From the NCBI GenBank assembly GCA_028280405.1, contig JANQLW010000053.1:1-64000 (forward strand): a stretch of DNA of 64,000 nucleotides, in the 5' to 3' direction. Each line of letters opens with the position of its first letter. Position 1 is the stretch's first letter. The notes below the pieces were generated by a model that was not told the origin of the DNA, ran no database searches, and worked only from the letters and a program-made list of their open reading frames with translations. Source of the stretch: Bacteroidales bacterium (GTDB lineage: Bacteria; Bacteroidota; Bacteroidia; Bacteroidales; GCA-2711565). Both the position numbers and the translations under genes were made by a program. Positions 1 to 64,000 of this stretch are shown piece by piece.

Positions 1-36
1 CCCTTCGGGGCATCACCCCGAAGGGCGTCGCCCCTT
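1..36. repeat. Palindromic intergenic repeat, cut by window edge
   Basis: A perfect 10-bp stem (1-10 with 16-25) with loop CATCA continues on the right into CGTCGCCCC. The matching left part would lie before position 1. The same core, GGGGCGACGCCCTT and its complement, occurs at 6449-6503 and 61107-61134. It is probably a dispersed palindromic repeat that also acts as a terminator for the gene upstream of the window. Confidence 0.75.
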
Positions 37-108
37 CTGACCAGAAAATTCCATTTTGTTTATTTAGAATCATAACAAATAATTAAATTTGTTTTCTAAT
101 TCAGAAAT

Positions 109-399
109 ATGAAAAAATTAAAAAAGAAATGGGGAGTTACTTCAAATTTTCAGATGATTATCATTTTTATCGCATTTTCAATCACCGGAAGTTTAACACT
201 AATTGTGAAACGATATTTATTTGAACTGATTGGAATTACCACAGATACTTCTCTGTTCATCATAATCCCATTATACTTATTAAGTATCATTCCGATATAC
301 TTTTCATTATTGATTATTGTAGGAACATTAATGGGACAGCATAAATTTTTCTGGGCATTTGGAAAAAAATCATTAAGCAAGTTTAAACGAAAAAAGTAA
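109..399 (+). CDS. Small two-helix membrane protein, DUF6787-like
   Basis: This 96-residue protein has a basic N-terminus (MKKLKKKWG), two long hydrophobic segments at about 16-36 and 49-72, and a very basic tail ending SKFKRKK, so both ends are predicted on the cytoplasmic side. The start WGVTSNFQ followed by a helix with ITGS resembles a small conserved Bacteroidota family (DUF6787-like); that assignment is from memory of the family pattern. No catalytic motif is visible. The next gene downstream is the ruined hemF, so it may once have been co-transcribed with heme genes. The function is unknown. Confidence 0.6.
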   Translation: MKKLKKKWGVTSNFQMIIIFIAFSITGSLTLIVKRYLFELIGITTDTSLFIIIPLYLLSIIPIYFSLLIIVGTLMGQHKFFWAFGKKSLSKFKRKK

Positions 400-426
400 A
401 ATTTTGGAATTTCATTATATATCTAA

Positions 427-815
<389 letters not shown>

Positions 816-822
816 CTTAACT

Positions 823-1833
823 ATGAGGAATAAAACTGCTGTACTGCTTATAAATGTTGGAACTCCTGATGATCCATCAGTAAGATCCGTAAGAAGGTTT
901 TTGTTTCAGTTCCTCAATGATAAATACGTCATTGATCTTCCTTATTTATTAAGAAAGTTTCTGGTCAATTGTATTATTGTACCTTTCAGGGCTCCAAAAT
1001 CTGCAAAATTATATGAGCTTTTATGGGATGAAAAAGGGTCACCTCTATTATACTTGAGTGAATCTTTGAAAGATAAACTTCAATCAAAGCTTCCTGGTCA
1101 TGATATATTTTTAGGCATGCGCTACGGCAACCCTTCAATCGAATCTGTTATAAAAAAGGTTAAGAAGGATGGGTATTCTAATTTAATATGTATTCCTCTT
1201 TATCCTCAATACGCCACTTCAACTACATTAACTTCTATGGTTGAAGTTGAAAAACAGATCGAAAAATACAAATTGAAGATTCCATATAAATTTGTTGATC
1301 AATTCTTCCAAAATAAAGACTTTATTGATTCCTTCGTTGCAAGTGCAAACAATTATGATCTATCATCTTATGATCATATCATATTTTCTTATCATGGGCT
1401 TCCTGTTAATCAAGTAGAAAACACTCATAAAGGATCTAAATGTGAAGATTTAAATTGCATTAAAGAATATAAAGAAGAAAACAAATTTTGTTATCATGCA
1501 GCTTGCTATGCAACAACACGGTTATTGGTTAAAGAGTTAAATCTTAATCCTGACCAATATACGACCTGTTTCCAGTCTCGTTTATCTAAAAACTGGTTAA
1601 AACCCTTTTCAGATGATGTAATCATTCAAAAAGCTAAAGAAGGCAAAAAAAGAATCTTGGTATTTTGTCCGGCCTTTGTAACTGACTGTTTGGAAACAAC
1701 TATTGAGATAGGATATGAATACGCAGAACTTTTTAAAGAAAATGGAGGAGAAAAACTTCAACTCGTTGAAAATTTAAATGATAGTGATGAATGGACAGAA
1801 TGCTTAAAAGGCATGATTGAAAAAAATTTTTAA
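823..1833 (+). CDS. hemH: Ferrochelatase
   Basis: Inserts ferrous iron into protoporphyrin IX, the last step of the protoporphyrin-dependent heme pathway. The N-terminus KTAVLLINVGTPDDPSVRSV is typical of the family; the catalytic histidine lies in SYHGLP near residue 188, and the conserved acidic region is FVTDCLETTIEIG near the C-terminus. The start is set at ATG 823; an in-frame TTG at 808 lies inside the hemF remnant and adds residues absent from the family. Length (336 residues) is normal. Four cysteines spaced C-x4-C-x10-C-x4-C follow the catalytic histidine and could bind an iron-sulfur cluster, as reported for some bacterial ferrochelatases; this is inference. Confidence 0.94.
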   Translation: MRNKTAVLLINVGTPDDPSVRSVRRFLFQFLNDKYVIDLPYLLRKFLVNCIIVPFRAPKSAKLYELLWDEKGSPLLYLSESLKDKLQSKLPGHDIFLGMRYGNPSIESVIKKVKKDGYSNLICIPLYPQYATSTTLTSMVEVEKQIEKYKLKIPYKFVDQFFQNKDFIDSFVASANNYDLSSYDHIIFSYHGLPVNQVENTHKGSKCEDLNCIKEYKEENKFCYHAACYATTRLLVKELNLNPDQYTTCFQSRLSKNWLKPFSDDVIIQKAKEGKKRILVFCPAFVTDCLETTIEIGYEYAELFKENGGEKLQLVENLNDSDEWTECLKGMIEKNF

Positions 1834-1847
1834 AAATGAATTGCTGA

Positions 1848-1874
1848 TTTATATTTATGGCCATTTAATATAAA
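1848..1874. repeat. AT-rich near-palindrome after hemH
   Basis: TTTATATTTATGG (1848-1860) faces CCATTTAATATAAA (1861-1874), pairing with one extra base on the right. It lies 15 bases after the hemH stop and could be a weak terminator or protein-binding dyad. The rest of the 272-base gap up to 2105 is AT-rich, with only a promoter element near its end. Confidence 0.4.
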
Positions 1875-2081
1875 TATATTCTAAGCTAAAGCCTATAGAA
1901 GTTTATATAAACTCCTAATTAAAAACATAGGCTAATACAAGATACGATTCTAAAATTTAGTAAGCATATAACACAACTAAATTAACGTTTTATTTACATG
2001 ATAATAGTTTGATTTTGGCATAGATTTAGGTATTTTTACATAGGTTGGTTATCTTAGTTACTTATATTTACAAAAAATATT

Positions 2082-2089
2082 TATCTTTG
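2082..2089 (+). promoter_or_regulatory. Promoter -7 element, TATCTTTG
   Basis: TATCTTTG fits the Bacteroidota consensus TAnnTTTG and ends 16 bases before the hicB-like start at 2106. No convincing TTTG -33 element is seen at the usual 19-20 base spacing. Confidence 0.5.
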
Positions 2090-2105
2090 AGCTCATTTTT
2101 GAATT

Positions 2106-2501
2106 ATGGCAAAATATCTTTTTCAGGGGGATTTTAAAAACAAAGTTGGTGAAGTGAAGGTTAAACTTTTATTGGTTAATTTTAAAGATGAAAATAATAT
2201 TCATTTTATATATTCACCTCATTTAGATTTAACTGGGTATGGTCAATCTTTAGATGAAGCAAAAAAATCTTTCGAAATAGTTTTTGAAGATCTTATCGAT
2301 TATACATTAAAGAAAAAATCTTTAGGTAAGGTTTTATCAAAATTAGGATGGCAATTAAAAGGAACAATTAAGAAGCCCAAAAAAGTTCTTGCTCCTAGTA
2401 TTACTTCTGTTATAAATAAGAATGATTATGTTTCTGAAATTTTTGATAAATATCCAGTAAGTACATATCATCAAGAAGTTGGAATACCTGCTTTTGCATA
2501 A
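2106..2501 (+). CDS. HicB-like antitoxin
   Basis: This 131-residue protein has the HicB-type fold signature: an N-terminal beta-rich part, then YSPHLDLTGYGQSLDEAK at about residues 36-53, a helical part (SFEIVFEDLIDYTL) and KVLSKLGW. The tail carries SITSVINKNDYV, perhaps the DNA-binding or toxin-contacting segment. HicB proteins neutralise the HicA mRNA interferase and repress their own operon. The next gene, 11 bases downstream, is a frameshifted hicA-like gene in the same orientation, which strongly supports the assignment. The order hicB then hicA is the reverse of the E. coli operon but is common. The antitoxin itself is intact. Confidence 0.75.
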   Translation: MAKYLFQGDFKNKVGEVKVKLLLVNFKDENNIHFIYSPHLDLTGYGQSLDEAKKSFEIVFEDLIDYTLKKKSLGKVLSKLGWQLKGTIKKPKKVLAPSITSVINKNDYVSEIFDKYPVSTYHQEVGIPAFA

Positions 2502-2512
2502 AAAGTTATGGG

Positions 2513-2726
2513 ATGCCTACGAATAAGTTATCAAATATTCCTTTAAAAGATTTTCGTAAATTTTTATCAAATCAAGGATTAAAATATTATAAAAGATACT
2601 AAGGGGAGAGGTGGTCATGAAAAATGGTCTAAACAAGGGATGGACAGGGCAATCACTATTCAAGCTCATATTGATCCAGTTCCTGAATTTATCGTAAAGC
2701 ATATTAAGGCATTTAGGGATGCATAG
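2513..2726 (+). pseudogene. Frameshifted HicA-like mRNA interferase toxin
   Basis: From ATG 2513 the frame reads IPLKDFRKFLSNQGLKYYKRY and stops at about 2600. In the neighbouring frame the text continues KDTKGRGGHEKWSKQG, then ITIQAHIDPVPEFIVKHI and stops at 2724-2726. GGHEKW and HIDPVPEFIVK are hallmark HicA (YcfA-like) segments; the catalytic His is in GGHEKW. Removing one T from the TATTATAAAA stretch near 2586-2594 restores one continuous frame of about 70 residues, the usual HicA length. So the gene carries a single-base frameshift: toxin off, antitoxin kept. A sequencing error in this homopolymer-rich stretch is an alternative. Confidence 0.75.
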
Positions 2727-2864
2727 AAAATCTTTCTTTGATGCCTTGAAGAATCAATAGTTAATTCTGGCAAAAGAAATTAATATCTAATTTATAATCA
2801 ATCCAACTTTCTCCTTTTGTTCAAAATTAACAAGCCTGCGATTCTTATTTACCAAAGAGTTTAA

Positions 2865-2872
2865 TATATTTG
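2865..2872 (+). promoter_or_regulatory. Promoter -7 element, TATATTTG
   Basis: TATATTTG matches TAnnTTTG and lies 72 bases before the start of the acetyltransferase gene at 2944. The -33 region is not clear. Just downstream AGAAC-CTTT-GTTCT (about 2892-2905) is a small dyad. Confidence 0.5.
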
Positions 2873-2943
2873 TTTGAAGCCATTTGGCTCAAAGAACCTT
2901 TGTTCTAGCCTAATTTAATTGTTCATTTCAAACTTTTTAAAAA

Positions 2944-5628
2944 ATGGGAATTCGTAAGCTTAACAGTATATTCAGACCACAAAGAATCGCCATTATCGGA
3001 GTTCCGACCAATCCAAATAGCGTTGGAGGTATTACTTTGCGAAATTTAGTAGGCGGAGGATTTCAGGGAGTCGTTTATCCTGTAAATCCAAAATATGAGG
3101 CCGTACTAGGCATCCCTTGTTATCCGAATGTAAAAAGCTTACCTAAAAAACCAGATTTAGCAGTAATATGTACCTCTGCAAAGCTGGTACCTCAACTAGT
3201 AGAAGAATGTGGAGAAGCAGATATTAATGGGGTAATTATCATGTCGGCAGGATTTAAAGAAGCCGGAGAAGAAGGGAAAAAACTGGAAGAAAGTCTAAAA
3301 CAAATTGTAGCTAAATATCCCGGGATGCGGGTTATTGGACCGAATTGCCTTGGATTAATTGTGCCGGGAAGAAATATGAATGTGAGTTTTGCTTCATCAA
3401 TGCCAAAGAAAGGACATGTAGCTTTCATTTCACAATCCGGAGCACTTGGAAGCTCTGTCTTGGACTGGGCCAAAGATGAAAACCTCGGTTTCTCCTATTT
3501 CGTCTCCATTGGAAATGCGATGGATGTTAGCTTTGGAGATTTAATCGACTTCTTCGGACAAGATGCAAATACAAAATCCATTGTTCTATATGTAGAATCA
3601 ATTGCAAATGCTCGCAAATTTATGACAGCTGCCAGAGCTTTCGCCCGTAAAAAACCAATTATTGTTTATAAAGCAGGAAGATTCCCGGAATCAGCAAAAG
3701 CGGCGGCATCTCATACCGGAGCCATGGCTTCTGAGGATGTTGTTTATGATGCTGTATTTAGAAGAGCAGGAATAGCAAGAGTATACAACATCGGAAATAT
3801 TTTCAACTTTACAGATTTGATCGGGCGAAAACGAATTCCCAAAGGGCCTAATCTGGCAATTATTACAAATGCCGGTGGGCCCGGTGTAATGGCTACAGAT
3901 ACACTTATTGCGAATAAAGGTAATTTGGTTAAGCTTAGTGAAGAAACCATAAACCGCTTAAATGCTTATCTTCCTTCTTATTGGTCGCATGGAAACCCTG
4001 TCGATGTTTTAGGAGATGCTAATGCAGAAAGATATTCTGAATCGACACGTATTGTCCTTGACGACCCAAATGTGGATGCCGTATTGGTAATCTTGACACC
4101 TCAAGCGATCACACAACCGACAGAAACAGCCAGAGCAATTGTACGTTTAGCCGAAGATAACTCAAAACCTATTATGGCAGCCTGGTTGGGTGGAAGAAGC
4201 ATGAAAGAAGGAATTTCCATCTTTAATGAAGCGGGAATTGCTGTTTATGAAACTCCCGAACAAGCAATCAATGCATTTATGACACTGGTTAGATATTCCA
4301 GAAATCTAGAGGCTCTGTTTGAAACTCCAAAAGATGTTCCCGTTCATTTTAATTATGATCGTCAAAAGCTACGTGAAGATTTTAATGTAAAAATGAAAAC
4401 AAAGGGAAAAATCCTATGTGAGATAGATTCCAAAAATTTTCTTGAAACCTATGGCATCACAACAACCCAACCGGAATTAGCTAAAAACGAAAGAGAAGCC
4501 GTTCAAATAGCTAATCATATGGGTTATCCGGTAGCATTGAAAATTTGTGCCGAAGACATTCCACATAAAACAGATGTGGGTGGAGTAACTTTAAATATTG
4601 CCGGAGAAAAAGGGCTTGCCAAAGCATATCGTTCAATGATGCGAAACTTTGAAGAAAAACTCCCGGATACAAAAATTGAAGGAATTAGCATTCAGCCAAT
4701 GCATGATACAAAAGAAGGCGTGGAACTTATTCTTGGAATTAAAAAGGATCCTATTTTTGGAACAGTTATTCTTGCAGGAATGGGAGGCATTGGAGCTGAA
4801 CTATTTAACGATACTGCACTGGGCTTCCCTCCTCTTAACGAAAGATTAGCCCGGCTGATGCTGGAATCCTTGAAAATATATCCTATGCTTAAAGGATATA
4901 GGGGAAGACCCGCTCTCAATGAAGATAAATTGATAGAAATAATGATCCGTTTATCTTATTTGGCAGCTGATTATCCCGAAATTGAAGAACTGGATATAAA
5001 TCCGATTCTGGTTACAGAAAATGAAGTTACCGCTTTGGATGCCCGTGTAATCATTGATAAAGAAATTCTGGATAAGCCTGTTCCGCAATTCTCGCACTTG
5101 GTACTTCATCCTTATCCTGAAAAATACGTAAGGCCCGAACGATTAAATGATGGAACCCAAATTATTTTAAGGCCAATTAAACCTGAAGATGAACCCCTAT
5201 GGCTTGAGTTGCTGGGAAGTTGTTCCAAAGAGTCTATTTATTCACGATTCAGGTATAACTTTCATTTTGATTCGCATGAAATAGCTACACAGTTCTGTTT
5301 TATTGATTATGCTCGTGAAATAGCAATTGTAGCTGAAATAATGGAAGAAGGCAGGAGGAAATTAATTGGAGTGGGTCGACTTATTGCAGATCCGGATCAT
5401 GAAATAGCAGAATATGCAGTATTAATTACTGATAAATGGCAACGTAAAGAACTAGGTGTTATGTTCACAGAGTATTGTTTGGAAATTGCAAAACAATGGA
5501 ACTTAAAAACATTTTATGCACAAACGACCAAAGATAATCACGCTATGATTTCTGTTTTCAAAAAAATGAATTTCAGAATCAAATTTAACTCTGATGGAAC
5601 GGTTGATGTTTATAAAGACCTTAATTAA
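2944..5628 (+). CDS. Pat/PatZ-type protein acetyltransferase (ACS-ADP domains + GNAT)
   Basis: This 894-residue protein has the layout of the Pat/PatZ (YfiQ) lysine acetyltransferases. A CoA-binding domain (about 1-130; IAIIGVPTNPNSVGG) is followed by a succinyl-CoA-ligase-like domain (about 150-290, with GPNCLG and SHTGAM at about 255-260), an ATP-grasp domain (about 490-715; GYPVALKI, HKTDVGGV) and a C-terminal GNAT domain (about 730-890; IILRPIKPEDEP). Members acetylate lysines of metabolic enzymes such as acetyl-CoA synthetase from acetyl-CoA. Because SHTGAM keeps the histidine that is phosphorylated in ADP-forming acyl-CoA synthetases, residual synthetase activity cannot be excluded. The sirtuin gene follows directly, giving a writer-eraser pair. 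Confidence 0.88.
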   Translation: MGIRKLNSIFRPQRIAIIGVPTNPNSVGGITLRNLVGGGFQGVVYPVNPKYEAVLGIPCYPNVKSLPKKPDLAVICTSAKLVPQLVEECGEADINGVIIMSAGFKEAGEEGKKLEESLKQIVAKYPGMRVIGPNCLGLIVPGRNMNVSFASSMPKKGHVAFISQSGALGSSVLDWAKDENLGFSYFVSIGNAMDVSFGDLIDFFGQDANTKSIVLYVESIANARKFMTAARAFARKKPIIVYKAGRFPESAKAAASHTGAMASEDVVYDAVFRRAGIARVYNIGNIFNFTDLIGRKRIPKGPNLAIITNAGGPGVMATDTLIANKGNLVKLSEETINRLNAYLPSYWSHGNPVDVLGDANAERYSESTRIVLDDPNVDAVLVILTPQAITQPTETARAIVRLAEDNSKPIMAAWLGGRSMKEGISIFNEAGIAVYETPEQAINAFMTLVRYSRNLEALFETPKDVPVHFNYDRQKLREDFNVKMKTKGKILCEIDSKNFLETYGITTTQPELAKNEREAVQIANHMGYPVALKICAEDIPHKTDVGGVTLNIAGEKGLAKAYRSMMRNFEEKLPDTKIEGISIQPMHDTKEGVELILGIKKDPIFGTVILAGMGGIGAELFNDTALGFPPLNERLARLMLESLKIYPMLKGYRGRPALNEDKLIEIMIRLSYLAADYPEIEELDINPILVTENEVTALDARVIIDKEILDKPVPQFSHLVLHPYPEKYVRPERLNDGTQIILRPIKPEDEPLWLELLGSCSKESIYSRFRYNFHFDSHEIATQFCFIDYAREIAIVAEIMEEGRRKLIGVGRLIADPDHEIAEYAVLITDKWQRKELGVMFTEYCLEIAKQWNLKTFYAQTTKDNHAMISVFKKMNFRIKFNSDGTVDVYKDLN

Positions 5629-5638
5629 ATTATAAATG

Positions 5639-5685
5639 ATGAATTATAGATTATGAATTCGGATTATTCATAATCTATAACTCAT
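5639..5685. repeat. Inverted repeat built from ATTATGAATTATAG words
   Basis: A 20-base left arm (5639-5658) and right arm (5666-5685) pair with one mismatch around a 7-base loop. The arms consist of short repeated words (GAATTATAGATTATGAAT). It fills most of the 71 bases between the acetyltransferase and the sirtuin. Similar words occur after 59338 and near 15311. It may be an RNA processing or attenuation hairpin, or a dispersed repeat. Confidence 0.7.
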
Positions 5686-5699
5686 AATCCATAATTCTT

Positions 5700-6449
5700 A
5701 TGACTTCAATAGAAACGATTCATGAGGCAGCTGAGATAATCCGTACCGCCAGGTATGCGGTAGGATTTACAGGTGCAGGTATTTCTGTTGAAAGTGGTAT
5801 TCAACCTTTTAGAGGAGAATCGGGATTATGGAATGAACATGATCCCATCTTTGTGGAAATAGAATACTTCAGACACAAACCTCTGGCATCCTGGAATAAA
5901 ATAAAAGAAGTTTTTTACGATAGCTTTGATCAGGCCAGGCCAAATTTGGCACATGAAGTATTGGCAAAAATGGAAGGGCGTGGGTTTGTTGAATCAGTGA
6001 TTACACAAAACATTGATAACCTCCATCAAAAAGCCGGATCAAAATACGTGTATGAACTCCATGGTACTTCCCGTACCCTTTCCTGTACTGAATGTTCCTC
6101 TGAGTATGATTTAAGTTTTGCTGATTTAAACTTTCTCCCTCCTACTTGTTTCGTTTGTAAAGGGATTTTAAAACCAGATATTGTTTTCTTCAATGAACCA
6201 ATCCCTCACTTTCCATTAAAAAGATCTAAAGAGGAAGCAAAGAAAGCGGATGTATTATTAATTATTGGTACAAATGCAGAAGTTTACCCAGCTAACGAAA
6301 TACCAGTCATAGCTAAAGAAAATGAAGCAACCATTATTGAAATTAATATTGTAAAATCAGAATTTACAGATACTATCACCGACTACTTTCTGGAAGGTAA
6401 GGCCACAGAAATAATGGAAGAAATAGGAAAATACCTTTATCTAATTTAA
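5700..6449 (+). CDS. cobB: SIR2-family NAD-dependent protein deacylase
   Basis: Removes acyl groups from lysines using NAD, giving nicotinamide and O-acetyl-ADP-ribose. Visible motifs are GFTGAGIS (about 21-28), FRGESGLW, the NAD-binding QNIDNLHQKAG, the catalytic His in YELHGT (about 121), and two zinc-binding cysteine pairs, CTEC and CFVC (about 130-160). The usual GIPxFRG appears as GIQPFRG, a small deviation. At 249 residues it is of normal CobB length. It lies 71 bases after the Pat-like gene and probably reverses that enzyme's acetylation. The stop codon is already inside the palindromic terminator that follows. Confidence 0.92.
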   Translation: MTSIETIHEAAEIIRTARYAVGFTGAGISVESGIQPFRGESGLWNEHDPIFVEIEYFRHKPLASWNKIKEVFYDSFDQARPNLAHEVLAKMEGRGFVESVITQNIDNLHQKAGSKYVYELHGTSRTLSCTECSSEYDLSFADLNFLPPTCFVCKGILKPDIVFFNEPIPHFPLKRSKEEAKKADVLLIIGTNAEVYPANEIPVIAKENEATIIEINIVKSEFTDTITDYFLEGKATEIMEEIGKYLYLI

Positions 6450-6503
6450 AAAAAGGGGCGTCGCCCTTTGGGGTGATGCCCCAAAGGGCGACGCCCCTTT
6501 TTT
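6449..6503. terminator. Long palindromic repeat acting as bidirectional terminator
   Basis: A 19-bp perfect GC-rich stem (6455-6473 with 6479-6497) is extended by six A:T pairs and has the 5-base loop TGATG. It has A-runs on the left and T-runs on the right, so it can end transcription of the sirtuin gene on + and of adk on -. The core GGGGCGTCGCCCTT is shared with the repeats at 1-36 and 61107-61134, so it is both a terminator and a member of a repeat family. Confidence 0.88.
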
Positions 6504-6525
6504 ATCTAGGAATTCCTATCTACAA

Positions 6526-7089
6526 TTATACTAATCCGCTACAAATTGAATTAAAAATATCGTCAATTGACCCAACTCCCTGAACTTCCAATAATTTTTC
6601 CTGCTTTTCATAATATTCCAGCAAAGGAGAAGTTTGATTCTTATACACTTTTAAACGATTACTAATAGTAGCTTCATTGTCATCTTCACGGCCTTCAATT
6701 TCAGCCCTCTTTAATAAACGGCTGACAACTTCCTCATCTGGAATATCAAGAGATATAACTTTAGAAATATGATCATTAATCTCAATCATTAATTTATCTA
6801 AAGCTTCAGCCTGAACAATCGTTCTGGGAAAGCCGTCTAAAATAAAGCCATTGACATCTTTATTTTTATCAAATAGATCATGAAGGATATCAATTAGAAG
6901 ATTATCCGGCACAAGTTCACCCTTGTCAATAAAACTTTTTGCCAGAATACCTAACTCTGTTTTATTTTTAATTTCTGAACGCAGGATATCTCCTGTCGAT
7001 ACATGTTTCAACTTAAATTTTTCAGCAATTTTTACTGATTGTGTACCCTTACCTGATCCGGGTGGGCCAAATAGAATTAGATTAAACAT
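6526..7089 (-). CDS. adk: Adenylate kinase
   Basis: Interconverts ATP + AMP and 2 ADP. The P-loop GPPGSGKGTQ lies at residues 8-17; HVSTGDILR and DGFPRT are the AMP-binding and NMP-domain motifs, and the lid region carries EGREDDNEATISNRL. At 187 residues it is a short form without the zinc-binding long lid. The gene is single, convergent with the sirtuin gene and divergent from the DUF4271-like gene. Its promoter element is at 7160-7167. Confidence 0.95.
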   Translation of the reverse strand: MFNLILFGPPGSGKGTQSVKIAEKFKLKHVSTGDILRSEIKNKTELGILAKSFIDKGELVPDNLLIDILHDLFDKNKDVNGFILDGFPRTIVQAEALDKLMIEINDHISKVISLDIPDEEVVSRLLKRAEIEGREDDNEATISNRLKVYKNQTSPLLEYYEKQEKLLEVQGVGSIDDIFNSICSGLV

Positions 7090-7159
7090 AGCTATATTGT
7101 TGACAATTATACATTCGGATGATTCCGCGCCCCAAATAAAACCTTGCCCAAATACTAAA

Positions 7160-7167
7160 CAAATATA
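7160..7167 (-). promoter_or_regulatory. Promoter -7 element for adk
   Basis: On the minus strand this reads TATATTTG (TAnnTTTG), 70 bases upstream of the adk start. It is one half of a divergent promoter region with the element at 7204-7211. Confidence 0.5.
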
Positions 7168-7203
7168 AGGATAACCTATGGTTCGTTAAACTAAAATTAT
7201 CAT

Positions 7204-7211
7204 TAATTTTG
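7204..7211 (+). promoter_or_regulatory. Promoter -7 element before the DUF4271/hemD/rnpA operon
   Basis: TAATTTTG fits TAnnTTTG and lies 37 bases before the ATG at 7249. The -33 box is weak. Confidence 0.5.
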
Positions 7212-7248
7212 CATTATACTGAGATAATATTTTACAAAGCAAGACAGC

Positions 7249-8046
7249 ATGCCCACAGACTCAACTTATCTTTCAAACTCAATTACCAATATCACAGATT
7301 CTATTGAGGCTTCATATGACACTATAAGTTTGCAGGCAAACCAAATTAAGTCTTTTCTGACTGAAAAAAATATAGGTTCTTTTCAAAATACAGAACTAAA
7401 AAAAGACAATACAGACTGGTTAAGTGGCATGATGTTACTGGCGATGCTGTTACTTGCAGCTACAAACTTTTTGTTTCGTAAAAGGTTCAGGCAAATCATA
7501 AATGCTTTTCTGGGAAGGAATTATGCAAATCAATTAATGCGTGAAGGCAATCTGTTTAAAGATCAAATCAGTATTTTCTTATCCTTGATTTATGCAATCA
7601 GTATTCCGGCATTTTACCTGATTGGAGCTATTACGCTTTTCCCGGAAGCACCCATTCAATTAAATATTCAATTCTTTTTGTATAGCTTAATTATTGTATT
7701 AGGCCTATGGTTTGTAAAAGCAATTATTATAAGGTTTACGGCAATTTTATTTAATACAGGTAAAGCTTCTTATGAAATATTAACTCATCTGCTAATCTAT
7801 AATTTAACTTCAGGTTTTGTTTTGCTTCCGGCAACAATTTTATTTCATTATTCAGAAACGATTTATATCCTTTATATAAATATCGGTTTATGGATAATCA
7901 TTAATATTCTTCGCTTCATCAGGCTTATTAGCGTTGGCTTCTCTTATTCTATTTTTTCAACTTTGCATTTATTTTTATATCTTTGCACCCTCGAAATTAT
8001 ACCTTCGGTTTTATTAATAAAATTATTAATGATCAAATTGGGATAA
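7249..8046 (+). CDS. Polytopic membrane protein, DUF4271-like
   Basis: This 265-residue protein has a polar N-terminus of about 60 residues and then about six hydrophobic helices (near 62-77, 108-130, 138-165, 178-203, 204-226 and 230-262). Proteins of this size and topology placed directly before hemD are annotated as DUF4271 in Bacteroidota; I assign it from that context and hydropathy pattern, not from a diagnostic motif. The function is unknown. It is the first gene of an apparent operon with hemD, rnpA, yidD and an S41 protease. Confidence 0.7.
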   Translation: MPTDSTYLSNSITNITDSIEASYDTISLQANQIKSFLTEKNIGSFQNTELKKDNTDWLSGMMLLAMLLLAATNFLFRKRFRQIINAFLGRNYANQLMREGNLFKDQISIFLSLIYAISIPAFYLIGAITLFPEAPIQLNIQFFLYSLIIVLGLWFVKAIIIRFTAILFNTGKASYEILTHLLIYNLTSGFVLLPATILFHYSETIYILYINIGLWIIINILRFIRLISVGFSYSIFSTLHLFLYLCTLEIIPSVLLIKLLMIKLG

Positions 8047-8086
8047 TTGAGAACAAAATAAATGTTTGATTTAAATAGCTGGAAAA

Positions 8087-8845
8087 TTGAAAATTAAAAA
8101 CATTCTTGTTTCACAGCCTAAGCCGGCAGATATAGAAAAGTCACCATACGGAGAGATTGCAAAGAAGTTTAAACTTAACATTGACTTTCACAAATTCATA
8201 AAAATTGAAGGGATTACTTCAAAAGAATTTAGAAAAGACCGAGTTAATATTTTAGAACATACAGCAGTAATCTTAACCAGTAGAAATGCTGTTGATCACT
8301 TCTTCAGACTAGCTAGTGATTTACGGGTAGAAATTCCCGATACCATGAAATACTTCTGCATTTCAGAATCTACAGCTTTCTACTTACAAAAATATGTACA
8401 GTATCGTAAACGCAAAATTTTCCACGGCAAACAAAATTTTGCTGACTTGATGGAAATCATCAAAAAGCATAAGGATGAAAAATTCTTACTTCCTTGCTCT
8501 GATATTCATAAAGTAAGTATGACCCGTTTGTTAGATACAAATGAGATCAACTATACTAAAGCAATCATGTATAAAACTGTTGCCAGCAACTTAAAAGATG
8601 TTAAAATTGACAGTTATGATATGCTTATTTTCTTCAGCCCTTCAGGGGTTGCTTCCTTATTTAAAAACTTCCCTGAATTCAAGCAGGATGCTACTTTAAT
8701 TGCAGCCTTCGGGCCTACAACACATAAAGCAGTTAAAGATGCAGGGCTAGCATTAAATATTGAAGCTCCTACTAAAACATCTCCATCAATGACCATGGCT
8801 ATTGAAGAATACATTCAAAAAGAAGCTAAGAAGAAGAAAAAATAA
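8087..8845 (+). CDS. hemD: Uroporphyrinogen-III synthase
   Basis: Cyclises hydroxymethylbilane to uroporphyrinogen III in tetrapyrrole synthesis. The N-terminus KIKNILVSQPKP followed by KSPYGEIAKKF is the Bacteroidota form of HemD; VILTSRNAVDHFF and FFSPSGVASLFKNF are the family signatures in the two lobes, and FGPTTHKAVKDAG lies near the end. The start is TTG 8087: an in-frame stop lies 15 bases upstream with no ATG between, and the conserved N-terminus begins right after the TTG. A rare start codon could keep expression low. The protein has 252 residues, normal for the family, with a very basic tail (KKKKK). Confidence 0.88.
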   Translation: MKIKNILVSQPKPADIEKSPYGEIAKKFKLNIDFHKFIKIEGITSKEFRKDRVNILEHTAVILTSRNAVDHFFRLASDLRVEIPDTMKYFCISESTAFYLQKYVQYRKRKIFHGKQNFADLMEIIKKHKDEKFLLPCSDIHKVSMTRLLDTNEINYTKAIMYKTVASNLKDVKIDSYDMLIFFSPSGVASLFKNFPEFKQDATLIAAFGPTTHKAVKDAGLALNIEAPTKTSPSMTMAIEEYIQKEAKKKKK

Positions 8846-8904
8846 GCAAGGCATTATTTTTTGTAACTTAGTTTGGCTTTAAAACTCTTTTTGAACCTTT
8901 TTAA

Positions 8905-9294
8905 ATGCAGACTTTCAAAAAAGAAGAACGGCTCTGTAATAAATCAGCTATTGATCAACTTTTTAAAAAAGGGAAGCATTTCTTTGTTCACCCTTTTAAA
9001 GTAATTTGGCTGGAATCTGACCAAGATTCAACATACCCGGCACAAATCATGATAAGTGTTTCAAAAAGAAATTTTAAAAAAGCCGTTGACAGGAACTATA
9101 TTAAACGAATCATCAGGGAAACATACAGAAAAAACAAACAATTTTTGTATGAGACTCTTGAAACTAAGCATAAAAAACTTACTTTTACTTTAATTTATAC
9201 GGCGAAGGAAGTAATTGCCTATGATGAACTGGACCGAAGAATGATCCAGCTGCTCAACCAATTAATTTCAGAGCATGAGAAGGATACTAAATAG
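8905..9294 (+). CDS. rnpA: Ribonuclease P protein component
   Basis: Protein subunit of RNase P, which trims the 5' leader from pre-tRNA. It begins with [15 protein letters not shown] (the family usually has L.....F..v...g) and carries the RNA-binding signature [15 protein letters not shown] at about residues 63-77. It is 129 residues long and overlaps yidD by 20 bases, a widely conserved pairing. Confidence 0.93.
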
Positions 9295-9496
9295 TTTTTT
9301 TATTTTATTGATTCGTTTCTATCAGGGAGCTATTTCTCCCTATCTGGCACCTAGTTGCCGTTATACTCCTTCCTGTTCTGAATATGGAATACAAGCACTA
9401 AAGAAACATGGTCCGTTTAAAGGAGGTTGGTTAACTTTAAAGAGATTTTTATCTTGTCATCCGTGGGGAGGAAGCGGTCATGATCCGGTTCCATAG
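9275..9496 (+). CDS. yidD: Membrane protein insertion efficiency factor YidD
   Basis: A 73-residue YidD-family protein with the full signature: [32 protein letters not shown] and a C-terminal [13 protein letters not shown]. It assists insertion of inner-membrane proteins together with YidC and sits at the membrane through its N-terminal amphipathic helix. Its start codon lies inside rnpA, so the two are probably translationally coupled. Confidence 0.95.
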
Positions 9497-9507
9497 TTTA
9501 ATTTAAA

Positions 9508-11181
9508 ATGAATATCATGAAGATTATTATTGCACGATTTTTTGTTGGGTTGATATTATGCACTTATACACTAGGTGTTTTCTCACAAAATGAGAATAAT
9601 TTTAAAATTGGAAAGAACTTAGATATTTACACTCAATTACTCAATGAATTAAACATCTATTATGTCGATACCATTGCTCCTAAAAAAATGGTACGAACCA
9701 GTATTGATGCTATGCTAAAGAAACTGGATCCTTATACCATTTTTATTTCTGAGGATGAAGCTGACGATTTTGAAACTTTTACAACCGGAGCTTATGGAGG
9801 AATTGGTGTAACCATTCACCGGAAAGATGGAAAAGTAGTTGCCAATGCCGTGTATGAGGAATTTTCAGCACACAGAGCAGGAATGAAAAGCGGGGATGTC
9901 TTTATTGAAATCAATGGAGAAAATGTTGCCAAAAAAACCAGTGATCAAGTCAGCAATCTGATTAAAGGGAGGGTTGGGGTTCCCCTAACCATTAAAGTAA
10001 AAAGACCCGGAGTAAAAGAGCTGGTTACCTTAAAATTAAAAAGGGAAACCATTAAAATTGATAATGTTCCTTATTATACCCTATTTAGCAAAAACATTGG
10101 ATACATTTTTCTAAATGGTTTTACCATTGATGCAGCTAAAGAGGTGAAAAATGCATACAACGAATTAAATGCTGTTACCAAATTAAAGGGATTAATTCTG
10201 GATTTAAGAAACAATGGTGGTGGAATTATGGATGAAGCTGTGGAAATTGTAAATATGTTTGTAGAAAAAGGTAAAGAGGTTGTAAGTACAAAAGGAAAAG
10301 TTAAAGAACGTAATAGAACCTATAAAACAAGCTCAGGCCCATTAAACCTGAACATTCCTCTTGTAGTACTAATAAATGGAAATAGTGCTTCAGCTTCAGA
10401 AATTGTGGCCGGAGCCTTTCAGGATATGGACCGTGCCGTGCTCATTGGCCAGCGTTCTTTTGGGAAAGGGCTTGTACAAAATGTGATTCGCTTACCATAC
10501 AATAACCAAGTCAAGGTAACAGTAGCCAAATATTATATTCCAAGCGGAAGATGTATTCAGGCTATCGATTATTCCCATAAAAACGGGAATGGAGAAGCAG
10601 GGAAGGTACCTGATTCTTTAAAAAAAGAATATAAAACTTTAAATGGCAGAAAAGTTTACGATGGAGGTGGCATTGAACCCGATATTAAAACCGAACGAAA
10701 AACACTTAGCAATATCAGCAGTAGCCTGTTTACAAAACTAATCATATTTGATTATGCCGTTAATTATTACAGCAAACATAAGAAAGCACCTTCCATTAAA
10801 TCTTTTAAAATTACAGATAAGATTTTTGAAGACTTTCTGGAATTTATAAAAGACAAGGATTATGATTATACTACTGCCAGTGAACAATCTTTAAAGGAAC
10901 TAAAAGACAATGCTATCAAGGAAAAATATTTTGATGCCGTAAAAGACCAGTTCGAAGCCCTGGAAAAAAGCATTGGTCATGATAAAGAAGCTGACATTGC
11001 AAAACACAGGGATGAAATAGAAAACCTATTGAGGATTGAGATCATTGCAAAATATCATTTTGAAAAAGGCAGAATTGCAGCCACTATGCAAAATGATACA
11101 GATATAAAAAAGGCAATTGAAGTAATCAGGTCTACAACTCAATATTCTTCTTTATTAAAATCTTCTAAAAATTTTAACTAA
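9508..11181 (+). CDS. S41 family carboxy-terminal processing protease
   Basis: A periplasmic CtpA/Tsp-like serine protease of 557 residues. It has a signal peptide (about 1-26), a PDZ domain (about 90-165; AYGGIGVTIHRKDGK, AGMKSGDVFIEING) and an S41 core. The catalytic Ser is in NGNSASASEIVAGA (about 290-303) and the catalytic Lys in RSFGKGLVQ (about 316-323), forming the Ser-Lys dyad. The roughly 170 C-terminal residues are helical and charged, as in Bacteroidota homologues. It lies 11 bases after yidD and is probably co-transcribed. Substrates cannot be inferred. Confidence 0.92.
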   Translation: MNIMKIIIARFFVGLILCTYTLGVFSQNENNFKIGKNLDIYTQLLNELNIYYVDTIAPKKMVRTSIDAMLKKLDPYTIFISEDEADDFETFTTGAYGGIGVTIHRKDGKVVANAVYEEFSAHRAGMKSGDVFIEINGENVAKKTSDQVSNLIKGRVGVPLTIKVKRPGVKELVTLKLKRETIKIDNVPYYTLFSKNIGYIFLNGFTIDAAKEVKNAYNELNAVTKLKGLILDLRNNGGGIMDEAVEIVNMFVEKGKEVVSTKGKVKERNRTYKTSSGPLNLNIPLVVLINGNSASASEIVAGAFQDMDRAVLIGQRSFGKGLVQNVIRLPYNNQVKVTVAKYYIPSGRCIQAIDYSHKNGNGEAGKVPDSLKKEYKTLNGRKVYDGGGIEPDIKTERKTLSNISSSLFTKLIIFDYAVNYYSKHKKAPSIKSFKITDKIFEDFLEFIKDKDYDYTTASEQSLKELKDNAIKEKYFDAVKDQFEALEKSIGHDKEADIAKHRDEIENLLRIEIIAKYHFEKGRIAATMQNDTDIKKAIEVIRSTTQYSSLLKSSKNFN

Positions 11182-11265
11182 GAATCTTTTGCAATTAAAC
11201 GCGTCAGAACAAAGTATTTTTATATTATTTTCACAACTGTCATTTTAGTTTTCATGCTGAGTGGA

Positions 11266-11304
11266 GACACTTTAGGGATGTAAAATAGTGTCGTATTTTT
11301 TGTT
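11266..11304 (+). terminator. Probable terminator after the S41 protease gene
   Basis: GACACT (11266-11271) pairs with AGTGTC (11287-11292), helped by nearby TTTA/TAAA, and is followed by GTATTTTTTG and a further T-run. It lies 85 bases after the protease stop. The stem is short. Confidence 0.45.
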
Positions 11305-11402
11305 TTTTTAGTTCGCTTTTTCTTTTCGGACAAAGCTTTCAGTTGAGTGACATCTTAAAGTCTAAACGGTTTTTTGTATCTTAGCTTTACAAGACGCTTA
11401 AA

Positions 11403-11891
11403 ATGAAAAAAGTTGAATTAAAAATTATATTTGAAGAATACGATTCTGTTGATGAATTAAAAGAAAAAGACAGACAACTTTTAGAAACTGCAACAGAAGC
11501 TTACGAAAAAGCTTATGCCCCTTATTCTCAATATAATGTTGGAGCCGCTTTATTGTTGAATAATGGAGAAATGATCAGTGGCAACAATCAGGAAAATGTA
11601 GCTTATCCATCCGGGCTTTGTGCTGAACGGGTAGCATTATTTTATGCTTTCTCAAAATACCCGGATGCGGTTATTGATACGATTGCCGTCGCTGCAAAAG
11701 CAGACAATTTTATAATCACTGAACCTGTTGCTCCATGTGGATCATGCCGTCAGGTAATGTCAGAATATGAAACCAAGCAAAAAAGTCCGATGCGGATCAT
11801 TTTAAAAGCTGAACAAGGCAAGATCCTAATTTTTGATAAGGTAGAAGACATTCTTCCCTTAATATTTCACGCAGAAGAACTCAAAAAATAA
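11403..11891 (+). CDS. cdd: Cytidine deaminase
   Basis: Hydrolytic deamination of cytidine and deoxycytidine in pyrimidine salvage. The zinc and proton-shuttle motif CAERVALF (about 74-81) and the second zinc motif PCGSCRQVM (about 117-125) are present, as is YAPYSQYNVGAAL near residue 38. It is 162 residues long, with about 25 more N-terminal residues than the minimal family. The acyl-CoA thioesterase gene starts 2 bases after the stop, so the two are one transcription unit. Confidence 0.94.
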   Translation: MKKVELKIIFEEYDSVDELKEKDRQLLETATEAYEKAYAPYSQYNVGAALLLNNGEMISGNNQENVAYPSGLCAERVALFYAFSKYPDAVIDTIAVAAKADNFIITEPVAPCGSCRQVMSEYETKQKSPMRIILKAEQGKILIFDKVEDILPLIFHAEELKK

Positions 11892-11893
11892 GA

Positions 11894-12301
11894 ATGAAGC
11901 TAATATCAACCAATATATGTAAAACCAGCGACATTGGTGTTAACAATAATCTGTTCGGAGGCATTATGCTACAATGGCTGGATGAATCTGGAGGCGTATT
12001 AGCTTCAGAATTATGTGGAAGTCCTAATATGATTACCTTGAAAATGAACGAAGTTGTATTTAAACATCCGGTTAAAGTAAAAGAACATATCAGGATTTAC
12101 GGTGCTGTGGTTAATGTTGGCAATACTTCAATTCTTTTATGCCTGGAAGCCCGTAGATTTGATTTTGTATCCAATACCGAAACACCGGTTTGTACAACAA
12201 AAATATTATTTGTTCAGATTGATGAGAATGGAAAACCGGTAAGAATAAGTGAGGAATCCAGAAAAAGGATCAAAGCCCTGCAAACTGAATGCAATAACTA
12301 A
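11894..12301 (+). CDS. Hotdog-fold acyl-CoA thioesterase
   Basis: A 135-residue single-domain hotdog protein of the YciA/acyl-CoA hydrolase type. NNNLFGGIMLQWLDESGGVLA is the central helix signature, with the conserved Asp that activates water; VVFKHPVKVKEHIRIYG and VNVGNTSILLCLEA are the beta strands. It hydrolyses acyl-CoA thioesters; chain-length preference is not evident. Its last four bases overlap the 3' end of the convergent M28 peptidase gene. Confidence 0.85.
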   Translation: MKLISTNICKTSDIGVNNNLFGGIMLQWLDESGGVLASELCGSPNMITLKMNEVVFKHPVKVKEHIRIYGAVVNVGNTSILLCLEARRFDFVSNTETPVCTTKILFVQIDENGKPVRISEESRKRIKALQTECNN

Positions 12302-14073
12302 TCAAGCTTAATCTGGAAAGTTTTAAATGATTTTTCCCTTACAATACTAATACTAAGGTCCTGGCCTTTTTTAAGCTTTTGGATAAAATGAACATATTCC
12401 TTTAGGGATTTTATCTTTACATTATTAATTTTTGTTATAATATCTCCCTTTAGCAAACCTGCTTTATCACTATAGGAATTTTTGACAATATCCCTTATTT
12501 GTAATCCTCCTTTAATTTTACTTTTTACATCAGGGATAATTCCCAGATCAACACCAAGTCCGGTTTTACTTTTATAAGTTGTTGGTGTAAAGGTAAATTC
12601 TAATGGTTCCGTTGCTGCATTAAAAATCAATTCATAAGCAATATCAGAAACTATTTTTTGCCCTTTGAAATTAATTTTTTCGATGACATCATATGGAGTA
12701 TGATAATCTGAATGTAATCCGGTGGTAATCATAATTGCAGGAATTTTATTTCGGTAAAAATTAGCATGATCACTAGGACCCAGGCCATACTCCGAAAGAA
12801 CTAAATCGACATTTGAGCCCTTAGCTCCTTTTTTTAGAACTACATCCCAATCCTTTGAAGTTCCTGTTCCTTTAATTTTCAGTTGTTTCAAACTGTTATT
12901 ATATCTCCCCACCATATCAAAATTAAACATACTTTTTAAGGATTTTACGGCAATCAGTTTACTCTTAATAAAAGCAAAAGACCCTAGTAATCCCATTTCT
13001 TCTCCATCAAAGGCAATAAGCAAAACACTTCTTTTTAACTTGCTTCTGTTCAAATAAAGCTTTTCGCCAATTTCAATAATACTGGCAACTCCTGATGCAT
13101 TATCATCTGCCCCATTATGTATTGCTTTTTGATCCGACATTCTGGATCCTGAACGATAGCCCCCGAAACCTAGATGATCATAATGAGCTCCAACTACGAT
13201 ATATTCATTTTTTAAAAAAGGATCATTACCCTCAATGACTCCAAGAACATTTTTTCCGGGTATGGTTTCCTGGATGATTTGAGTTCTTATATGAACTTTT
13301 TTATTTATTGAAAATGCAGAAGATTTCTTTTTACGAACCATTTTCTGCTCCAGCTTCCGGATTCCGTTCTTTTTTGATAATAATTTATCGGCAGCAGAAA
13401 TTTTTAAGTGGATTACAGGAATAGAGTCACGTTCCTTATTGCCGGTTGTAAGATTCATTAAACGATCCTCCCATTTAAAAAAAGGACTGTTAACCAATAT
13501 TACTCCTTTTGCACCTTTACTAATCGCTTTTTTTATTTTCAGCCTGTCAATTGAGTACTGAAGAAATCTTTTATGGTCAACAATATTATCCGGGCCACCT
13601 CTAACAATTAACACCCATTTGCCAGATACATCAATATTTTTATAATCATTCCATTCAAGCTCATTTTTTTTAACTTCTAATCCATAACCTGCAAAAACCA
13701 GTTCAGCATCTAATTCAGCACTGACTCCATAACCAACAGGTATATAGTCAACAGCAGGAATAAAGCTATAATTACCAAATCTGAAAAAATTATCTCCCCC
13801 TATTGAGTAACCGCTTATAATATTGAATTTCTGAAAATATGAATGGCTAATGGGAGTAGAAATCGGTATTAATTGACTCTTTATATAATCAGCAGCCAGG
13901 TTTCCTCCTCTGGTACCAGGCTTTCTTCCTTCTAAAGAATCTGAAGCCAAAATTTTAATATGCTGCTTTAATTCATGTATATGGATTTCTTCGTTCACTT
14001 CCTGTGTATAAGAAGTTTGGAATATCCCTAAACATAAGATAACAATGAAATATTGAAAAGTTCTATACCACAT
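12298..14073 (-). CDS. M28 family zinc aminopeptidase with PA and PDZ domains
   Basis: An exported peptidase of 591 residues: signal peptide (about 1-23), PA-like domain (about 110-260), M28 core (about 275-495) and a C-terminal PDZ domain (about 500-590). Zinc ligands are visible in GAHYDHLG, HNGADDNASGVAS, AFDGEEMGLLGS (general base Glu and ligand), FDMVGR and SDHANFY. It probably acts in the periplasm or at the cell surface on peptides. The gene follows the GNAT-like gene by 5 bases on the same strand, so the two form an operon. Confidence 0.92.
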   Translation of the reverse strand: MWYRTFQYFIVILCLGIFQTSYTQEVNEEIHIHELKQHIKILASDSLEGRKPGTRGGNLAADYIKSQLIPISTPISHSYFQKFNIISGYSIGGDNFFRFGNYSFIPAVDYIPVGYGVSAELDAELVFAGYGLEVKKNELEWNDYKNIDVSGKWVLIVRGGPDNIVDHKRFLQYSIDRLKIKKAISKGAKGVILVNSPFFKWEDRLMNLTTGNKERDSIPVIHLKISAADKLLSKKNGIRKLEQKMVRKKKSSAFSINKKVHIRTQIIQETIPGKNVLGVIEGNDPFLKNEYIVVGAHYDHLGFGGYRSGSRMSDQKAIHNGADDNASGVASIIEIGEKLYLNRSKLKRSVLLIAFDGEEMGLLGSFAFIKSKLIAVKSLKSMFNFDMVGRYNNSLKQLKIKGTGTSKDWDVVLKKGAKGSNVDLVLSEYGLGPSDHANFYRNKIPAIMITTGLHSDYHTPYDVIEKINFKGQKIVSDIAYELIFNAATEPLEFTFTPTTYKSKTGLGVDLGIIPDVKSKIKGGLQIRDIVKNSYSDKAGLLKGDIITKINNVKIKSLKEYVHFIQKLKKGQDLSISIVREKSFKTFQIKLD

Positions 14074-14078
14074 CGATT

Positions 14079-15281
14079 TTATTTTTTATTTCCATCCGGT
14101 TTAATATCTTTTGTATTCATTGGAATAACAGTAGATCTTTTACTTGCTTTACCATTATCAAACAGCTTTCGATAAGTGATATGACGTTTTGCAAAAAAGC
14201 CACCTACAGCTTCATGAATAGCTTTCATTTTAGGATTGAAATCGCCTACCCAGCTTAATTCAATCTCAGTATATTGAGGTTTTCTTTTAAATACTTTATC
14301 CATATGCCAGAAAATTCCTGACTCAACACCAAACTTTTGAAATTCCGGGATAACTCCCATGACGGTAATCCGGCTTCGGGTAATTTTCTTCATCTTCTTC
14401 AAGTAAATAAATTTCAATTTATTCAATAGATGAAGCTTTCCTTTAAACTCTTTAAATATCATATTAGCATCCGGGAACATTACTAAAAAAGCAATTGGTC
14501 TTTCTTTATTGTATACAAACCAGATAAATTCTTCATCAATAATAGCCTTAGCTTTTTGAAATGCTTCCTGCAGGTCTTTCATGTTTACAGGTGTAAAATT
14601 TTCATGAAACTGCCAGGCATTATCATAGATTTCCTTCAAATCATCCAGGTATTTTTGAACATTTTTTATTCTCATGTGTTCAAATTTATAATCCGGCTTT
14701 TTTCGGATCCAATCAGCAATGTTCCAGAATCTTTCAGGAAACGGAACTGTTAAATCCAGATGATTGGTTACCTGCTCAAAATAGGATGTAAAACCATATT
14801 CCTCAAAAAAAGATTTGTAATAAGCTTTATGATAATTCATTCCAAAGCTTGGAGAATATTGATGTCCCTCTACCAATAATCCCCAGAAGTTATCATTCTC
14901 CCCAAAATTGACAGGGCCATCCATAGCCTGCATGCCTTGTTTTTTCAACCACTCTACACATTTATCAAATAACATGAATGCAGCTTTTTGATCATCAACA
15001 CATTCAAAAAAGCCCATTCCACCGGTCGGCTGATCAAAATTATATGCTTTTTTTTCATTGATAAAGGCTGCAGTTCGGCCTATTAAGTTGTTATTATCGT
15101 CAACTAATATCCATCTGATTGCTTTTCCATGATTATAAAACGAATTTTTTTCAGGATCAAATATGGCACTTATCATATTATCCAAAGGACAAATCCAGTT
15201 TTCATCATCTTCATAAATGATACGTGCTACATCCAGGAATTTTTTATTCAGTTTTTTGGAATTTACCTCAATCAGCTTCAT
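14079..15281 (-). CDS. GNAT-like acyltransferase of unknown substrate
   Basis: A 400-residue cytoplasmic protein without signal peptide. IRWILVDDNNNLIGRTAAFI (about 57-76) looks like a GNAT beta-strand pair. MDGPVNFGENDNFWGLLVEG, PSFGMNYHKAYY and FFEEYGF are strongly patterned, and a second GNAT-like half follows (RPIAFLVMFPD; ITRSRITVMGVIPEFQKFG). Proteins of this pattern are widespread in Bacteroidota and usually annotated only as N-acetyltransferase or hypothetical. It is the first gene of an operon with the M28 peptidase. The substrate is unknown. Confidence 0.6.
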   Translation of the reverse strand: MKLIEVNSKKLNKKFLDVARIIYEDDENWICPLDNMISAIFDPEKNSFYNHGKAIRWILVDDNNNLIGRTAAFINEKKAYNFDQPTGGMGFFECVDDQKAAFMLFDKCVEWLKKQGMQAMDGPVNFGENDNFWGLLVEGHQYSPSFGMNYHKAYYKSFFEEYGFTSYFEQVTNHLDLTVPFPERFWNIADWIRKKPDYKFEHMRIKNVQKYLDDLKEIYDNAWQFHENFTPVNMKDLQEAFQKAKAIIDEEFIWFVYNKERPIAFLVMFPDANMIFKEFKGKLHLLNKLKFIYLKKMKKITRSRITVMGVIPEFQKFGVESGIFWHMDKVFKRKPQYTEIELSWVGDFNPKMKAIHEAVGGFFAKRHITYRKLFDNGKASKRSTVIPMNTKDIKPDGNKK

Positions 15282-15301
15282 TATAGATAATATTTGATAT
15301 A

Positions 15302-15309
15302 CAAATGTA
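15302..15309 (-). promoter_or_regulatory. Promoter -7 element for the GNAT-like/M28 operon
   Basis: On the minus strand this reads TACATTTG (TAnnTTTG), 20 bases before the start at 15281. No clear -33 box. Confidence 0.5.
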
Positions 15310-15385
15310 GTTTTAAATTACGAATTATGGATTCTAAATAAGACAGAGAGAATAGGCATAAGTAATATAGAATAAAAATAGAAAA

Positions 15386-15416
15386 AATCCCGATTCATTT
15401 GTAACAAATTGGGATT
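15386..15416 (-). terminator. Terminator hairpin on the minus strand
   Basis: AATCCCGATT (15386-15395) pairs with AATTGGGATT (15407-15416) with one G-T pair. On the minus strand the stem is followed by TTTTTTC, the order expected of an intrinsic terminator for the M14 fragment upstream of it. Confidence 0.6.
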
Positions 15417-15445
15417 GTTTTAATATTCTTCAGTTCTCAATGACT

Positions 15446-15554
15446 AAATGAGAAAATGCATAAATGATTAAATATTAGGCAGAATAAATCTGAAGATCAC
15501 AACAAAAGGCAAAATGATTTATTTAATCATTCACTCATTTATGCATTCAAGCAT
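15446..15554. repeat. Imperfect inverted repeat of ATGCATAAATGATTAAAT words
   Basis: A left arm near 15446-15474 and a right arm near 15520-15554 share AATGCATAAATGA and GATTAAAT in opposite orientation, with a 9-base insertion in the right arm. Together with the terminator at 15386-15416 it fills the 308-base gap between the GNAT-like gene and the M14 fragment, which holds no gene. Confidence 0.6.
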
Positions 15555-15589
15555 TATCCTTAATTATAAGGGATGTCATCTCAGATTTC

Positions 15590-15829
15590 TTACTCTGAGT
15601 ATATATCTATCTCATCCAGTATCTTATACACCGGATACGGATAATATCTTCTCCCCCACTGGGGTGTAATGTTTCTATCAAAAAAATTCCATTTAAGCAG
15701 ATTATCATCTGAGTAGGGTTCTAAAAGGTTTACTATTAATGATCCCAATTTTTGAGCAGTCCTGATCACATAAGTTCCTCTTTTAAATTCTTTTTCCACA
15801 GTTATATAATCTCCATCTATCTTATTTAG
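15590..15829 (-). pseudogene. C-terminal fragment of an M14-type zinc carboxypeptidase
   Basis: The translated frame runs KIDGDYITVEKEFKRGTYVI, then TAQKLGSLIVNLLEPYSDDN and LLKWNFFDR, ending at a stop near 15590. GTYVI, LLEPYSDD and WNFF followed by YPVYKI resemble the last domain of Bacteroidota M14 metallopeptidases. The catalytic domain is missing: the sequence meets the rhodanese fragment at about 15830. A GTG at 15797-15799 could start a 69-residue piece, but that is not a plausible independent gene. Confidence 0.6.
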
Positions 15830-15831
15830 AT

Positions 15832-15933
15832 AATGTATATGAACTGAAAGGCGGATTGAGGTATTGGAAAGAATTAAAATTACCGTTAGTTACAGTGGAT
15901 GGGAAGCTCTATAAATATAAGGAAGATGATTAA
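15832..15933 (+). pseudogene. Rhodanese-domain C-terminal fragment, copy 1
   Basis: It reads NVYELKGGLRYWKELKLPLV followed by TVDGKLYKYKEDD and a stop. This is the tail of a rhodanese (sulfurtransferase) domain, whose family pattern is GF.nVy.LkGG...W. It matches copy 2 at 17222-17380 at about three quarters of positions. The left end is abrupt at the M14 fragment. The active-site cysteine region is absent. Confidence 0.65.
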
Positions 15934-15939
15934 TTTTCT

Positions 15940-17094
15940 TTATAAATCTACAACTTTTATCCATGGAAGTACATGGAAATTATCTGTGCGTTTTTGTTCT
16001 TCTTCTCCTGTATAGATAAGATATGACTTATTGGGATCTGTTAGTTTTCTCCAAAATTTTAATCCTTTAAAAAAGTCATCTCTAACTGTCATCCCTGCTT
16101 TAATTTCAACTGCATCAACAAACTGCCCCTGATCAATAAGAATATCTATTTCATGCCCACTAACATCACGCCAATAAAATAAATTGGATCGCTGAGCTTT
16201 ATTAAAACGATTTTTTAATAATTCATTTACAATAAAATTTTCAAATAATGCTCCACGTGATGGGTGGTTTGATAATTCTACACTAGATTTAATTCCTAAA
16301 AGGTAATTTACTAAACCTGAATCATAAAAATATAATTTGGGAGCTTTAATTATTCGTTTAGAAAAATTATTATAATATGGCGGTAATAAATGAATTATAT
16401 AACTAGCTTGTAATATCCCTATCCATGCATGGATTGTCTTATGATCTAAACCACATTCAACTGCCAGATTACTTAAATTCAACTGTTGTCCAACTCTTCC
16501 TGCGCAAAGGTATAATAGACGTTGAAATTGTGATAAATTGGTGATATTTCTGATTTGTCTTACATCTCTTTCAATATATGTGCGTATATAAGAAGAAAAC
16601 CACATTTGAGAATCTATGCCCTCAAAAGTAACTGTGGGGTAACCTCCTAAAAATATTCTTTCATTAACATTCTTCCCAAAACCGGAAATATCATTTACTT
16701 CATTAATGGAGAAAGGTAATAACTCCAGATAACCGATACGTCCTGCAAGACTTTGAGAAATCCCCTCAAGCATTAGAAAATTATTTGATCCAGTAAGAAT
16801 AAACCGCCCTTTTTCCTGACTTTCATCAAGAATTTGTTGTAAATAATTGAATAATTCTGGTGCACGTTGAGCTTCATCAATTATTGCACCTTCTTGATTA
16901 TCATGCAAAAACCCTCTGGGATCACTTAAAGCATATTCCTTAATATCAGGGTTTTCAAGTGAAATATAGTTTTTATCAGGGAAAGCCATACGAGCTAAAG
17001 TTGACTTCCCACTTTGTCGGGGACCTATTAATGCCACAGACTTAAACTGTGTTGCTAATTGTTTTATTGTTGATATTGATCTTCTTAAAATCAT
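15940..17094 (-). CDS. AAA ATPase with DUF4143 (PD-(D/E)xK-like) domain
   Basis: An ATP-binding protein of the AAA_14/DUF4143 type. From ATG 17094 the Walker A motif GPRQSGKSTLA is near residue 25, Walker B is AIIDEAQRAP (about 70-79), and LTGSNNFLM is the sensor region. The C-terminal half ends with ENFIVNELLK, YWRDVSGHEIDILI and AVEIKAG, the D...ExK pattern of PD-(D/E)xK folds. The longest frame begins at 17136, but a strong promoter at 17117-17148 overlaps that codon, so 17094 is preferred (384 residues). Family function is unsettled. Only 6 bases separate its stop from the rhodanese fragment, and the rest of the neighbourhood is gene debris. Confidence 0.85.
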   Translation of the reverse strand: MILRRSISTIKQLATQFKSVALIGPRQSGKSTLARMAFPDKNYISLENPDIKEYALSDPRGFLHDNQEGAIIDEAQRAPELFNYLQQILDESQEKGRFILTGSNNFLMLEGISQSLAGRIGYLELLPFSINEVNDISGFGKNVNERIFLGGYPTVTFEGIDSQMWFSSYIRTYIERDVRQIRNITNLSQFQRLLYLCAGRVGQQLNLSNLAVECGLDHKTIHAWIGILQASYIIHLLPPYYNNFSKRIIKAPKLYFYDSGLVNYLLGIKSSVELSNHPSRGALFENFIVNELLKNRFNKAQRSNLFYWRDVSGHEIDILIDQGQFVDAVEIKAGMTVRDDFFKGLKFWRKLTDPNKSYLIYTGEEEQKRTDNFHVLPWIKVVDL

Positions 17095-17116
17095 GTACGA
17101 TTGGGATTTAAATTCC

Positions 17117-17148
17117 CAAATATACAAATCATTCAATAAAAAATCAAC
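17117..17148 (-). promoter_or_regulatory. Complete Bacteroidota promoter for the ATPase gene
   Basis: On the minus strand GTTG (17145-17148) is followed after 20 bases by TATATTTG (17117-17124), fitting TTTG-N19-21-TAnnTTTG with one mismatch. A near-perfect 19-base dyad, TTGGGATTTAAATTCCCAA, lies at 17101-17119 between promoter and start codon and could be an operator or leader hairpin. Confidence 0.7.
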
Positions 17149-17221
17149 GATAGTAATAAAAATAACTCTAAAGAAACACTCCCTTATTTGCTAAAAAAAC
17201 AAAGTACAAAGACCATATATA

Positions 17222-17380
17222 ATGGTGTATAGTGGCATTGAAAAGAGAAGTCCTGGAACAGCAAAAGCATTGGTAAGAATGGGATTCAATAATGTATATG
17301 AATTAAAAGGAGGATTAAGGGTTTGGAAGGAGTTGAAGTTACCGTTGGTGACGGTAAAAGGAGAGTCTTATAAATTATGA
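17222..17380 (+). pseudogene. Rhodanese-domain C-terminal fragment, copy 2
   Basis: From ATG 17222 it reads MVYSGIEKRSPGTAKALVRM, then GFNNVYELKGGLRVW and a stop at 17378-17380. Some rhodanese-like text (NKVQRPYI) continues upstream. The normal active-site loop after VY would carry a cysteine; here the sequence is VYSGIEKRS, so the catalytic Cys is missing. About 90 bases match copy 1 on the other side of the ATPase gene. Confidence 0.65.
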
Positions 17381-17403
17381 GGAGGAATAATAAATAATAT
17401 TCG

Positions 17404-17971
17404 CTACTTTATAGAATCTAAAATTAAGGCTGAGATAAATATATCAAAATCTTTGTCGCCATCAATATCTGCAAAAGCCGGTGTATATTTGTATGCACTC
17501 AGTATCAGTAATCTGTTTTTTCGATTCCTTTTCTATCTTTCGCCTTTCTTCTATAAGCACAACTTCAAGGAAACCGTCTTTACTACCCTTAAACTATGTA
17601 ACATCATTTGGATAATACTTTCCTGAAAGAATATCTGTATATCTATCATTATTCAAATCCAGAAACTGTGGAGTAAAGCCGATGCATCAACTGATTTTAA
17701 CAAAAAGCTCATTCCCATTTGCTCCCTTTCCATAGAACCAATCATCGGTAAATTTAGGTTCAGCATCTGTTCCTACGTTAAGGTAAATACGGAATTTCCC
17801 TTTTGCTTCAAATTCTCCGATTATAAGATCTTTCTTCCCATCCTTGTTCCAGTCATAAACTAAAGGATGGGTATAGCCATAAGCTTCTCCCTTTAAGGGG
17901 CCGGTTTCTTCCATAATTAGCATTGGTTTGGACACCTGTGCCGACAAACCGAAGCCAAATGCAAGAAACAA
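17404..17971 (-). pseudogene. Degenerate VCBS/FG-GAP repeat surface protein
   Basis: The 5' part is an open frame of 94 codons: an export signal (FLAFGFGLSAQ) followed by VYDWNKDGKKDLIIGEF, a calcium-binding FG-GAP repeat. After the stop at 17687 the same frame continues with TPQFLDLNNDRYTDILSG, then a TAG where the family has Trp (before FKGSKDGF), and after a frameshift FADIDGDKDFDIFIS. Two in-frame stops, one frameshift and a missing ATG (the frame must begin at TTG) show that it is dead. Intact relatives are long secreted proteins. Confidence 0.75.
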
Positions 17972-18037
17972 ATTAATAATACTGTATTTATGTACCTACG
18001 ATACATCAAAATGTGTAGTGCTTAAAGAGAATAAAAG

Positions 18038-18072
18038 GAGGCTATCTCATGTTTTGCGACAGCCTCTTTTTT
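18038..18072. terminator. Terminator after the minus-strand SusCD operon
   Basis: GAGGCTATC (18038-18046) pairs with GACAGCCTC (18058-18066) with one non-Watson-Crick pair. T6 follows on +, and CCTTTTAT follows on -. It lies 107 bases beyond the end of the lipoprotein gene and can stop the SusCD operon. The stem text GAGGCTATC recurs in the terminator at 49411-49447. Confidence 0.65.
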
Positions 18073-18173
18073 AACATCGCAGACCAAATTATAAAACCAC
18101 AACTGATCTTAGATCATGTCATTGCGACCATGTATTCTTAGATATAACGGAACCGGAAAAAACCAAATCCGAT

Positions 18174-19109
18174 TTATATAGTAGTCCCTACCAACTGCCA
18201 GGCAGTAGAAAGGGCTTCCATATCCATTCCGTAACTTTCAAGCATATATGCTACAACGATATCATATTTTCTCTGAAAGATTGAATTAGTTGCTAATAGG
18301 ACATCTCTTTCTGCTTTTGGGCGAGAAATAATCCAAACAACATAAGACAACCAATCCTGATGCGGGTTATTTGCATAAGCATATGTACCATATGGATGCA
18401 CAAAACCGGCAGCTATTGCCTCATCTTCATAGTATTTGTTAGCCCAGACTGAATAATCATACCTTATAATTGTACTACCAATATCTGAAAGATCATCATA
18501 ATAATTTCCTGCAGACAAGCCTTTAAAATTATCAGGAATAAAGTAGTTATAATTAAATGTACTACTACCCCAAAAAGTATATAACAGACACTCTTTAGTC
18601 AATACTAAATCAAATTCCTTTGTGTCATTTACACTTCCTAATACATAAGATCCATTGTACTCAGACCTAAAATCTAAGTTATAACCAAAACTATAATACA
18701 TGTCAGCAGTAGTAGTTAAACCTAAATCACTTACTAATACATATCTTCTATGCTTAAGGATATCTCTATTATTACTAAACATATCAAACATCTCTCTCAT
18801 CAACTTCATAAAAATAACAGCTCTATCTTCATCCGCTTTTGTTACATAAGTATTTTTTAATGCATTTGACTGAATTCTTCCATTTGGAGTTGTCATAGCT
18901 TCTTCGCCAGACAGTTCATAATAAATATGTATATCATAGTCTTCATAAATATCAAACCTTATTTGGCTAGCTTCAGTTGTACCAGGTTCTATCGCAGGGA
19001 ATGGTCCTGGAGCTTCAAAATCAGCAATCAATTTATCGTCCTCTTTGCGGCATGCACACATTAAAACCACTAAAAGGAGGAGTGACATTGTATATTTTAT
19101 ATATTTCAT
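18174..19109 (-). CDS. SusD-associated lipoprotein, Mx1 metallopeptidase-like but without HExxH
   Basis: A 311-residue lipoprotein: signal peptide with lipobox LMCAC, Cys at residue 19. The C-terminal half has the pattern of the Bacteroidota putative zinc-binding metallopeptidase family (PF15890-like): GLSAGNYYDD, AAGFVHPYGTYAYANNPHQD and a final KYDIVVAYMLESYGMDMEAL. Where the family has a HHEFxH zinc helix, this protein reads TKECLLYTF, so both zinc histidines seem to be lost. It is the last gene of the sigma/FecR/SusCD group, 24 bases after susD, and probably acts as a surface binding protein. Family assignment is by eye. Confidence 0.55.
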   Translation of the reverse strand: MKYIKYTMSLLLLVVLMCACRKEDDKLIADFEAPGPFPAIEPGTTEASQIRFDIYEDYDIHIYYELSGEEAMTTPNGRIQSNALKNTYVTKADEDRAVIFMKLMREMFDMFSNNRDILKHRRYVLVSDLGLTTTADMYYSFGYNLDFRSEYNGSYVLGSVNDTKEFDLVLTKECLLYTFWGSSTFNYNYFIPDNFKGLSAGNYYDDLSDIGSTIIRYDYSVWANKYYEDEAIAAGFVHPYGTYAYANNPHQDWLSYVVWIISRPKAERDVLLATNSIFQRKYDIVVAYMLESYGMDMEALSTAWQLVGTTI

Positions 19110-19133
19110 ATCTCTAATTTTATAGTTAATAAA

Positions 19134-20663
19134 TTATCTGGGAGCCCTTTCAATACTTGGATTTATATCAATTTCCTTTTCAGGGACTTGCAATACATAT
19201 CGTAAATCATCCTGCATTAAATTAGCCACTGCTCCATTGTAGCCAACTCTTGACATTGCTGGGCGAGTCGTTCTTCTTAAATCAAACCAACGATGCCCTT
19301 CAAAACAGAGTTCTCTTCTACGCTCTTCATATATAAATGTCAGAAGAGATTCTTGTGTAAAGCTACCTACTGATAAATCTACATAAAGGGCTGGGTCAAA
19401 TTTTTTCTCTCTTATTTTATTTAAGTCATTTATTGCAGATTGAAGATCTCCATTTTGAGCATAAGCCTCTGCCCTATTCAATAAAATTTCTTCAATTCTT
19501 ATAACCCTTGTATAACCATCAAAACGATAACTGGTCATACCAAATGCAAATGGCGTAGCAGATCTATGCTTAAAACATGTAAGTTTCTCCAGATGAACAC
19601 CAAAAATATCTCTAATAAAGGTTCCCATAAAGTAGAATCTTCTTACATCTCCTTCTTCAAATGTATCAGCAAAATCTGTATTAACAGAAAATGTTGTTGT
19701 TGTTGGCCAAAATGCCAATAATGGTATAATCTCATTAATACCATTTACAAAAATCATATTACTGTTATTTTCATCCAGATAGTTTTGACCAGTCCTTAAT
19801 TTACTAGTACTTGTAGAAGCGTTATTCTCTGCATTTGCAAAAGAAATTGCACTTCTAAGATCAAATATATTTGAGTTTTTATCTAATATCTCTGTAGATA
19901 AAGCAATTGTTTTATCCCAATCATTCATATATAGAGCTACTCTTGATGCTAATGCTTTAACTCTAAATGCATCAAATAACCGATTATCAATCTTTTCAAT
20001 TGGATTGGCTTCCATTAATGTAATTGCCTGCTCAATATCTGAAAGTATTTGATCATATACTTCCTGTACTGTAGCCCTAAGATAAGCTTTGTCTTCTGCT
20101 CCTGTTGAAGTAGTAATTGGAATACCAAAATCAGTATCTGCTGTTGCAGGATCATAATATTGTCCATACAAATTAACTAAATAAAAATATGAATAAGCTC
20201 TTAAAGCATACGCTTCACCCTTCATATTATTTTTAATATTCAACATATCATCTCCAACAGTTGTAGAGAGTGCATCATCAATTTTATCAATTACTACATT
20301 TGTATAGAAAATACTCTCATAGAGACTAGAAAAGGCTTTATCACCTCTAGCAATAGAGAATTCATGACTATCATCCCACATATAGGCACTTAACATTTGA
20401 TCTCCAGCATCTGGCATTGGATCACCTCCACCATATAAACCAAATACATGATTGGATTCAATCAATTCAACATCATCACTAAGTGCATCAATATATGGCA
20501 TAACCCTATCCGTAATATAAGCATTATTTAAGAGTTCCCTATAATCATCAATTGTTGATGGTTCTAGTTTATTTTGAGGCATTTCCTCAAGGTAACTTTC
20601 GCATGATGTTAACATTATCAACATCACAAATATTATCTGACTTATTTTAAATATTGTTTTCAT
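19134..20663 (-). CDS. SusD/RagB-family outer-membrane lipoprotein
   Basis: A surface lipoprotein that captures substrate and closes the SusC channel like a lid. The lipobox is MLTSC (Cys about 20), followed by ESYLEEMPQNKLEPSTIDDY, a typical SusD start. TPR-like helices include GEAYALRAYSYFYLVNLYGQ, and the C-terminal signature is YEERRRELCFEGHRWFDLRR. It has 509 residues. It lies 11 bases downstream of the STN-type susC and pairs with it. No adjacent enzyme indicates the substrate. Confidence 0.92.
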   Translation of the reverse strand: MKTIFKISQIIFVMLIMLTSCESYLEEMPQNKLEPSTIDDYRELLNNAYITDRVMPYIDALSDDVELIESNHVFGLYGGGDPMPDAGDQMLSAYMWDDSHEFSIARGDKAFSSLYESIFYTNVVIDKIDDALSTTVGDDMLNIKNNMKGEAYALRAYSYFYLVNLYGQYYDPATADTDFGIPITTSTGAEDKAYLRATVQEVYDQILSDIEQAITLMEANPIEKIDNRLFDAFRVKALASRVALYMNDWDKTIALSTEILDKNSNIFDLRSAISFANAENNASTSTSKLRTGQNYLDENNSNMIFVNGINEIIPLLAFWPTTTTFSVNTDFADTFEEGDVRRFYFMGTFIRDIFGVHLEKLTCFKHRSATPFAFGMTSYRFDGYTRVIRIEEILLNRAEAYAQNGDLQSAINDLNKIREKKFDPALYVDLSVGSFTQESLLTFIYEERRRELCFEGHRWFDLRRTTRPAMSRVGYNGAVANLMQDDLRYVLQVPEKEIDINPSIERAPR

Positions 20664-20674
20664 TGTAACCTAAT

Positions 20675-23600
20675 TTAAAAGTTAAAGTTTAATCCCAGAG
20701 TAAATGTTTTAGGTAGTGGAAGTGATCCATAACTACTACTGGAATAGTTTGCAGTTTCCGGATCCATACCATTTAGTCTCTTATTTGCGATTACAAAAAG
20801 ATTCTCTGCTTGAAACTTAATTGTTGCTCCTTCAATTCCCCATTTATCTGTAATAGATTTAGGAAGCTTATATTGCAATAACACGTTCCTTAATCTTAAA
20901 TAATCACCACTAATAACTTGCATATTACTCAAATTATACATTTGGGTACCATAAGAAGGTCCAATTTCTGAAGAAAAATAGGTATCACCATTCATTATAG
21001 GGATTGTATATATTGCTTCATCACCTGGTTTTCTCCATCGGTTCATAACATCTCTGGAGGCATTTAGCTCTCCTGCAGGAACATTATTAAATGCAGCTTT
21101 AGGAAGGCGAATTACAAAATCTAATCCGGCAACAAACATAAACGACAAAGATAAATGCCTGTATTTAAAAGTATTACCAAATCCGATTGTAGTATTTGGT
21201 TCTCGTGACCCCTCATACTTTAGCGCATCAATATTATCTAAGACTTTTACAGCAAAATTTTCATCATCACCCTTCATTTCGTTTCCATCCTTATCATAAA
21301 ATAGTGGGATACCCTCATTATTTAGCCTGGCAAATCTATATGAATACATAGAGTTTATGGTTTTCCCTTCTACAACTTGTCCAATTGTATATGTAGATTT
21401 CAGAAGGTTCGATATTTGTGGGTCTATATATGATTTTGTAACCTCACTTTTAAGAAAAGAGGCAGTAACACTAGTACTCCAGGAAAAATCATTTTTATCA
21501 AATATTTTAGCATTTAATCCAATATCCACACCTAAATTAGTAACATTGGCATAGTTTACCGCCTTTGTCATAAAACCTGTAACTGCAGAAACTTCCTTAT
21601 GTGCAATCAAATCACTACCAAGATCCTGATAGAAATCAATTGCACCGGATAATCTTCTATCGAACAATGAAAAATCAAGTCCGATATTAATTGATTTTGT
21701 GGTTTCCCATTTTAATTCAGGGTTAGGTGCCTGAACGATCCTCATTTCATTCATCCCTGTGAATTTATTAGGAGGTAAAGCAGCAGCAATAATTTGAGGA
21801 GTAGCTTCTTCCACAATATTACCTCTTAATCCATAAGATGCCCTCAGAGATAAAGCAGTAATAAACTCAACTGACTCTAAGAATGACTCTCTTTCCATAT
21901 GCCATTTCGCAGCAACAGACCATAAAGGAAGGTATCTATAATCAGGATTTGAACCAAATAGATTTGAACCATCAAAACGAATGTTCGCATTAATCACATA
22001 TTTGTTTTTATACATTGCAGAAAATATCCCAAAATAAGAAACATAAGATCTGTTATAAGTAGTTCTTGTTGCTGTATTCCTATAAATATGCCCAGCTTCC
22101 TCTGAAAGTTCAGGGCTATAGAATATTTTCCCTCTATCGTGCATATAACCATAATTTCTTGTTGCTAAACCATCATAATTGACAGTTCGAAACTCTTGTC
22201 CGGCCATAATATCCATCGACATATCCTCTATTGGAGAGAACTTAGAACTAATAGAATTTCTAATCAAGTATGTTTTTTGAGCAAAATCAGTTTGATTGTA
22301 AATGCCACCATAAGGTAATGGTGATTCTGCAATTTGATCAGCAGTACCAGCACCATATCTATATTTTCGTATTTCTGCAACATATTTACTTCTTTCTGTT
22401 GCATATTCCTGTGTTGTTGTATTTGATGCATTATAACTCCAAAGTGATCTAATTGTTATTCCTTTGGTTAATTCATATGAAAGATCTACCATTGCCTTTA
22501 AATCTGACTGGCTTGATTTTTTATCTGTTGTCTGTTGCTCGTTGAAGATATTAAAACCATAAGTTCCATAAAAAAACAGGGTTCCATCATCATTATAGGG
22601 ATAAAGAGACCTGGATGACTTATAAGCATAGTGAAAAGGGTTAATATGAGCCATATACTGTTTTCTATCTCTCCTACTACCATGAAGCGTAAACCTCATA
22701 TTGAATCCTTTGAAGATCTCAGTATTAATCTTTGCCATACCAGAGTAACTTTTGTAATTGCTTATTCTATCTAAGCCATCCTGACTTGATTGACTTAGAG
22801 AGAAGTAATAATCACTTTTTTCATTACCCCCTGATATATTAAGATCATTAGTTATAGAATAAGCATCATGAAACAAAAGTTTAAACCAATCAGTATTCAT
22901 TGTTTGAACCTTTCTAATTCCTGCCTGATAATCTTCCAGAGACATACCATTAGCGTAGTATTGATCTTGATAGTAAGCAACTCCAACTTCTCCATAAATG
23001 TAGTTGTAATTATCCTCAATACTTTCCAATGTCAATTGAGCACGCTCTTTTGAGTTCATAAGATTAAAGTCACCATAAGAAGGCCTCATTGAAAGTTTGG
23101 AAGTGTGGTTAAAATTCACTCTTGGCTTCCCTTTCTTTCCCCTCTTAGTAGTTACTACTATTACACCATTTGCAGCTCTTGTTCCATATATAGCAGTAGC
23201 AGATGCATCTTTTAATATGGTTATTGTTTCTATATCATTAGCACTAATGCCACCAATTGCACTATTAAATGACTCCATAAATTCAGGATCATTAAGTTCA
23301 GCAGGAGTTACAGGAACTGAGTTCTCAAGCATTACGCCATCAATAACCCAAACAGGTTCTGCATTTCCACTAATAGTAGCAGTTCCTCGTACCCTAACTC
23401 TAGGAGCTGCACCCGGTGCAGCACTTGTGTTTATTACACTAAGGCCTTCTGCATGTCCTTGTAGCATAGTCTCAATACTACTACTACCAATAGACGGAAG
23501 CTTTTCTGTATTGATTGTAACAACAGAACTACTTGTTTCTCTTTTGTCTTTAATTTGATATCCAGTGATAACAACTTCTTTTAAACTTTCAGAAGATTCT

Positions 23601-24211
23601 TTTAATACGATGTTAATAATGGTTTGGTTTCCAATAATAACTTCCTGACTAGCGAAACCTAAGTAACTGATTATAATTACTGACTTTGTGCCAGAAACAG
23701 TAAGAGTATAGTTACCATTGGCATCAGTCGTAACTCCATTTAAAGTTCCCTTTTCAAGAATAGTAGTTCCTGGTAGTGGATTGCCATTTACATCAGTAAC
23801 TTTCCCTTTAATTTCTATTGCTTCAGCAATTTTCATTTCATTCTTCTCTGCTTCACTAATAAAAATAGTTTTATCAACTATCTGATAAGTAATATTCGTA
23901 TTAGAAAAAGCTTCATCTAAAATATCTTCTACTGTTTTATTCGCCATGTCGATGTTAACTCTTTCCTGCGAATTCACTAATTCATCATTGAAGAAGAATT
24001 GAAATTCAGTTTGCTTCTGAATTTCCTTCAAAAGTTCACTTACAGTAGCATTTTCCATTTTAAGAGAAATCAGGGTCTGTTGAGAATAGACGCTTGCATT
24101 GACACTGAAAACGCTTAAAAAAATCAACAAAATAGTTAGCTTCATGATTAGTAATGTTTTTTTCCACCGGCTTAAACACGGCAGAAAATCATAATCTGAT
24201 TTTTTTTTCAT
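20675..24211 (-). CDS. SusC/RagA TonB-dependent transporter with STN signalling domain
   Basis: An outer-membrane transporter of 1178 residues. After an export signal (hydrophobic segment about 22-42) comes an STN domain (about 50-115; KMENATVSELLKEIQKQTEF), the module that talks to FecR. Then come a carboxypeptidase-like domain (about 133-215; VKGKVTDVNGNPLPGTTI), the plug (TILKDASATAIYGTRAANGV) and a 22-strand barrel ending GLNFNF. The STN domain sets this SusC apart from the three others in the window. It is encoded after sigma and fecR on the same strand, so substrate uptake is likely self-inducing. A hairpin lies in the fecR-susC gap. Confidence 0.94.
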   Translation of the reverse strand: MKKKSDYDFLPCLSRWKKTLLIMKLTILLIFLSVFSVNASVYSQQTLISLKMENATVSELLKEIQKQTEFQFFFNDELVNSQERVNIDMANKTVEDILDEAFSNTNITYQIVDKTIFISEAEKNEMKIAEAIEIKGKVTDVNGNPLPGTTILEKGTLNGVTTDANGNYTLTVSGTKSVIIISYLGFASQEVIIGNQTIINIVLKESSESLKEVVITGYQIKDKRETSSSVVTINTEKLPSIGSSSIETMLQGHAEGLSVINTSAAPGAAPRVRVRGTATISGNAEPVWVIDGVMLENSVPVTPAELNDPEFMESFNSAIGGISANDIETITILKDASATAIYGTRAANGVIVVTTKRGKKGKPRVNFNHTSKLSMRPSYGDFNLMNSKERAQLTLESIEDNYNYIYGEVGVAYYQDQYYANGMSLEDYQAGIRKVQTMNTDWFKLLFHDAYSITNDLNISGGNEKSDYYFSLSQSSQDGLDRISNYKSYSGMAKINTEIFKGFNMRFTLHGSRRDRKQYMAHINPFHYAYKSSRSLYPYNDDGTLFFYGTYGFNIFNEQQTTDKKSSQSDLKAMVDLSYELTKGITIRSLWSYNASNTTTQEYATERSKYVAEIRKYRYGAGTADQIAESPLPYGGIYNQTDFAQKTYLIRNSISSKFSPIEDMSMDIMAGQEFRTVNYDGLATRNYGYMHDRGKIFYSPELSEEAGHIYRNTATRTTYNRSYVSYFGIFSAMYKNKYVINANIRFDGSNLFGSNPDYRYLPLWSVAAKWHMERESFLESVEFITALSLRASYGLRGNIVEEATPQIIAAALPPNKFTGMNEMRIVQAPNPELKWETTKSINIGLDFSLFDRRLSGAIDFYQDLGSDLIAHKEVSAVTGFMTKAVNYANVTNLGVDIGLNAKIFDKNDFSWSTSVTASFLKSEVTKSYIDPQISNLLKSTYTIGQVVEGKTINSMYSYRFARLNNEGIPLFYDKDGNEMKGDDENFAVKVLDNIDALKYEGSREPNTTIGFGNTFKYRHLSLSFMFVAGLDFVIRLPKAAFNNVPAGELNASRDVMNRWRKPGDEAIYTIPIMNGDTYFSSEIGPSYGTQMYNLSNMQVISGDYLRLRNVLLQYKLPKSITDKWGIEGATIKFQAENLFVIANKRLNGMDPETANYSSSSYGSLPLPKTFTLGLNFNF

Positions 24212-24237
24212 AAATTTGATTATTAAAGTTTGACAAA

Positions 24238-24254
24238 TCCCGACTACGTCGGGA
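24238..24254. other. GC-rich hairpin between fecR and susC
   Basis: TCCCGAC-TAC-GTCGGGA is a perfect 7-bp stem with a 3-base loop, in the 92-base gap between the fecR stop and the susC start. No T-run follows on the minus strand (it continues TTTGTC), so it is not a classical terminator. It may set the ratio of the regulatory genes to transporter mRNA by processing or pausing. Confidence 0.6.
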
Positions 24255-24303
24255 GAAATTTTAATATTGATAAGGAGATGGTGCGAACATTTCCTTATCT
24301 TTT

Positions 24304-25491
24304 TTAGTTTACATATATGGTGTTGTTTTCTTTACTAAATCTTAATTTTGATGTGTATTCTATAAATCCAAGTATCTCAGAAATATTTTCATAGCGTTTT
24401 AAAGTACCGGTGAAATGATAATCTCTTTTATTATCATTTTTAAAATCGAAATCAACATCATACCATCTACTTAGCTTTTTTAATACAGCTTCTATATTTG
24501 TATTCTCAAAAGTGAATTCTCCTCTGGTCCACGAGGTATAATGATCGGTTTCTACTTTTCGTTTCTTTATTCTTCTATTTACTGAAGTTATTGAAGCTTG
24601 TTCTCCCGGCTCCAACATGATTGTTGAATTTTCGTCATAGCGATGTCTTAAGCTAATGCTTCCTTCAACGAGTGTAGTTATATTTTCGACTTCATCTTCA
24701 TAGGCACTGATATTAAAAGACGTACCGTATACTTTTACTATTGATTTTTCGGATGTAACAATAAAAGGGCGTTCAGCATTATGTGCCACATCAAAATAGG
24801 CTTCTCCTTTTTTTAATGTTAATCTTCTTTCTTTACCGGTAAATCTTGAAGGAAATTCCAAAACGGTTTCTGAATTTAGCCAAACCTTAGTACCATCAGG
24901 CAAGATCGTATTAAATTCACCTTTTCTGGGAATCGTAATTTCCTGCATAACAGGGGGAGGCAATTCCTTTACATTTTCAGGAACCTTAAAACGAAGTGTT
25001 TTTGCATCACTTGAAATTATTGTACCGTCTATTTCTTTTAGGTTTTCAATTTTAGTTCTTTCAAGATTCACTATTTTTCCATTCCCCATTTTTAAAACAG
25101 CTTTGGAATAACCTGCCGGAATATTAATATCTGCTCGTTGTGTTTCAATTAGATCATTTGGATAAAAGTACCAAAGTAATGAGCCGGCAATAGCCAACGG
25201 AAGCATTATAACAGCAGCATAACGAAAAATTTGTTTGTAGATGCCGACTGTTTTTTTAGTTGTAGAAAAATCTCCATTTTCTTTTAGGGCATTTACCGAA
25301 TCATATGATAAATAAGAATTAATTTTTTTTGATAATTTTTTCCTATTCAGGATTTTATTGTAAAGCTCTCTGTGTTCAGTTTTCTCCTGAAGCCAATTAT
25401 TTAAAAGTTCTTCATCATCTGCAGAGGCTATTTTTAGATGATGCTTTGCAATGAGTTCAGAAATTTTGTAATTGTCGATTGAGTTTTTCAT
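24304..25491 (-). CDS. FecR-family anti-sigma factor
   Basis: A 395-residue inner-membrane regulator: cytoplasmic N-terminus (about 1-85) that holds the sigma factor, one membrane helix (AAVIMLPLAIAGSLLWYFY, about 90-108), and a periplasmic FecR domain (about 185-290; FNTILPDGTKVWLNSETVLEF, GEAYFDVAHNAERPFIV). It ends with a DUF4974-like domain (about 320-392; NIEAVLKKLSRWYDVDF) resembling an STN partner. It lies between the sigma gene and the STN-containing susC, the standard order of this cascade. Confidence 0.93.
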   Translation of the reverse strand: MKNSIDNYKISELIAKHHLKIASADDEELLNNWLQEKTEHRELYNKILNRKKLSKKINSYLSYDSVNALKENGDFSTTKKTVGIYKQIFRYAAVIMLPLAIAGSLLWYFYPNDLIETQRADINIPAGYSKAVLKMGNGKIVNLERTKIENLKEIDGTIISSDAKTLRFKVPENVKELPPPVMQEITIPRKGEFNTILPDGTKVWLNSETVLEFPSRFTGKERRLTLKKGEAYFDVAHNAERPFIVTSEKSIVKVYGTSFNISAYEDEVENITTLVEGSISLRHRYDENSTIMLEPGEQASITSVNRRIKKRKVETDHYTSWTRGEFTFENTNIEAVLKKLSRWYDVDFDFKNDNKRDYHFTGTLKRYENISEILGFIEYTSKLRFSKENNTIYVN

Positions 25492-25588
25492 AAATATTAG
25501 TGCTATTCATTAGTAAGACAACACTAATGGAAAAATGTATGAAATGAATAAGGGAATTTATTTGTGAGAGTTATTATAGATGATGTTG

Positions 25589-25622
25589 TGTGTGTTTAGG
25601 CTTTTATGTTTTTACGTGTTTA
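25589..25622. repeat. GTGTTTA-word repeat
   Basis: GTGTGTTTAGGCTTTTATG and TTTTTACGTGTTTATG belong to the same word family as the inverted repeat at 35960-36044. It overlaps the last bases of the sigma gene and fills the gap to fecR, which otherwise holds nothing recognisable. Confidence 0.45.
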
Positions 25623-26201
25623 TGATTTGGATAGGGAAAGATGTGTAATTAATAAAATAATTGTTTTATTAAGTTGATGAAATTTTTCTTTAATAATTTT
25701 TAGTGCTCTGTATTTTTGAGTCTTTACGGTATTCACACTCACATTCATCCTTACAGCTATTTCCTTAATTTTAAGTCCTTCAAAATAACTTAATTTAAAA
25801 ACATTAAGGCATTGCTCCGGCAGAGAATTATAACATTCAAAAAGAATAGCATGGGTTTCTTCTTCAATCAGTTTATCATTAAAGAAAGCTTCTGATTCTG
25901 AAAATTTAGCTTCAATTTGGTATTTCTCTTTTACTTTTGCATGTTTTATAATATTTAAAGCTTTATTCTTTACAGAAGAAAACAGGTAGGTTTTAAAAGA
26001 ATTCAAATTTTTAAATGTTTTCCTTTTCTGCCAAACAGCAATTAATACTTCCTGAACAATATCTTCACACACATCTCTATTCATTAAATAATTTTGAGCA
26101 AATGAACACAAGGGGGCATAATACTTATGAAAAATCTTCTCATAGGCATTTTCATTCCCTTTTCGGAATTGCTCGAAATTTCTACTATCAGAAAGCAACA
26201 T
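25620..26201 (-). CDS. ECF RNA polymerase sigma factor (Bacteroidota sigma-70 family)
   Basis: A 193-residue extracytoplasmic-function sigma factor. Region 2 (about 20-88) contains YYAPLCSFAQNYLMNRDVCE and DIVQEVLIAVWQKR; region 4 (about 125-175) contains LPEQCLNVFKLSYFEGLKIK and a helix-turn-helix AVRMNVSVNTVKTQKYRA. The tail is hydrophobic (TIILLITHLSL), seen in some members. It is the head of the sigma, fecR, susC, susD and lipoprotein cluster and should activate the SusC/SusD genes when released by FecR. Confidence 0.93.
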   Translation of the reverse strand: MLLSDSRNFEQFRKGNENAYEKIFHKYYAPLCSFAQNYLMNRDVCEDIVQEVLIAVWQKRKTFKNLNSFKTYLFSSVKNKALNIIKHAKVKEKYQIEAKFSESEAFFNDKLIEEETHAILFECYNSLPEQCLNVFKLSYFEGLKIKEIAVRMNVSVNTVKTQKYRALKIIKEKFHQLNKTIILLITHLSLSKS

Positions 26202-26395
26202 ATTTATAGATTGTTATGCAAGAATACAAAAAAAAACTTTCTAAAAACAAATCACTATGTTCGTGAAAATCAAAACTCAATTTCCAATCCAATTATTTTC
26301 AATAATTTATACAAGCAAAATAATATTGCACAATTCTTGCTTAATTAATTATCACATGTTGATTTATATATTTTAGCTTTCAATATTATTCTATT

Positions 26396-26403
26396 TATAT
26401 TTG
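26396..26403 (+). promoter_or_regulatory. Promoter -7 element for the LptF/G permease
   Basis: TATATTTG (TAnnTTTG) covers the TTG at 26401, which would be the longest possible start of the downstream gene. This argues for translation from GTG 26425. Confidence 0.55.
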
Positions 26404-26424
26404 CATTATAACTACTTGCTTATC

Positions 26425-27873
26425 GTGAAAAAGATATTTGTACTGGTCATAAAATCTTACCTGGGTCCTTTAGTAATGACCTTTTTCATATCTCTTTTCA
26501 TTTTAGTGATGCAGTTTTTATGGAAGTATATTGATGATCTGGTTGGAAAAGGTCTGGAATTTCATTTAATTGCAGAACTGATATTTTATGCTTCTGCAAC
26601 TTTTGTCCCTTTGGCATTGCCACTGGCGATCCTGCTCTCATCTCTTATGACTTTCGGAGCATTAGGTGAACATTATGAATTGGTTGCCATGAAAGCTGCA
26701 GGTATCTCTATTCAGAAAATAATGCGCCCTTTAATCATATTATCTATAATAATTAGTCTGAGTGCATTTTATTTTTCCAATAATATTCTTCCCGTTGCCA
26801 ATGTAAAGTTTCATTCACTTTATTGGTCAATTCGAAATAAAAAACTAGCCTTTAATATTAAAGAAGGAATTTTTTATACTGATATGAGTAATTATGTAAT
26901 TCGAGTTGGGAAAAAAGAAAAGGATGATGTTACCATTCATGATGTGATGATTTATGACCATACTGATCGACTTGGAAACACACACGTTACCGTTGCTAAA
27001 TCTGGCCGTATGGAAACCTCTGAAGATGGTTTGTCTGTCATTTTCAGTTTATTTGATGGATATTCGTATAAAGAAAGAAGTGATGTAAGCGGATACCGTA
27101 AAACAAGGCCATTTGAAAAATCAAAGTTTAAAGAACAATATAAAATTTTGGATATCTCAGATTTTGAACTGGATCGCAAGGATGAAAAATTATTTGCAAC
27201 CCATGAGCTTATGCTGAACATTGAACAATTAAACCTTGCAATTGATTCATTAAATAAAGAATATAGTGAACTTACTTCTAAATTTCCTACTCAATATGGT
27301 AGCAGGAATATTATGGATGAAATCCGAAAAGATACGATGCCGATTATAAGCCATCCTGAATTTAAAGACCACATAGCTGATGCAACTTATATGTCGTTTA
27401 ATGAGGGTACTCCGCAAAAAATAATTGATATGGCCAGTCGGAAAGTTCAGCAAAAAATTTCTACACTCAACAGTGCACAACTTGAAAGAGAGAAAAAAGC
27501 TGAAAAGATAAGAAAGCATAAAATCGTATGGCATGAGAAATTCACCTTATCTTTTGCCTGCTTAATATTGTTTTTCATTGGGGCGCCTCTGGGAGCAATA
27601 ATCAGAAAAGGCGGACTTGGATTACCTGTAGTTTTTTCAGTCATCTTTTTCATTATCTACCATATAATTTCTATCACAGGTAAGAAATATGCAGGAGCCG
27701 GGCATATGACTCCTTTTATCGGAATGTGGATTTCTTCTGCAATTTTATTACCCGTTGGTATTTTCTTAACATATAAAGCAACTACCGATGCTCCTTTACT
27801 GGATAAAGATGCCTGGATCAAAGGATTTTTACGTATAAAGAATTTTCCTAAACGGATTTTTAAACGTTCCTAA
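26425..27873 (+). CDS. LptF/LptG (YjgP/YjgQ) family lipopolysaccharide export permease
   Basis: Inner-membrane subunit of the Lpt machine that extracts LPS and passes it to the periplasmic bridge. The topology is three N-terminal helices (about residues 12-35, 50-75, 98-125), a large periplasmic beta-rich domain, and three C-terminal helices beginning at FTLSFACLILFFIGAPLGAI. GAPLGAIIRKGGLGLPV and the N-terminal FFISLFILVMQFLWKYIDDL are family signatures. The start GTG 26425 (483 residues) gives the usual short N-terminus (MKKIFVLVIKSYLGP). Whether it serves as LptF or LptG cannot be told from sequence alone. Confidence 0.88.
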   Translation: MKKIFVLVIKSYLGPLVMTFFISLFILVMQFLWKYIDDLVGKGLEFHLIAELIFYASATFVPLALPLAILLSSLMTFGALGEHYELVAMKAAGISIQKIMRPLIILSIIISLSAFYFSNNILPVANVKFHSLYWSIRNKKLAFNIKEGIFYTDMSNYVIRVGKKEKDDVTIHDVMIYDHTDRLGNTHVTVAKSGRMETSEDGLSVIFSLFDGYSYKERSDVSGYRKTRPFEKSKFKEQYKILDISDFELDRKDEKLFATHELMLNIEQLNLAIDSLNKEYSELTSKFPTQYGSRNIMDEIRKDTMPIISHPEFKDHIADATYMSFNEGTPQKIIDMASRKVQQKISTLNSAQLEREKKAEKIRKHKIVWHEKFTLSFACLILFFIGAPLGAIIRKGGLGLPVVFSVIFFIIYHIISITGKKYAGAGHMTPFIGMWISSAILLPVGIFLTYKATTDAPLLDKDAWIKGFLRIKNFPKRIFKRS

Positions 27874-27928
27874 ATACAAATTTTAATAAGAAACCAAAAT
27901 TTGAAATGGAAATTGACCGGAAAGGTCA

Positions 27929-27936
27929 TACTTTTG
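27929..27936 (+). promoter_or_regulatory. Promoter -7 element before ettA, after a small hairpin
   Basis: TACTTTTG (TAnnTTTG) lies 74 bases before ettA. It directly follows the dyad TGACC-GGAAA-GGTCA (about 27914-27928), which may help end the permease transcript. Confidence 0.4.
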
Positions 27937-28009
27937 TATAATAAAAATTCAGCCATAAGAAAGCTGCATTAAACTTTGAATAACTTATAAATCATACATT
28001 TAAGCAAGC

Positions 28010-29689
28010 ATGTCGGACGATAAAAAGATCATTTTTTCAATGGTGGGCGTAAGTAAAATCTATCCTCCATCAAAACAAATTCTTAAAGATATTTACCTTT
28101 CATTTTATTATGGAGCCAAAATTGGAATTATTGGATTAAACGGCTCCGGTAAATCAAGCCTGTTAAAAATTATAGCCGGAGTTGATAAATCTTATCATGG
28201 AGAAGTGGTATTTTCTCCGGGCTATAATGTAGGATATTTGGAACAGGAACCTCAGCTCGACGATAATAAAACAGTAAAAGAAATTGTTCAGGAAGGTGTT
28301 CAGGAAATTGTAGATATTCTTAAACAATATGAAGAAATTAATAATAAGTTCATGGAACCAATGAATGATGATGAAATGAACAAATTGATTGAAGAGCAAG
28401 GCCGTTTGACTGAATTAATTGAACAAAAAGATGCCTGGGAATTGGATTCCAAACTGGACAGGGCCATGGACGCTCTGAGATGCCCGGAAGCTGATACTCC
28501 AATTAAAAACCTGTCGGGAGGAGAAAGAAGAAGAGTTGCCTTGTGTCGTTTGCTATTATCTGAGCCTGAAATTTTATTACTGGATGAGCCTACCAACCAT
28601 CTGGATGCAGAATCTGTAGAATGGCTTGAAGTTCATCTAAAAAATTATAAAGGAACAGTGATTGCTGTAACTCACGACCGCTACTTTTTGGATAATGTAG
28701 CAGGATGGATCTTAGAACTGGATCGTGGAGAAGGGATTCCATGGAAAGGGAATTATTCTTCATGGCTGGAACAAAAAAGCAAACGTCTGGAAATGGAGCA
28801 AAAAACAGAAAGCCGTCGACAGAAAACATTGGAGCGAGAACTGGAATGGGTACGTATGGCACCTAAAGCCCGACATGCTAAATCCAAAGCCCGTTTATCT
28901 TCTTATGAAAAAATGCTGAATGAAGATGTAAAGCAGAAAGAAGAAAAGTTAGAAATTTTCATACCTAACGGTCCACGTTTAGGGAATGCTGTAATTGAAG
29001 TTCAAAATGTAAAAAAAGCATTTGGAGATAAATTATTATTTGATGATTTAAACTTCATGCTTCCTCCTGCAGGAATAGTTGGCGTTATAGGCCCTAATGG
29101 TGCAGGAAAGACAACTTTATTCCGTTTAATTATGGGAATGGACACACCGGATACAGGATCATTCAAAATTGGAGAAACCGTAAAAGTTGGTTATGTTGAC
29201 CAGGCACATGAAGAAATAGATCCGGAAAAGAATGTCTGGGAAATTATTTCCGGAGGAAATGAACTTATCCCACTTGGTAACAGAACGATGAACTCCCGGG
29301 CTTATGTTTCCAGGTTTAATTTCAGCGGACCGGATCAAGCGAAAAAAGCAGGAGTGCTTTCAGGTGGAGAGAGAAACCGTATGCACCTGGCTATGACCTT
29401 AAAACAGGAAGCAAATGTATTACTACTGGATGAGCCTACCAACGATATTGACGTAAACACTCTCAGGGCACTGGAGGAAGGCCTGGAAAATTTTGCAGGT
29501 TGTGCGGTAATTATTTCTCACGACAGATGGTTTCTGGATAGAGTAGCTACACATATTCTTGCTTTTGAAGGGAATTCACAGGTTTATTTCTTTGAAGGCA
29601 GTTATTCTGAGTATGAAGAAAACCGGAAAAAACGTATGGGTGATGAAGGCCCGAAACGAATCAAATATAAAAAATTAAAAAGCGACTAA
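28010..29689 (+). CDS. ettA: Energy-dependent translational throttle protein EttA (ABC-F)
   Basis: A soluble ABC-F ATPase of 559 residues that binds the ribosomal E site and gates the first elongation step according to ATP/ADP ratio. There are two nucleotide-binding domains: GLNGSGKSSLLK, LSGGERRRVALCRLLL, LLDEPTNHLDA in the first; GPNGAGKTTLF, LSGGERNRMHLAMTL, LLDEPTNDIDV in the second. The long arm insert with EQKDAWELDSKLDRAMDALR before the first LSGGE is typical of EttA. The linker is rich in basic residues. Its stop overlaps the ATG of ogt by one base. Confidence 0.94.
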   Translation: MSDDKKIIFSMVGVSKIYPPSKQILKDIYLSFYYGAKIGIIGLNGSGKSSLLKIIAGVDKSYHGEVVFSPGYNVGYLEQEPQLDDNKTVKEIVQEGVQEIVDILKQYEEINNKFMEPMNDDEMNKLIEEQGRLTELIEQKDAWELDSKLDRAMDALRCPEADTPIKNLSGGERRRVALCRLLLSEPEILLLDEPTNHLDAESVEWLEVHLKNYKGTVIAVTHDRYFLDNVAGWILELDRGEGIPWKGNYSSWLEQKSKRLEMEQKTESRRQKTLERELEWVRMAPKARHAKSKARLSSYEKMLNEDVKQKEEKLEIFIPNGPRLGNAVIEVQNVKKAFGDKLLFDDLNFMLPPAGIVGVIGPNGAGKTTLFRLIMGMDTPDTGSFKIGETVKVGYVDQAHEEIDPEKNVWEIISGGNELIPLGNRTMNSRAYVSRFNFSGPDQAKKAGVLSGGERNRMHLAMTLKQEANVLLLDEPTNDIDVNTLRALEEGLENFAGCAVIISHDRWFLDRVATHILAFEGNSQVYFFEGSYSEYEENRKKRMGDEGPKRIKYKKLKSD

Positions 29690-30174
29690 TGGAAACTACA
29701 GTATGTAAGGCATATTATAAATCTCCAATTGGGATTATTGAAATATCTGCAACTCCAAATGGTATTTGTGGATTGTATTTTGTAAAAAAAGAATTACCTC
29801 ACGGGAAAATTCCTGATATACTGCAAACAGCCGTTAATCAATTAGATGAATATTTTAAGGGAAACCGAAAAGAATTTGATTTAAAACTGGATATTCAGGG
29901 GACAGACTTTCAAAAATTAGTCTGGAATGAATTACTGAAAATTCCTTTTGGTTCTACCAAATCCTATCTGGATATTGCAAAAGTTCTAGGAAATACAAAA
30001 TCACTAAGAGCAGTAGGCAATGCAAACGGAAAAAATAAGATTTCAATTATTATTCCCTGCCACCGTGTAATTGGTTCAAATGGCAACCTGACTGGCTTTG
30101 CAGGAGGGCTGGATAAGAAATCATGGTTATTAAAACATGAATCTGAATTTATTCAAACAAAACTATTTGATTAA
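29689..30174 (+). CDS. ogt: Methylated-DNA--protein-cysteine methyltransferase
   Basis: Suicide repair protein that moves a methyl group from O6-methylguanine to its own cysteine. The acceptor site is IIIPCHRVIGSNGNLTGFAG with Cys near residue 124; VWNELLKIPFGSTKSYLDIA is the helix-turn-helix DNA-binding part. It is 161 residues long, the Ogt/MGMT single-domain form. TAATG overlap with ettA indicates translational coupling; the cupin gene follows after 2 bases. Confidence 0.93.
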   Translation: METTVCKAYYKSPIGIIEISATPNGICGLYFVKKELPHGKIPDILQTAVNQLDEYFKGNRKEFDLKLDIQGTDFQKLVWNELLKIPFGSTKSYLDIAKVLGNTKSLRAVGNANGKNKISIIIPCHRVIGSNGNLTGFAGGLDKKSWLLKHESEFIQTKLFD

Positions 30175-30176
30175 TT

Positions 30177-30662
30177 ATGATAAAAATAAATAAAGGACTT
30201 ATCGATCCAATCGTAAAGCAAGGGAAAGAATCAGATAGAAAACGGAAAAATTTTAACTTCCATCCTGAAGCATCAGACCCTATGCATCGGATGATACATG
30301 CATCAAATATAGGAACCTATGTACAGCCACATAAGCATGAAAACCCTGACAAGACAGAAGCATTTATTATTCTGCAGGGTAAAATTCTTTTAGTTGAATT
30401 TGATGATGAAGGTAATATAACAGATCATTTTATTATGGATGCAGCAAAAGGGAATTACGGGGTTGAAGTGCCTCCAAGGCATTGGCATATGTTAATCACA
30501 TTGGAAAACGATACTGTATTTTATGAAGTAAAAAACGGACCATGGGATCCTTCTGATGACAAATTTTTTGCTCCCTGGGCCCCATCGGAAGGAGACAAAG
30601 AATGTCAGGCATATATTCAGCAAGTTCTGGATAAGCTGGATCTTTCCATTCCAAAGAATTAA
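30177..30662 (+). CDS. WbuC-family cupin metalloprotein
   Basis: A 161-residue single-domain cupin. The metal-binding residues are in [17 protein letters not shown] (two His and one Glu) and PPRHWHM (two His), on adjacent strands of the barrel. The pattern [17 protein letters not shown] matches the WbuC-type family, named for a gene in O-antigen clusters, but no O-antigen genes are present here. The catalytic role is unknown. It is the last gene of the ettA-ogt-cupin operon; hisS follows with its own promoter. Confidence 0.8.
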
Positions 30663-30673
30663 TCCTATTTTTG
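30643..30673 (+). promoter_or_regulatory. Promoter for hisS
   Basis: TTTC (30643-30646) and TATTTTTG (30666-30673) are separated by 19 bases, a good match to the Bacteroidota promoter with one mismatch in the -33 box. It lies at the end of the cupin gene and covers the TTG at 30671, so translation should begin at ATG 30710. Confidence 0.6.
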
Positions 30674-30709
30674 CAAAACAATTATTCATTATTAAACTTT
30701 AAATTCTCA

Positions 30710-32071
30710 ATGGCTCAAAAACCAAGTATCCCAAAAGGAACAAGAGATTTTTCTCCTGTTGAAATGACCCGAAGAAATTACATCTTTGACACCATAAAAG
30801 ATGTTTTCAGATTGTTCGGTTATCAACCCATTGAAACTCCGGCTATGGAGAATCTATCAACTTTACTGGGGAAATATGGAGAGGAAGGAGATAAACTTCT
30901 ATTCAAAGTTTTAAACTCGGGAGATTTTCTTAAAAAAGTAAATGCACAGGATTTTCAGGAGAAAAACTTAAATAAACTTGCCATACAGCTTTCTGAAAAG
31001 GGTTTAAAATATGATTTAACGGTTCCTTTTGCCCGCTTTGTTGTTCAGCATAGAAATGAAATCAGTTTTCCATTCAAAAGATATCAGATACAACCTGTGT
31101 GGAGAGCTGACCGGCCACAAAAGGGCAGATATCGTGAATTTTATCAATGTGATGTAGATGTAATTGGTAGTAACTCCCTTTTAAATGAAGTAGAACTTAT
31201 CCAAATCATTGATGAAGTATTTGGATGTTTAAAAGTGAATACCGAAGTAAAAATCAATAACCGAAAAATATTAGCCGGAATTGTCGAAGTTATCGGGGAA
31301 CAGGAAAGAATTATTGATATCACTGTTGCTATTGACAAGCTGGACAAAATAGGCTTGGAAAAAGTAAATGAAGAACTTCGTTCCAAAGGAGTTTCCGAAG
31401 AAGCAATAAATAAGCTACAACCGATTATTTTATTGGAAGGAAGCATGAAAGAAAAGTTTGAAAGTCTTACGGAACTTCTGGCTAATTCTGAAATAGGGAT
31501 GAACGGGGTTGAGGAATTAAAAATTGTTTTTGATCACCTGGAAAACCTTAAGCTTAAAACCAGATGCGAATTAGACCTGACTTTAGCCAGAGGGTTGAAT
31601 TATTATACAGGAGCCATCATAGAAGTTAAAGCTTTAGATGTAAAAATAGGCAGTATTTGCGGGGGCGGACGATATGATAACCTAACCGGAATATTTGGGT
31701 TACCGGATGTATCAGGCGTTGGAATTTCTTTTGGAGCCGATCGTATTTATGATGTATTAAATGAATTAAATCTATATCCGGATGGTGAACAGTTCAATAC
31801 AAAATTGATGTTTGTAAACTTCGGTGAGAAAGAAGCCGCACATTGCTTACAATTAATTACTGAAATCCGCAAACATAATATTAGTGCCGAACTATTTCCT
31901 GATAATGCTAAAATGAAAAAACAAATGAACTATGCCAATTCAAAAGGGATTTCTTATGTGGCATTAATTGGAGAATCCGAAATTGAACAAAATGTAATCA
32001 CTTTGAAGAATATGCAAAGTGGAGAACAGAAAACAGTTACCATTGAAGAACTGATAAAAGAGTTAAGCTAA
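30710..32071 (+). CDS. hisS: Histidyl-tRNA synthetase
   Basis: Charges tRNA-His; class II synthetase. Motif 1 is [11 protein letters not shown] with [20 protein letters not shown]; motif 2 is [35 protein letters not shown] and CGGGRYDNL are the histidine-binding loops; motif 3 is [12 protein letters not shown]. The C-terminal anticodon-binding domain starts near residue 365 ([11 protein letters not shown]). The start is ATG 30710, giving [14 protein letters not shown], 453 residues. Confidence 0.95.
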
Positions 32072-32111
32072 AGACAAAATTTACTTCCTTCCAATTTCTA
32101 AATAAAAAACT

Positions 32112-32119
32112 TATTTTTG
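32112..32119 (+). promoter_or_regulatory. Possible -7 element very close to the start codon
   Basis: TATTTTTG (TAnnTTTG) ends only 4 bases before ATG 32124. If real, the mRNA would have almost no leader. It may be a chance match. Confidence 0.3.
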
Positions 32120-32123
32120 TTAT

Positions 32124-32903
32124 ATGGATAAGTTTGGCAATGTAGAAATAAGAGTTCTAGGGAAAAAAGGAAATCTTAAATTATCTCCTGATAATTATGA
32201 TATTAAGGAGATTATTTCTATGCTATATAATATAGAAGATCTACTTTACCCTATTAACAAAAAAGAAAGACCACTAATAACGTATGACATCCAAGAGGGT
32301 TCTGTGAAACATGTCTTTAAAACAAGCCTTCAGGCAATTATTGGATTTAGTGCCATTTTAGCTCAAATCCAAAAATCAAATTCAATTGATTTTTTGGAGT
32401 TAAAAACAGCGCAAGCAATTGAAAACATTCAAAATTTCTCCTACCAAAAAGATTATGAATTTGAAATTAAAACATCTTTAGAAAAAGATACAGTATTAAC
32501 TATTTCTCCCCAATCAAATTATTTAAGAACAGAAAATTTATGGGCTGATGCTGAACTTTACTTCTATGGTTTATTAACAAATGCAGGAGGGAAAAGTAGA
32601 ATAAATATCGATTTAGATACTGAGGAGTTTGGATCTTTAACTATTGATACGGAAAAAGATTTTTTAAAAGACCAAGAAGATAATTTATTATATAAAAAAT
32701 ATGGAGTAAGGGTTATTGGTAAACAAAATGTTGAGACAGGAGAAATAAACAAGAGAACACTTAAACTTTTACAACTCATTGACTTTTCTCCAAAATACGA
32801 TGATTCATATTTAAATTCATTAATTGAAAAAGCTAAAAATAAATGGAAAGGAGTTGATGCAGATGATTGGCTTTCAAATTTAAGAGGTAGTTATGACGCA
32901 TAG
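32124..32903 (+). CDS. Uncharacterised protein overlapping a PIN-domain gene; candidate antitoxin
   Basis: A 259-residue soluble protein I do not recognise by family. It is alpha/beta in appearance: N-terminal strands (NVEIRVLGKKGNLKL), a helix (IKEIISMLYNIEDLL), then TYDIQEGSVKHVFKTSLQAI, a central helix bundle and a strand-rich part, and a C-terminal KWKGVDADDWLSNLRGSYDA. That tail, an acidic-aromatic helix ending LRGxY, resembles toxin-wrapping C-termini of antitoxins. Its last 11 bases overlap the ATG of a PIN-domain gene in another frame, typical of translationally coupled toxin-antitoxin pairs. At 259 residues it is large for an antitoxin. The role is inferred from context only. Confidence 0.5.
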   Translation: MDKFGNVEIRVLGKKGNLKLSPDNYDIKEIISMLYNIEDLLYPINKKERPLITYDIQEGSVKHVFKTSLQAIIGFSAILAQIQKSNSIDFLELKTAQAIENIQNFSYQKDYEFEIKTSLEKDTVLTISPQSNYLRTENLWADAELYFYGLLTNAGGKSRINIDLDTEEFGSLTIDTEKDFLKDQEDNLLYKKYGVRVIGKQNVETGEINKRTLKLLQLIDFSPKYDDSYLNSLIEKAKNKWKGVDADDWLSNLRGSYDA

Positions 32904-33110
32904 TGTTTTATTAGATACAAGTTTTTTTATAAGACTACTTAATGACAATGATAGTCTTCATAAAAATGCCAGAGATTACTTCAAATATTTTCTTGAAAAT
33001 GATATTACCTTAAAAATTTCTACAATTTCCATAGCAGAATAAAACCTAGTTTTAATATTATTGATATAAATATTCCATATCATCAAACTTTCGGGATATT
33101 AGACTTATAA
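32893..33110 (+). pseudogene. Truncated PIN-domain RNase (toxin) gene
   Basis: From ATG 32893 the frame reads HSVLLDTSFFIRLLNDNDSL and continues to ISTISIAE, stopping at 33040. VLLDTSFF carries the first catalytic Asp of PIN domains and SIAE the conserved Glu. In the next frame the text runs KPSFNIIDINIP and stops at 33108-33110. A frameshift plus loss of roughly 60-80 residues (the third and fourth acidic positions) leaves it inactive. The start codon lies inside the preceding gene. Confidence 0.75.
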
Positions 33111-34133
33111 CAACTCCCTTCTCAATTCAAGAATTTGCTCATAGGTAAGCAACTTGAGCTTACCTATTTTTTTCCCATACAACAATACTTTCAAGCTAAA
33201 TACCAATACTTCAATCCTATCATACAAATTGAATAATGATTCTCCAATAACCACAATATTACCATCTTTAAACAATTGAATTGGAGAGTTTGTATTTAAT
33301 GCATTTAAATATTCCGGAATTTTATCATGATTAAAAGCCTCTTCAATAAACACCGGATTTCTTAAAAGAAGAAAACATTCCGGAATCAAAGAAGCATAAT
33401 ACTTATCATTTGAATTGGCAAGATCACAATATAAATTATGTTTAAAGACGGCATAATATTCTCCTGAATTAATTTGTTCAATCTTTAATTTTTCTTCTTT
33501 AATACTTAAGAAGAAAACAATCCGTTTTTGATAGTATTCAAGGGTTTCCGCCTTTTCAACAGTAAATTTATGGTCAAGATTCGTTATTGAGTATATCCCT
33601 AATAAAATCTGCAATTGTTTTTCCAGCTTTTCAATTTTTTTTGCTGCTTCAAAAATTTCACTTCCATAAGCAATGATACCATGGTTTTGCATCAATACAC
33701 ATTCTGTCCCGGATTGAAATGCCCTGATGATGTTTTCTCCCAATTTTTCACTCCCGGGAATGGCATATTCAGCATATCCCAAATCCAGCTCATCCATAAT
33801 ACTTTTTAAATGCTTATCATCAGGATGAATACAACTTAAAGCCACTAGGGCAGGCGGATGTAAATGGCATACTGCCTTTACTTCAGGATCGTTTTCATAA
33901 ATAGCTAAATGAAAAGGGAATTCCATGGAAGGCTTGTACTCTCCTATCCATTCATTGTTTTTTAAACAAGCAAACTGATTTGGTTTCAGGAAACCTTTGT
34001 CTATTTGTGATGGGCTGATCCAGATATTATCATCCTCATCTTTTTGTGAGATGTTACCACCCGATGCAGTAGTAAAGCCATTCATGTATAAATCACGAAT
34101 ACAATTGCTAAGTATTTCTGGAGTTTTATTCAT
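33105..34133 (-). CDS. Class II aldolase/adducin-family protein with extra C-terminal domain
   Basis: A 342-residue protein. Residues about 1-215 form a zinc-dependent class II aldolase domain: TTASGGNISQK, HLHPPALVALSC (two zinc His), and LMQNHGIIAYG (third His). Family members cleave or epimerise sugar phosphates such as fuculose 1-phosphate. The last roughly 125 residues (KIEQINSGEYYAVF onward, with LNALNTNSPIQLFKDGNIVV) are not part of the standard domain and look like a separate alpha/beta unit. The gene is single, convergent with the PIN remnant and divergent from hutH. The substrate is not evident. Confidence 0.78.
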   Translation of the reverse strand: MNKTPEILSNCIRDLYMNGFTTASGGNISQKDEDDNIWISPSQIDKGFLKPNQFACLKNNEWIGEYKPSMEFPFHLAIYENDPEVKAVCHLHPPALVALSCIHPDDKHLKSIMDELDLGYAEYAIPGSEKLGENIIRAFQSGTECVLMQNHGIIAYGSEIFEAAKKIEKLEKQLQILLGIYSITNLDHKFTVEKAETLEYYQKRIVFFLSIKEEKLKIEQINSGEYYAVFKHNLYCDLANSNDKYYASLIPECFLLLRNPVFIEEAFNHDKIPEYLNALNTNSPIQLFKDGNIVVIGESLFNLYDRIEVLVFSLKVLLYGKKIGKLKLLTYEQILELRRELL

Positions 34134-34410
34134 TAATCAAACTCTTATTCAAATACAAAATAAATTATTTTTTATTTAGCATTGAATTTAAATTATTTAT
34201 ACTTTTACACTCGAGAAATTTACCACGATGAATTGGGTACTAAAATTTAAAATAAAAGTTAATCGTACCGCACTTTGTTAAAAAGTGTTTTCTGACTTAT
34301 CCTTCCGGGTATTTTCTTAATCCTCATTTCATTTATTATTACGCCTGCTTTACTGCCCGGAAAGTATAAACTTACTGTACTTATTTATTTTTATTTAACA
34401 AGAAATTACC

Positions 34411-35928
34411 ATGAAAACACATTTTATTAGCCCTGAAAAACTAACCTACAAATCAATTTATAACATTTTAAAAGGAAATTACAAATTAGAATTATCCGAA
34501 GAATCAACTAAAAGGATCAATCACTGCCGCGAATATCTTGACAACAAAATGCAATCGTCTGACGATCCGATTTATGGTATTAATACAGGATTCGGTTCTT
34601 TATGCAATATTAAGATCTCCAAAGATGAATTAAGCACATTACAGTCAAACCTTGTAAAATCACATGCCTGTGGTGTTGGAGAAGAAGTTCCTCAGGAAAT
34701 TGTAAAACTGATGTTGCTATTAAAAATACAATCTCTTTCTTACGGACATTCAGGAGTACAGCTTATTACAGTACAACGCTTAATTCAGTTCTTCAACAAT
34801 GACATTATTCCGGTTGTTTACCAATTAGGTTCACTGGGAGCCTCAGGAGATTTATCTCCATTGGCACATATGTCACTTCCCCTTTTAGGATTAGGGAATG
34901 TTTATTATAAAGGGGAAAAAATTACTACTGAAGAGGTCTATAAGGAATTAGGATGGGAACCTATAACTCTTCGTTCTAAAGAAGGCTTGGCTTTACTTAA
35001 CGGAACTCAATTTATGAGTGCTTATGGAGTGTATAGCTTGATCAAAACATTCAGATTATCCCAATTAGCAGATATCATCAGTGCTGTTTCTTTTGAAGCA
35101 TTTGACGGGAGAATTGAACCTTTTAATGATTTGGTTCACCAGATTCGTTTCCATCAGGGACAAATAAATACGGCTAAACGTTTTCGCATGTTATTGGAAG
35201 GAAGTGAAATTACAAACCAGGAAAAAGAACATGTTCAGGATCCTTATTCTTTCCGTTGTATTCCTCAGGTACATGGAGCTTCAAAAGATTCCATCAACTA
35301 TGTTTCTTATGTATTCTCTTGTGAGATCAATGCAGTAACCGACAATCCAACTATTTTTCCTGATGAAGATATCATCATATCGGGTGGTAATTTCCACGGA
35401 CAACCTTTGGCTTTGGCACTTGACAATTTGGCCATTGCATTATCTGAGCTGGGAAATATCTCAGAAAGAAGAACCTATCAATTATTAGCAGGAAAAAGAA
35501 ACCTTCCTCCTTTCCTTGTTGCTAAACCAGGATTAAATTCAGGATTTATGATTCCGCAATATACTGCAGCATCTATTGTAAATCAAAATAAACAATTATG
35601 TATGCCTTGTTCCGTAGATTCAATTGAATCATCACAAGGACAGGAAGACCATGTTAGTATGGGTGCAAATTCGGCGACCAAAGCATACAGAGTGGTACAA
35701 AATTTAGAAAGAATTTTAGCCATTGAATTATTTAATGCAGCACAGGCATTGGAATTCAGAAGGCCAAAAAAATCTTCTCCATTTATTGAAGAATTCGTAG
35801 AAGGATATCGTAACAATGTATCATTCATCAAAAATGATAAAGTAATGAACGATGAGATTAACAAATCTGTCGAATACATTAAAAGTGTTCCTTTAAATAT
35901 ACCTTCAGCATTAAGAGAAGATGTATAA
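34411..35928 (+). CDS. hutH: Histidine ammonia-lyase
   Basis: Removes ammonia from histidine to give urocanate using the self-made MIO cofactor. The MIO tripeptide is in GSLGASGDLSPLAHM (Ala-Ser-Gly, about residue 144-146). YGINTGFGSL carries the catalytic Tyr; NLVKSHACGVGE, VQDPYSFRCIPQVHGA and GQEDHVSMGA match histidine-type rather than phenylalanine/tyrosine-type lyases. It has 505 residues. A second lyase follows 125 bases downstream, but no urocanase or other hut gene is present in the window. Confidence 0.88.
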   Translation: MKTHFISPEKLTYKSIYNILKGNYKLELSEESTKRINHCREYLDNKMQSSDDPIYGINTGFGSLCNIKISKDELSTLQSNLVKSHACGVGEEVPQEIVKLMLLLKIQSLSYGHSGVQLITVQRLIQFFNNDIIPVVYQLGSLGASGDLSPLAHMSLPLLGLGNVYYKGEKITTEEVYKELGWEPITLRSKEGLALLNGTQFMSAYGVYSLIKTFRLSQLADIISAVSFEAFDGRIEPFNDLVHQIRFHQGQINTAKRFRMLLEGSEITNQEKEHVQDPYSFRCIPQVHGASKDSINYVSYVFSCEINAVTDNPTIFPDEDIIISGGNFHGQPLALALDNLAIALSELGNISERRTYQLLAGKRNLPPFLVAKPGLNSGFMIPQYTAASIVNQNKQLCMPCSVDSIESSQGQEDHVSMGANSATKAYRVVQNLERILAIELFNAAQALEFRRPKKSSPFIEEFVEGYRNNVSFIKNDKVMNDEINKSVEYIKSVPLNIPSALREDV

Positions 35929-35959
35929 AGCAAAAATGAAATTTAATTAGCTATAAATC

Positions 35960-36044
35960 GTGTTCAGGTGTTTATGTATTTACGTGTTTGATTAGATGCT
36001 CTAACTACAACAGGCAAAACACAAACGCTAAAACACACAAAAAC
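35960..36044. repeat. Imperfect inverted repeat of GTGTTTA words between the lyase genes
   Basis: Left arm words GTGTTTATGTATTTACGTG (about 35969-35987) face a right arm, about 36011-36044, whose complement reads GTGTTTTAGCGTTTGTG. It fills most of the gap between the two ammonia-lyases and ends close to the second ATG. Related words occur at 25589-25622. Confidence 0.55.
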
Positions 36045-36052
36045 AAAAACTT

Positions 36053-37576
36053 ATGACTTATATTGTAACGGGAACAGGCTTAACTATAGAAGATGTAGTA
36101 GCCGTTGCACGCCATGGGAAAAAAGTGGAATTATGTCCGGAAGCCATTGAACGCATTGATAAATGCCGTGCAATGCTTGAGAAAAAAATTGAAGCCAATG
36201 AAATCATGTACGGAGTCAATACAGGTATTGGTGAATTTTCTGAAGTTGTTTTAGATGATGATCAGGTTAAAGAATTTCAAAAATACCTGATCTATAATCA
36301 TGCGGCCGGAATAGGTGAAGCGATGCCATTGGAAGATGTTCGTGGAGCAATGTTAGGTCGTATCAATGTCCATGCACATGGCAATTCCGGAGTACGCAAG
36401 GAAATTACTTTAACCTTGGTTGATATGTTAAATAAGGGAGTTACTCCTTATGTATGTAAAAAAGGTTCTGTGGGTGCTTCGGGAGATTTGGCCCCTATGT
36501 CGCAAATTGCCTTATTAATGATGGGTGAAGGGAAAGCCTTTTATGAAGGGGAACTTCTGGAAGGTAAAGAAGCATTGGACAGAGCTGGAATTCCTGTTCC
36601 GGGATTGAAAGCACGTGATGGTTTGGCAACTATTAATGGTTCCAATGTATTAACTGCAATGAGTGCCATTTTACTATATGATGCTAATCGCTGGTTAAAG
36701 CAGGCAGAAATTGGTGCAGCGATGTCGTTGGAAGCTTTAAAAGCAAATATGAAACCTTATACTTCGAAATTACATGAAGTCAGAGGTTTCGCCGGAGCTA
36801 TTCGTTCGGCTAATGCCATCAATAAAATGGTTGATGGAGGTGATCTAAAAGAACAACGCATTAAATGTAAAGTTCAGGATGCCTATTCTATGCGTTCTAC
36901 TCCACAGGTTATTGGCGCAGCACATGATGCATTAGCTTATGCCCGCTTGCAAGTAGAAATTGAATTGAATGGTGTAGGAGATAACCCAATCTTCTTCCCT
37001 GAAGAAAACCTTCAGCTTTCAGGAGCCAACTTCCAGGGAACACCGGTCGCAGTTCCAATGGATATGGTAGGTGCTGCGATTACGATGGTTTCTGTGATGT
37101 CGGAGAGAAGAATGAACAGATTGAATAATCCGGCTTTAAGTGTAGGCTTACCTGCATTCTTAACCAAAGGTGCCGGAATGTTCTCAGGTTTAATGTTATC
37201 ACAATATACTGCAGATATGCAAATTGTGGAACAAAGGATCTTATCAACTCCCGCAAGTATTCAAAGTATACCTGCCGCAGCTGACCAGGAAGATTTTGTA
37301 TCTATGGGAATGAACACAGCATTAAAGAATATTCAAATTCTGGATAATGCCTATGGAGTTTTAGGTATTGAGATTATGGCAGCAGCTCAGGCTCTTGATT
37401 TCAGGGATTACAGATTTGGTGACGGTGTAACCAAAGCCAAAGAAGTTGTTCGCCAGTATGTAGAGTTCCTGGACATTGATCGTCCATTATATAACGATCA
37501 TAATACAATGAAAGAATTGATAAAATCCTGTGAAATACTTGAAGAAGTACAAAAAGTAGTAGGAAGCTTAGAATAA
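36053..37576 (+). CDS. HAL/PAL-family MIO ammonia-lyase, second paralogue
   Basis: A 507-residue aromatic amino acid lyase. MIO is formed in KGSVGASGDLAPMSQIALL. YGVNTGIGEF, YNHAAGIGE, VQDAYSMRSTPQVIGA and ADQEDFVSMGMN correspond to the substrate-pocket segments. The QED in the last one is kept as in histidine lyases, but the following His is Phe and the NH pocket motif differs from its neighbour. It is therefore a distant paralogue of the upstream hutH rather than a recent duplicate, and may act on another amino acid. It probably belongs to the same transcription unit. Confidence 0.75.
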   Translation: MTYIVTGTGLTIEDVVAVARHGKKVELCPEAIERIDKCRAMLEKKIEANEIMYGVNTGIGEFSEVVLDDDQVKEFQKYLIYNHAAGIGEAMPLEDVRGAMLGRINVHAHGNSGVRKEITLTLVDMLNKGVTPYVCKKGSVGASGDLAPMSQIALLMMGEGKAFYEGELLEGKEALDRAGIPVPGLKARDGLATINGSNVLTAMSAILLYDANRWLKQAEIGAAMSLEALKANMKPYTSKLHEVRGFAGAIRSANAINKMVDGGDLKEQRIKCKVQDAYSMRSTPQVIGAAHDALAYARLQVEIELNGVGDNPIFFPEENLQLSGANFQGTPVAVPMDMVGAAITMVSVMSERRMNRLNNPALSVGLPAFLTKGAGMFSGLMLSQYTADMQIVEQRILSTPASIQSIPAAADQEDFVSMGMNTALKNIQILDNAYGVLGIEIMAAAQALDFRDYRFGDGVTKAKEVVRQYVEFLDIDRPLYNDHNTMKELIKSCEILEEVQKVVGSLE

Positions 37577-37633
37577 ACAATAAGATAAGCATGAAAAGGA
37601 GATTATTTCAAAAGTATTAATAATTTGAATTTT

Positions 37634-37715
37634 AGTCAGGGCGTGAATCGTTAATTAATTAAGTATATAACATTTATCTTTTGTTGAATTTTGCAAGTAC
37701 ATTCACATCCTGACT
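37634..37715. repeat. Inverted repeat AGTCAGGGCGTGAAT / ATTCACATCCTGACT
   Basis: The arms at 37634-37648 and 37701-37715 pair with two mismatches across 52 bases. A third copy of the right-arm word (ATTCACACCCTGACT) sits at 56168-56182, so the word is dispersed. A short dyad GAGA-AA-TCTC followed by T7 (37719-37735) could end the lyase transcript. Confidence 0.55.
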
Positions 37716-37726
37716 TTTGAGAAATC

Positions 37727-37830
37727 TCTTTTTTTATTCCCTAATTCTGTACTTTTGAAAACATAACGGAATTAAAGGAAAAGCAAATTGAACAGTCTAA
37801 AAAAAGGCCTGAATTACGACGAACTATATT
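37727..37830 (+). pseudogene. 5' fragment copy of the membrane-protein gene at 43026
   Basis: This stretch copies the T-run of the terminator, the promoter element TACTTTTG (37750-37757) and the first roughly 20 codons of the gene at 43026: it reads ELKEKQIEQSKKRPEL against ELQEKQIEQPKKRPEL. The start codon has become ACG (37766) and similarity ends near 37830. It is an untranslated relic. With the intact copy it brackets the SusC/SusD pair between them as direct repeats. Confidence 0.8.
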
Positions 37831-38252
37831 CAGATCATATAAGAATCAAATTCAAACCATTTTCTTCATATATAGTATCTATTTTATAGGTAATTTTCAA
37901 TTTTATCTGCCAATTATCATTTTTTTCATATAAAATTTTTATTATTTGCTTTTTTTTATACATTTGTGAGTAACTAATTTGCTTTGGGGTTTATTTTATA
38001 ATAAATTTAAATAAGCAATTAAGAAAGTGCATGAATATTATAGGTTAAACTTCTTAAAAATTTAAACGATTGCATGAATGCAGATCTGGCAGTCTGTATT
38101 TAGGCAAATGCATTGTTATTTTCTTTTGATAGTTCTATAATATTATTCTATGAAATAAACTGTTATTCATGTTGACCCTGATTCGGTTGACTGCTCTAAT
38201 AGTAACAGATTTATATATGAATCAATTTTTTTATTAACCAAATTTTTTAATT
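37831..38252 (+). other. Leader region of the first large SusC operon
   Basis: No gene is seen. A -7-like element TACATTTG lies at 37959-37966, which would give a leader of about 285 bases; no matching -33 box is found. The last 30 bases (TTATTAACCAAATTTTTTAA then ATGAG) are nearly identical to those before the SusC at 50035 and similar to those at 44724. AAACTGTTATTCATG and GATTCGGTT are shared loosely with the third leader. Confidence 0.4.
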
Positions 38253-41200
38253 ATGAGAAAATTTACAATTTGGCTAACGTGCTTATTGTTCTTCTTAAGT
38301 ATTGGAATGGCCAATGCGCAAACTAAAGTAATTACAGGTACCGTTACAGGTGCCGATGATGGTTTGCCGATTCCTGGTGTTACCGTAATGGTGCCAGGTA
38401 CTACTACAGGTGTTATCACTGACTTTAACGGTAAGTATGAGTTAAAAGTCGGAAATGATGTAAACTTCCTTAGATTCTCTTACGTTGGTATGGTTACCCA
38501 AGATATTGCTATTGAGGGTAGAACTGTTATCAATGTAGTGATGAAGTTATCTACTACTGCTCTTAGTGAAGTTGTTGTTACCGCAATTGGAATCAAACGA
38601 GAGACCAAAGCCTTAGGGTATTCTGTACAAAACGTAAGTGGAGAAGCAATGACCAAAGGCAACAATGCAAATGTTGTTAACGCAATTGGAGGTAGAATTG
38701 CCGGAGTACAGGTAAACAATTCTTCAGGTGCAGCCGGAGGTTCTTCATACATTACAGTGAGGGGGGCAGCTTCACTTACAGGAGAGAACCAACCTCTTTT
38801 TGTCGTTGATGGAATTCCTATAGATAACTCTCAAAGTTATACAGGAAATCCTGATGACGGAAGAAACAACCTAACTGATGGAGTGGCATATGCAAATCGT
38901 GCAATTGACTTAAATCCGGAGGATATCGAATCAATCACCGTACTTAAAGGTGGAGCTGCAACAGCATTATACGGTTTACGTGCTGCAAATGGTGTTGTAC
39001 AAATTACGACCAAAAAAGGCTCAAATTCAACGAGAATGAGTATTAATGTTCATTCATCAGTGACCATTGATAAGATATCTCAAGTTCCGGGCCTTCAAAA
39101 AGAATATGCAGCAGGTTTAAGTGGAACCTGGGCTGGGCCAGACGGTCCATGGTATAAAATGCTTTCCTGGGGACCCAAAATTTCTGATATGGAGTATGAC
39201 GGTTCTGATTATAAATGGGACCCTCATGGTAAACTCGTTTCTAAAGGGTCAGGGAATGGAAACCCGGCACAAGCTTATGATCATTATGACTTTTTTGAAA
39301 CAGGTTCAACCTTCAACAATTCGCTTAGTATGTCGGGAGGTAATGAACTCTCAACCTTTTACACTTCTGTATCACATATGAGAAGTAATGGAATTATTCC
39401 TAAGAATACATATAATAAAACAACTTTCAGGATATCAGGAGATACTAAATTAACCGATAATTTTAAGATTTTTGCAAGTGCAAATTATATTCATTCTCAT
39501 GGTGTTAGAATACAGCAAGGATCTAATGTATCAGGAGTTATGCTTGGATTACTAAGAACCCCTCCTTCATTCAATAATAAAATATATGAGTTTGAAGAGG
39601 ATGGATCTCAAAGAAATTTTAGAGGTGGTGGTGGCTACGATAACCCCTATTGGACTGTAAATAAAAATCCTCTAACAGATCGGGTAAACAGAATGATCGG
39701 AAATATGGGTTTCAACTACAAACCCTACGAATGGATGACTATTGACTACCGTATTGGTATTGATTGGTATAGAGATGCCAGAAAACAAATATTTGCAATT
39801 GGCTCCAGAGCTAATCCTGCAGGCCGATTCATAGACAATACTCATTTTAACAGGGATGTTAACTCCGACTTAGTAGTTACTGTTAATCGAGATCTAAAAG
39901 AAGATTTAAAATTAAATGTTATAGCCGGGCATAATATGTACCAAAGTTATTATCAACGAATTTATGTACAGGGCGATGATATAAACATTCCTGGGTTTTA
40001 TCACATCTCAACGACAAGTTCAAATTTAGTAAGAGAAAATGTAGATAGAAAGCGTACTGCAGCATTCTATGCTGATTTAGGTTTGGAATGGAAGGACATG
40101 TTATTTTTAAATGCTACAGGCCGTTATGAATGGTCCACAACTTTACCGGAAAGTAAAAATAGCTTTTTCTATCCTTCTATTAATGCCGGTTTTATTTTTA
40201 CAGAATTACCTGCATTTAAAAATAGTAAAATATTATCTTTTGGTAAATTAAGAGCTTCCTATGCAAGAATAGCAAATGATGCTGCAATATATAGCACTTT
40301 AAATTACTATACACTCTCAGCATTTAAGGATCCTTCAACCGATGGAATCTCATTCCCGTTTAATAAAGTTCCTGGTTTTACAAAAAGTAACATTCTTGCT
40401 GATGAAACAAATTTAAAACCAGAAAGTACCAAAACATGGGAAATTGGATTTGACCTGAAGTTTTTCAATAATAGACTTTCTCTTGATATATCTTATTATA
40501 GTTCTGTTCACTCTGATTTACTACTTCCAGTTACTATTTCAGGAGCTTCAGGTTATACTGACAAATATATGAATGCCGGTGAAATGACTAATAAAGGAGT
40601 TGAAATTTTGCTTCAGGCAACACCTGTACAAACAAAAGACTTGCGATGGGATATTTTGGTAAATTTTGCGAAAAATAAGAATAGAGTCACCAAATTAGCC
40701 CAAGGAGTTGATAATATCTCTCTTGGAGGGTTTGTAGGTTCAACTATGCGCGCTGTTGTTGGCTATTCATACGGTTCTATTTTTGGGTACGACTGGAAAC
40801 GTGATGAGCAAGGTAATAGTATTGTTGACGATAGTGACCCAACAGCTATCACTTATGGTTACCCGATTTATGATCCTACAGAGATTGCTTTAGGCGATAA
40901 TTTACCTGATTGGACTGCCGGTATTACAAATACATTTACTTATAAAAACCTAACCCTTTCATTTTTAATTGACATCAAAGAAGGCGGGAAAATGTGGAAT
41001 GGAACCAAAGGTGTATTAATGTGGTTTGGAACACATGAACAAACATTAGATAGAGAAACATCAATAGTTTGGGAAGGTGTAAAAAGTGATGGAACCCCTA
41101 ATGATATTGTAATTAACAAAGATGAAAATTTTTATACGGAAGTCTATAATGGTTGGTACGGCCCTTCTTCTCCATTTATTGAAGATGCAGACTGGGTAAG

Positions 41201-41429
41201 ATTAAAAGAACTCTCAATTAATTATGACCTGCCTTCAAAATGGTTCAAAAACTCACTATTTAAAAGCGCGAGTATCTATTTTACTGGCAAAAACTTATGG
41301 GTAAGCACTCCTTACACTGGTGTTGACCCTGAAACAAGTTTATTTGGTGCTCACAATGCCCAAGGCTTAGATTACTTTAATATGCCAGGTACTAAAAGCT
41401 ATATTTTGGGTGTAAGGTTTTCTTTATAA
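38253..41429 (+). CDS. SusC/RagA TonB-dependent transporter
   Basis: An outer-membrane transporter of 1058 residues with signal peptide (about 1-22, ending MANAQ), carboxypeptidase-like domain (about 27-105; GADDGLPIPGVTVMVPGT), plug (LNPEDIESITVLKGGAATAL, YGLRAANGVV) and barrel ending GVRFSL. No STN domain, so it is not coupled to FecR. The plug variant LKGGAATALYGLRA is typical of SusCs that pair with SusD-like_2 lipoproteins, as the next gene is. Its N-terminal 100 residues are near-identical to those of the SusCs at 44724 and 50035, whereas the barrels diverge. Confidence 0.94.
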   Translation: MRKFTIWLTCLLFFLSIGMANAQTKVITGTVTGADDGLPIPGVTVMVPGTTTGVITDFNGKYELKVGNDVNFLRFSYVGMVTQDIAIEGRTVINVVMKLSTTALSEVVVTAIGIKRETKALGYSVQNVSGEAMTKGNNANVVNAIGGRIAGVQVNNSSGAAGGSSYITVRGAASLTGENQPLFVVDGIPIDNSQSYTGNPDDGRNNLTDGVAYANRAIDLNPEDIESITVLKGGAATALYGLRAANGVVQITTKKGSNSTRMSINVHSSVTIDKISQVPGLQKEYAAGLSGTWAGPDGPWYKMLSWGPKISDMEYDGSDYKWDPHGKLVSKGSGNGNPAQAYDHYDFFETGSTFNNSLSMSGGNELSTFYTSVSHMRSNGIIPKNTYNKTTFRISGDTKLTDNFKIFASANYIHSHGVRIQQGSNVSGVMLGLLRTPPSFNNKIYEFEEDGSQRNFRGGGGYDNPYWTVNKNPLTDRVNRMIGNMGFNYKPYEWMTIDYRIGIDWYRDARKQIFAIGSRANPAGRFIDNTHFNRDVNSDLVVTVNRDLKEDLKLNVIAGHNMYQSYYQRIYVQGDDINIPGFYHISTTSSNLVRENVDRKRTAAFYADLGLEWKDMLFLNATGRYEWSTTLPESKNSFFYPSINAGFIFTELPAFKNSKILSFGKLRASYARIANDAAIYSTLNYYTLSAFKDPSTDGISFPFNKVPGFTKSNILADETNLKPESTKTWEIGFDLKFFNNRLSLDISYYSSVHSDLLLPVTISGASGYTDKYMNAGEMTNKGVEILLQATPVQTKDLRWDILVNFAKNKNRVTKLAQGVDNISLGGFVGSTMRAVVGYSYGSIFGYDWKRDEQGNSIVDDSDPTAITYGYPIYDPTEIALGDNLPDWTAGITNTFTYKNLTLSFLIDIKEGGKMWNGTKGVLMWFGTHEQTLDRETSIVWEGVKSDGTPNDIVINKDENFYTEVYNGWYGPSSPFIEDADWVRLKELSINYDLPSKWFKNSLFKSASIYFTGKNLWVSTPYTGVDPETSLFGAHNAQGLDYFNMPGTKSYILGVRFSL

Positions 41430-41442
41430 AAAATAATAAAAA

Positions 41443-42894
41443 ATGAAAAATATTATGAACAATATAAATATTAAAAAATTAGGAGTGCTATTTATTGTAT
41501 TCCTTGTTTTTACATCTTGTGAAAAGTGGATTGATCCGGATTACAATGTAGATCCAAACAATCCTATAGATGTATCAATGGATCTATTGCTTGCTTCTTC
41601 AGAAGTAGCATTAGCTTACGATGCCGGAGCTCAAATGTCCAGAACGCCCTCTATGTGGATGCAGCAGATTACAGGTGTAACATCGCATGCTGCCGGTTAT
41701 GAAAAATATGTATGGCTGGAAGGTGATGTAAACGGATTTTGGAAATGGAATATTTATGCCGGTTACTTGCATGATCTAAAAATTCTTATGGATAAGGCTA
41801 AAGAATCAAATTCTCCTCATTACGAAGGTGTGGCAAAAGTTCTTTCTGCATATGTTTTAGGAACAACAACTGACCTTTGGGGAGACATTCCTTATTCTGA
41901 TGCTTTTCAAGGCAATGCAAACCTAAAGGCAGCTTATGATACCCAAGAAGAAATATATAATACTATATTTACATTCCTAGATGAGGCAATAACAACTGAT
42001 TTAACTGCTACTACAAGCTTATATAGCCCGGGAAGCGAAGATTTCTTTTATGGAGGGGATCTGGATAAATGGAAAAAATTAGCTTATGCTTTAAAAGCAC
42101 GTTATAAGTTACATTTATCTAAAAAGAATTCTACTGTATATACTGAAGTTTTAACTGCACTGGCAAATGGATTTGAATCAAGTGATGATGACTTTGAATT
42201 TACAGATTTCTCAACAAAATCATCAGAACAAAATCCTTATTACCAGTATCATGAACAACGTGAAGGGTATATAGGAGGTTTAGGCGAACGATTGATGAAC
42301 ATGCTTAACAATAACACACCTGCAGATTTAACTGATGACGATCCAAGAATATCTATCTATGCAGAAAAAGCTAAAGATGGATCATATATTGGATCTCCTG
42401 CCGGAAACCCCTTAGCCGACCAATCCTATATTGGCAGTTATTTTATTGCAAAAGATGCACCGGTCTCAATTATGTCATACGCTGAACTAAAATTTATTGA
42501 AGCTGAAGCAAAACTTCCAACTGATGCTGCAGGAGCTGCTACAGCATATAATATGGCAGTAAAAGCTTCTCTTGCAAAATACGGAGTAAGCAATACCACA
42601 TGGGAAGCTGCAAATGCAAGTGAAACTGAAACAAGTATTACTCTTGAGAAAATTATTACGGGTAAATACATTGCGCTATTTATGAATATGGAAGTATATA
42701 ACGACTGGAGAAGAACAGGTTTCCCCGTACTTACAAAAGCTCATTTAGCTGCTGTTGGTGAAATTCCGAGAAGATGGCCTTATCCAACTTCCGAAAGAAG
42801 TTTCAATAGTGAAAACTATGATGCTGCGGTTAGTCGTCAGGGATTCAGTGCTGGTACAAGTATAGTAGATAGAGTATGGTGGGATGCAAATTAA
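41443..42894 (+). CDS. SusD-like nutrient-binding lipoprotein (SusD-like_2 type)
   Basis: A 483-residue lipoprotein with lipobox VFTSC (Cys about 26) followed by EKWIDPDYNVDPNNP, the start typical of the SusD-like_2 branch. WMQQITGVTS, AKVLSAYVLGTTTDLWGDIP and YAELKFIEAEAKL are further signatures. The C-terminal region has MNMEVYNDWRRTGFP. It lies 13 bases after its SusC partner. The operon ends at the terminator at 42963-42995. The substrate is unknown. Confidence 0.88.
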   Translation: MKNIMNNINIKKLGVLFIVFLVFTSCEKWIDPDYNVDPNNPIDVSMDLLLASSEVALAYDAGAQMSRTPSMWMQQITGVTSHAAGYEKYVWLEGDVNGFWKWNIYAGYLHDLKILMDKAKESNSPHYEGVAKVLSAYVLGTTTDLWGDIPYSDAFQGNANLKAAYDTQEEIYNTIFTFLDEAITTDLTATTSLYSPGSEDFFYGGDLDKWKKLAYALKARYKLHLSKKNSTVYTEVLTALANGFESSDDDFEFTDFSTKSSEQNPYYQYHEQREGYIGGLGERLMNMLNNNTPADLTDDDPRISIYAEKAKDGSYIGSPAGNPLADQSYIGSYFIAKDAPVSIMSYAELKFIEAEAKLPTDAAGAATAYNMAVKASLAKYGVSNTTWEAANASETETSITLEKIITGKYIALFMNMEVYNDWRRTGFPVLTKAHLAAVGEIPRRWPYPTSERSFNSENYDAAVSRQGFSAGTSIVDRVWWDAN

Positions 42895-42962
42895 ACTGAT
42901 GTTTTCATAAATAAGTCGACTTTGTGTCAACTTATTTTAAGACGAGACATATAACGAGAAAA

Positions 42963-42995
42963 AGGCCTGGACAAATTGTTCAGGTCTTTTTTTTT
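42963..42995 (+). terminator. Intrinsic terminator after the first large SusCD operon
   Basis: AGGCCTGGAC pairs with GTTCAGGTCT (10 bp with two G-T pairs) around a 5-base loop and is followed by T9. It separates the SusCD pair from the membrane-protein genes. Confidence 0.85.
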
Positions 42996-43009
42996 ATCAT
43001 CTAAATCTG

Positions 43010-43017
43010 TACTTTTG
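43010..43017 (+). promoter_or_regulatory. Promoter -7 element for the small membrane-protein pair
   Basis: TACTTTTG (TAnnTTTG), 8 bases before ATG 43026. The same element is kept in the relic at 37750-37757. Confidence 0.5.
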
Positions 43018-43025
43018 AAAACATA

Positions 43026-43454
43026 ATGGAATTACAGGAAAAGCAAATTGAACAGCCTAAAAAAAGGCCTGAATTACTAACAATTCTTTGCATATTAACA
43101 TTCATAGGAAGTGGGCTTCAAGGCATCTCCAATATTTTTGTTTTTAGCAATCAGGAATTGATTATCGAACAATTTATAGACAGCCCTTTTTACAATGAAG
43201 ATATGCACAAGTATTTTGAAACCGATTCAAAATTCTTCCTGCTTAACTCAATGGTATATTTTACTTCTTTATTGGGAGCTATATATATGTGGAGGCTAAA
43301 AAAAATAGGATTTCATCTCTACACCATGTCTCAAATAGCTGTTCTTTTTATATTTTCTATATATAAACCTATGCCTGGCATACCTACACTTGAAATAATT
43401 GTTACCGGTTTATTTATATTTTTATATTATAGAAATCTCAAATTCATGAGTTAA
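43026..43454 (+). CDS. Small membrane protein, unknown function
   Basis: A 142-residue protein with a charged N-terminus (LQEKQIEQPKKRPEL) and about four membrane helices (near 17-37, 73-91, 97-112 and 118-135). An extracytoplasmic loop at about 38-70 carries acidic and aromatic residues (DSPFYNEDMHKYFETD). No known motif. It overlaps the following membrane gene by one base, so they are coupled and may form a complex. Its 5' end has been duplicated upstream of the preceding SusC gene. Confidence 0.65.
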   Translation: MELQEKQIEQPKKRPELLTILCILTFIGSGLQGISNIFVFSNQELIIEQFIDSPFYNEDMHKYFETDSKFFLLNSMVYFTSLLGAIYMWRLKKIGFHLYTMSQIAVLFIFSIYKPMPGIPTLEIIVTGLFIFLYYRNLKFMS

Positions 43455-43861
43455 TGAGTGTAGAAAAAAAAGAAAAAATAAACATTAGTCAAGGTCCTAT
43501 ATGGTATAAGATGCTCTGTTTAGCGGCAGCAACCTATTCTATTTTATATATTCTTATTTTTGTTACCGGTATCATTAATCTTTCGCTACTCAATAAAGTA
43601 TTTAGTATTTATACGGATACTCCACCTGATCCCAATTATATACTTTTATTTGTTACATTGAATTTAATCTTAAGCTTATTTATGTTTTATGGAGTTATAA
43701 AATTGTTTAAGTCCAGAAAAGTAGGTTATTTTTTCTTCGAGTTCTCTGCACTTTTAATGATTGCAACAAAACTACTGTTTAACAATAGAAACTTTTTTGA
43801 AATAGGGCTAATAACACTATTTATATTATTGTTTACTATAAGAGTGAAGAAGTATAACTAA
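43454..43861 (+). CDS. Small four-helix membrane protein, unknown function
   Basis: A 135-residue protein with a short charged N-terminus (SVEKKEKINISQG) and four hydrophobic helices (about 20-45, 63-83, 88-108, 114-130). It ends in the basic tail RVKKYN. Topology and size resemble the upstream gene (charged start, loop after helix 1 with YTDTPPDPN), so the two may be ancient duplicates. Start and stop overlap (TAATG). No function can be assigned. Confidence 0.6.
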   Translation: MSVEKKEKINISQGPIWYKMLCLAAATYSILYILIFVTGIINLSLLNKVFSIYTDTPPDPNYILLFVTLNLILSLFMFYGVIKLFKSRKVGYFFFEFSALLMIATKLLFNNRNFFEIGLITLFILLFTIRVKKYN

Positions 43862-44723
43862 TCATAGCATCCTTCAGGCAATATTTCATTTTTTAAGCAG
43901 AATATTTCCCAATCCAATTTTAGTACTTTAAAAATTAAACTATCATTTTGTTATTTCTGCCAAACTAGTAAAGAAATTAAAATATAGAATAGAAAGTTTT
44001 TTATATCAAAATTTTTCCTGATTTTAAAATAACAGATTATCAAAAGAATTGTATGGGAAGGGGGAATAAAAGAGCTTCTTTTTTTGATGGTTATTAATTA
44101 TTCACCTACCCAAAACCCTCAATTTATCAGCAAAATCAACAATAATTCATCTAAAGTATTAATTATTTCGTCTATTTTTTAGCAAACTTTGTATTTAAAA
44201 AAAATTATTTTTTTATTCAGGATTCAATTTTTTATGCTTCGTATACACCTGATTATCAAAACAAAAGGATTTAAAAACTTTAAACATATTTAGTCCGGAT
44301 TTGCTAAAAGTACTATTTAATAAAGAAAAACAGAATATCTAACCCATTTGAAAATAAAGAAAATATAATTACATTTGTTATACAACATTGTAATCAACCA
44401 AACAATGTCTTAATTCTTTATGAAAAACTTATTGTGATCCTCTTGTATGGGATGACGATGCAAAGCTGGAGTTTGAGCATTGATAATCAATATATACTCA
44501 TAATTAAACTATACTTACCAAAGTATCTTTTTTTAATCTGATTATCGATCGAGATTTTTGTTGGTAGATACACTATAGATAAACCTAAAAGTATCTTATC
44601 CAATTATGAGGTTACCCTCAAGCCATTCACTCCTAATTTTATTTAACAATCATAGGGAAAAAAGAAGGATATGAATCTATACTTAGTATGAATCTTATAT
44701 ATTATTAATCAATTTTTTTAACT
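43862..44723 (+). other. Long gap with the promoter and leader of the second large SusC operon
   Basis: 862 bases without a gene. The first 470 bases are AT-rich, with short T-runs (one after AAGAGCTTC near 44067) but no strong hairpin. A complete promoter lies at 44347-44377. The remaining 340 bases form a leader without recognisable riboswitch or peptide. The last bases resemble the leaders of the other two SusC genes. Confidence 0.45.
44347..44377 (+). promoter_or_regulatory. Complete promoter for the second large SusC operon
   Basis: TTTG (44347-44350), 19 bases, then TACATTTG (44370-44377): an exact match to the Bacteroidota TTTG-N19-TAnnTTTG consensus. The predicted leader to ATG 44724 is about 340 bases. 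Confidence 0.75.
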
Positions 44724-47700
44724 ATGAAAAAATTTACTATTTGGCTAACATGCTTACTATTTTTTGCAAGCATGGGTTTAGCTCATTCACAAACCAAAAC
44801 AATTACAGGTACGGTTACCGGTGCCGATGATGGTTTACCTATTCCAGGTGTAACTGTAATGGTACCCGGTACTTCCACAGGGACTACAACAGACCTTAAT
44901 GGGATATACACGCTCAAGGTAGGTTTGAATGTAAATGCTCTACGTTTCTCTTATGTTGGTATGGAAACTCAAGATATTGAGATAGGAACCCAAACCATAA
45001 TAAATGTTGTAATGCGAACAAGTGCTACTGCACTTGATGAAGTTATTGTTGTTGCCTTTGGTACAGCAAAAAAATCTTCATTCACCGGATCTGCAGCTGT
45101 AATTAAAAATGAAGAAATTGTAAACACTTCTGGTAGCCTTGTTAAAGCTATCCAGGGAACAGTTGCTGGTGTAACGGTAATTGGCGAAGAAATAAGAATA
45201 CGTGGTACTGCTTCATTTAATGCATCAGGAACTCCATTATATGTAGTAGATGGAGTTGTTGGAGCACCAAGACCAAGAGATGAAGACATTGAGAATATGA
45301 CTATTCTTAAAGACGCTGCTTCGACTGCATTATATGGTTCCAGAGCTGCGAATGGTGTGATTATCATCACCTTAAAAAAAGGTAAAAAAGGAGTAAAACC
45401 TACATTTACTGTAAAGTATCAAAAAACTTTTTTCAAAAGGATTGAAGAAAAATATGACTTTATGAATTCTGAACAACACTTTAGAACAGTATGGGAAGGG
45501 ATGAGAAACTCACAACTACGAAATAACCAAACATTATCTGATGCTATTATGTTTGCTAACGAAAATATTGTTGGTGAATATAATGGGCATAACCCTTATA
45601 ATATGGATCAGCCATTTGATGCAAACGGAGATCTGAAGTCAAATGCCAAATTACTTTATTCTACAGACTGGGAAAATGAAATTCTTAGAAATGCAGTTAG
45701 GGATGAAGTTTATTTAGCATCAGAAGGTGGTAGTGAGAACATAAACTACCATTTTTCAATTAATTGGGATAAATTTAAAGGCCAAGTTTCCAATAGTCAG
45801 TCAGAAAAAATTGGTGTTGATTTAAGTATTAATGCTAAAGCAAACAGCTTTATTGATTTAGGAGCGAGAGCCAGAATTGAGTATGTAAATGATAATAATA
45901 CTTATCAGGCAAGTTCGGTTGAATCAAATTTATATAATATGGCTAAAGTCTTAAATCCTGTTTCTCCACTTTATGTGTTAACTAAAGTTAATAATAGTGA
46001 TGGGACATGGACTTATGATTATGAACTGGATGCACTTGGTGAGAAACAATTCGAATATAGAAACTCTCAATACAATGGATATAACCCACTGGGATTAATA
46101 AATTTAGATTATGACAAATCATACAGATATAATTCTTTTTTCTCTCCATTTATTAGAGTAAAAGCCCTTGAAGGTCTTGAATTCTATGCATATGGATCAG
46201 CAAGGCTAAATACCCTTAGATCCGACTATTGGCAAACAAACTTATATGGTTCTGGTGCCACTATCGGAGGTTTTTCTGAAAAATCATCCTGGCATCAGAA
46301 ACGTTTAACCGGCCATGCTCAGTTAACCTATCAATTCAATGTTAAAGAAGACCACCATTTTGATTTATTGATTGCAACTTCTAGAGACCACACATATTAT
46401 AGTGAATTTGACGCTTCCATCATTGGATTTGAATTAGGTGAGACTTCTCATGAATTTGGTGCAGGTACCAAACCTCAAAAGCCTAGCTCAGACATAGTTG
46501 AGGATGCAAAAATTGCTTATTTCTCTAATTTTAAATATGATTATAAAAATAAATACTATTTATCAGCATCAATACGTCATGACGGATCTGCAAAATTTGG
46601 TGCTAATAACAAATGGGGAACATTCTGGTCAGTTGGTGCATCCTGGAAAATGTCGGATGAAGATTTCTTGAAAAACGCTGATTGGGTTGACCTTTTAAAA
46701 TTCAGAGCTTCTTATGGTGTAACGGGAACAGATGCTATTGATTCGTATATGTTTGGCAACTATTTCACTTTGGGTGCAAACTATGATCACAAAATTGGCC
46801 TGGTTCATTCAAACCTTCCTAATGATAATTTAGGGTGGGAAACAAATTATCAGTTTTCTGCTGCTTTTGAATTTGAGCTGTTTGGTAAATTATCAGGTAT
46901 CCTTGAATTCTATAACAAGGACAGTAAAGACCTATTACTTGAAGTTCCAATCCCACTTACAACCGGATTTCAAACCGTATTTAAAAATATTGGTGAGATG
47001 AACAATAGAGGTATAGAGCTTACTCTTAACCATGTTAATATCAGGAAACAAGATTTCACCTGGAAATCATTATTTACTCTTTCTTATAACAAAAATAAGA
47101 TCACAAAACTTCCTGATGGAAATCCGATTCAACAAGGTTCAAAAAGATGGGAAGAAGGAAAATCAAGATATGAATTCTATATTAGAGAATGGGCAGGTGT
47201 AAATCCTGATAACGGTGCAGGACAATGGTATATAGATGTTCTTGATAATGACGGTAATGTTACTGGACGTGAACTTACTGAGGATTATCAAGCTGCAACT
47301 AAATATTATGTTGGAAGATCATTACCTGATGTATTTGGATCACTGAAAAATGATTTTAGTTATAAAGGATTTGATCTATCGATTAATTTGTATTATTCTA
47401 TAGGAGGAAAAGTTTATGACGGATCCTATGCAGCAGCAATGCACGATGGTGCCGATGGTGTTGCCCAGTTAAGCACAGATGCACTTAATGCCTGGAAAGA
47501 ACCAGGACAACAAACTGATGTCCCGATTTATATTCATAATAATACTGAACAATCTAATTATATGTCAACAAGATGGTTAGTAGACGGAACATTTCTTAAA
47601 ATTAAAAACATCAGTTTAAGCTATAACCTGCCTGAAAGTATCTGTAACAAACTAAAAATGTCTGAATTTAAATTATTTGCTACAGTAGACAACTTACACA

Positions 47701-47813
47701 CCTTTACAAAATACAAATCAGGAGATCCTGAACAAAGGTTATCAGGTAGATCGTTTGGTTATTTATTGCCTAACCAAAAAACTTTCAGATTTGGTATTCA
47801 GGCTAAATTCTAA
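44724..47813 (+). CDS. SusC/RagA TonB-dependent transporter
   Basis: 1029 residues: signal peptide (about 1-22, ending LAHSQ), carboxypeptidase-like domain (about 27-105; GADDGLPIPGVTVMVPGT), plug (DEDIENMTILKDAASTALYG) and barrel ending FGIQAKF. SATALDEVIVVAFGT marks the TonB-box/plug junction. No STN domain. The N-terminal text is close to that of the other two SusCs in this run; the barrel is its own. Followed 38 bases later by its SusD. Confidence 0.94.
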   Translation: MKKFTIWLTCLLFFASMGLAHSQTKTITGTVTGADDGLPIPGVTVMVPGTSTGTTTDLNGIYTLKVGLNVNALRFSYVGMETQDIEIGTQTIINVVMRTSATALDEVIVVAFGTAKKSSFTGSAAVIKNEEIVNTSGSLVKAIQGTVAGVTVIGEEIRIRGTASFNASGTPLYVVDGVVGAPRPRDEDIENMTILKDAASTALYGSRAANGVIIITLKKGKKGVKPTFTVKYQKTFFKRIEEKYDFMNSEQHFRTVWEGMRNSQLRNNQTLSDAIMFANENIVGEYNGHNPYNMDQPFDANGDLKSNAKLLYSTDWENEILRNAVRDEVYLASEGGSENINYHFSINWDKFKGQVSNSQSEKIGVDLSINAKANSFIDLGARARIEYVNDNNTYQASSVESNLYNMAKVLNPVSPLYVLTKVNNSDGTWTYDYELDALGEKQFEYRNSQYNGYNPLGLINLDYDKSYRYNSFFSPFIRVKALEGLEFYAYGSARLNTLRSDYWQTNLYGSGATIGGFSEKSSWHQKRLTGHAQLTYQFNVKEDHHFDLLIATSRDHTYYSEFDASIIGFELGETSHEFGAGTKPQKPSSDIVEDAKIAYFSNFKYDYKNKYYLSASIRHDGSAKFGANNKWGTFWSVGASWKMSDEDFLKNADWVDLLKFRASYGVTGTDAIDSYMFGNYFTLGANYDHKIGLVHSNLPNDNLGWETNYQFSAAFEFELFGKLSGILEFYNKDSKDLLLEVPIPLTTGFQTVFKNIGEMNNRGIELTLNHVNIRKQDFTWKSLFTLSYNKNKITKLPDGNPIQQGSKRWEEGKSRYEFYIREWAGVNPDNGAGQWYIDVLDNDGNVTGRELTEDYQAATKYYVGRSLPDVFGSLKNDFSYKGFDLSINLYYSIGGKVYDGSYAAAMHDGADGVAQLSTDALNAWKEPGQQTDVPIYIHNNTEQSNYMSTRWLVDGTFLKIKNISLSYNLPESICNKLKMSEFKLFATVDNLHTFTKYKSGDPEQRLSGRSFGYLLPNQKTFRFGIQAKF

Positions 47814-47851
47814 TTTGCAAATAGGATAACAGATAGTTTAAAAATTTAAAA

Positions 47852-49387
47852 ATGTTTAAAATGAAAAAATTTAAAATAATAAATATTATTGCAATTATGG
47901 CAATATTACTTGCTTCATGTAGCGATGATATACTTGAAGTAAGTCCTTCGGATAGAATTGAAGCAGATAAGGTTTTTAAAACTCAAGAATCAATTGAAGC
48001 TCTTCGTATAGGAATGTACAATCTATTAGGTGGAACCCCTACTGTTTACGAGCCTACTCTTTACCAATTATTACTTCCGGTTATGGGAGACATCCTTGGT
48101 AATGATATGGTTTATGGTTCAACCTGGTATGTTGCTTACAACCCAGAACATCAACTAAAAGCTAATGCAGATGGGAGTGGAGTATATGATGTATGGGAAA
48201 AGTGTTACTATTTAACAGAGATAGCTAATACGATTGCCGTTAATGAAGAAAAAATTGCAGCTACGATTGGTACTGCTGCAGCTACGAAATATGTAATTGA
48301 AGCTAAAGCTATCAGAGCTATGGTTTATTATGACTGCTCTAAATTTTATGGTAAAGCATATCATTTAGATGATGGTGCTTCAAAATCAATGCCCTATGTT
48401 GATTATATAGATTATGAAGCACTTCCAACAGCAAGTACAATGAATGAAATCTACACGAAAGCAATTGCTGATATTGAAGCAGCAATTCCTCATCTTCCAA
48501 GTATTACTGATATTGAAAGTAGAAAATGGATGAACAAAAATGCCGCATATGCCATACTTTCCAGAATATACTTAGATATGCATAATTATGAGAAAGCTAG
48601 AGATTATGCAGTACTTGCCATTGATGGTGTTGGATTCTTAACTACCGAACAATATAAATTAGGTTTATCCCACATCAATGAAGAAACTATTTTAGGGTTT
48701 GTTTTACACGAAGATAATTACTACAAATGGCGTTCTTTCACTACTTTCCACGATCCTTATGATGGAATGGGTGATGACTTTTTAGCGAACTACACTTTAT
48801 ATGACTTAATTGGGGATGATGATATCAGAAAAAAATTCTTCTGGCATGAATGGTTCTACCATGAGTATTATCAAGATTATGAATGGAGTGATATAGAGGC
48901 AGCCTATAGTGGTGCAAACTGGTGGTTCCTTGCAAATATTAAGCAGCCTAAGGGGTATTATACTTATGGCAAATTTCCAAGAATGGATGTTCAATACGGA
49001 GCCTCAGGAAAATCAGGAACATTAGGACTTGGTCATTACAGTTGTATACGTTCGTCAGAAATGTATTTAACCATTGCTGAATGTGAGGCAAGATTAGGTA
49101 ATGATGCAGAAGCACAAAACAACTTATTCATGACTGTAAGCAGAAGTATTCCTGATGCTGAAAAATCAATCAATACCGGACAAGATCTTATTGATGAAAT
49201 ATTACTTGAAAGAAGAAAAGAGTTGTTTGGTGAAGGCCATGGATACAGAGATGTCCTAAGGTTAGGAAAAGGTTTAACCAGAGATGGTTCTCAACCGCTA
49301 CACGAATTTATACCTGCTGGTGATCCAAGATTCGAATGGCCATTTCCTCAAAGAGAAGTTAATGCCAACCCAAATCTTCAGAAGTAG
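47852..49387 (+). CDS. SusD/RagB-family outer-membrane lipoprotein
   Basis: 511 residues; lipobox LLASC (Cys about 23), then SDDILEVSPSDRIEADKVF, a classic SusD start. Signatures: IEAKAIRAMVYYDCSKFYGK in the TPR-like part and LLERRKELFGEGHGYRDVLR near the C-terminus. A second in-frame ATG three codons in is an equally plausible start. Partner of the SusC at 44724; the operon ends at 49411-49447. Confidence 0.92.
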   Translation: MFKMKKFKIINIIAIMAILLASCSDDILEVSPSDRIEADKVFKTQESIEALRIGMYNLLGGTPTVYEPTLYQLLLPVMGDILGNDMVYGSTWYVAYNPEHQLKANADGSGVYDVWEKCYYLTEIANTIAVNEEKIAATIGTAAATKYVIEAKAIRAMVYYDCSKFYGKAYHLDDGASKSMPYVDYIDYEALPTASTMNEIYTKAIADIEAAIPHLPSITDIESRKWMNKNAAYAILSRIYLDMHNYEKARDYAVLAIDGVGFLTTEQYKLGLSHINEETILGFVLHEDNYYKWRSFTTFHDPYDGMGDDFLANYTLYDLIGDDDIRKKFFWHEWFYHEYYQDYEWSDIEAAYSGANWWFLANIKQPKGYYTYGKFPRMDVQYGASGKSGTLGLGHYSCIRSSEMYLTIAECEARLGNDAEAQNNLFMTVSRSIPDAEKSINTGQDLIDEILLERRKELFGEGHGYRDVLRLGKGLTRDGSQPLHEFIPAGDPRFEWPFPQREVNANPNLQK

Positions 49388-49410
49388 ATTCTCATAATTA
49401 AGCTGGCAAA

Positions 49411-49447
49411 GAGGCTATCCAAAAAGTAAAATGGATAGCCTCTTTTT
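49411..49447 (+). terminator. Intrinsic terminator after the second large SusCD operon
   Basis: An 11-bp perfect stem GAGGCTATCCA (49411-49421) with TGGATAGCCTC (49432-49442), A-rich loop, then T5. The flanking AAA/TTT can extend the stem. Confidence 0.88.
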
Positions 49448-50034
49448 CATTTTTATATACAATTATATATTATAGTATTTGGTGTTATAGTGGTCAACTA
49501 TTGAATGACATTCTTTACTTCATTCTTTAAAATAAACAAGCTTCCTACTTAATGTTCATTCATATATAATATGTATAAAATCAATGATAAAAAATTAAAG
49601 TAATACGAATTGAAAAAATTTATTCTTTCAAAAAAATACTTACAAATTTTCTACTTAATCTTTTGATTTATAAAAATAATCCCTGCAGATAAGTCCGAAA
49701 AGTTCAATTAAAGTAAACCTTTTTCAAAAAAGATTTTTTCATTTTAACATTATTTTGTTTTATTTTTTTCTATATTTGACCAAATTCCTTTTGTTTTATT
49801 ATTATTTGTAATAATTTTAATACGGAGTTTTTTTATTGATAGTGCAGATTAGCTGGCAATCTAAAAAAGTTTGGTTACTTAAATTTAGCTGGCAATAATT
49901 ATGAAACCACTTTTTTAGAATAATCTGAATTATGAGAAACTGTTATTTATTGTAAAATGTGATTCGGTCATAAACTTCAATATTGACAGAACTAACATAT
50001 GAGTCATATATTTTATTAACCAAATTTTTTAATT
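49448..50034 (+). other. Leader region of the third large SusC operon
   Basis: 587 bases without a gene. TATATTTG (49771-49778) is a likely -7 element, giving a leader of about 255 bases; a TTTG occurs upstream but only 13 bases away, so the promoter is not perfect. TTAGCTGGCAAT occurs at about 49850 and again at 49887 as a short direct repeat. The final 28 bases match the leader before 38253. Confidence 0.4.
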
Positions 50035-53000
50035 ATGAGAAAATTTACTATTTGGCTAACATGCTTATTGTTTTTTGCAAGCATGGGACTAGCTAATGCG
50101 CAAACTAAGGTAATCACAGGAAAGGTTACCGGTGCTGACGACGGTTTGCCAATTCCAGGAGTAACCATTGCAATTCCAGGTACATCTACAGGTACGGTCA
50201 CCGATATTAACGGTAATTACCAAATAACTTTGGATGCAAATGTTACAACTTTGCGCTTTTCTTATGTTGGGATGACCACTCAAGATGTAGAGATTGGAAA
50301 CCGAACAGTTATTAATGTTGTAATGAAGTTTTCCGTAACCGCTTTAGATGAAGTGATTGTCGTTGCTTACGGTACAACTACAAAAAAATCGTTTACAGGA
50401 TCTGCAACTTCAGTAAAAACTGAAAAGCTTGAAAAATTATCAGTTACGAATGTTTCTTCTGCTCTTCAAGGTAATGCTACTGGTGTGCAAGTTATATCAT
50501 CTTCTGGTCAGCCAGGTACAGATGCTACAATTCGTATCCGTGGTATTGGTTCTATCAATGCTTCAAGTAATCCTTTATATGTAGTAGATGGTGTACCTTT
50601 CGGTGGTAGTATTAACTCCATTCAACCTTCAGATATTGAAAGCATGACTGTTCTTAAAGATGCTGCAGCAACTGCTCTTTATGGATCAAGGGGTGCTAAT
50701 GGTGTAATTATGATTACAACTAAAAAAGGTAAAAAAGGTAAAGCAAAAGTTAATATTAAAGTAAGCCATGGTATCAGCTCTAAAGCTGTTGAAGACTATG
50801 AAACTGTAGGTGCTGCTGATTATTATAAACTTATCTGGACCGCACTTAAGAATAAAAAAGCCGGCGAAGGTGATCCAAATCCAGCTCAATGGGCTACTGA
50901 TAATGTAGTTACAACTTTAGGTTATAATCCTTTTAGTGTTGCAAAACCAATTGATACTAATGGAGAAGTTGCTTCTGGAGCAGAACTATTATGGGATACT
51001 GACTGGATGGATGCTATTTTAGATAACGGGCAAAGAAGTGAATACATATTTGATGTAAGTGGTGGAACGGAAAACACAAACTACTACATGTCATTAGGAT
51101 ACCTTAAAAATGAAGGTATTGTTCCTGTTTCTGATTTTGAAAGATTTAATGCAAGGGTTAACTTAGATATGAAAGTTAACGAATGGTTTAAAACCGGTAT
51201 TAACATTGCAGGATCAACTTCTAATCAGAACTATCCAAATACTGCGGGTAGTAGTTACTCTAACATGATTCAGTTTGGTAGAAATGTAGCTCCTATTTAT
51301 CCAATTTATTTAAGAAATACAGATGGTACTTTTATCCTGAACGATGATGAATCTAAAATCTTTGACTATGGTCAGGATGGAGACCAAGATGGTAGAGGTG
51401 CAAGACCAACAGATGGTTACCCAAATACCAATGTTTTAGGGGGTGCAATGTTAGATAAGAGATTATATGAAAGAGATAATGTTTCGTTACGTACTTATAT
51501 GGAAGCACAAATCATTGAAGGCTTAACGTTCAGATCTAACTTCAGCTATGATTATTATGTTTATAATCGTCACGAATATGCCAACCCTGATTTCGGGTAT
51601 GCTAAATCTTATGGAGGGTTCTCTTATAAAGCAAGAACAAAAGCCACTACTTATACCTTCAACAATCTATTAACTTATGATAAAAATTTTGGAGATCACA
51701 ATATTAATTTATTAGGTGGACATGAAGCTTATAAATACACTTACTATTATTTATTTGCTTCGGGATCAGCTTTCCCGTTTGCCGGACTAGAAGAGTTAGA
51801 TGCTGCTGCTGCAACTCAGGATATTAGTTCTTATAGAAATGATCACAGAATTCAGAGTTTCTTAGGCCGTGCCGAATATAACTATGCAGGAAAATACTAT
51901 TTATCTGCCAGCTATCGTCGTGATGGTTCTTCAAGATTCCACGAAGATTACAGATGGGGTGACTTCTGGTCTTTAGCAGGCTCCTGGAGAATGAGTGAAG
52001 AAAATTTCATGAAATCTATTAACTGGATTGACAACATGAAAGTTAGGGCAAGTTATGGTACATTAGGAAACGATGCTCTAAATTCAGGTTTTTATGCATA
52101 TCAGGGATTATACTCTACCGGTTATAACAACTTAAGTGATGCTGGTCTTTTAATTAACAAATTGGAAAACCAAAGTATTACTTGGGAGGTAAGTAAAACC
52201 ATGAACATAGGTTTAGAAGTTGGAATTTTAAATAAATTCAATTTTGAATTTGAATTTTTCAATAGAAAAGTTGAGGATATGTTATTTGCACGTCCATTAC
52301 CAAATTCTACTGGTATCACATCTATCGATGAAAACGTTGCAGATATGAAAAACGTTGGTTTCGAAGGTAGTATTTTTGCACAACTAATAACAAATAAAGA
52401 TTTCAAATGGTCAATTGATTTGAACTTCACTCACTACAAAAATACAATCACTAAACTTCCTGAAGACTCTAAAGAAATCATTTCTGGTTCTAAAAAATTA
52501 ATGGAAGGACATTCTTATAATGAATTCTTCATTCAGGAATATGCCGGTGTAGATCCCGATAATGGAGATGCTTTATGGTATAAAGATGTTTATGAATTAG
52601 ATAGTGAAAACAACCCAGTACTTGATGATAATGGAGATAAGATTGTAATTGGCAGAGAAACTACAAATGAATACTCAGAAGCAGATAAATATTATGTTGG
52701 TAAATCATTACCAGATCTATATGGTGGTATCACTAATAACTTATCTTATAAAGGTTTTGACTTATCAGTATTCGTTTATTACAGTTTAGGTGGTAAAATT
52801 TTAGATGGTGACTACCAACAGCTTACTCATTCAGGTTTAAGGTATGGTGGATCTATGTCAGTTGATATGTTAAACGCATGGGCCCCAGATAACACAACAT
52901 CTGATATTCCTAGAATAGATGCTGGTACTACTGATGCGAACTCAAGATCAAGTAGATACCTTGTGGATGCTTCTTATTTAAGATTAAGAAATGTTACCTT

Positions 53001-53193
53001 AGGTTATACACTACCTAAATCAATTACACAAAAAATTCATTTCGATAAAGTTCGTCTTTACGTAAGTGCTGATAATTTATTTACTATTTTCGGAACTGAT
53101 GGACTGGATCCCGAAGTTAACGTTAGTGGTACAACAAATAACAGATACCCACAATTAAAAACTGTAACTTTTGGTATTAATGTATCTTTCTAA
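50035..53193 (+). CDS. SusC/RagA TonB-dependent transporter
   Basis: 1052 residues: signal peptide ending LANAQ, carboxypeptidase-like domain (GADDGLPIPGVTIAIPGT, about 33-50), plug (IQPSDIESMTVLKDAAATAL, YGSRGANGVI) and a barrel ending GINVSF. No STN domain. The DNA of the leader end and first 60 codons is very close to that at 38253, pointing to a recent shared origin or gene conversion of the 5' part. Paired with the SusD 12 bases downstream. Confidence 0.95.
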   Translation: MRKFTIWLTCLLFFASMGLANAQTKVITGKVTGADDGLPIPGVTIAIPGTSTGTVTDINGNYQITLDANVTTLRFSYVGMTTQDVEIGNRTVINVVMKFSVTALDEVIVVAYGTTTKKSFTGSATSVKTEKLEKLSVTNVSSALQGNATGVQVISSSGQPGTDATIRIRGIGSINASSNPLYVVDGVPFGGSINSIQPSDIESMTVLKDAAATALYGSRGANGVIMITTKKGKKGKAKVNIKVSHGISSKAVEDYETVGAADYYKLIWTALKNKKAGEGDPNPAQWATDNVVTTLGYNPFSVAKPIDTNGEVASGAELLWDTDWMDAILDNGQRSEYIFDVSGGTENTNYYMSLGYLKNEGIVPVSDFERFNARVNLDMKVNEWFKTGINIAGSTSNQNYPNTAGSSYSNMIQFGRNVAPIYPIYLRNTDGTFILNDDESKIFDYGQDGDQDGRGARPTDGYPNTNVLGGAMLDKRLYERDNVSLRTYMEAQIIEGLTFRSNFSYDYYVYNRHEYANPDFGYAKSYGGFSYKARTKATTYTFNNLLTYDKNFGDHNINLLGGHEAYKYTYYYLFASGSAFPFAGLEELDAAAATQDISSYRNDHRIQSFLGRAEYNYAGKYYLSASYRRDGSSRFHEDYRWGDFWSLAGSWRMSEENFMKSINWIDNMKVRASYGTLGNDALNSGFYAYQGLYSTGYNNLSDAGLLINKLENQSITWEVSKTMNIGLEVGILNKFNFEFEFFNRKVEDMLFARPLPNSTGITSIDENVADMKNVGFEGSIFAQLITNKDFKWSIDLNFTHYKNTITKLPEDSKEIISGSKKLMEGHSYNEFFIQEYAGVDPDNGDALWYKDVYELDSENNPVLDDNGDKIVIGRETTNEYSEADKYYVGKSLPDLYGGITNNLSYKGFDLSVFVYYSLGGKILDGDYQQLTHSGLRYGGSMSVDMLNAWAPDNTTSDIPRIDAGTTDANSRSSRYLVDASYLRLRNVTLGYTLPKSITQKIHFDKVRLYVSADNLFTIFGTDGLDPEVNVSGTTNNRYPQLKTVTFGINVSF

Positions 53194-53205
53194 ATTGTAA
53201 GAATT

Positions 53206-54705
53206 ATGAATAAAATAAAAAAATATTTAAATATAACACTAGTTGCCTTAATCATTTGGGGCATGAGTGCATGTAGTAAGGATTTTCTTGAAACAACTCC
53301 TACTACTGATATTTCAGATCAAGATGTATTTAAAACTACATCTGGAACTCAAACCGTTTTAAACGGATTATACAGATGGCTCAGAGAATATAACTCTGGG
53401 GGAACATCACGCCATGAAGATATGGGACAAAAGTCTGTTGATATTACTCTGGACGTTCTTGACGGAAGAGATGTTGTTATCCCTTATCCAGCCTGGTATT
53501 ATTTTGACCATGATATGGGCTTTGACTATACAAAAGGTACCTACTCTAAACCAAGAGGTATTTGGAATTTCTATTATAAAATAATCAATAATGCAAATAG
53601 TATCATTGTAAACATTGCAAATGCTGAAGGTAGTGATTCGGAAAAAAATAGAATTAAAGGAGAGGCTTTAGCATTAAGAGCCTATGCTTATTTCTATTTG
53701 ATTAATATATTCCAACATGCATATATTGAGGGTGCTGATAAACCGGGTGTACCTATTTATACTGAACCTGCAACAGCTGAATCAGAAGGAAACCCAAGAG
53801 GTACGGTACAAGATGTTTATGATCAAATCATTAGTGATTTAACTGAAGCTAAATCATTGCTTCCGGCCAGCGGAGCAAGAGGTAATAAATCTCATGTTAA
53901 TGTAAATGTTGTTGATGGAATTTTTGCCAGAGTACACTTATTTATGGGCAGCTGGTCTGCAGCAGCAACTTCAGCTGCAGCAGCTCGTACAGGATACCCA
54001 TTAGGAAGCCAGGCTGATTTTGTAGCAGGATTTAATGATTACGGTTCTGGTGAATGGATTTGGGGACTTCCTTTCCAACAAGATCAACAGCACTATTACT
54101 ATTCTTTTTTCTCTATGTATGATATGGAAAGAGCAGCTGGATATTTCAATATGAGAATGAACGACGACATGTACGATTCTTATTCTGATGAAGATATCAG
54201 AGCTAAAAAAGCAATAGGAGAATATCCTCTTGTTGTTATGAAAAACGCTCCACCTATTAATTCAACTATTTATACAGTTAGTGATAAATATGTTATTAGA
54301 AAATTCAGAGATACTCCGGAGCAAACCGGACATTATATATTAATGCGTTCTGCAGAAATGATTCTTATCGAAGCTGAAGCTAAAGCTGAACAAGGTATGG
54401 ATACTGAAGCTCAGGATTTATTATTCTTAATTCAGTCAAGAGCTGATGCAACTGCTGTAAAATCAACCAACACAGGGCAAGATCTTATTGATGAAATTCT
54501 TTATGAAAGAAGAAAAGAATTATTAGGTGAAGGTTTAGCTTCTACTTTAGATATAAAACGCAGAAGCCTTCCATTAGTCAGAACAGGTTCTCATTACTTC
54601 CCAGGTTCATTGCCAGCTGGAAGTAACAGATTGGTATGGCAAATTCCTCAAGCCGAAATTGATGCAAACAAAAACATCAGTGAGTCAGATCAAAATCCGC
54701 TTTAA
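53206..54705 (+). CDS. SusD/RagB-family outer-membrane lipoprotein
   Basis: 499 residues; lipobox GMSAC (Cys about 23), then SKDFLETTPTTDISDQDVF. Signatures: GEALALRAYAYFYLINIFQH and LYERRKELLGEGLASTLDIK. It shares STNTGQDLIDEIL with the SusD at 47852 (there INTGQDLIDEIL), so these two SusDs are close relatives, unlike the SusD-like_2 protein of the first operon. Partner of the SusC at 50035. Confidence 0.92.
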   Translation: MNKIKKYLNITLVALIIWGMSACSKDFLETTPTTDISDQDVFKTTSGTQTVLNGLYRWLREYNSGGTSRHEDMGQKSVDITLDVLDGRDVVIPYPAWYYFDHDMGFDYTKGTYSKPRGIWNFYYKIINNANSIIVNIANAEGSDSEKNRIKGEALALRAYAYFYLINIFQHAYIEGADKPGVPIYTEPATAESEGNPRGTVQDVYDQIISDLTEAKSLLPASGARGNKSHVNVNVVDGIFARVHLFMGSWSAAATSAAAARTGYPLGSQADFVAGFNDYGSGEWIWGLPFQQDQQHYYYSFFSMYDMERAAGYFNMRMNDDMYDSYSDEDIRAKKAIGEYPLVVMKNAPPINSTIYTVSDKYVIRKFRDTPEQTGHYILMRSAEMILIEAEAKAEQGMDTEAQDLLFLIQSRADATAVKSTNTGQDLIDEILYERRKELLGEGLASTLDIKRRSLPLVRTGSHYFPGSLPAGSNRLVWQIPQAEIDANKNISESDQNPL

Positions 54706-54727
54706 TAGAAAATAATAGCTTAATTAA

Positions 54728-54761
54728 AAAAGGCTGCCCATTGCTTTTTGGGCAGCCTTTT
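54728..54761 (+). terminator. Intrinsic terminator after the third large SusCD operon
   Basis: AAAAGGCTGCCCA pairs perfectly with TGGGCAGCCTTTT around a short loop; T-rich on the right, A-rich on the left. It lies 23 bases after the susD stop and can also serve the convergent M23 gene. Confidence 0.9.
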
Positions 54762-54794
54762 ATTTTTATCAATCCTTCAATTAAATTTTAACTA

Positions 54795-56036
54795 TCAATT
54801 TAGGAAACTACCAAGGATAGAATTATAAATTTTAATAACTGAATCGTACTCTGCTCTGTACATTTCTTTTACTGGTTTAACTGAAGGAGATTTTACTTTT
54901 AAAGGATCCACAGCTTTTCCGTTTTTATAAAATCTAAAATCCAAATGCGGACCGGTAACCAAACCTGTTTTACCTACATAACCAATAATATCACCTTGTT
55001 TTACTTTTTTTCCTGTACGAATGCCTTTGCCATATCCTGATAAATGTAGATAGGCTGTAGTATAAGTTCCATTATGTTTAATCTTTATGGATTTACCTCC
55101 TTGCTTAGTTCTGTAAATTCTTTGAACAACACCATCTCCTACACTTAAAACAGGAGTTCCAACAGCTGCTGCATAATCCACTCCCAGATGAGGCCTTCTG
55201 TATTTTAATACCGGATGCATTCTGCTATAAGAAAATTTTGAACTAACCCTTTTATATGTTAAGGGAGCCTTCAAAAAAGCTCTTCTTAAGCTCTTTCCTT
55301 CTTCATCAAAGTAATCGCCCATACTGTCCTGTACAAAATAATAGGCAAAATGATCTTTATTATAATGATTAAAATTTGATGCCAATATTTTTCCTAAGCC
55401 AATTCTTTGCCCTTCAACATAACGTTCTTCAAAATATACTTTAAAATGATCTCCTTTTTGCAATCCAAAGAAATCAATCGTCCAGGCATAAATTTCTGAA
55501 AGATCATTTGCCAGGTTAGGATCAGCATTTGCATCCACCATACTTTCCCATAAGCTGGATTTAATTACCCCAGATATTTTACTAAACTTAACTTCAACAG
55601 CTTTCTTACCTCTATGAATATGGATAGAGTCCCTAAAGTCAAAAACAACAAATGAGACTGGAGATTCTTCATAAATAAAATACTGAACCTTTCTGGTAGA
55701 ATCATTCTTACATAAAACAGAATAATTGTTTCCTCTTCTGATCCTTCTAACATCAAAAACCTTTTTCGATCTTTTAGCTGCCAGGTCAATATCAGCATAA
55801 CTAACTCCATGTTTTAGTAATATATCAGCTAAGAATTGGTTTCTTTTTATCTTACCTTTAAAAATATAGAGAGAATCAACGACGATTCCATACTCCATTT
55901 CAGGTTCATAAGCAGGCAATTCTATTAAATCGCTTTTATCCTCTACATGCTGATTACGATATCTTAACTCACTAATAAATGCTATTATAACTGCAATAAA
56001 TACTAAAATTGTAAGCTCAACAATCCTTCTTCTCAT
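54795..56036 (-). CDS. M23 family peptidoglycan endopeptidase
   Basis: 413 residues anchored by an N-terminal helix (about 7-24). The middle part (about 45-250) resembles the OapA/LysM-like region of envelope M23 proteases. The catalytic domain (about 270-390) has HLGVDYAAAVGTPV (zinc His and Asp) and YLHLSGYGK. The final motif is GPHLDFRFY: the usual HxH is H-x-D here, so one expected zinc His is Asp, a form I have seen in Bacteroidota members. It probably cuts peptide cross-links in cell-wall growth or division. Convergent with the third susD. Confidence 0.87.
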   Translation of the reverse strand: MRRRIVELTILVFIAVIIAFISELRYRNQHVEDKSDLIELPAYEPEMEYGIVVDSLYIFKGKIKRNQFLADILLKHGVSYADIDLAAKRSKKVFDVRRIRRGNNYSVLCKNDSTRKVQYFIYEESPVSFVVFDFRDSIHIHRGKKAVEVKFSKISGVIKSSLWESMVDANADPNLANDLSEIYAWTIDFFGLQKGDHFKVYFEERYVEGQRIGLGKILASNFNHYNKDHFAYYFVQDSMGDYFDEEGKSLRRAFLKAPLTYKRVSSKFSYSRMHPVLKYRRPHLGVDYAAAVGTPVLSVGDGVVQRIYRTKQGGKSIKIKHNGTYTTAYLHLSGYGKGIRTGKKVKQGDIIGYVGKTGLVTGPHLDFRFYKNGKAVDPLKVKSPSVKPVKEMYRAEYDSVIKIYNSILGSFLN

Positions 56037-56098
56037 CCCTACTTAAGTGTATTTTTCTTTTTGTTATTATAATTATTTACCATTTTGGGGCTTCATAA

Positions 56099-56106
56099 CA
56101 AATATA
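56099..56106 (-). promoter_or_regulatory. Promoter -7 element for the M23 peptidase gene
   Basis: Minus strand TATATTTG (TAnnTTTG), 62 bases upstream of the start at 56036. A CTTG box (56124-56127) is 17 bases upstream, slightly too close for the consensus. Confidence 0.5.
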
Positions 56107-56167
56107 GTAAAACCTATGATCGCCAAGTTCTAATAAATGTTAATACCACAAAAATACTAGCATATAT

Positions 56168-56182
56168 ATTCACACCCTGACT
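56168..56182. repeat. Dispersed word ATTCACACCCTGACT
   Basis: One mismatch from the 15-base arms at 37634-37648 (complement) and 37701-37715. The following TTTTGAGA is shared with 37716-37722 as well. It lies between the iorAB terminator and the M23 promoter. Confidence 0.5.
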
Positions 56183-56190
56183 TTTGAGAT

Positions 56191-56215
56191 AAAAAAAGGA
56201 ACCTGTTATGGTTCC
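56191..56215 (-). terminator. Intrinsic terminator of the iorAB operon
   Basis: GGAACC (56198-56203) and GGTTCC (56210-56215) form a 6-bp stem, and on the minus strand the stem is followed by T7. It is 24 bases beyond the iorB stop. Confidence 0.75.
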
Positions 56216-56238
56216 CCTTCATTGGTATATATCAATAA

Positions 56239-56820
56239 TTATTGATTTTTCTGAGCATGCTTTAAACCAGCACGGAATGCTTCGATATTGGCATTCACTA
56301 CATCTTCACCTTTGCTTCCAAAAATTTTACGTAATGCATTTTCAAATGCCTCAGTATCCATTTCAAGGAATGGAGAAGCAGCTCCTAAAATTACAATATT
56401 TGCTGATTTTGGAGAACCAAGATCTTTAGCAATTTTATCAGCATCTATAGCAATATGTTTAGGTAAAGCTTTTACTTTATCCATTACCTCTTCTACCTCA
56501 GGATAATTAGGAATGTTTACAAAAGGTTGCGTATTCGTAACTAACCAGCCATCTTTAGAAAGCCATGGTAAGTAGCGAAGAGACTCCATTGGTTCCACAG
56601 AAATAATGATATCTACTTTTCCAGCAGGAATAAGGTCAGAAGCAATTTCTTTAGATGAAATACGAAGATGAGATTGTACATCCCCTCCTCTTTGGCTCAT
56701 GCCGTGAACCTCTGCTTGTTTTAAATGTAAGCCATTATCCAAAGCAGCAGTTCCAATAGTAGCTGCAATTGAAAGAATACCCTGTCCGCCTACACCGGCT
56801 AATATAATATCTCTTTTCAT
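56239..56820 (-). CDS. iorB: Indolepyruvate oxidoreductase subunit beta
   Basis: 193 residues of the gamma-type domain of 2-oxoacid:ferredoxin oxidoreductases: DIILAGVGGQGILSIAATIG (about 3-22) and HGMSQRGGDVQSHLRIS (about 39-55). With IorA it oxidatively decarboxylates arylpyruvates from aromatic amino acid catabolism to aryl-acyl-CoA, passing electrons to ferredoxin. It starts 12 bases after the iorA stop, the usual operon order. Confidence 0.92.
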   Translation of the reverse strand: MKRDIILAGVGGQGILSIAATIGTAALDNGLHLKQAEVHGMSQRGGDVQSHLRISSKEIASDLIPAGKVDIIISVEPMESLRYLPWLSKDGWLVTNTQPFVNIPNYPEVEEVMDKVKALPKHIAIDADKIAKDLGSPKSANIVILGAASPFLEMDTEAFENALRKIFGSKGEDVVNANIEAFRAGLKHAQKNQ

Positions 56821-56832
56821 GATTTTCTTAGA

Positions 56833-58452
56833 TTATTTTTGTTCCAATTTTTTTGCTTTATGTTTCGCACGCATTCTTTTATTCAAAGTTTGAATACATT
56901 CTCTACGTGGAATAATTACTGAAACACCATTGTATTCAAATTCTTCCTCCATAATTTTTACATTTTCTTCATGATTTTTAGCAAGAGGCTTTAAAATACG
57001 AATATGTTCTTCTTCAACGCCTAAGCCAATACAAATTGATTCAATACGTCCTAAAGCAGAAGATTTCTGACCACCAGTCATACCGGTAGTCGCATTATCT
57101 AAAATAAGCACAGTAATCGGAGAGTTATTATTAACCGCATCCAATAAACCGGTCATGCCGGAATGAGTAAATGTTGAATCTCCAATAGCAGCAACAGCCG
57201 GAACAAGTCCTGCATCAGCAGCACCCATAGCCATAGTAATAGAAGCTCCCATATCAACACAGGTATTGATTGATTCTAAAGGTTTCAATGCACTTAAGGT
57301 ATAACATCCGATATCCGAAAATACACGGCCAGGAGAATACTTGCCTAATGCTTCATTAAGAGCCTGGAATGAATCAGTATGAGAACATCCTTTACACAAT
57401 GAAGGCGGACGTCCAACCACGAATGGAGGTACTGGTTCTCCAACTTCATCGGTTAAGCCTAAAGCTCTGGCAACAATATTAGGATTAAGTTCTCCATCTC
57501 TTGGTATTGATCCATCTAAACGACCCTTAATCACTTTACCTTTATTTAAGAACCCACGAACTAATTCTTCAAGAATTGGATACCCATCTTCCATGATAAT
57601 CAATTCGTCACATTCATCATAAATTTTCTCTACCATATCCTTAGGAATTGGATATTGGCCAACTTTTAATAATGGATAATTTAACTTTTCATCAGAATAA
57701 TTTTCCATTAAATAATTATATGCCAAACCACAAGTAATGATACCTAATGATTTATCATTTCCTTCAAAGTATTTATTGAAACCTGATTCTCTTGATTCGT
57801 TTTCAAGAGTTTCCTGATTTTCTAATAATACTTTATATTGCTTACGGGCAATTGAAGGTAATAAAACAAACTGAGTTAAATTATCAGGTAATTTAACTTC
57901 ATTTTGATCGTTAAGCTCTTTACGAGCAACACCGGCACGAGAGTGTGCCAAACGGGTTGTTATCCTTAACAACACAGGGATTTTATTTCTTTCAGACATT
58001 TCAAATCCGTAATGAACCATATCATAAGCTTCTTGCTGGTTAGTTGGTTCCAGAATTGGCATGAAAGAAAATTTTCCATAAAAACGAGAATCTTGTTCGT
58101 TTTGTGAAGAATGCATACTTGGATCATCAGCTGAAACGATGATCAATCCTCCATTAGCACCGGTAATTGTTGAATTCACAAATGCATCGGCAGCTACATT
58201 TAATCCAACATGTTTCATACATACCATGGCACGTTTTCCTGCATATGACATTCCTAATGCAGACTCCATGGCTGTTTTTTCATTTGCAGACCAGTCTGAT
58301 CTGATTTTTCTTTCTTTTGCTTCTTTTGAACGCTGAACGTATTCCGTAATTTCTGTAGAAGGCGTTCCAGGGTAAGCATAAATACCTGACAGCCCGGCAT
58401 CAATAGCCCCTTGAGCTATAGCTTCATCACCTAATAATAATAATTTTTGCAT
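56833..58452 (-). CDS. iorA: Indolepyruvate oxidoreductase subunit alpha, short form without ferredoxin domain
   Basis: Thiamine-diphosphate-binding subunit. The N-terminal pyrimidine-binding domain (LLLGDEAIAQGAIDAGLSGI, YPGTPSTEITEY) is followed by LCKGCSHTDSF and the TPP/Mg motif GDSTFTHSG with NATTGMTGGQ. The start is ATG 58452 (539 residues); the frame is open to 58506 but a promoter element covers that end and homologues begin MQKLLLLG. The C-terminus ends soon after RRECIQTLNKRM; the two 4Fe-4S cysteine clusters found at the end of archaeal IorA are absent, so electrons must leave by another ferredoxin-like protein. Confidence 0.9.
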   Translation of the reverse strand: MQKLLLLGDEAIAQGAIDAGLSGIYAYPGTPSTEITEYVQRSKEAKERKIRSDWSANEKTAMESALGMSYAGKRAMVCMKHVGLNVAADAFVNSTITGANGGLIIVSADDPSMHSSQNEQDSRFYGKFSFMPILEPTNQQEAYDMVHYGFEMSERNKIPVLLRITTRLAHSRAGVARKELNDQNEVKLPDNLTQFVLLPSIARKQYKVLLENQETLENESRESGFNKYFEGNDKSLGIITCGLAYNYLMENYSDEKLNYPLLKVGQYPIPKDMVEKIYDECDELIIMEDGYPILEELVRGFLNKGKVIKGRLDGSIPRDGELNPNIVARALGLTDEVGEPVPPFVVGRPPSLCKGCSHTDSFQALNEALGKYSPGRVFSDIGCYTLSALKPLESINTCVDMGASITMAMGAADAGLVPAVAAIGDSTFTHSGMTGLLDAVNNNSPITVLILDNATTGMTGGQKSSALGRIESICIGLGVEEEHIRILKPLAKNHEENVKIMEEEFEYNGVSVIIPRRECIQTLNKRMRAKHKAKKLEQK

Positions 58453-58503
58453 TACTATATGTATTTGGGTGTCTAACGCCACTATGGCGCAGATTCTTGC
58501 GTG

Positions 58504-58511
58504 CAAAATTA
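58504..58511 (-). promoter_or_regulatory. Promoter -7 element for iorAB, with leader hairpin
   Basis: Minus strand TAATTTTG (TAnnTTTG), 51 bases upstream of ATG 58452. The leader contains GCGCCATAGTGGCG (58478-58491 region), a short hairpin of unknown role. The TAnnTTTG element covers the longest-frame start at 58506. Confidence 0.5.
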
Positions 58512-58610
58512 CTTATTTTTTTATTGCAAAAACCAGTACGTATATTAATAATAAATCTAAATAGTTGATTAATTGCTGCTTGAAATAACTGTTATCTTTT
58601 ATGGATTAAT

Positions 58611-58698
58611 GCCACAGGCTACAAGCTACAGGTTTTAAAATTTTAGATATTAAAATAATTTCACAAACGCTTGTAGCTTCTGGCCTGTAGCTTATAGC
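58611..58698. repeat. Inverted repeat of GGCTACAAGCTACAGG words
   Basis: Left arm GCCACAGGCTACAAGCTACA (58611-58630) and right arm containing GCTTGTAGC and GGCCTGTAGC (58669-58690) are complementary word sets around an AT-rich loop. It lies between the divergent iorA and acpH-like genes. It is a higher-GC member of the same style of degenerate word repeats seen at 5639, 15446 and 35960. Confidence 0.65.
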
Positions 58699-58715
58699 TA
58701 AATAAAAATATTGAC

Positions 58716-58723
58716 TACCTTTG
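58716..58723 (+). promoter_or_regulatory. Promoter -7 element for the acpH-like gene
   Basis: TACCTTTG (TAnnTTTG), 19 bases before ATG 58742. It covers the alternative TTG start at 58721. Confidence 0.5.
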
Positions 58724-58741
58724 ATATACCAAACGCAAATT

Positions 58742-59350
58742 ATGAACTTCCTTGCCCATTTATATCTATCTCCGAAAAACGATGAAATTATTTTTGGAAA
58801 TTTCATTGCAGATTCTGTTAAAGGCAAAGAAGTATTTGAAGAATACTCACCTCTGATTCAGCAAGGAATTTTATTACATAGGGAAATTGATCAGTATACA
58901 GACAATCATCCTGTTTTTAAAAAAAGTAAAAAACGCCTTCAGGCCAAATACAGAATGTATTCCGGAGTGATCGTAGATATTTATTATGATCATTTTTTAG
59001 CTAAATACTGGGATGAATACTCTGAAAAAAATATTCATCAATTTGTATCCTTAACCTATCAGATGCTGATCAAAAATTTTGGTTTACTTCCTAAACGATC
59101 AAAAAGAATACTCCCTTTTATGATTGCACAAAACTGGTTAGTAAATTATTCCAAACTAAAAGATCTAAGAAGGGTTTTCCGAGGGATGTCACGTAGAACT
59201 TCAAACTCCTCCCCTATGATTACTTCTGTAGATGACCTTGAACAACATTATGAACTATTTGAGAACGAATTCAGACAGTTTTTCCCGGATATTATTCATT
59301 ATATTCAGGAATCAGAATACTACAAAATTGCTCCAACTCATAACTCCTAA
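58742..59350 (+). CDS. Acyl carrier protein phosphodiesterase (AcpH-like)
   Basis: 202 residues from ATG 58742 (MNFLAHLYLS). NFLAHLYLSPKNDEIIFGNF, then IADSVKG, GILLHREIDQYTDNHP and IVDIYYDHFLAKYW are the AcpH (DUF479) signatures; the His and Asp residues form the metal-dependent HD-like site. Family members remove the 4'-phosphopantetheine arm from acyl carrier protein. The last codons (CCAACTCATAACTCC then TAA) belong to the ATAACTC/AATTCATAA repeat words that run on past the stop to about 59360, so the C-terminus may have been altered by the repeat. Confidence 0.88.
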   Translation: MNFLAHLYLSPKNDEIIFGNFIADSVKGKEVFEEYSPLIQQGILLHREIDQYTDNHPVFKKSKKRLQAKYRMYSGVIVDIYYDHFLAKYWDEYSEKNIHQFVSLTYQMLIKNFGLLPKRSKRILPFMIAQNWLVNYSKLKDLRRVFRGMSRRTSNSSPMITSVDDLEQHYELFENEFRQFFPDIIHYIQESEYYKIAPTHNS

Positions 59351-59401
59351 TTCATAACTTCATTAACATTAATTTAGAAACAAAGTTTGGATGTTTTAAG
59401 A

Positions 59402-60676
59402 ATGCCTAGTATTTTTGGCAATCAAATAGCACCCAAAATGACGAAGCGTAAAAAAGACCTCATTATTGATGAAAGAATAAAAATCCTTTCCAAGACAAAG
59501 ATCTTTGCAAAATCGGATAAATTAATTTTATTTGACATTGCTAATGTTCTGAGAGAAAAGAATGTTAAAAAGGAAAAAGTCATTCTCAAAAAAGGCGATA
59601 TTGGGAATGCAATGTATATTATCGTGAAAGGAAGTGTACGTGTTCACGATGGGAATCATGTATTAAGTAAACTTAGCCAGGGGTCTGTTTTTGGAGAATA
59701 TTCACTTATTGATGAAGAAACACGTTCTGCTTCTGTGACTGCGGAAGAAGAGTCAACATTGCTTAAGCTTTCCCAGGAGGATTTTTACGCACTTGTTTCC
59801 AAAAATCAGGAAATACTTAATAGTGTTCTAAAAGTTTTGATAGGAAGAATGCGTAATATGAATGCACTGGAAGAAAAGCTTGCAAAAAGCTACATCAAAA
59901 TTCAGGAACAAAAACAAGAAATTGAAGAACAACATCATAATATTTTAGAACAGAAAAAATTACTGGAAGAACAAAATTACGATCTGTTAAGTTTAAATGA
60001 AGAAAAGAACCAGCTCATGACTGTAATGGTTCACAACCTAAAGGATCCTTTAACCAGTAGCTTATGTATGACCGAAATTCTAAAAGATGAAATTTCAGAC
60101 GAGGAGCATCCGCATTTTGAGCATACCCGTGTTATTTATAATGCCTTGGAACGAATGAACAAAATGATCAATGAAGTGTTGAACCTGAACAAAATTGAAT
60201 CTAAATTCTTCGCTTTACAAACTGAAAAATTATATTTGAATAAAATAGTTAAGGATGTAATCAGTCATTTTAAATTCCCTATTGAACAAAAAAAACTTAA
60301 TATTAAACTTTTTTTGGAAGAATCTTATTCAAGACTAAATAGTGTTTATACATACCAGATCATTGAAAATCTTTTTTCAAACGCCATTAAATTTTCTCCG
60401 ACTGGAAGAAACATCACTCTTAGTTTGGTAAATAAAGAGGACAAAATACAGTTTATCATCAAAGATGAAGGAAAAGGCATCAAAGAAGAATTAAAGAAAA
60501 ACCTTTTCAATCTGTACGAAAGACAAGCTGACTGGAAAAAAGAAAATCCGAATGAAGGCTTAGGTTTGACTATTGTAAAAAAATATGTGGACGCTATGCA
60601 TGGGAAGGTTTGGTTTGAAAGCGAAAAGGGGGAAGGAACTTCATTCTTTGTAGAATTTAACAGATTGGAACTTTAA
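59402..60676 (+). CDS. Cytoplasmic histidine kinase with cyclic-nucleotide-binding domain
   Basis: Domain order: CNBD-like domain (about 35-145; LKKGDIGNAMYIIVKGSVRV and GSVFGEYSLIDEETRSASVT), a long coiled coil (about 155-205, rich in E and Q), HisKA with the phosphorylated His in TVMVHNLKDPLTSS (about 212), and HATPase_c with IIENLFSNAIKF, DEGKGI and GLGLTIVKKY. No membrane segment. Start: the longest frame opens at TTG 59387; the first in-frame ATG is 59402 (424 residues), used here; ATG 59438 is also possible. No response regulator lies next to it, so it is an orphan kinase that would sense a small ligand in the cytoplasm. Confidence 0.85.
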   Translation: MPSIFGNQIAPKMTKRKKDLIIDERIKILSKTKIFAKSDKLILFDIANVLREKNVKKEKVILKKGDIGNAMYIIVKGSVRVHDGNHVLSKLSQGSVFGEYSLIDEETRSASVTAEEESTLLKLSQEDFYALVSKNQEILNSVLKVLIGRMRNMNALEEKLAKSYIKIQEQKQEIEEQHHNILEQKKLLEEQNYDLLSLNEEKNQLMTVMVHNLKDPLTSSLCMTEILKDEISDEEHPHFEHTRVIYNALERMNKMINEVLNLNKIESKFFALQTEKLYLNKIVKDVISHFKFPIEQKKLNIKLFLEESYSRLNSVYTYQIIENLFSNAIKFSPTGRNITLSLVNKEDKIQFIIKDEGKGIKEELKKNLFNLYERQADWKKENPNEGLGLTIVKKYVDAMHGKVWFESEKGEGTSFFVEFNRLEL

Positions 60677-60684
60677 TTAACATA

Positions 60685-61095
60685 TCAGAAAAGGATTGTG
60701 GCAACTATTTTTCTGTTTCCTCCATAATTTCTGAATTCACATAAATAAATTCCCTGCCAGGTTCCCATATTTAACCTGCCATTAGTAATAGGTATAGCAA
60801 TGGTATTACCCACTAAAGAAGTTTTAATATGCGCAGGCATGTCATCATTTCCTTCTATCGTATGTATATAATCGGGGTCGCCTTCAGGCACTAATTTGTT
60901 GAATATCGTTTCAAAATCAACCCTGACACTTGGATCTGCATTTTCATTAATAGTCAACCCTGCAGATGTATGCTTTATAAAAAGATACAACATCCCAAAA
61001 TCAGGAAGGTCATCCAATTCATTTAAAATTAGATGTGTTACTAAATGATAGCCCCTTTTATAGGGAGGTAATGAAAATTCAAGTTGTTTGATCAT
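60685..61095 (-). CDS. YjbQ-family protein (UPF0047)
   Basis: 136 residues. FIKHTSAGLTINENADPSVR, DDMPAHIKTSLVG and GTWQGIYLCEFR are the family signature, with the conserved His and Asp residues around a pocket. Members have been reported with weak thiamine-phosphate synthase activity, but their true role is unclear. It follows citrate synthase on the minus strand, separated by a palindromic repeat. Its 3' end is 9 bases from the convergent kinase gene. Confidence 0.88.
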   Translation of the reverse strand: MIKQLEFSLPPYKRGYHLVTHLILNELDDLPDFGMLYLFIKHTSAGLTINENADPSVRVDFETIFNKLVPEGDPDYIHTIEGNDDMPAHIKTSLVGNTIAIPITNGRLNMGTWQGIYLCEFRNYGGNRKIVATILF

Positions 61096-61106
61096 AAAAT
61101 AAAAAA

Positions 61107-61134
61107 GGGGCGACGCCCTTAAGGGCGTCGCCCC
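61107..61134. repeat. Perfect 28-base palindrome, third copy of the GGGGCGACGCCCTT repeat
   Basis: GGGGCGACGCCCTT followed directly by its complement AAGGGCGTCGCCCC. It lies 12 bases upstream of the YjbQ start and 18 bases downstream of citrate synthase; on the minus strand it is followed by T6, so it can stop the citrate synthase transcript. It lacks the longer loop of the copies at 1 and 6449. Confidence 0.85.
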
Positions 61135-61152
61135 TAAACCAAAAATTAAACT

Positions 61153-62475
61153 TTATAATTTATTTCCTTTCGAATCAATTCCTGCAATAGTTTCCAGCAT
61201 ATCTGTTGTAAGCGATTTTGGACGCTCAAGTGGATAAAACAATGCACGATCCCAGATAATATTTGCACAAATACCTATTGCCCGGCCAATACCAAATAAA
61301 ACAGTATAGAAATCATATTCATGAATACCGTAATGCCATTGAATAACCCCTGATTGGGCATCCACATTTGGCCATGGATTTTTTGCTTTTCCATGCTCTC
61401 TTAATACATCCGGAACAACTTTATAAAGCATATCTACATATTTGAAAATCGGATCATCAGCAATATGTTTTAAACTAAATTCTCTTTGCAAAAGATAACG
61501 TGGATCTGTTTTTCGTAAAACGGCATGTCCAAAACCAGGAATAACCTGTCCGGCATTCAAGGTTTCCCAGACAAATTGTCTGATTTCCTCTTCTGTTGGA
61601 ACAACACCTCCCATTTTATCCATTAAGTCATGTAACCATTGTAATACACCCTGGCTTGCTAATCCATGCAATGGCCCGGCTAATCCATTAATCATGGCAG
61701 AAATCGATAAATAAACATCGGAAAGAGAGCTTGCAACCAAATGTCCGGTATGTGCACTCACATTTCCAGCTTCATGATCACTGTGAACAATAAAGTGCAT
61801 TCTCATCACATCATCATAAGGCTTTTCTTTTCCCATCATAAAGGCAAAATTTCCTCCATAATCAAGATTAGGATTAGACTGAATTCTGTTACCGTCTCTA
61901 TAAAGCTTAGCATAAATATAAGTAGCAATTTCCGGAAGCTTAGCAAGCATATTCAAAGAATCTTCATAGGTTGGGTCCCAATAATCTTCTTTATGGATAC
62001 CTGCATTATACTTCTTGGTAAAGAATGATTCTCTATGCATCGATAAAATTGCCGTAGAAAAGATTGTCATAGGGTGGCTACAACAAGGAAAAGCATCAAT
62101 TAATTCATAAATATAACGAGGTAAAATTCTTCTTTTACTAAATTCATCAACCATATCGGCAACTTCACTTTCAGTAGGAATATCCCCGGTTAACAGAAGA
62201 AAGAACAAACCCTCAACATAAGGCATTTCTGCTCCTTTTGGTTTTGGAAGTTTTTCAAATACATCTTTAAGCTTATATCCTCTAAACCGAATCCCTTCTT
62301 CCGGATCTAAATATGATATATCCGTTACAAGGCTTTTCAACCCACGCATACCTCCAAGTATCTGTGCAATAGTTACCTGATCAACAACCACATCTCCATA
62401 TTTCTTATTCAGACGCTGCGTTCTGGGTCTCCATTCCTGGATTTTATCATATAATTTCTCTTTTAAACTTCCCAT
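61153..62475 (-). CDS. gltA: Citrate synthase, eukaryote-like type
   Basis: Condenses acetyl-CoA and oxaloacetate; TCA entry. 440 residues. The N-terminal text VTIAQILGGMRGLKSLV, LDPEEGIRFRGY and VEGLFFLLLTGDIPTE is closer in pattern to mitochondrial citrate synthase than to the E. coli form. Catalytic residues: His in NGLAGPLHGLASQGVLQWL, His in PGFGHAVLRKTDPR, and Asp in VDAQSGVIQWHYG. It follows icd by 40 bases, so the two TCA genes form an operon. Confidence 0.94.
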   Translation of the reverse strand: MGSLKEKLYDKIQEWRPRTQRLNKKYGDVVVDQVTIAQILGGMRGLKSLVTDISYLDPEEGIRFRGYKLKDVFEKLPKPKGAEMPYVEGLFFLLLTGDIPTESEVADMVDEFSKRRILPRYIYELIDAFPCCSHPMTIFSTAILSMHRESFFTKKYNAGIHKEDYWDPTYEDSLNMLAKLPEIATYIYAKLYRDGNRIQSNPNLDYGGNFAFMMGKEKPYDDVMRMHFIVHSDHEAGNVSAHTGHLVASSLSDVYLSISAMINGLAGPLHGLASQGVLQWLHDLMDKMGGVVPTEEEIRQFVWETLNAGQVIPGFGHAVLRKTDPRYLLQREFSLKHIADDPIFKYVDMLYKVVPDVLREHGKAKNPWPNVDAQSGVIQWHYGIHEYDFYTVLFGIGRAIGICANIIWDRALFYPLERPKSLTTDMLETIAGIDSKGNKL

Positions 62476-62515
62476 ATTTATTATCTGATTTGATTAATTA
62501 AATTTACAAAAAATC

Positions 62516-63883
62516 TTACATGTTTTCAATAATGACATTGGCAAACTCAGAGCACTTAAGCAATTCAGCATTATCCATCATACGGTGATAATCGTATGTT
62601 ACCCGTTTTTGTTCAATAGTTTTAACCAGGGCATCCCATATTAAATCATGCACCTCATTCCAACCGAGGTATTTAAACATCATACTTCCTGATAAAATAA
62701 CTGAGCCCGGATTAACTTTATCCAATCCGGCATATTTAGGTGCAGTACCATGTGTGGCTTCAAAAATAGCATGACCGGTAACATAATTGATATTGGCTCC
62801 CGGAGCAATGCCAATTCCTCCTACCTGAGCCGCAAGAGCATCTGATAAGTAGTCTCCGTTTAGGTTCATCGTTGCAATAACATCAAATTCATTTGCACGT
62901 GTCAATACCTGTTGCAGGGTAATATCTGCAATAGCATCTTTTATCATTAACTTTGATTTCCATTGTCCATTACCATGACTGGGCATCAGCTCTAATGCAA
63001 TTTCAACCTCTGTCCTTTTTTCAGCTTGTTGAGCAGCAGTCATCATATGATAACCTGGTTCTATCATTTTTGCATTTTCTTCAACACTTAAATCAGGGTT
63101 TGCATCCTTATTTGATATAATCCAGCTTTCTCGTTCAGTAACCACTTTCTGTCTAAAATCACTAACCGCAAGTTCGTAACCCCAATTTTTAAAAGCCCCT
63201 TCGGTGAATTTCATAATATTTCCCTTATGAACCAACGTTACTGATTTTCTATTTTCTTTCAAAGCATATTCAATGGCTGCTTTAATCAGCCGATAAGCTC
63301 CTTCCTTAGAAACAGGCTTCACTCCTAGCCCACTAGTTTCAGGAAAGCGAATTTTATGCACACCCATTTCCTTATCTAAAAATGAGATTACTTTCTTTAC
63401 CTCCTCAGTTCCTTCAGCCCACTCAATACCGGCATAAATATCTTCTGTATTTTCCCTGAATATAACCATATCGACATCTTCAGGCTTTCGAACCGGAGAA
63501 GGGACTCCTGTGATATATTTAACAGGTCTCAGGCAAACATAAAGGTCAAGTTTTTGCCTTAAAGCAACATTTAGTGAAGTAATACCTCCTCCAACAGGAG
63601 TAGTTAAAGGCCCCTTAATTCCCACCAGATATTCCTGAAATGTATCCAAAGTTTCCTGAGGCAACCATTCACCAGTTTTATTAAAAGCGTTTTCTCCGGC
63701 CAATACTTCCTTCCAGAAAACTTTTCTTTTTCCTCCATAGGCTTTTTCTACAGCAGCATTAAATACACTAACAGAGGCAGCCCAAATATCAGGGCCTGTT
63801 CCATCACCTTCAATAAAAGGAATTGTTACTTCATCTGGGACCATTAACTGCCCGTTTTCAATTCTAATTTTTTCTCCACTCAT
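62516..63883 (-). CDS. icd: NADP-dependent isocitrate dehydrogenase
   Basis: Converts isocitrate to 2-oxoglutarate with NADPH. 455 residues. The substrate site is [13 protein letters not shown] (the E. coli phosphorylated Ser is kept) and [15 protein letters not shown]. The coenzyme loop [20 protein letters not shown] keeps the Lys-Tyr pair that selects NADP. The end [13 protein letters not shown] is typical. First gene of the icd-gltA operon. No clear TAnnTTTG element is seen in the 117 bases upstream that are visible. Confidence 0.95.
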
Positions 63884-64000
63884 TTTAGTAATTTTATATC
63901 GAAATTTATCAGGTTATATTAATTTTCAAAGCGGATTCGCTTGGTTCTAAATTTACAAAGAAATTTGGTAATAAAAAATTATTGGAAACAATTTAAACGG

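Follow-up and report, generated by a model that had tools for sequence, protein, structure and literature searches.

A truncated mem1 start at the gene's ancestral position beside a relocated SusC/SusD pair in a Bacteroidales genome

In the window analysed here, the 64,000-nucleotide stretch of Bacteroidales contig JANQLW010000053.1, the SusC/SusD pair SusCD_A stands upstream of two small membrane-protein genes, mem1 and mem2, instead of downstream as in nearly all relatives with enough sequence to show it. A truncated copy of the start of mem1, deprived of its ATG, is found directly behind the ammonia-lyase gene HutH2, where mem1 formerly stood. The best available account, which we favour with modest confidence, is that an extra copy of mem1-mem2-SusCD_A arose and that complementary losses from the two copies then changed the gene order. 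The features of the island are collected in Table 1.

Table 1. Position and identification of the features in the HutH2-SusCD_C island of the window.
Feature	Position	Strand	Basis or remark
HutH2, histidine/aromatic ammonia-lyase	36053..37576	+	Pfam PF00221, NCBIfam NF006871
HutH2 terminator region: long inverted repeat followed by a hairpin (GAGAAATCTC) with T-run	37630..37736	+	fold -22.0 kcal/mol
mem1 relic: -7-type box TACTTTTG (37750-37757), codons 1-17	37744..37820	+	71/77 match, sudden end at 37820
SusC_A upstream region: own TAnnTTTG box at 37959; SusC leader 38157-38252 common to SusC_C	37821..38252	+	
SusC_A, SusC/RagA-type TonB-dependent outer-membrane receptor	38253..41429	+	TIGR04056, Pfam TonB domains
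SusD_A lipoprotein, SusD-like_2	41443..42894	+	PF12771
SusD_A intrinsic terminator, directly left of duplicated mem1 promoter	42958..42998	+	fold -21.7 kcal/mol over 42940-43000
Functional repeat copy: box TACTTTTG at 43010 and first mem1 codons	43004..43080	+	
mem1, small multi-helix membrane protein without family model	43026..43454	+	homologues beside HutH at 86 loci
mem2, second small membrane protein	43454..43861	+	
SusC_B/SusD_B, pair now after mem2, not ancestral neighbour type	44724..49387	+	
SusC_C/SusD_C, third pair of the island	50035..54705	+	

The pair at 38253-42894 consists of a SusC/RagA receptor followed by a SusD-family lipoprotein (TIGR04056, TIGR04057, PF12771), and an earlier note on this DNA had described it as bracketed by direct repeats. 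These repeats are real. Ungapped comparison at an offset of 5260 showed 37744-37820 and 43004-43080 to be identical at 71 of 77 positions (92%), and beyond the relic, over 37821-37870, identity at the same offset was 17/50 (34%). The repeat reached a local alignment score of 69, whereas none of 200 Markov-resampled controls scored above 15, and a BLAST search of the whole genome returned these two copies and no others (93 bp at 91% identity, E 8e-32). The relic holds the promoter box TACTTTTG and mem1 codons 1-17, and the break falls between GAA TTA and C. The promoter copy and the change of the start codon from ATG to ACG (37766-37768) were described correctly, while the 20 codons originally assigned to the relic have to be shortened to 17. 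Three differences separate the relic from mem1 within these codons and all of them change the amino acid (M1T, Q4K and P11S), which fits the expectation for an unselected fragment. The ACG lies ∼190 bp past HutH2, a spacing that is typical of mem1 elsewhere. Without a start codon, the reading frame of the relic is open for 55 codons and has a hydrophobic end; we take this openness to be chance in AT-rich DNA.

The T-runs to the left of the two copies had also been counted as copied DNA. The stretch 37725-37743 is, however, identical at only 15 of 19 positions, four of the 14 bases past the T-run being mismatched, and the T-runs sit behind different hairpins: the HutH2 terminator GAGAAATCTCTTTTTTT on one side and the SusD_A terminator GGCCTGGACAA..TTGTTCAGGTCTTTTTTTTT on the other. 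We therefore treat them as two terminators, which judging from their sequence are probably not homologous, rather than as one terminator that was copied. A reading of the entire repeat as common terminator and promoter sequence, or as chance, may draw on these T-runs but has a negligible probability: it is already refuted by the coding match, which extends in frame over ∼51 bp, that is 17 codons outside terminator and promoter, and both the alignment score and the uniqueness of the copy in the genome speak against it. The TAnnTTTG box was also considered as a conserved -7 element of the mem1 family. An exact match at most 45 bp before mem1 was present at 8 of 64 loci against a background of ∼2%; the box is enriched yet not general, and it was rejected as a family feature.

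In five congeners HutH2 is 86–89% identical to that of the window and is adjoined by mem1 in each, the congener mem1 proteins being 40–54% identical to the one described here. Congener G001 has the order aldolase-HutH1-HutH2-mem1-mem2-SusC-SusD-...-SusC-SusD-M23-iorB-iorA-acpH-HK. Genome G002 has the same order spread over two contigs, and in both an A-type SusCD follows mem1-mem2. The outer genes of the window are collinear with those of G001 and G002 (aldolase and HutH1 on the left; M23, iorB, iorA, acpH and HK on the right), and its inner order is HutH2-relic-SusCD_A-mem1-mem2-SusCD_B-SusCD_C. The contigs of G003, G004 and G005 read HutH2-mem1-mem2 and end in a SusC leader or SusC start. 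A mem2 homologue was recognized in G003, and an open reading frame occupies the same spot in G001, G002, G004 and G005. G010, from an outgroup family, has HisS-HutH-mem1-SusC-SusD.

This collinearity bears on the possibility that two strains were joined here during assembly. The window comes from a draft genome of 91 contigs, which leaves room for such an artefact, but the two copies of the repeat show six differences in 77 bases and have no long exact word in common, so that the assembler was given no false overlap. As gene order also agrees with the congeners on both flanks, we consider an assembly artefact very improbable.

The wider survey covered 111 distinct mem1 loci from public genomes. 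HutH was located upstream of mem1 at 86 of them, at a median distance of 113 bp, and at 85 of these 86 loci the gap was at most 1.27 kb, leaving no room for a SusCD pair. SusC was found upstream of mem1 at none of the 111 related loci, and downstream at 57 of the 63 whose sequence continued for 4 kb or more on that side. HutH-mem1-(mem2)-SusCD is thus the order in essentially all relatives. The HutH2-SusCD_A-mem1-mem2 order of the window is consequently derived, the two blocks having exchanged places on the same strand, and the relic at 37744-37820 occupies the ancestral place of mem1.

We then asked which SusCD pair had moved. When the SusCs that follow mem1 in relatives were compared with those of the window, 50 of 51 matched SusC_A best, and in a tree SusC_A fell inside a clade of SusCs from the post-mem1 place (support 99). 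G005 has a partial SusD on the left side of its second pair, and this too is A-type. As the post-mem1 SusC of relatives is of this type, SusCD_A is the pair that ancestrally adjoined mem1-mem2, and it now lies on their other side. SusC_B and SusC_C share 40% identity, and each is ∼26% identical to SusC_A in the barrel; SusCD_B and SusCD_C are of another type and did not originate in the SusCD_A event. SusCD_A is present once: the closest other SusC of the genome is ∼33% identical to SusC_A, and no second SusCD_A exists anywhere in the genome. The net outcome is a relocation of SusCD_A that left the number of SusCD pairs no higher than before, and the suggestion in the earlier note that the scar illustrates how such pairs multiply is accordingly unsupported.

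Starting from an ancestral HutH2-mem1-mem2-SusCD_A, the preferred account would proceed as follows. An extra mem1-mem2-SusCD_A copy would arise, most simply by tandem duplication, and the duplication join would set the start of the mem1 promoter behind the SusD_A terminator. A deletion in the first copy, ending upstream of the SusC_A promoter box at 37959, would then remove mem1 from codon 18 through mem2, and the second copy would lose SusCD_A after mem2. One working copy of each gene would be kept with its promoter, SusCD_A would now precede mem1-mem2, and the truncated, ATG-less mem1 start at 37744-37820 would be the scar left over. Duplication with partial loss, as proposed earlier, thus stands as the best account, but the relatives' order makes mem1-mem2-SusCD the ancestral unit and not SusCD followed by a membrane gene. 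The repeat, its place at the old address of mem1, the derived order and the single SusCD_A are observed, whereas both deletions and a preceding stage with two complete copies are inferred. The relic has diverged by ∼8%, compared with ∼49% at HutH2 third positions in each of three congeners, which dates the event to after the congener split.

The undeleted tandem was sought in other species of the order, in two overlapping sets comprising 247 and 393 genomes, and none of these contained an intermediate in which both modules are complete. No mem2 remnant was detected in 37821-38252, a region of which only the SusC leader recurs significantly elsewhere in the genome, and no remnant of a second SusCD_A was detected in 43862-44723 or elsewhere in the genome. 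Both deletions would therefore have had to be clean. Since the duplication-loss model needs no SusCD_A remnant, this absence limits the claim without excluding the model.

Rearrangement of SusC genes is familiar from the shufflons and phase-variable loci of Bacteroides, in which SusC genes with a near-identical 5' part recombine locally and DNA is inverted by an invertase. The island differs from these in that its genes are all in one orientation and no invertase was seen. In tandem duplication-random loss (TDRL), a segment is copied in tandem and complementary deletions then exchange the order of neighbouring blocks, with no inversion and sometimes with pseudogene remnants left behind. The window resembles TDRL in its block swap without inversion and its remnant, whereas TDRL is established for mitochondrial genomes. 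Examples come from animal mitochondria (PMC3283314, for instance), and among the papers found that pair TDRL with bacteria, none describes a bacterial case as judged from titles and abstract openings. For bacteria, the SNAP model describes duplication, complementary gene loss and a resulting new gene order (Brandis and Hughes 2020, PMC7055797). Its authors stated that there was so far no direct empirical evidence that modern bacterial rearrangements arose by duplication with complementary loss, and proposed that remnants be sought in the form of pseudogenes that have a matching active copy (PMC7055797). Like SNAP, the proposed history has a duplicated segment, loss of different genes from each copy and a new bacterial order trapped in place. 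SNAP, however, concerns large duplications that contain essential genes and are kept by selection, whereas the unit here would be ∼6 kb. A literature search for SusC/SusD together with tandem duplication gave no relevant paper.

The proposed process matches a known kind, SNAP in bacteria and TDRL in mitochondria, and the value of the locus is mainly that of a clean test case. It preserves a remnant at the ancestral address of a gene, its gene neighbourhood is conserved throughout Bacteroidales, one block has moved, and the scar is fairly young and of the kind expected if genes reorder by duplication and then partial loss. Other strains of this species would be expected to carry intermediates or to retain the ancestral arrangement.

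The single SusCD_A and the tree also bear on an import from outside. A fragment comprising the HutH2 3' end, mem1', mem2' and SusCD_A could have come from a closely related strain, recombined via HutH2 and been joined upstream of the resident mem1; mem1'-mem2' would later have been deleted, leaving the relic, and SusCD_B would be the resident pair. This route requires one insertion and one deletion, compared with one duplication and two deletions, and HutH2 is strongly conserved. It accounts for the single SusCD_A and for the position of SusC_A outside a 12-row set holding the congeners' SusC (support 96/96, short branch), where it is not their sister, a placement that counts against the preferred account and would fit import or older paralogues. 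The 8% difference between relic and mem1 can also be counted in its favour. The donor, on the other hand, must have had a mem1 start ∼92% identical in DNA, far closer than any known congener, and no such donor is known. An A-type SusCD is, moreover, already found after mem2 in G001, G002 and probably G005, which makes an outside source unnecessary. On balance we regard import as a possible but doubtful alternative to duplication with complementary loss.

The same end structure could be reached in a single event if SusCD_A had been excised and inserted at mem1 codon 17, with ∼80 bp of target duplicated during repair and mem1 restored downstream. However, neither a transposase or integrase nor terminal repeats were found in 37821-42998 or at the SusCD_A ends, as would mark a transposon insertion. 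A target duplication of ∼80 bp far exceeds those made by transposases, and the mem1 promoter would have been included only by luck. This one-step relocation therefore appears unlikely, even though its geometry recurs at one other locus.

At that locus, L108 of Lentimicrobium sp. RS341 (JANJXJ010000167), HutH is followed by a mem1-start relic, an insert and an intact mem1. The relic comprises the mem1 promoter region and the first 24 codons (2429-2521 versus 3440-3533, ∼90% identical), and the insert is a Y1/IS200-like transposase gene (PF01797) between REP-like palindromes. L108 shares with the window the succession of HutH, duplicated mem1 promoter and start, insert and intact mem1; it differs in that the insert is a transposase unit and not SusCD, and its SusCD is still downstream. 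The L108 scar is independent of that in the window. In the search for similar scars that the earlier note had called for, L108 was the only further coding scar, as judged by blastn over 80 contig loci and the non-duplicate extra loci and by tblastn over 46 HutH-mem1 gaps; such a scar does exist elsewhere, although not around a SusCD pair.

The mem1 start behind HutH might thus be a recurrent duplication site in Bacteroidales, at which unrelated inserts become bracketed by the promoter region and first 17–24 codons. If true, a common repair or recombination route would add DNA there and regenerate an intact mem1. We consider this improbable, and as two cases, the window and L108, are too few, a hot spot is not claimed. 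Locus L174 (G156) was rejected both as a tandem and as a scar: its two mem1-like genes lie 3.1 kb apart with no DNA repeat and no SusCD between them, and the tblastn match was the second mem1-like gene and not a fragment. Loci L184, L121 and L208 carry short intergenic repeats upstream of mem1 and nothing more.

Within one island, that is, a block of HutH2, small membrane protein and SusCD genes, the SusC leader and first 110 residues are similar among the SusCs of the same species. For the three SusCs of the window this portion matched at 75% (A-B), 72% (A-C) and 75% (B-C), whereas the barrels matched at 26-36%, and the island SusCs of the congener G001 gave 78% versus 30% in the barrels. Cross-species matches of the leader and first 110 residues were mostly below the within-island ones. 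This pattern suggests that SusC 5' ends undergo gene conversion inside the island.

Coordinates of the compared SusC 5' regions and the additional SusCD pairs
Feature	Genome	Position
SusC leader and 5' region, A	window	38157-38580
SusC leader and 5' region, B	window	44687-45050
SusC leader and 5' region, C	window	49937-50360
SusC leaders and 5' regions	G001	C103
Second A-type SusCD pair, outside HutH island	G001	C32:13720-18236
Second A-type SusCD pair, outside HutH island	G002	C11:5421-9937

The SusC of the extra A-type pair in these two congeners is sister to their island SusC. In the window, SusD_B (49156-49236) and SusD_C (54453-54533) share a direct repeat of 81 bp, with 84% identity, in their 3' parts. 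The window also has two long imperfect palindromes, at 6449-6503 (55 bp, 91%) and 5628-5696 (about 70 bp, 82%).

The order HisS-(HutH1)-HutH2-mem1-(mem2)-SusC-SusD is kept across Bacteroidales genomes (window 30671-43861; loci L064-L143). This conserved neighbourhood suggests that one type of SusCD is functionally linked to an ammonia-lyase and to small membrane proteins. Neither mem1 nor mem2 has a Pfam or NCBIfam model, and a full-text literature search for the combination returned no paper on it.

Short intergenic repeats (38-58 bp) lie upstream of mem1, between HutH and mem1, in three related loci (L184, L121 and L208), suggesting that this gap is prone to short duplications. In Lentimicrobium sp. 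RS341 (L108:2224-3533) an independent duplication of the mem1 5' end flanks a Y1/IS200-like transposase with REP-like palindromes.
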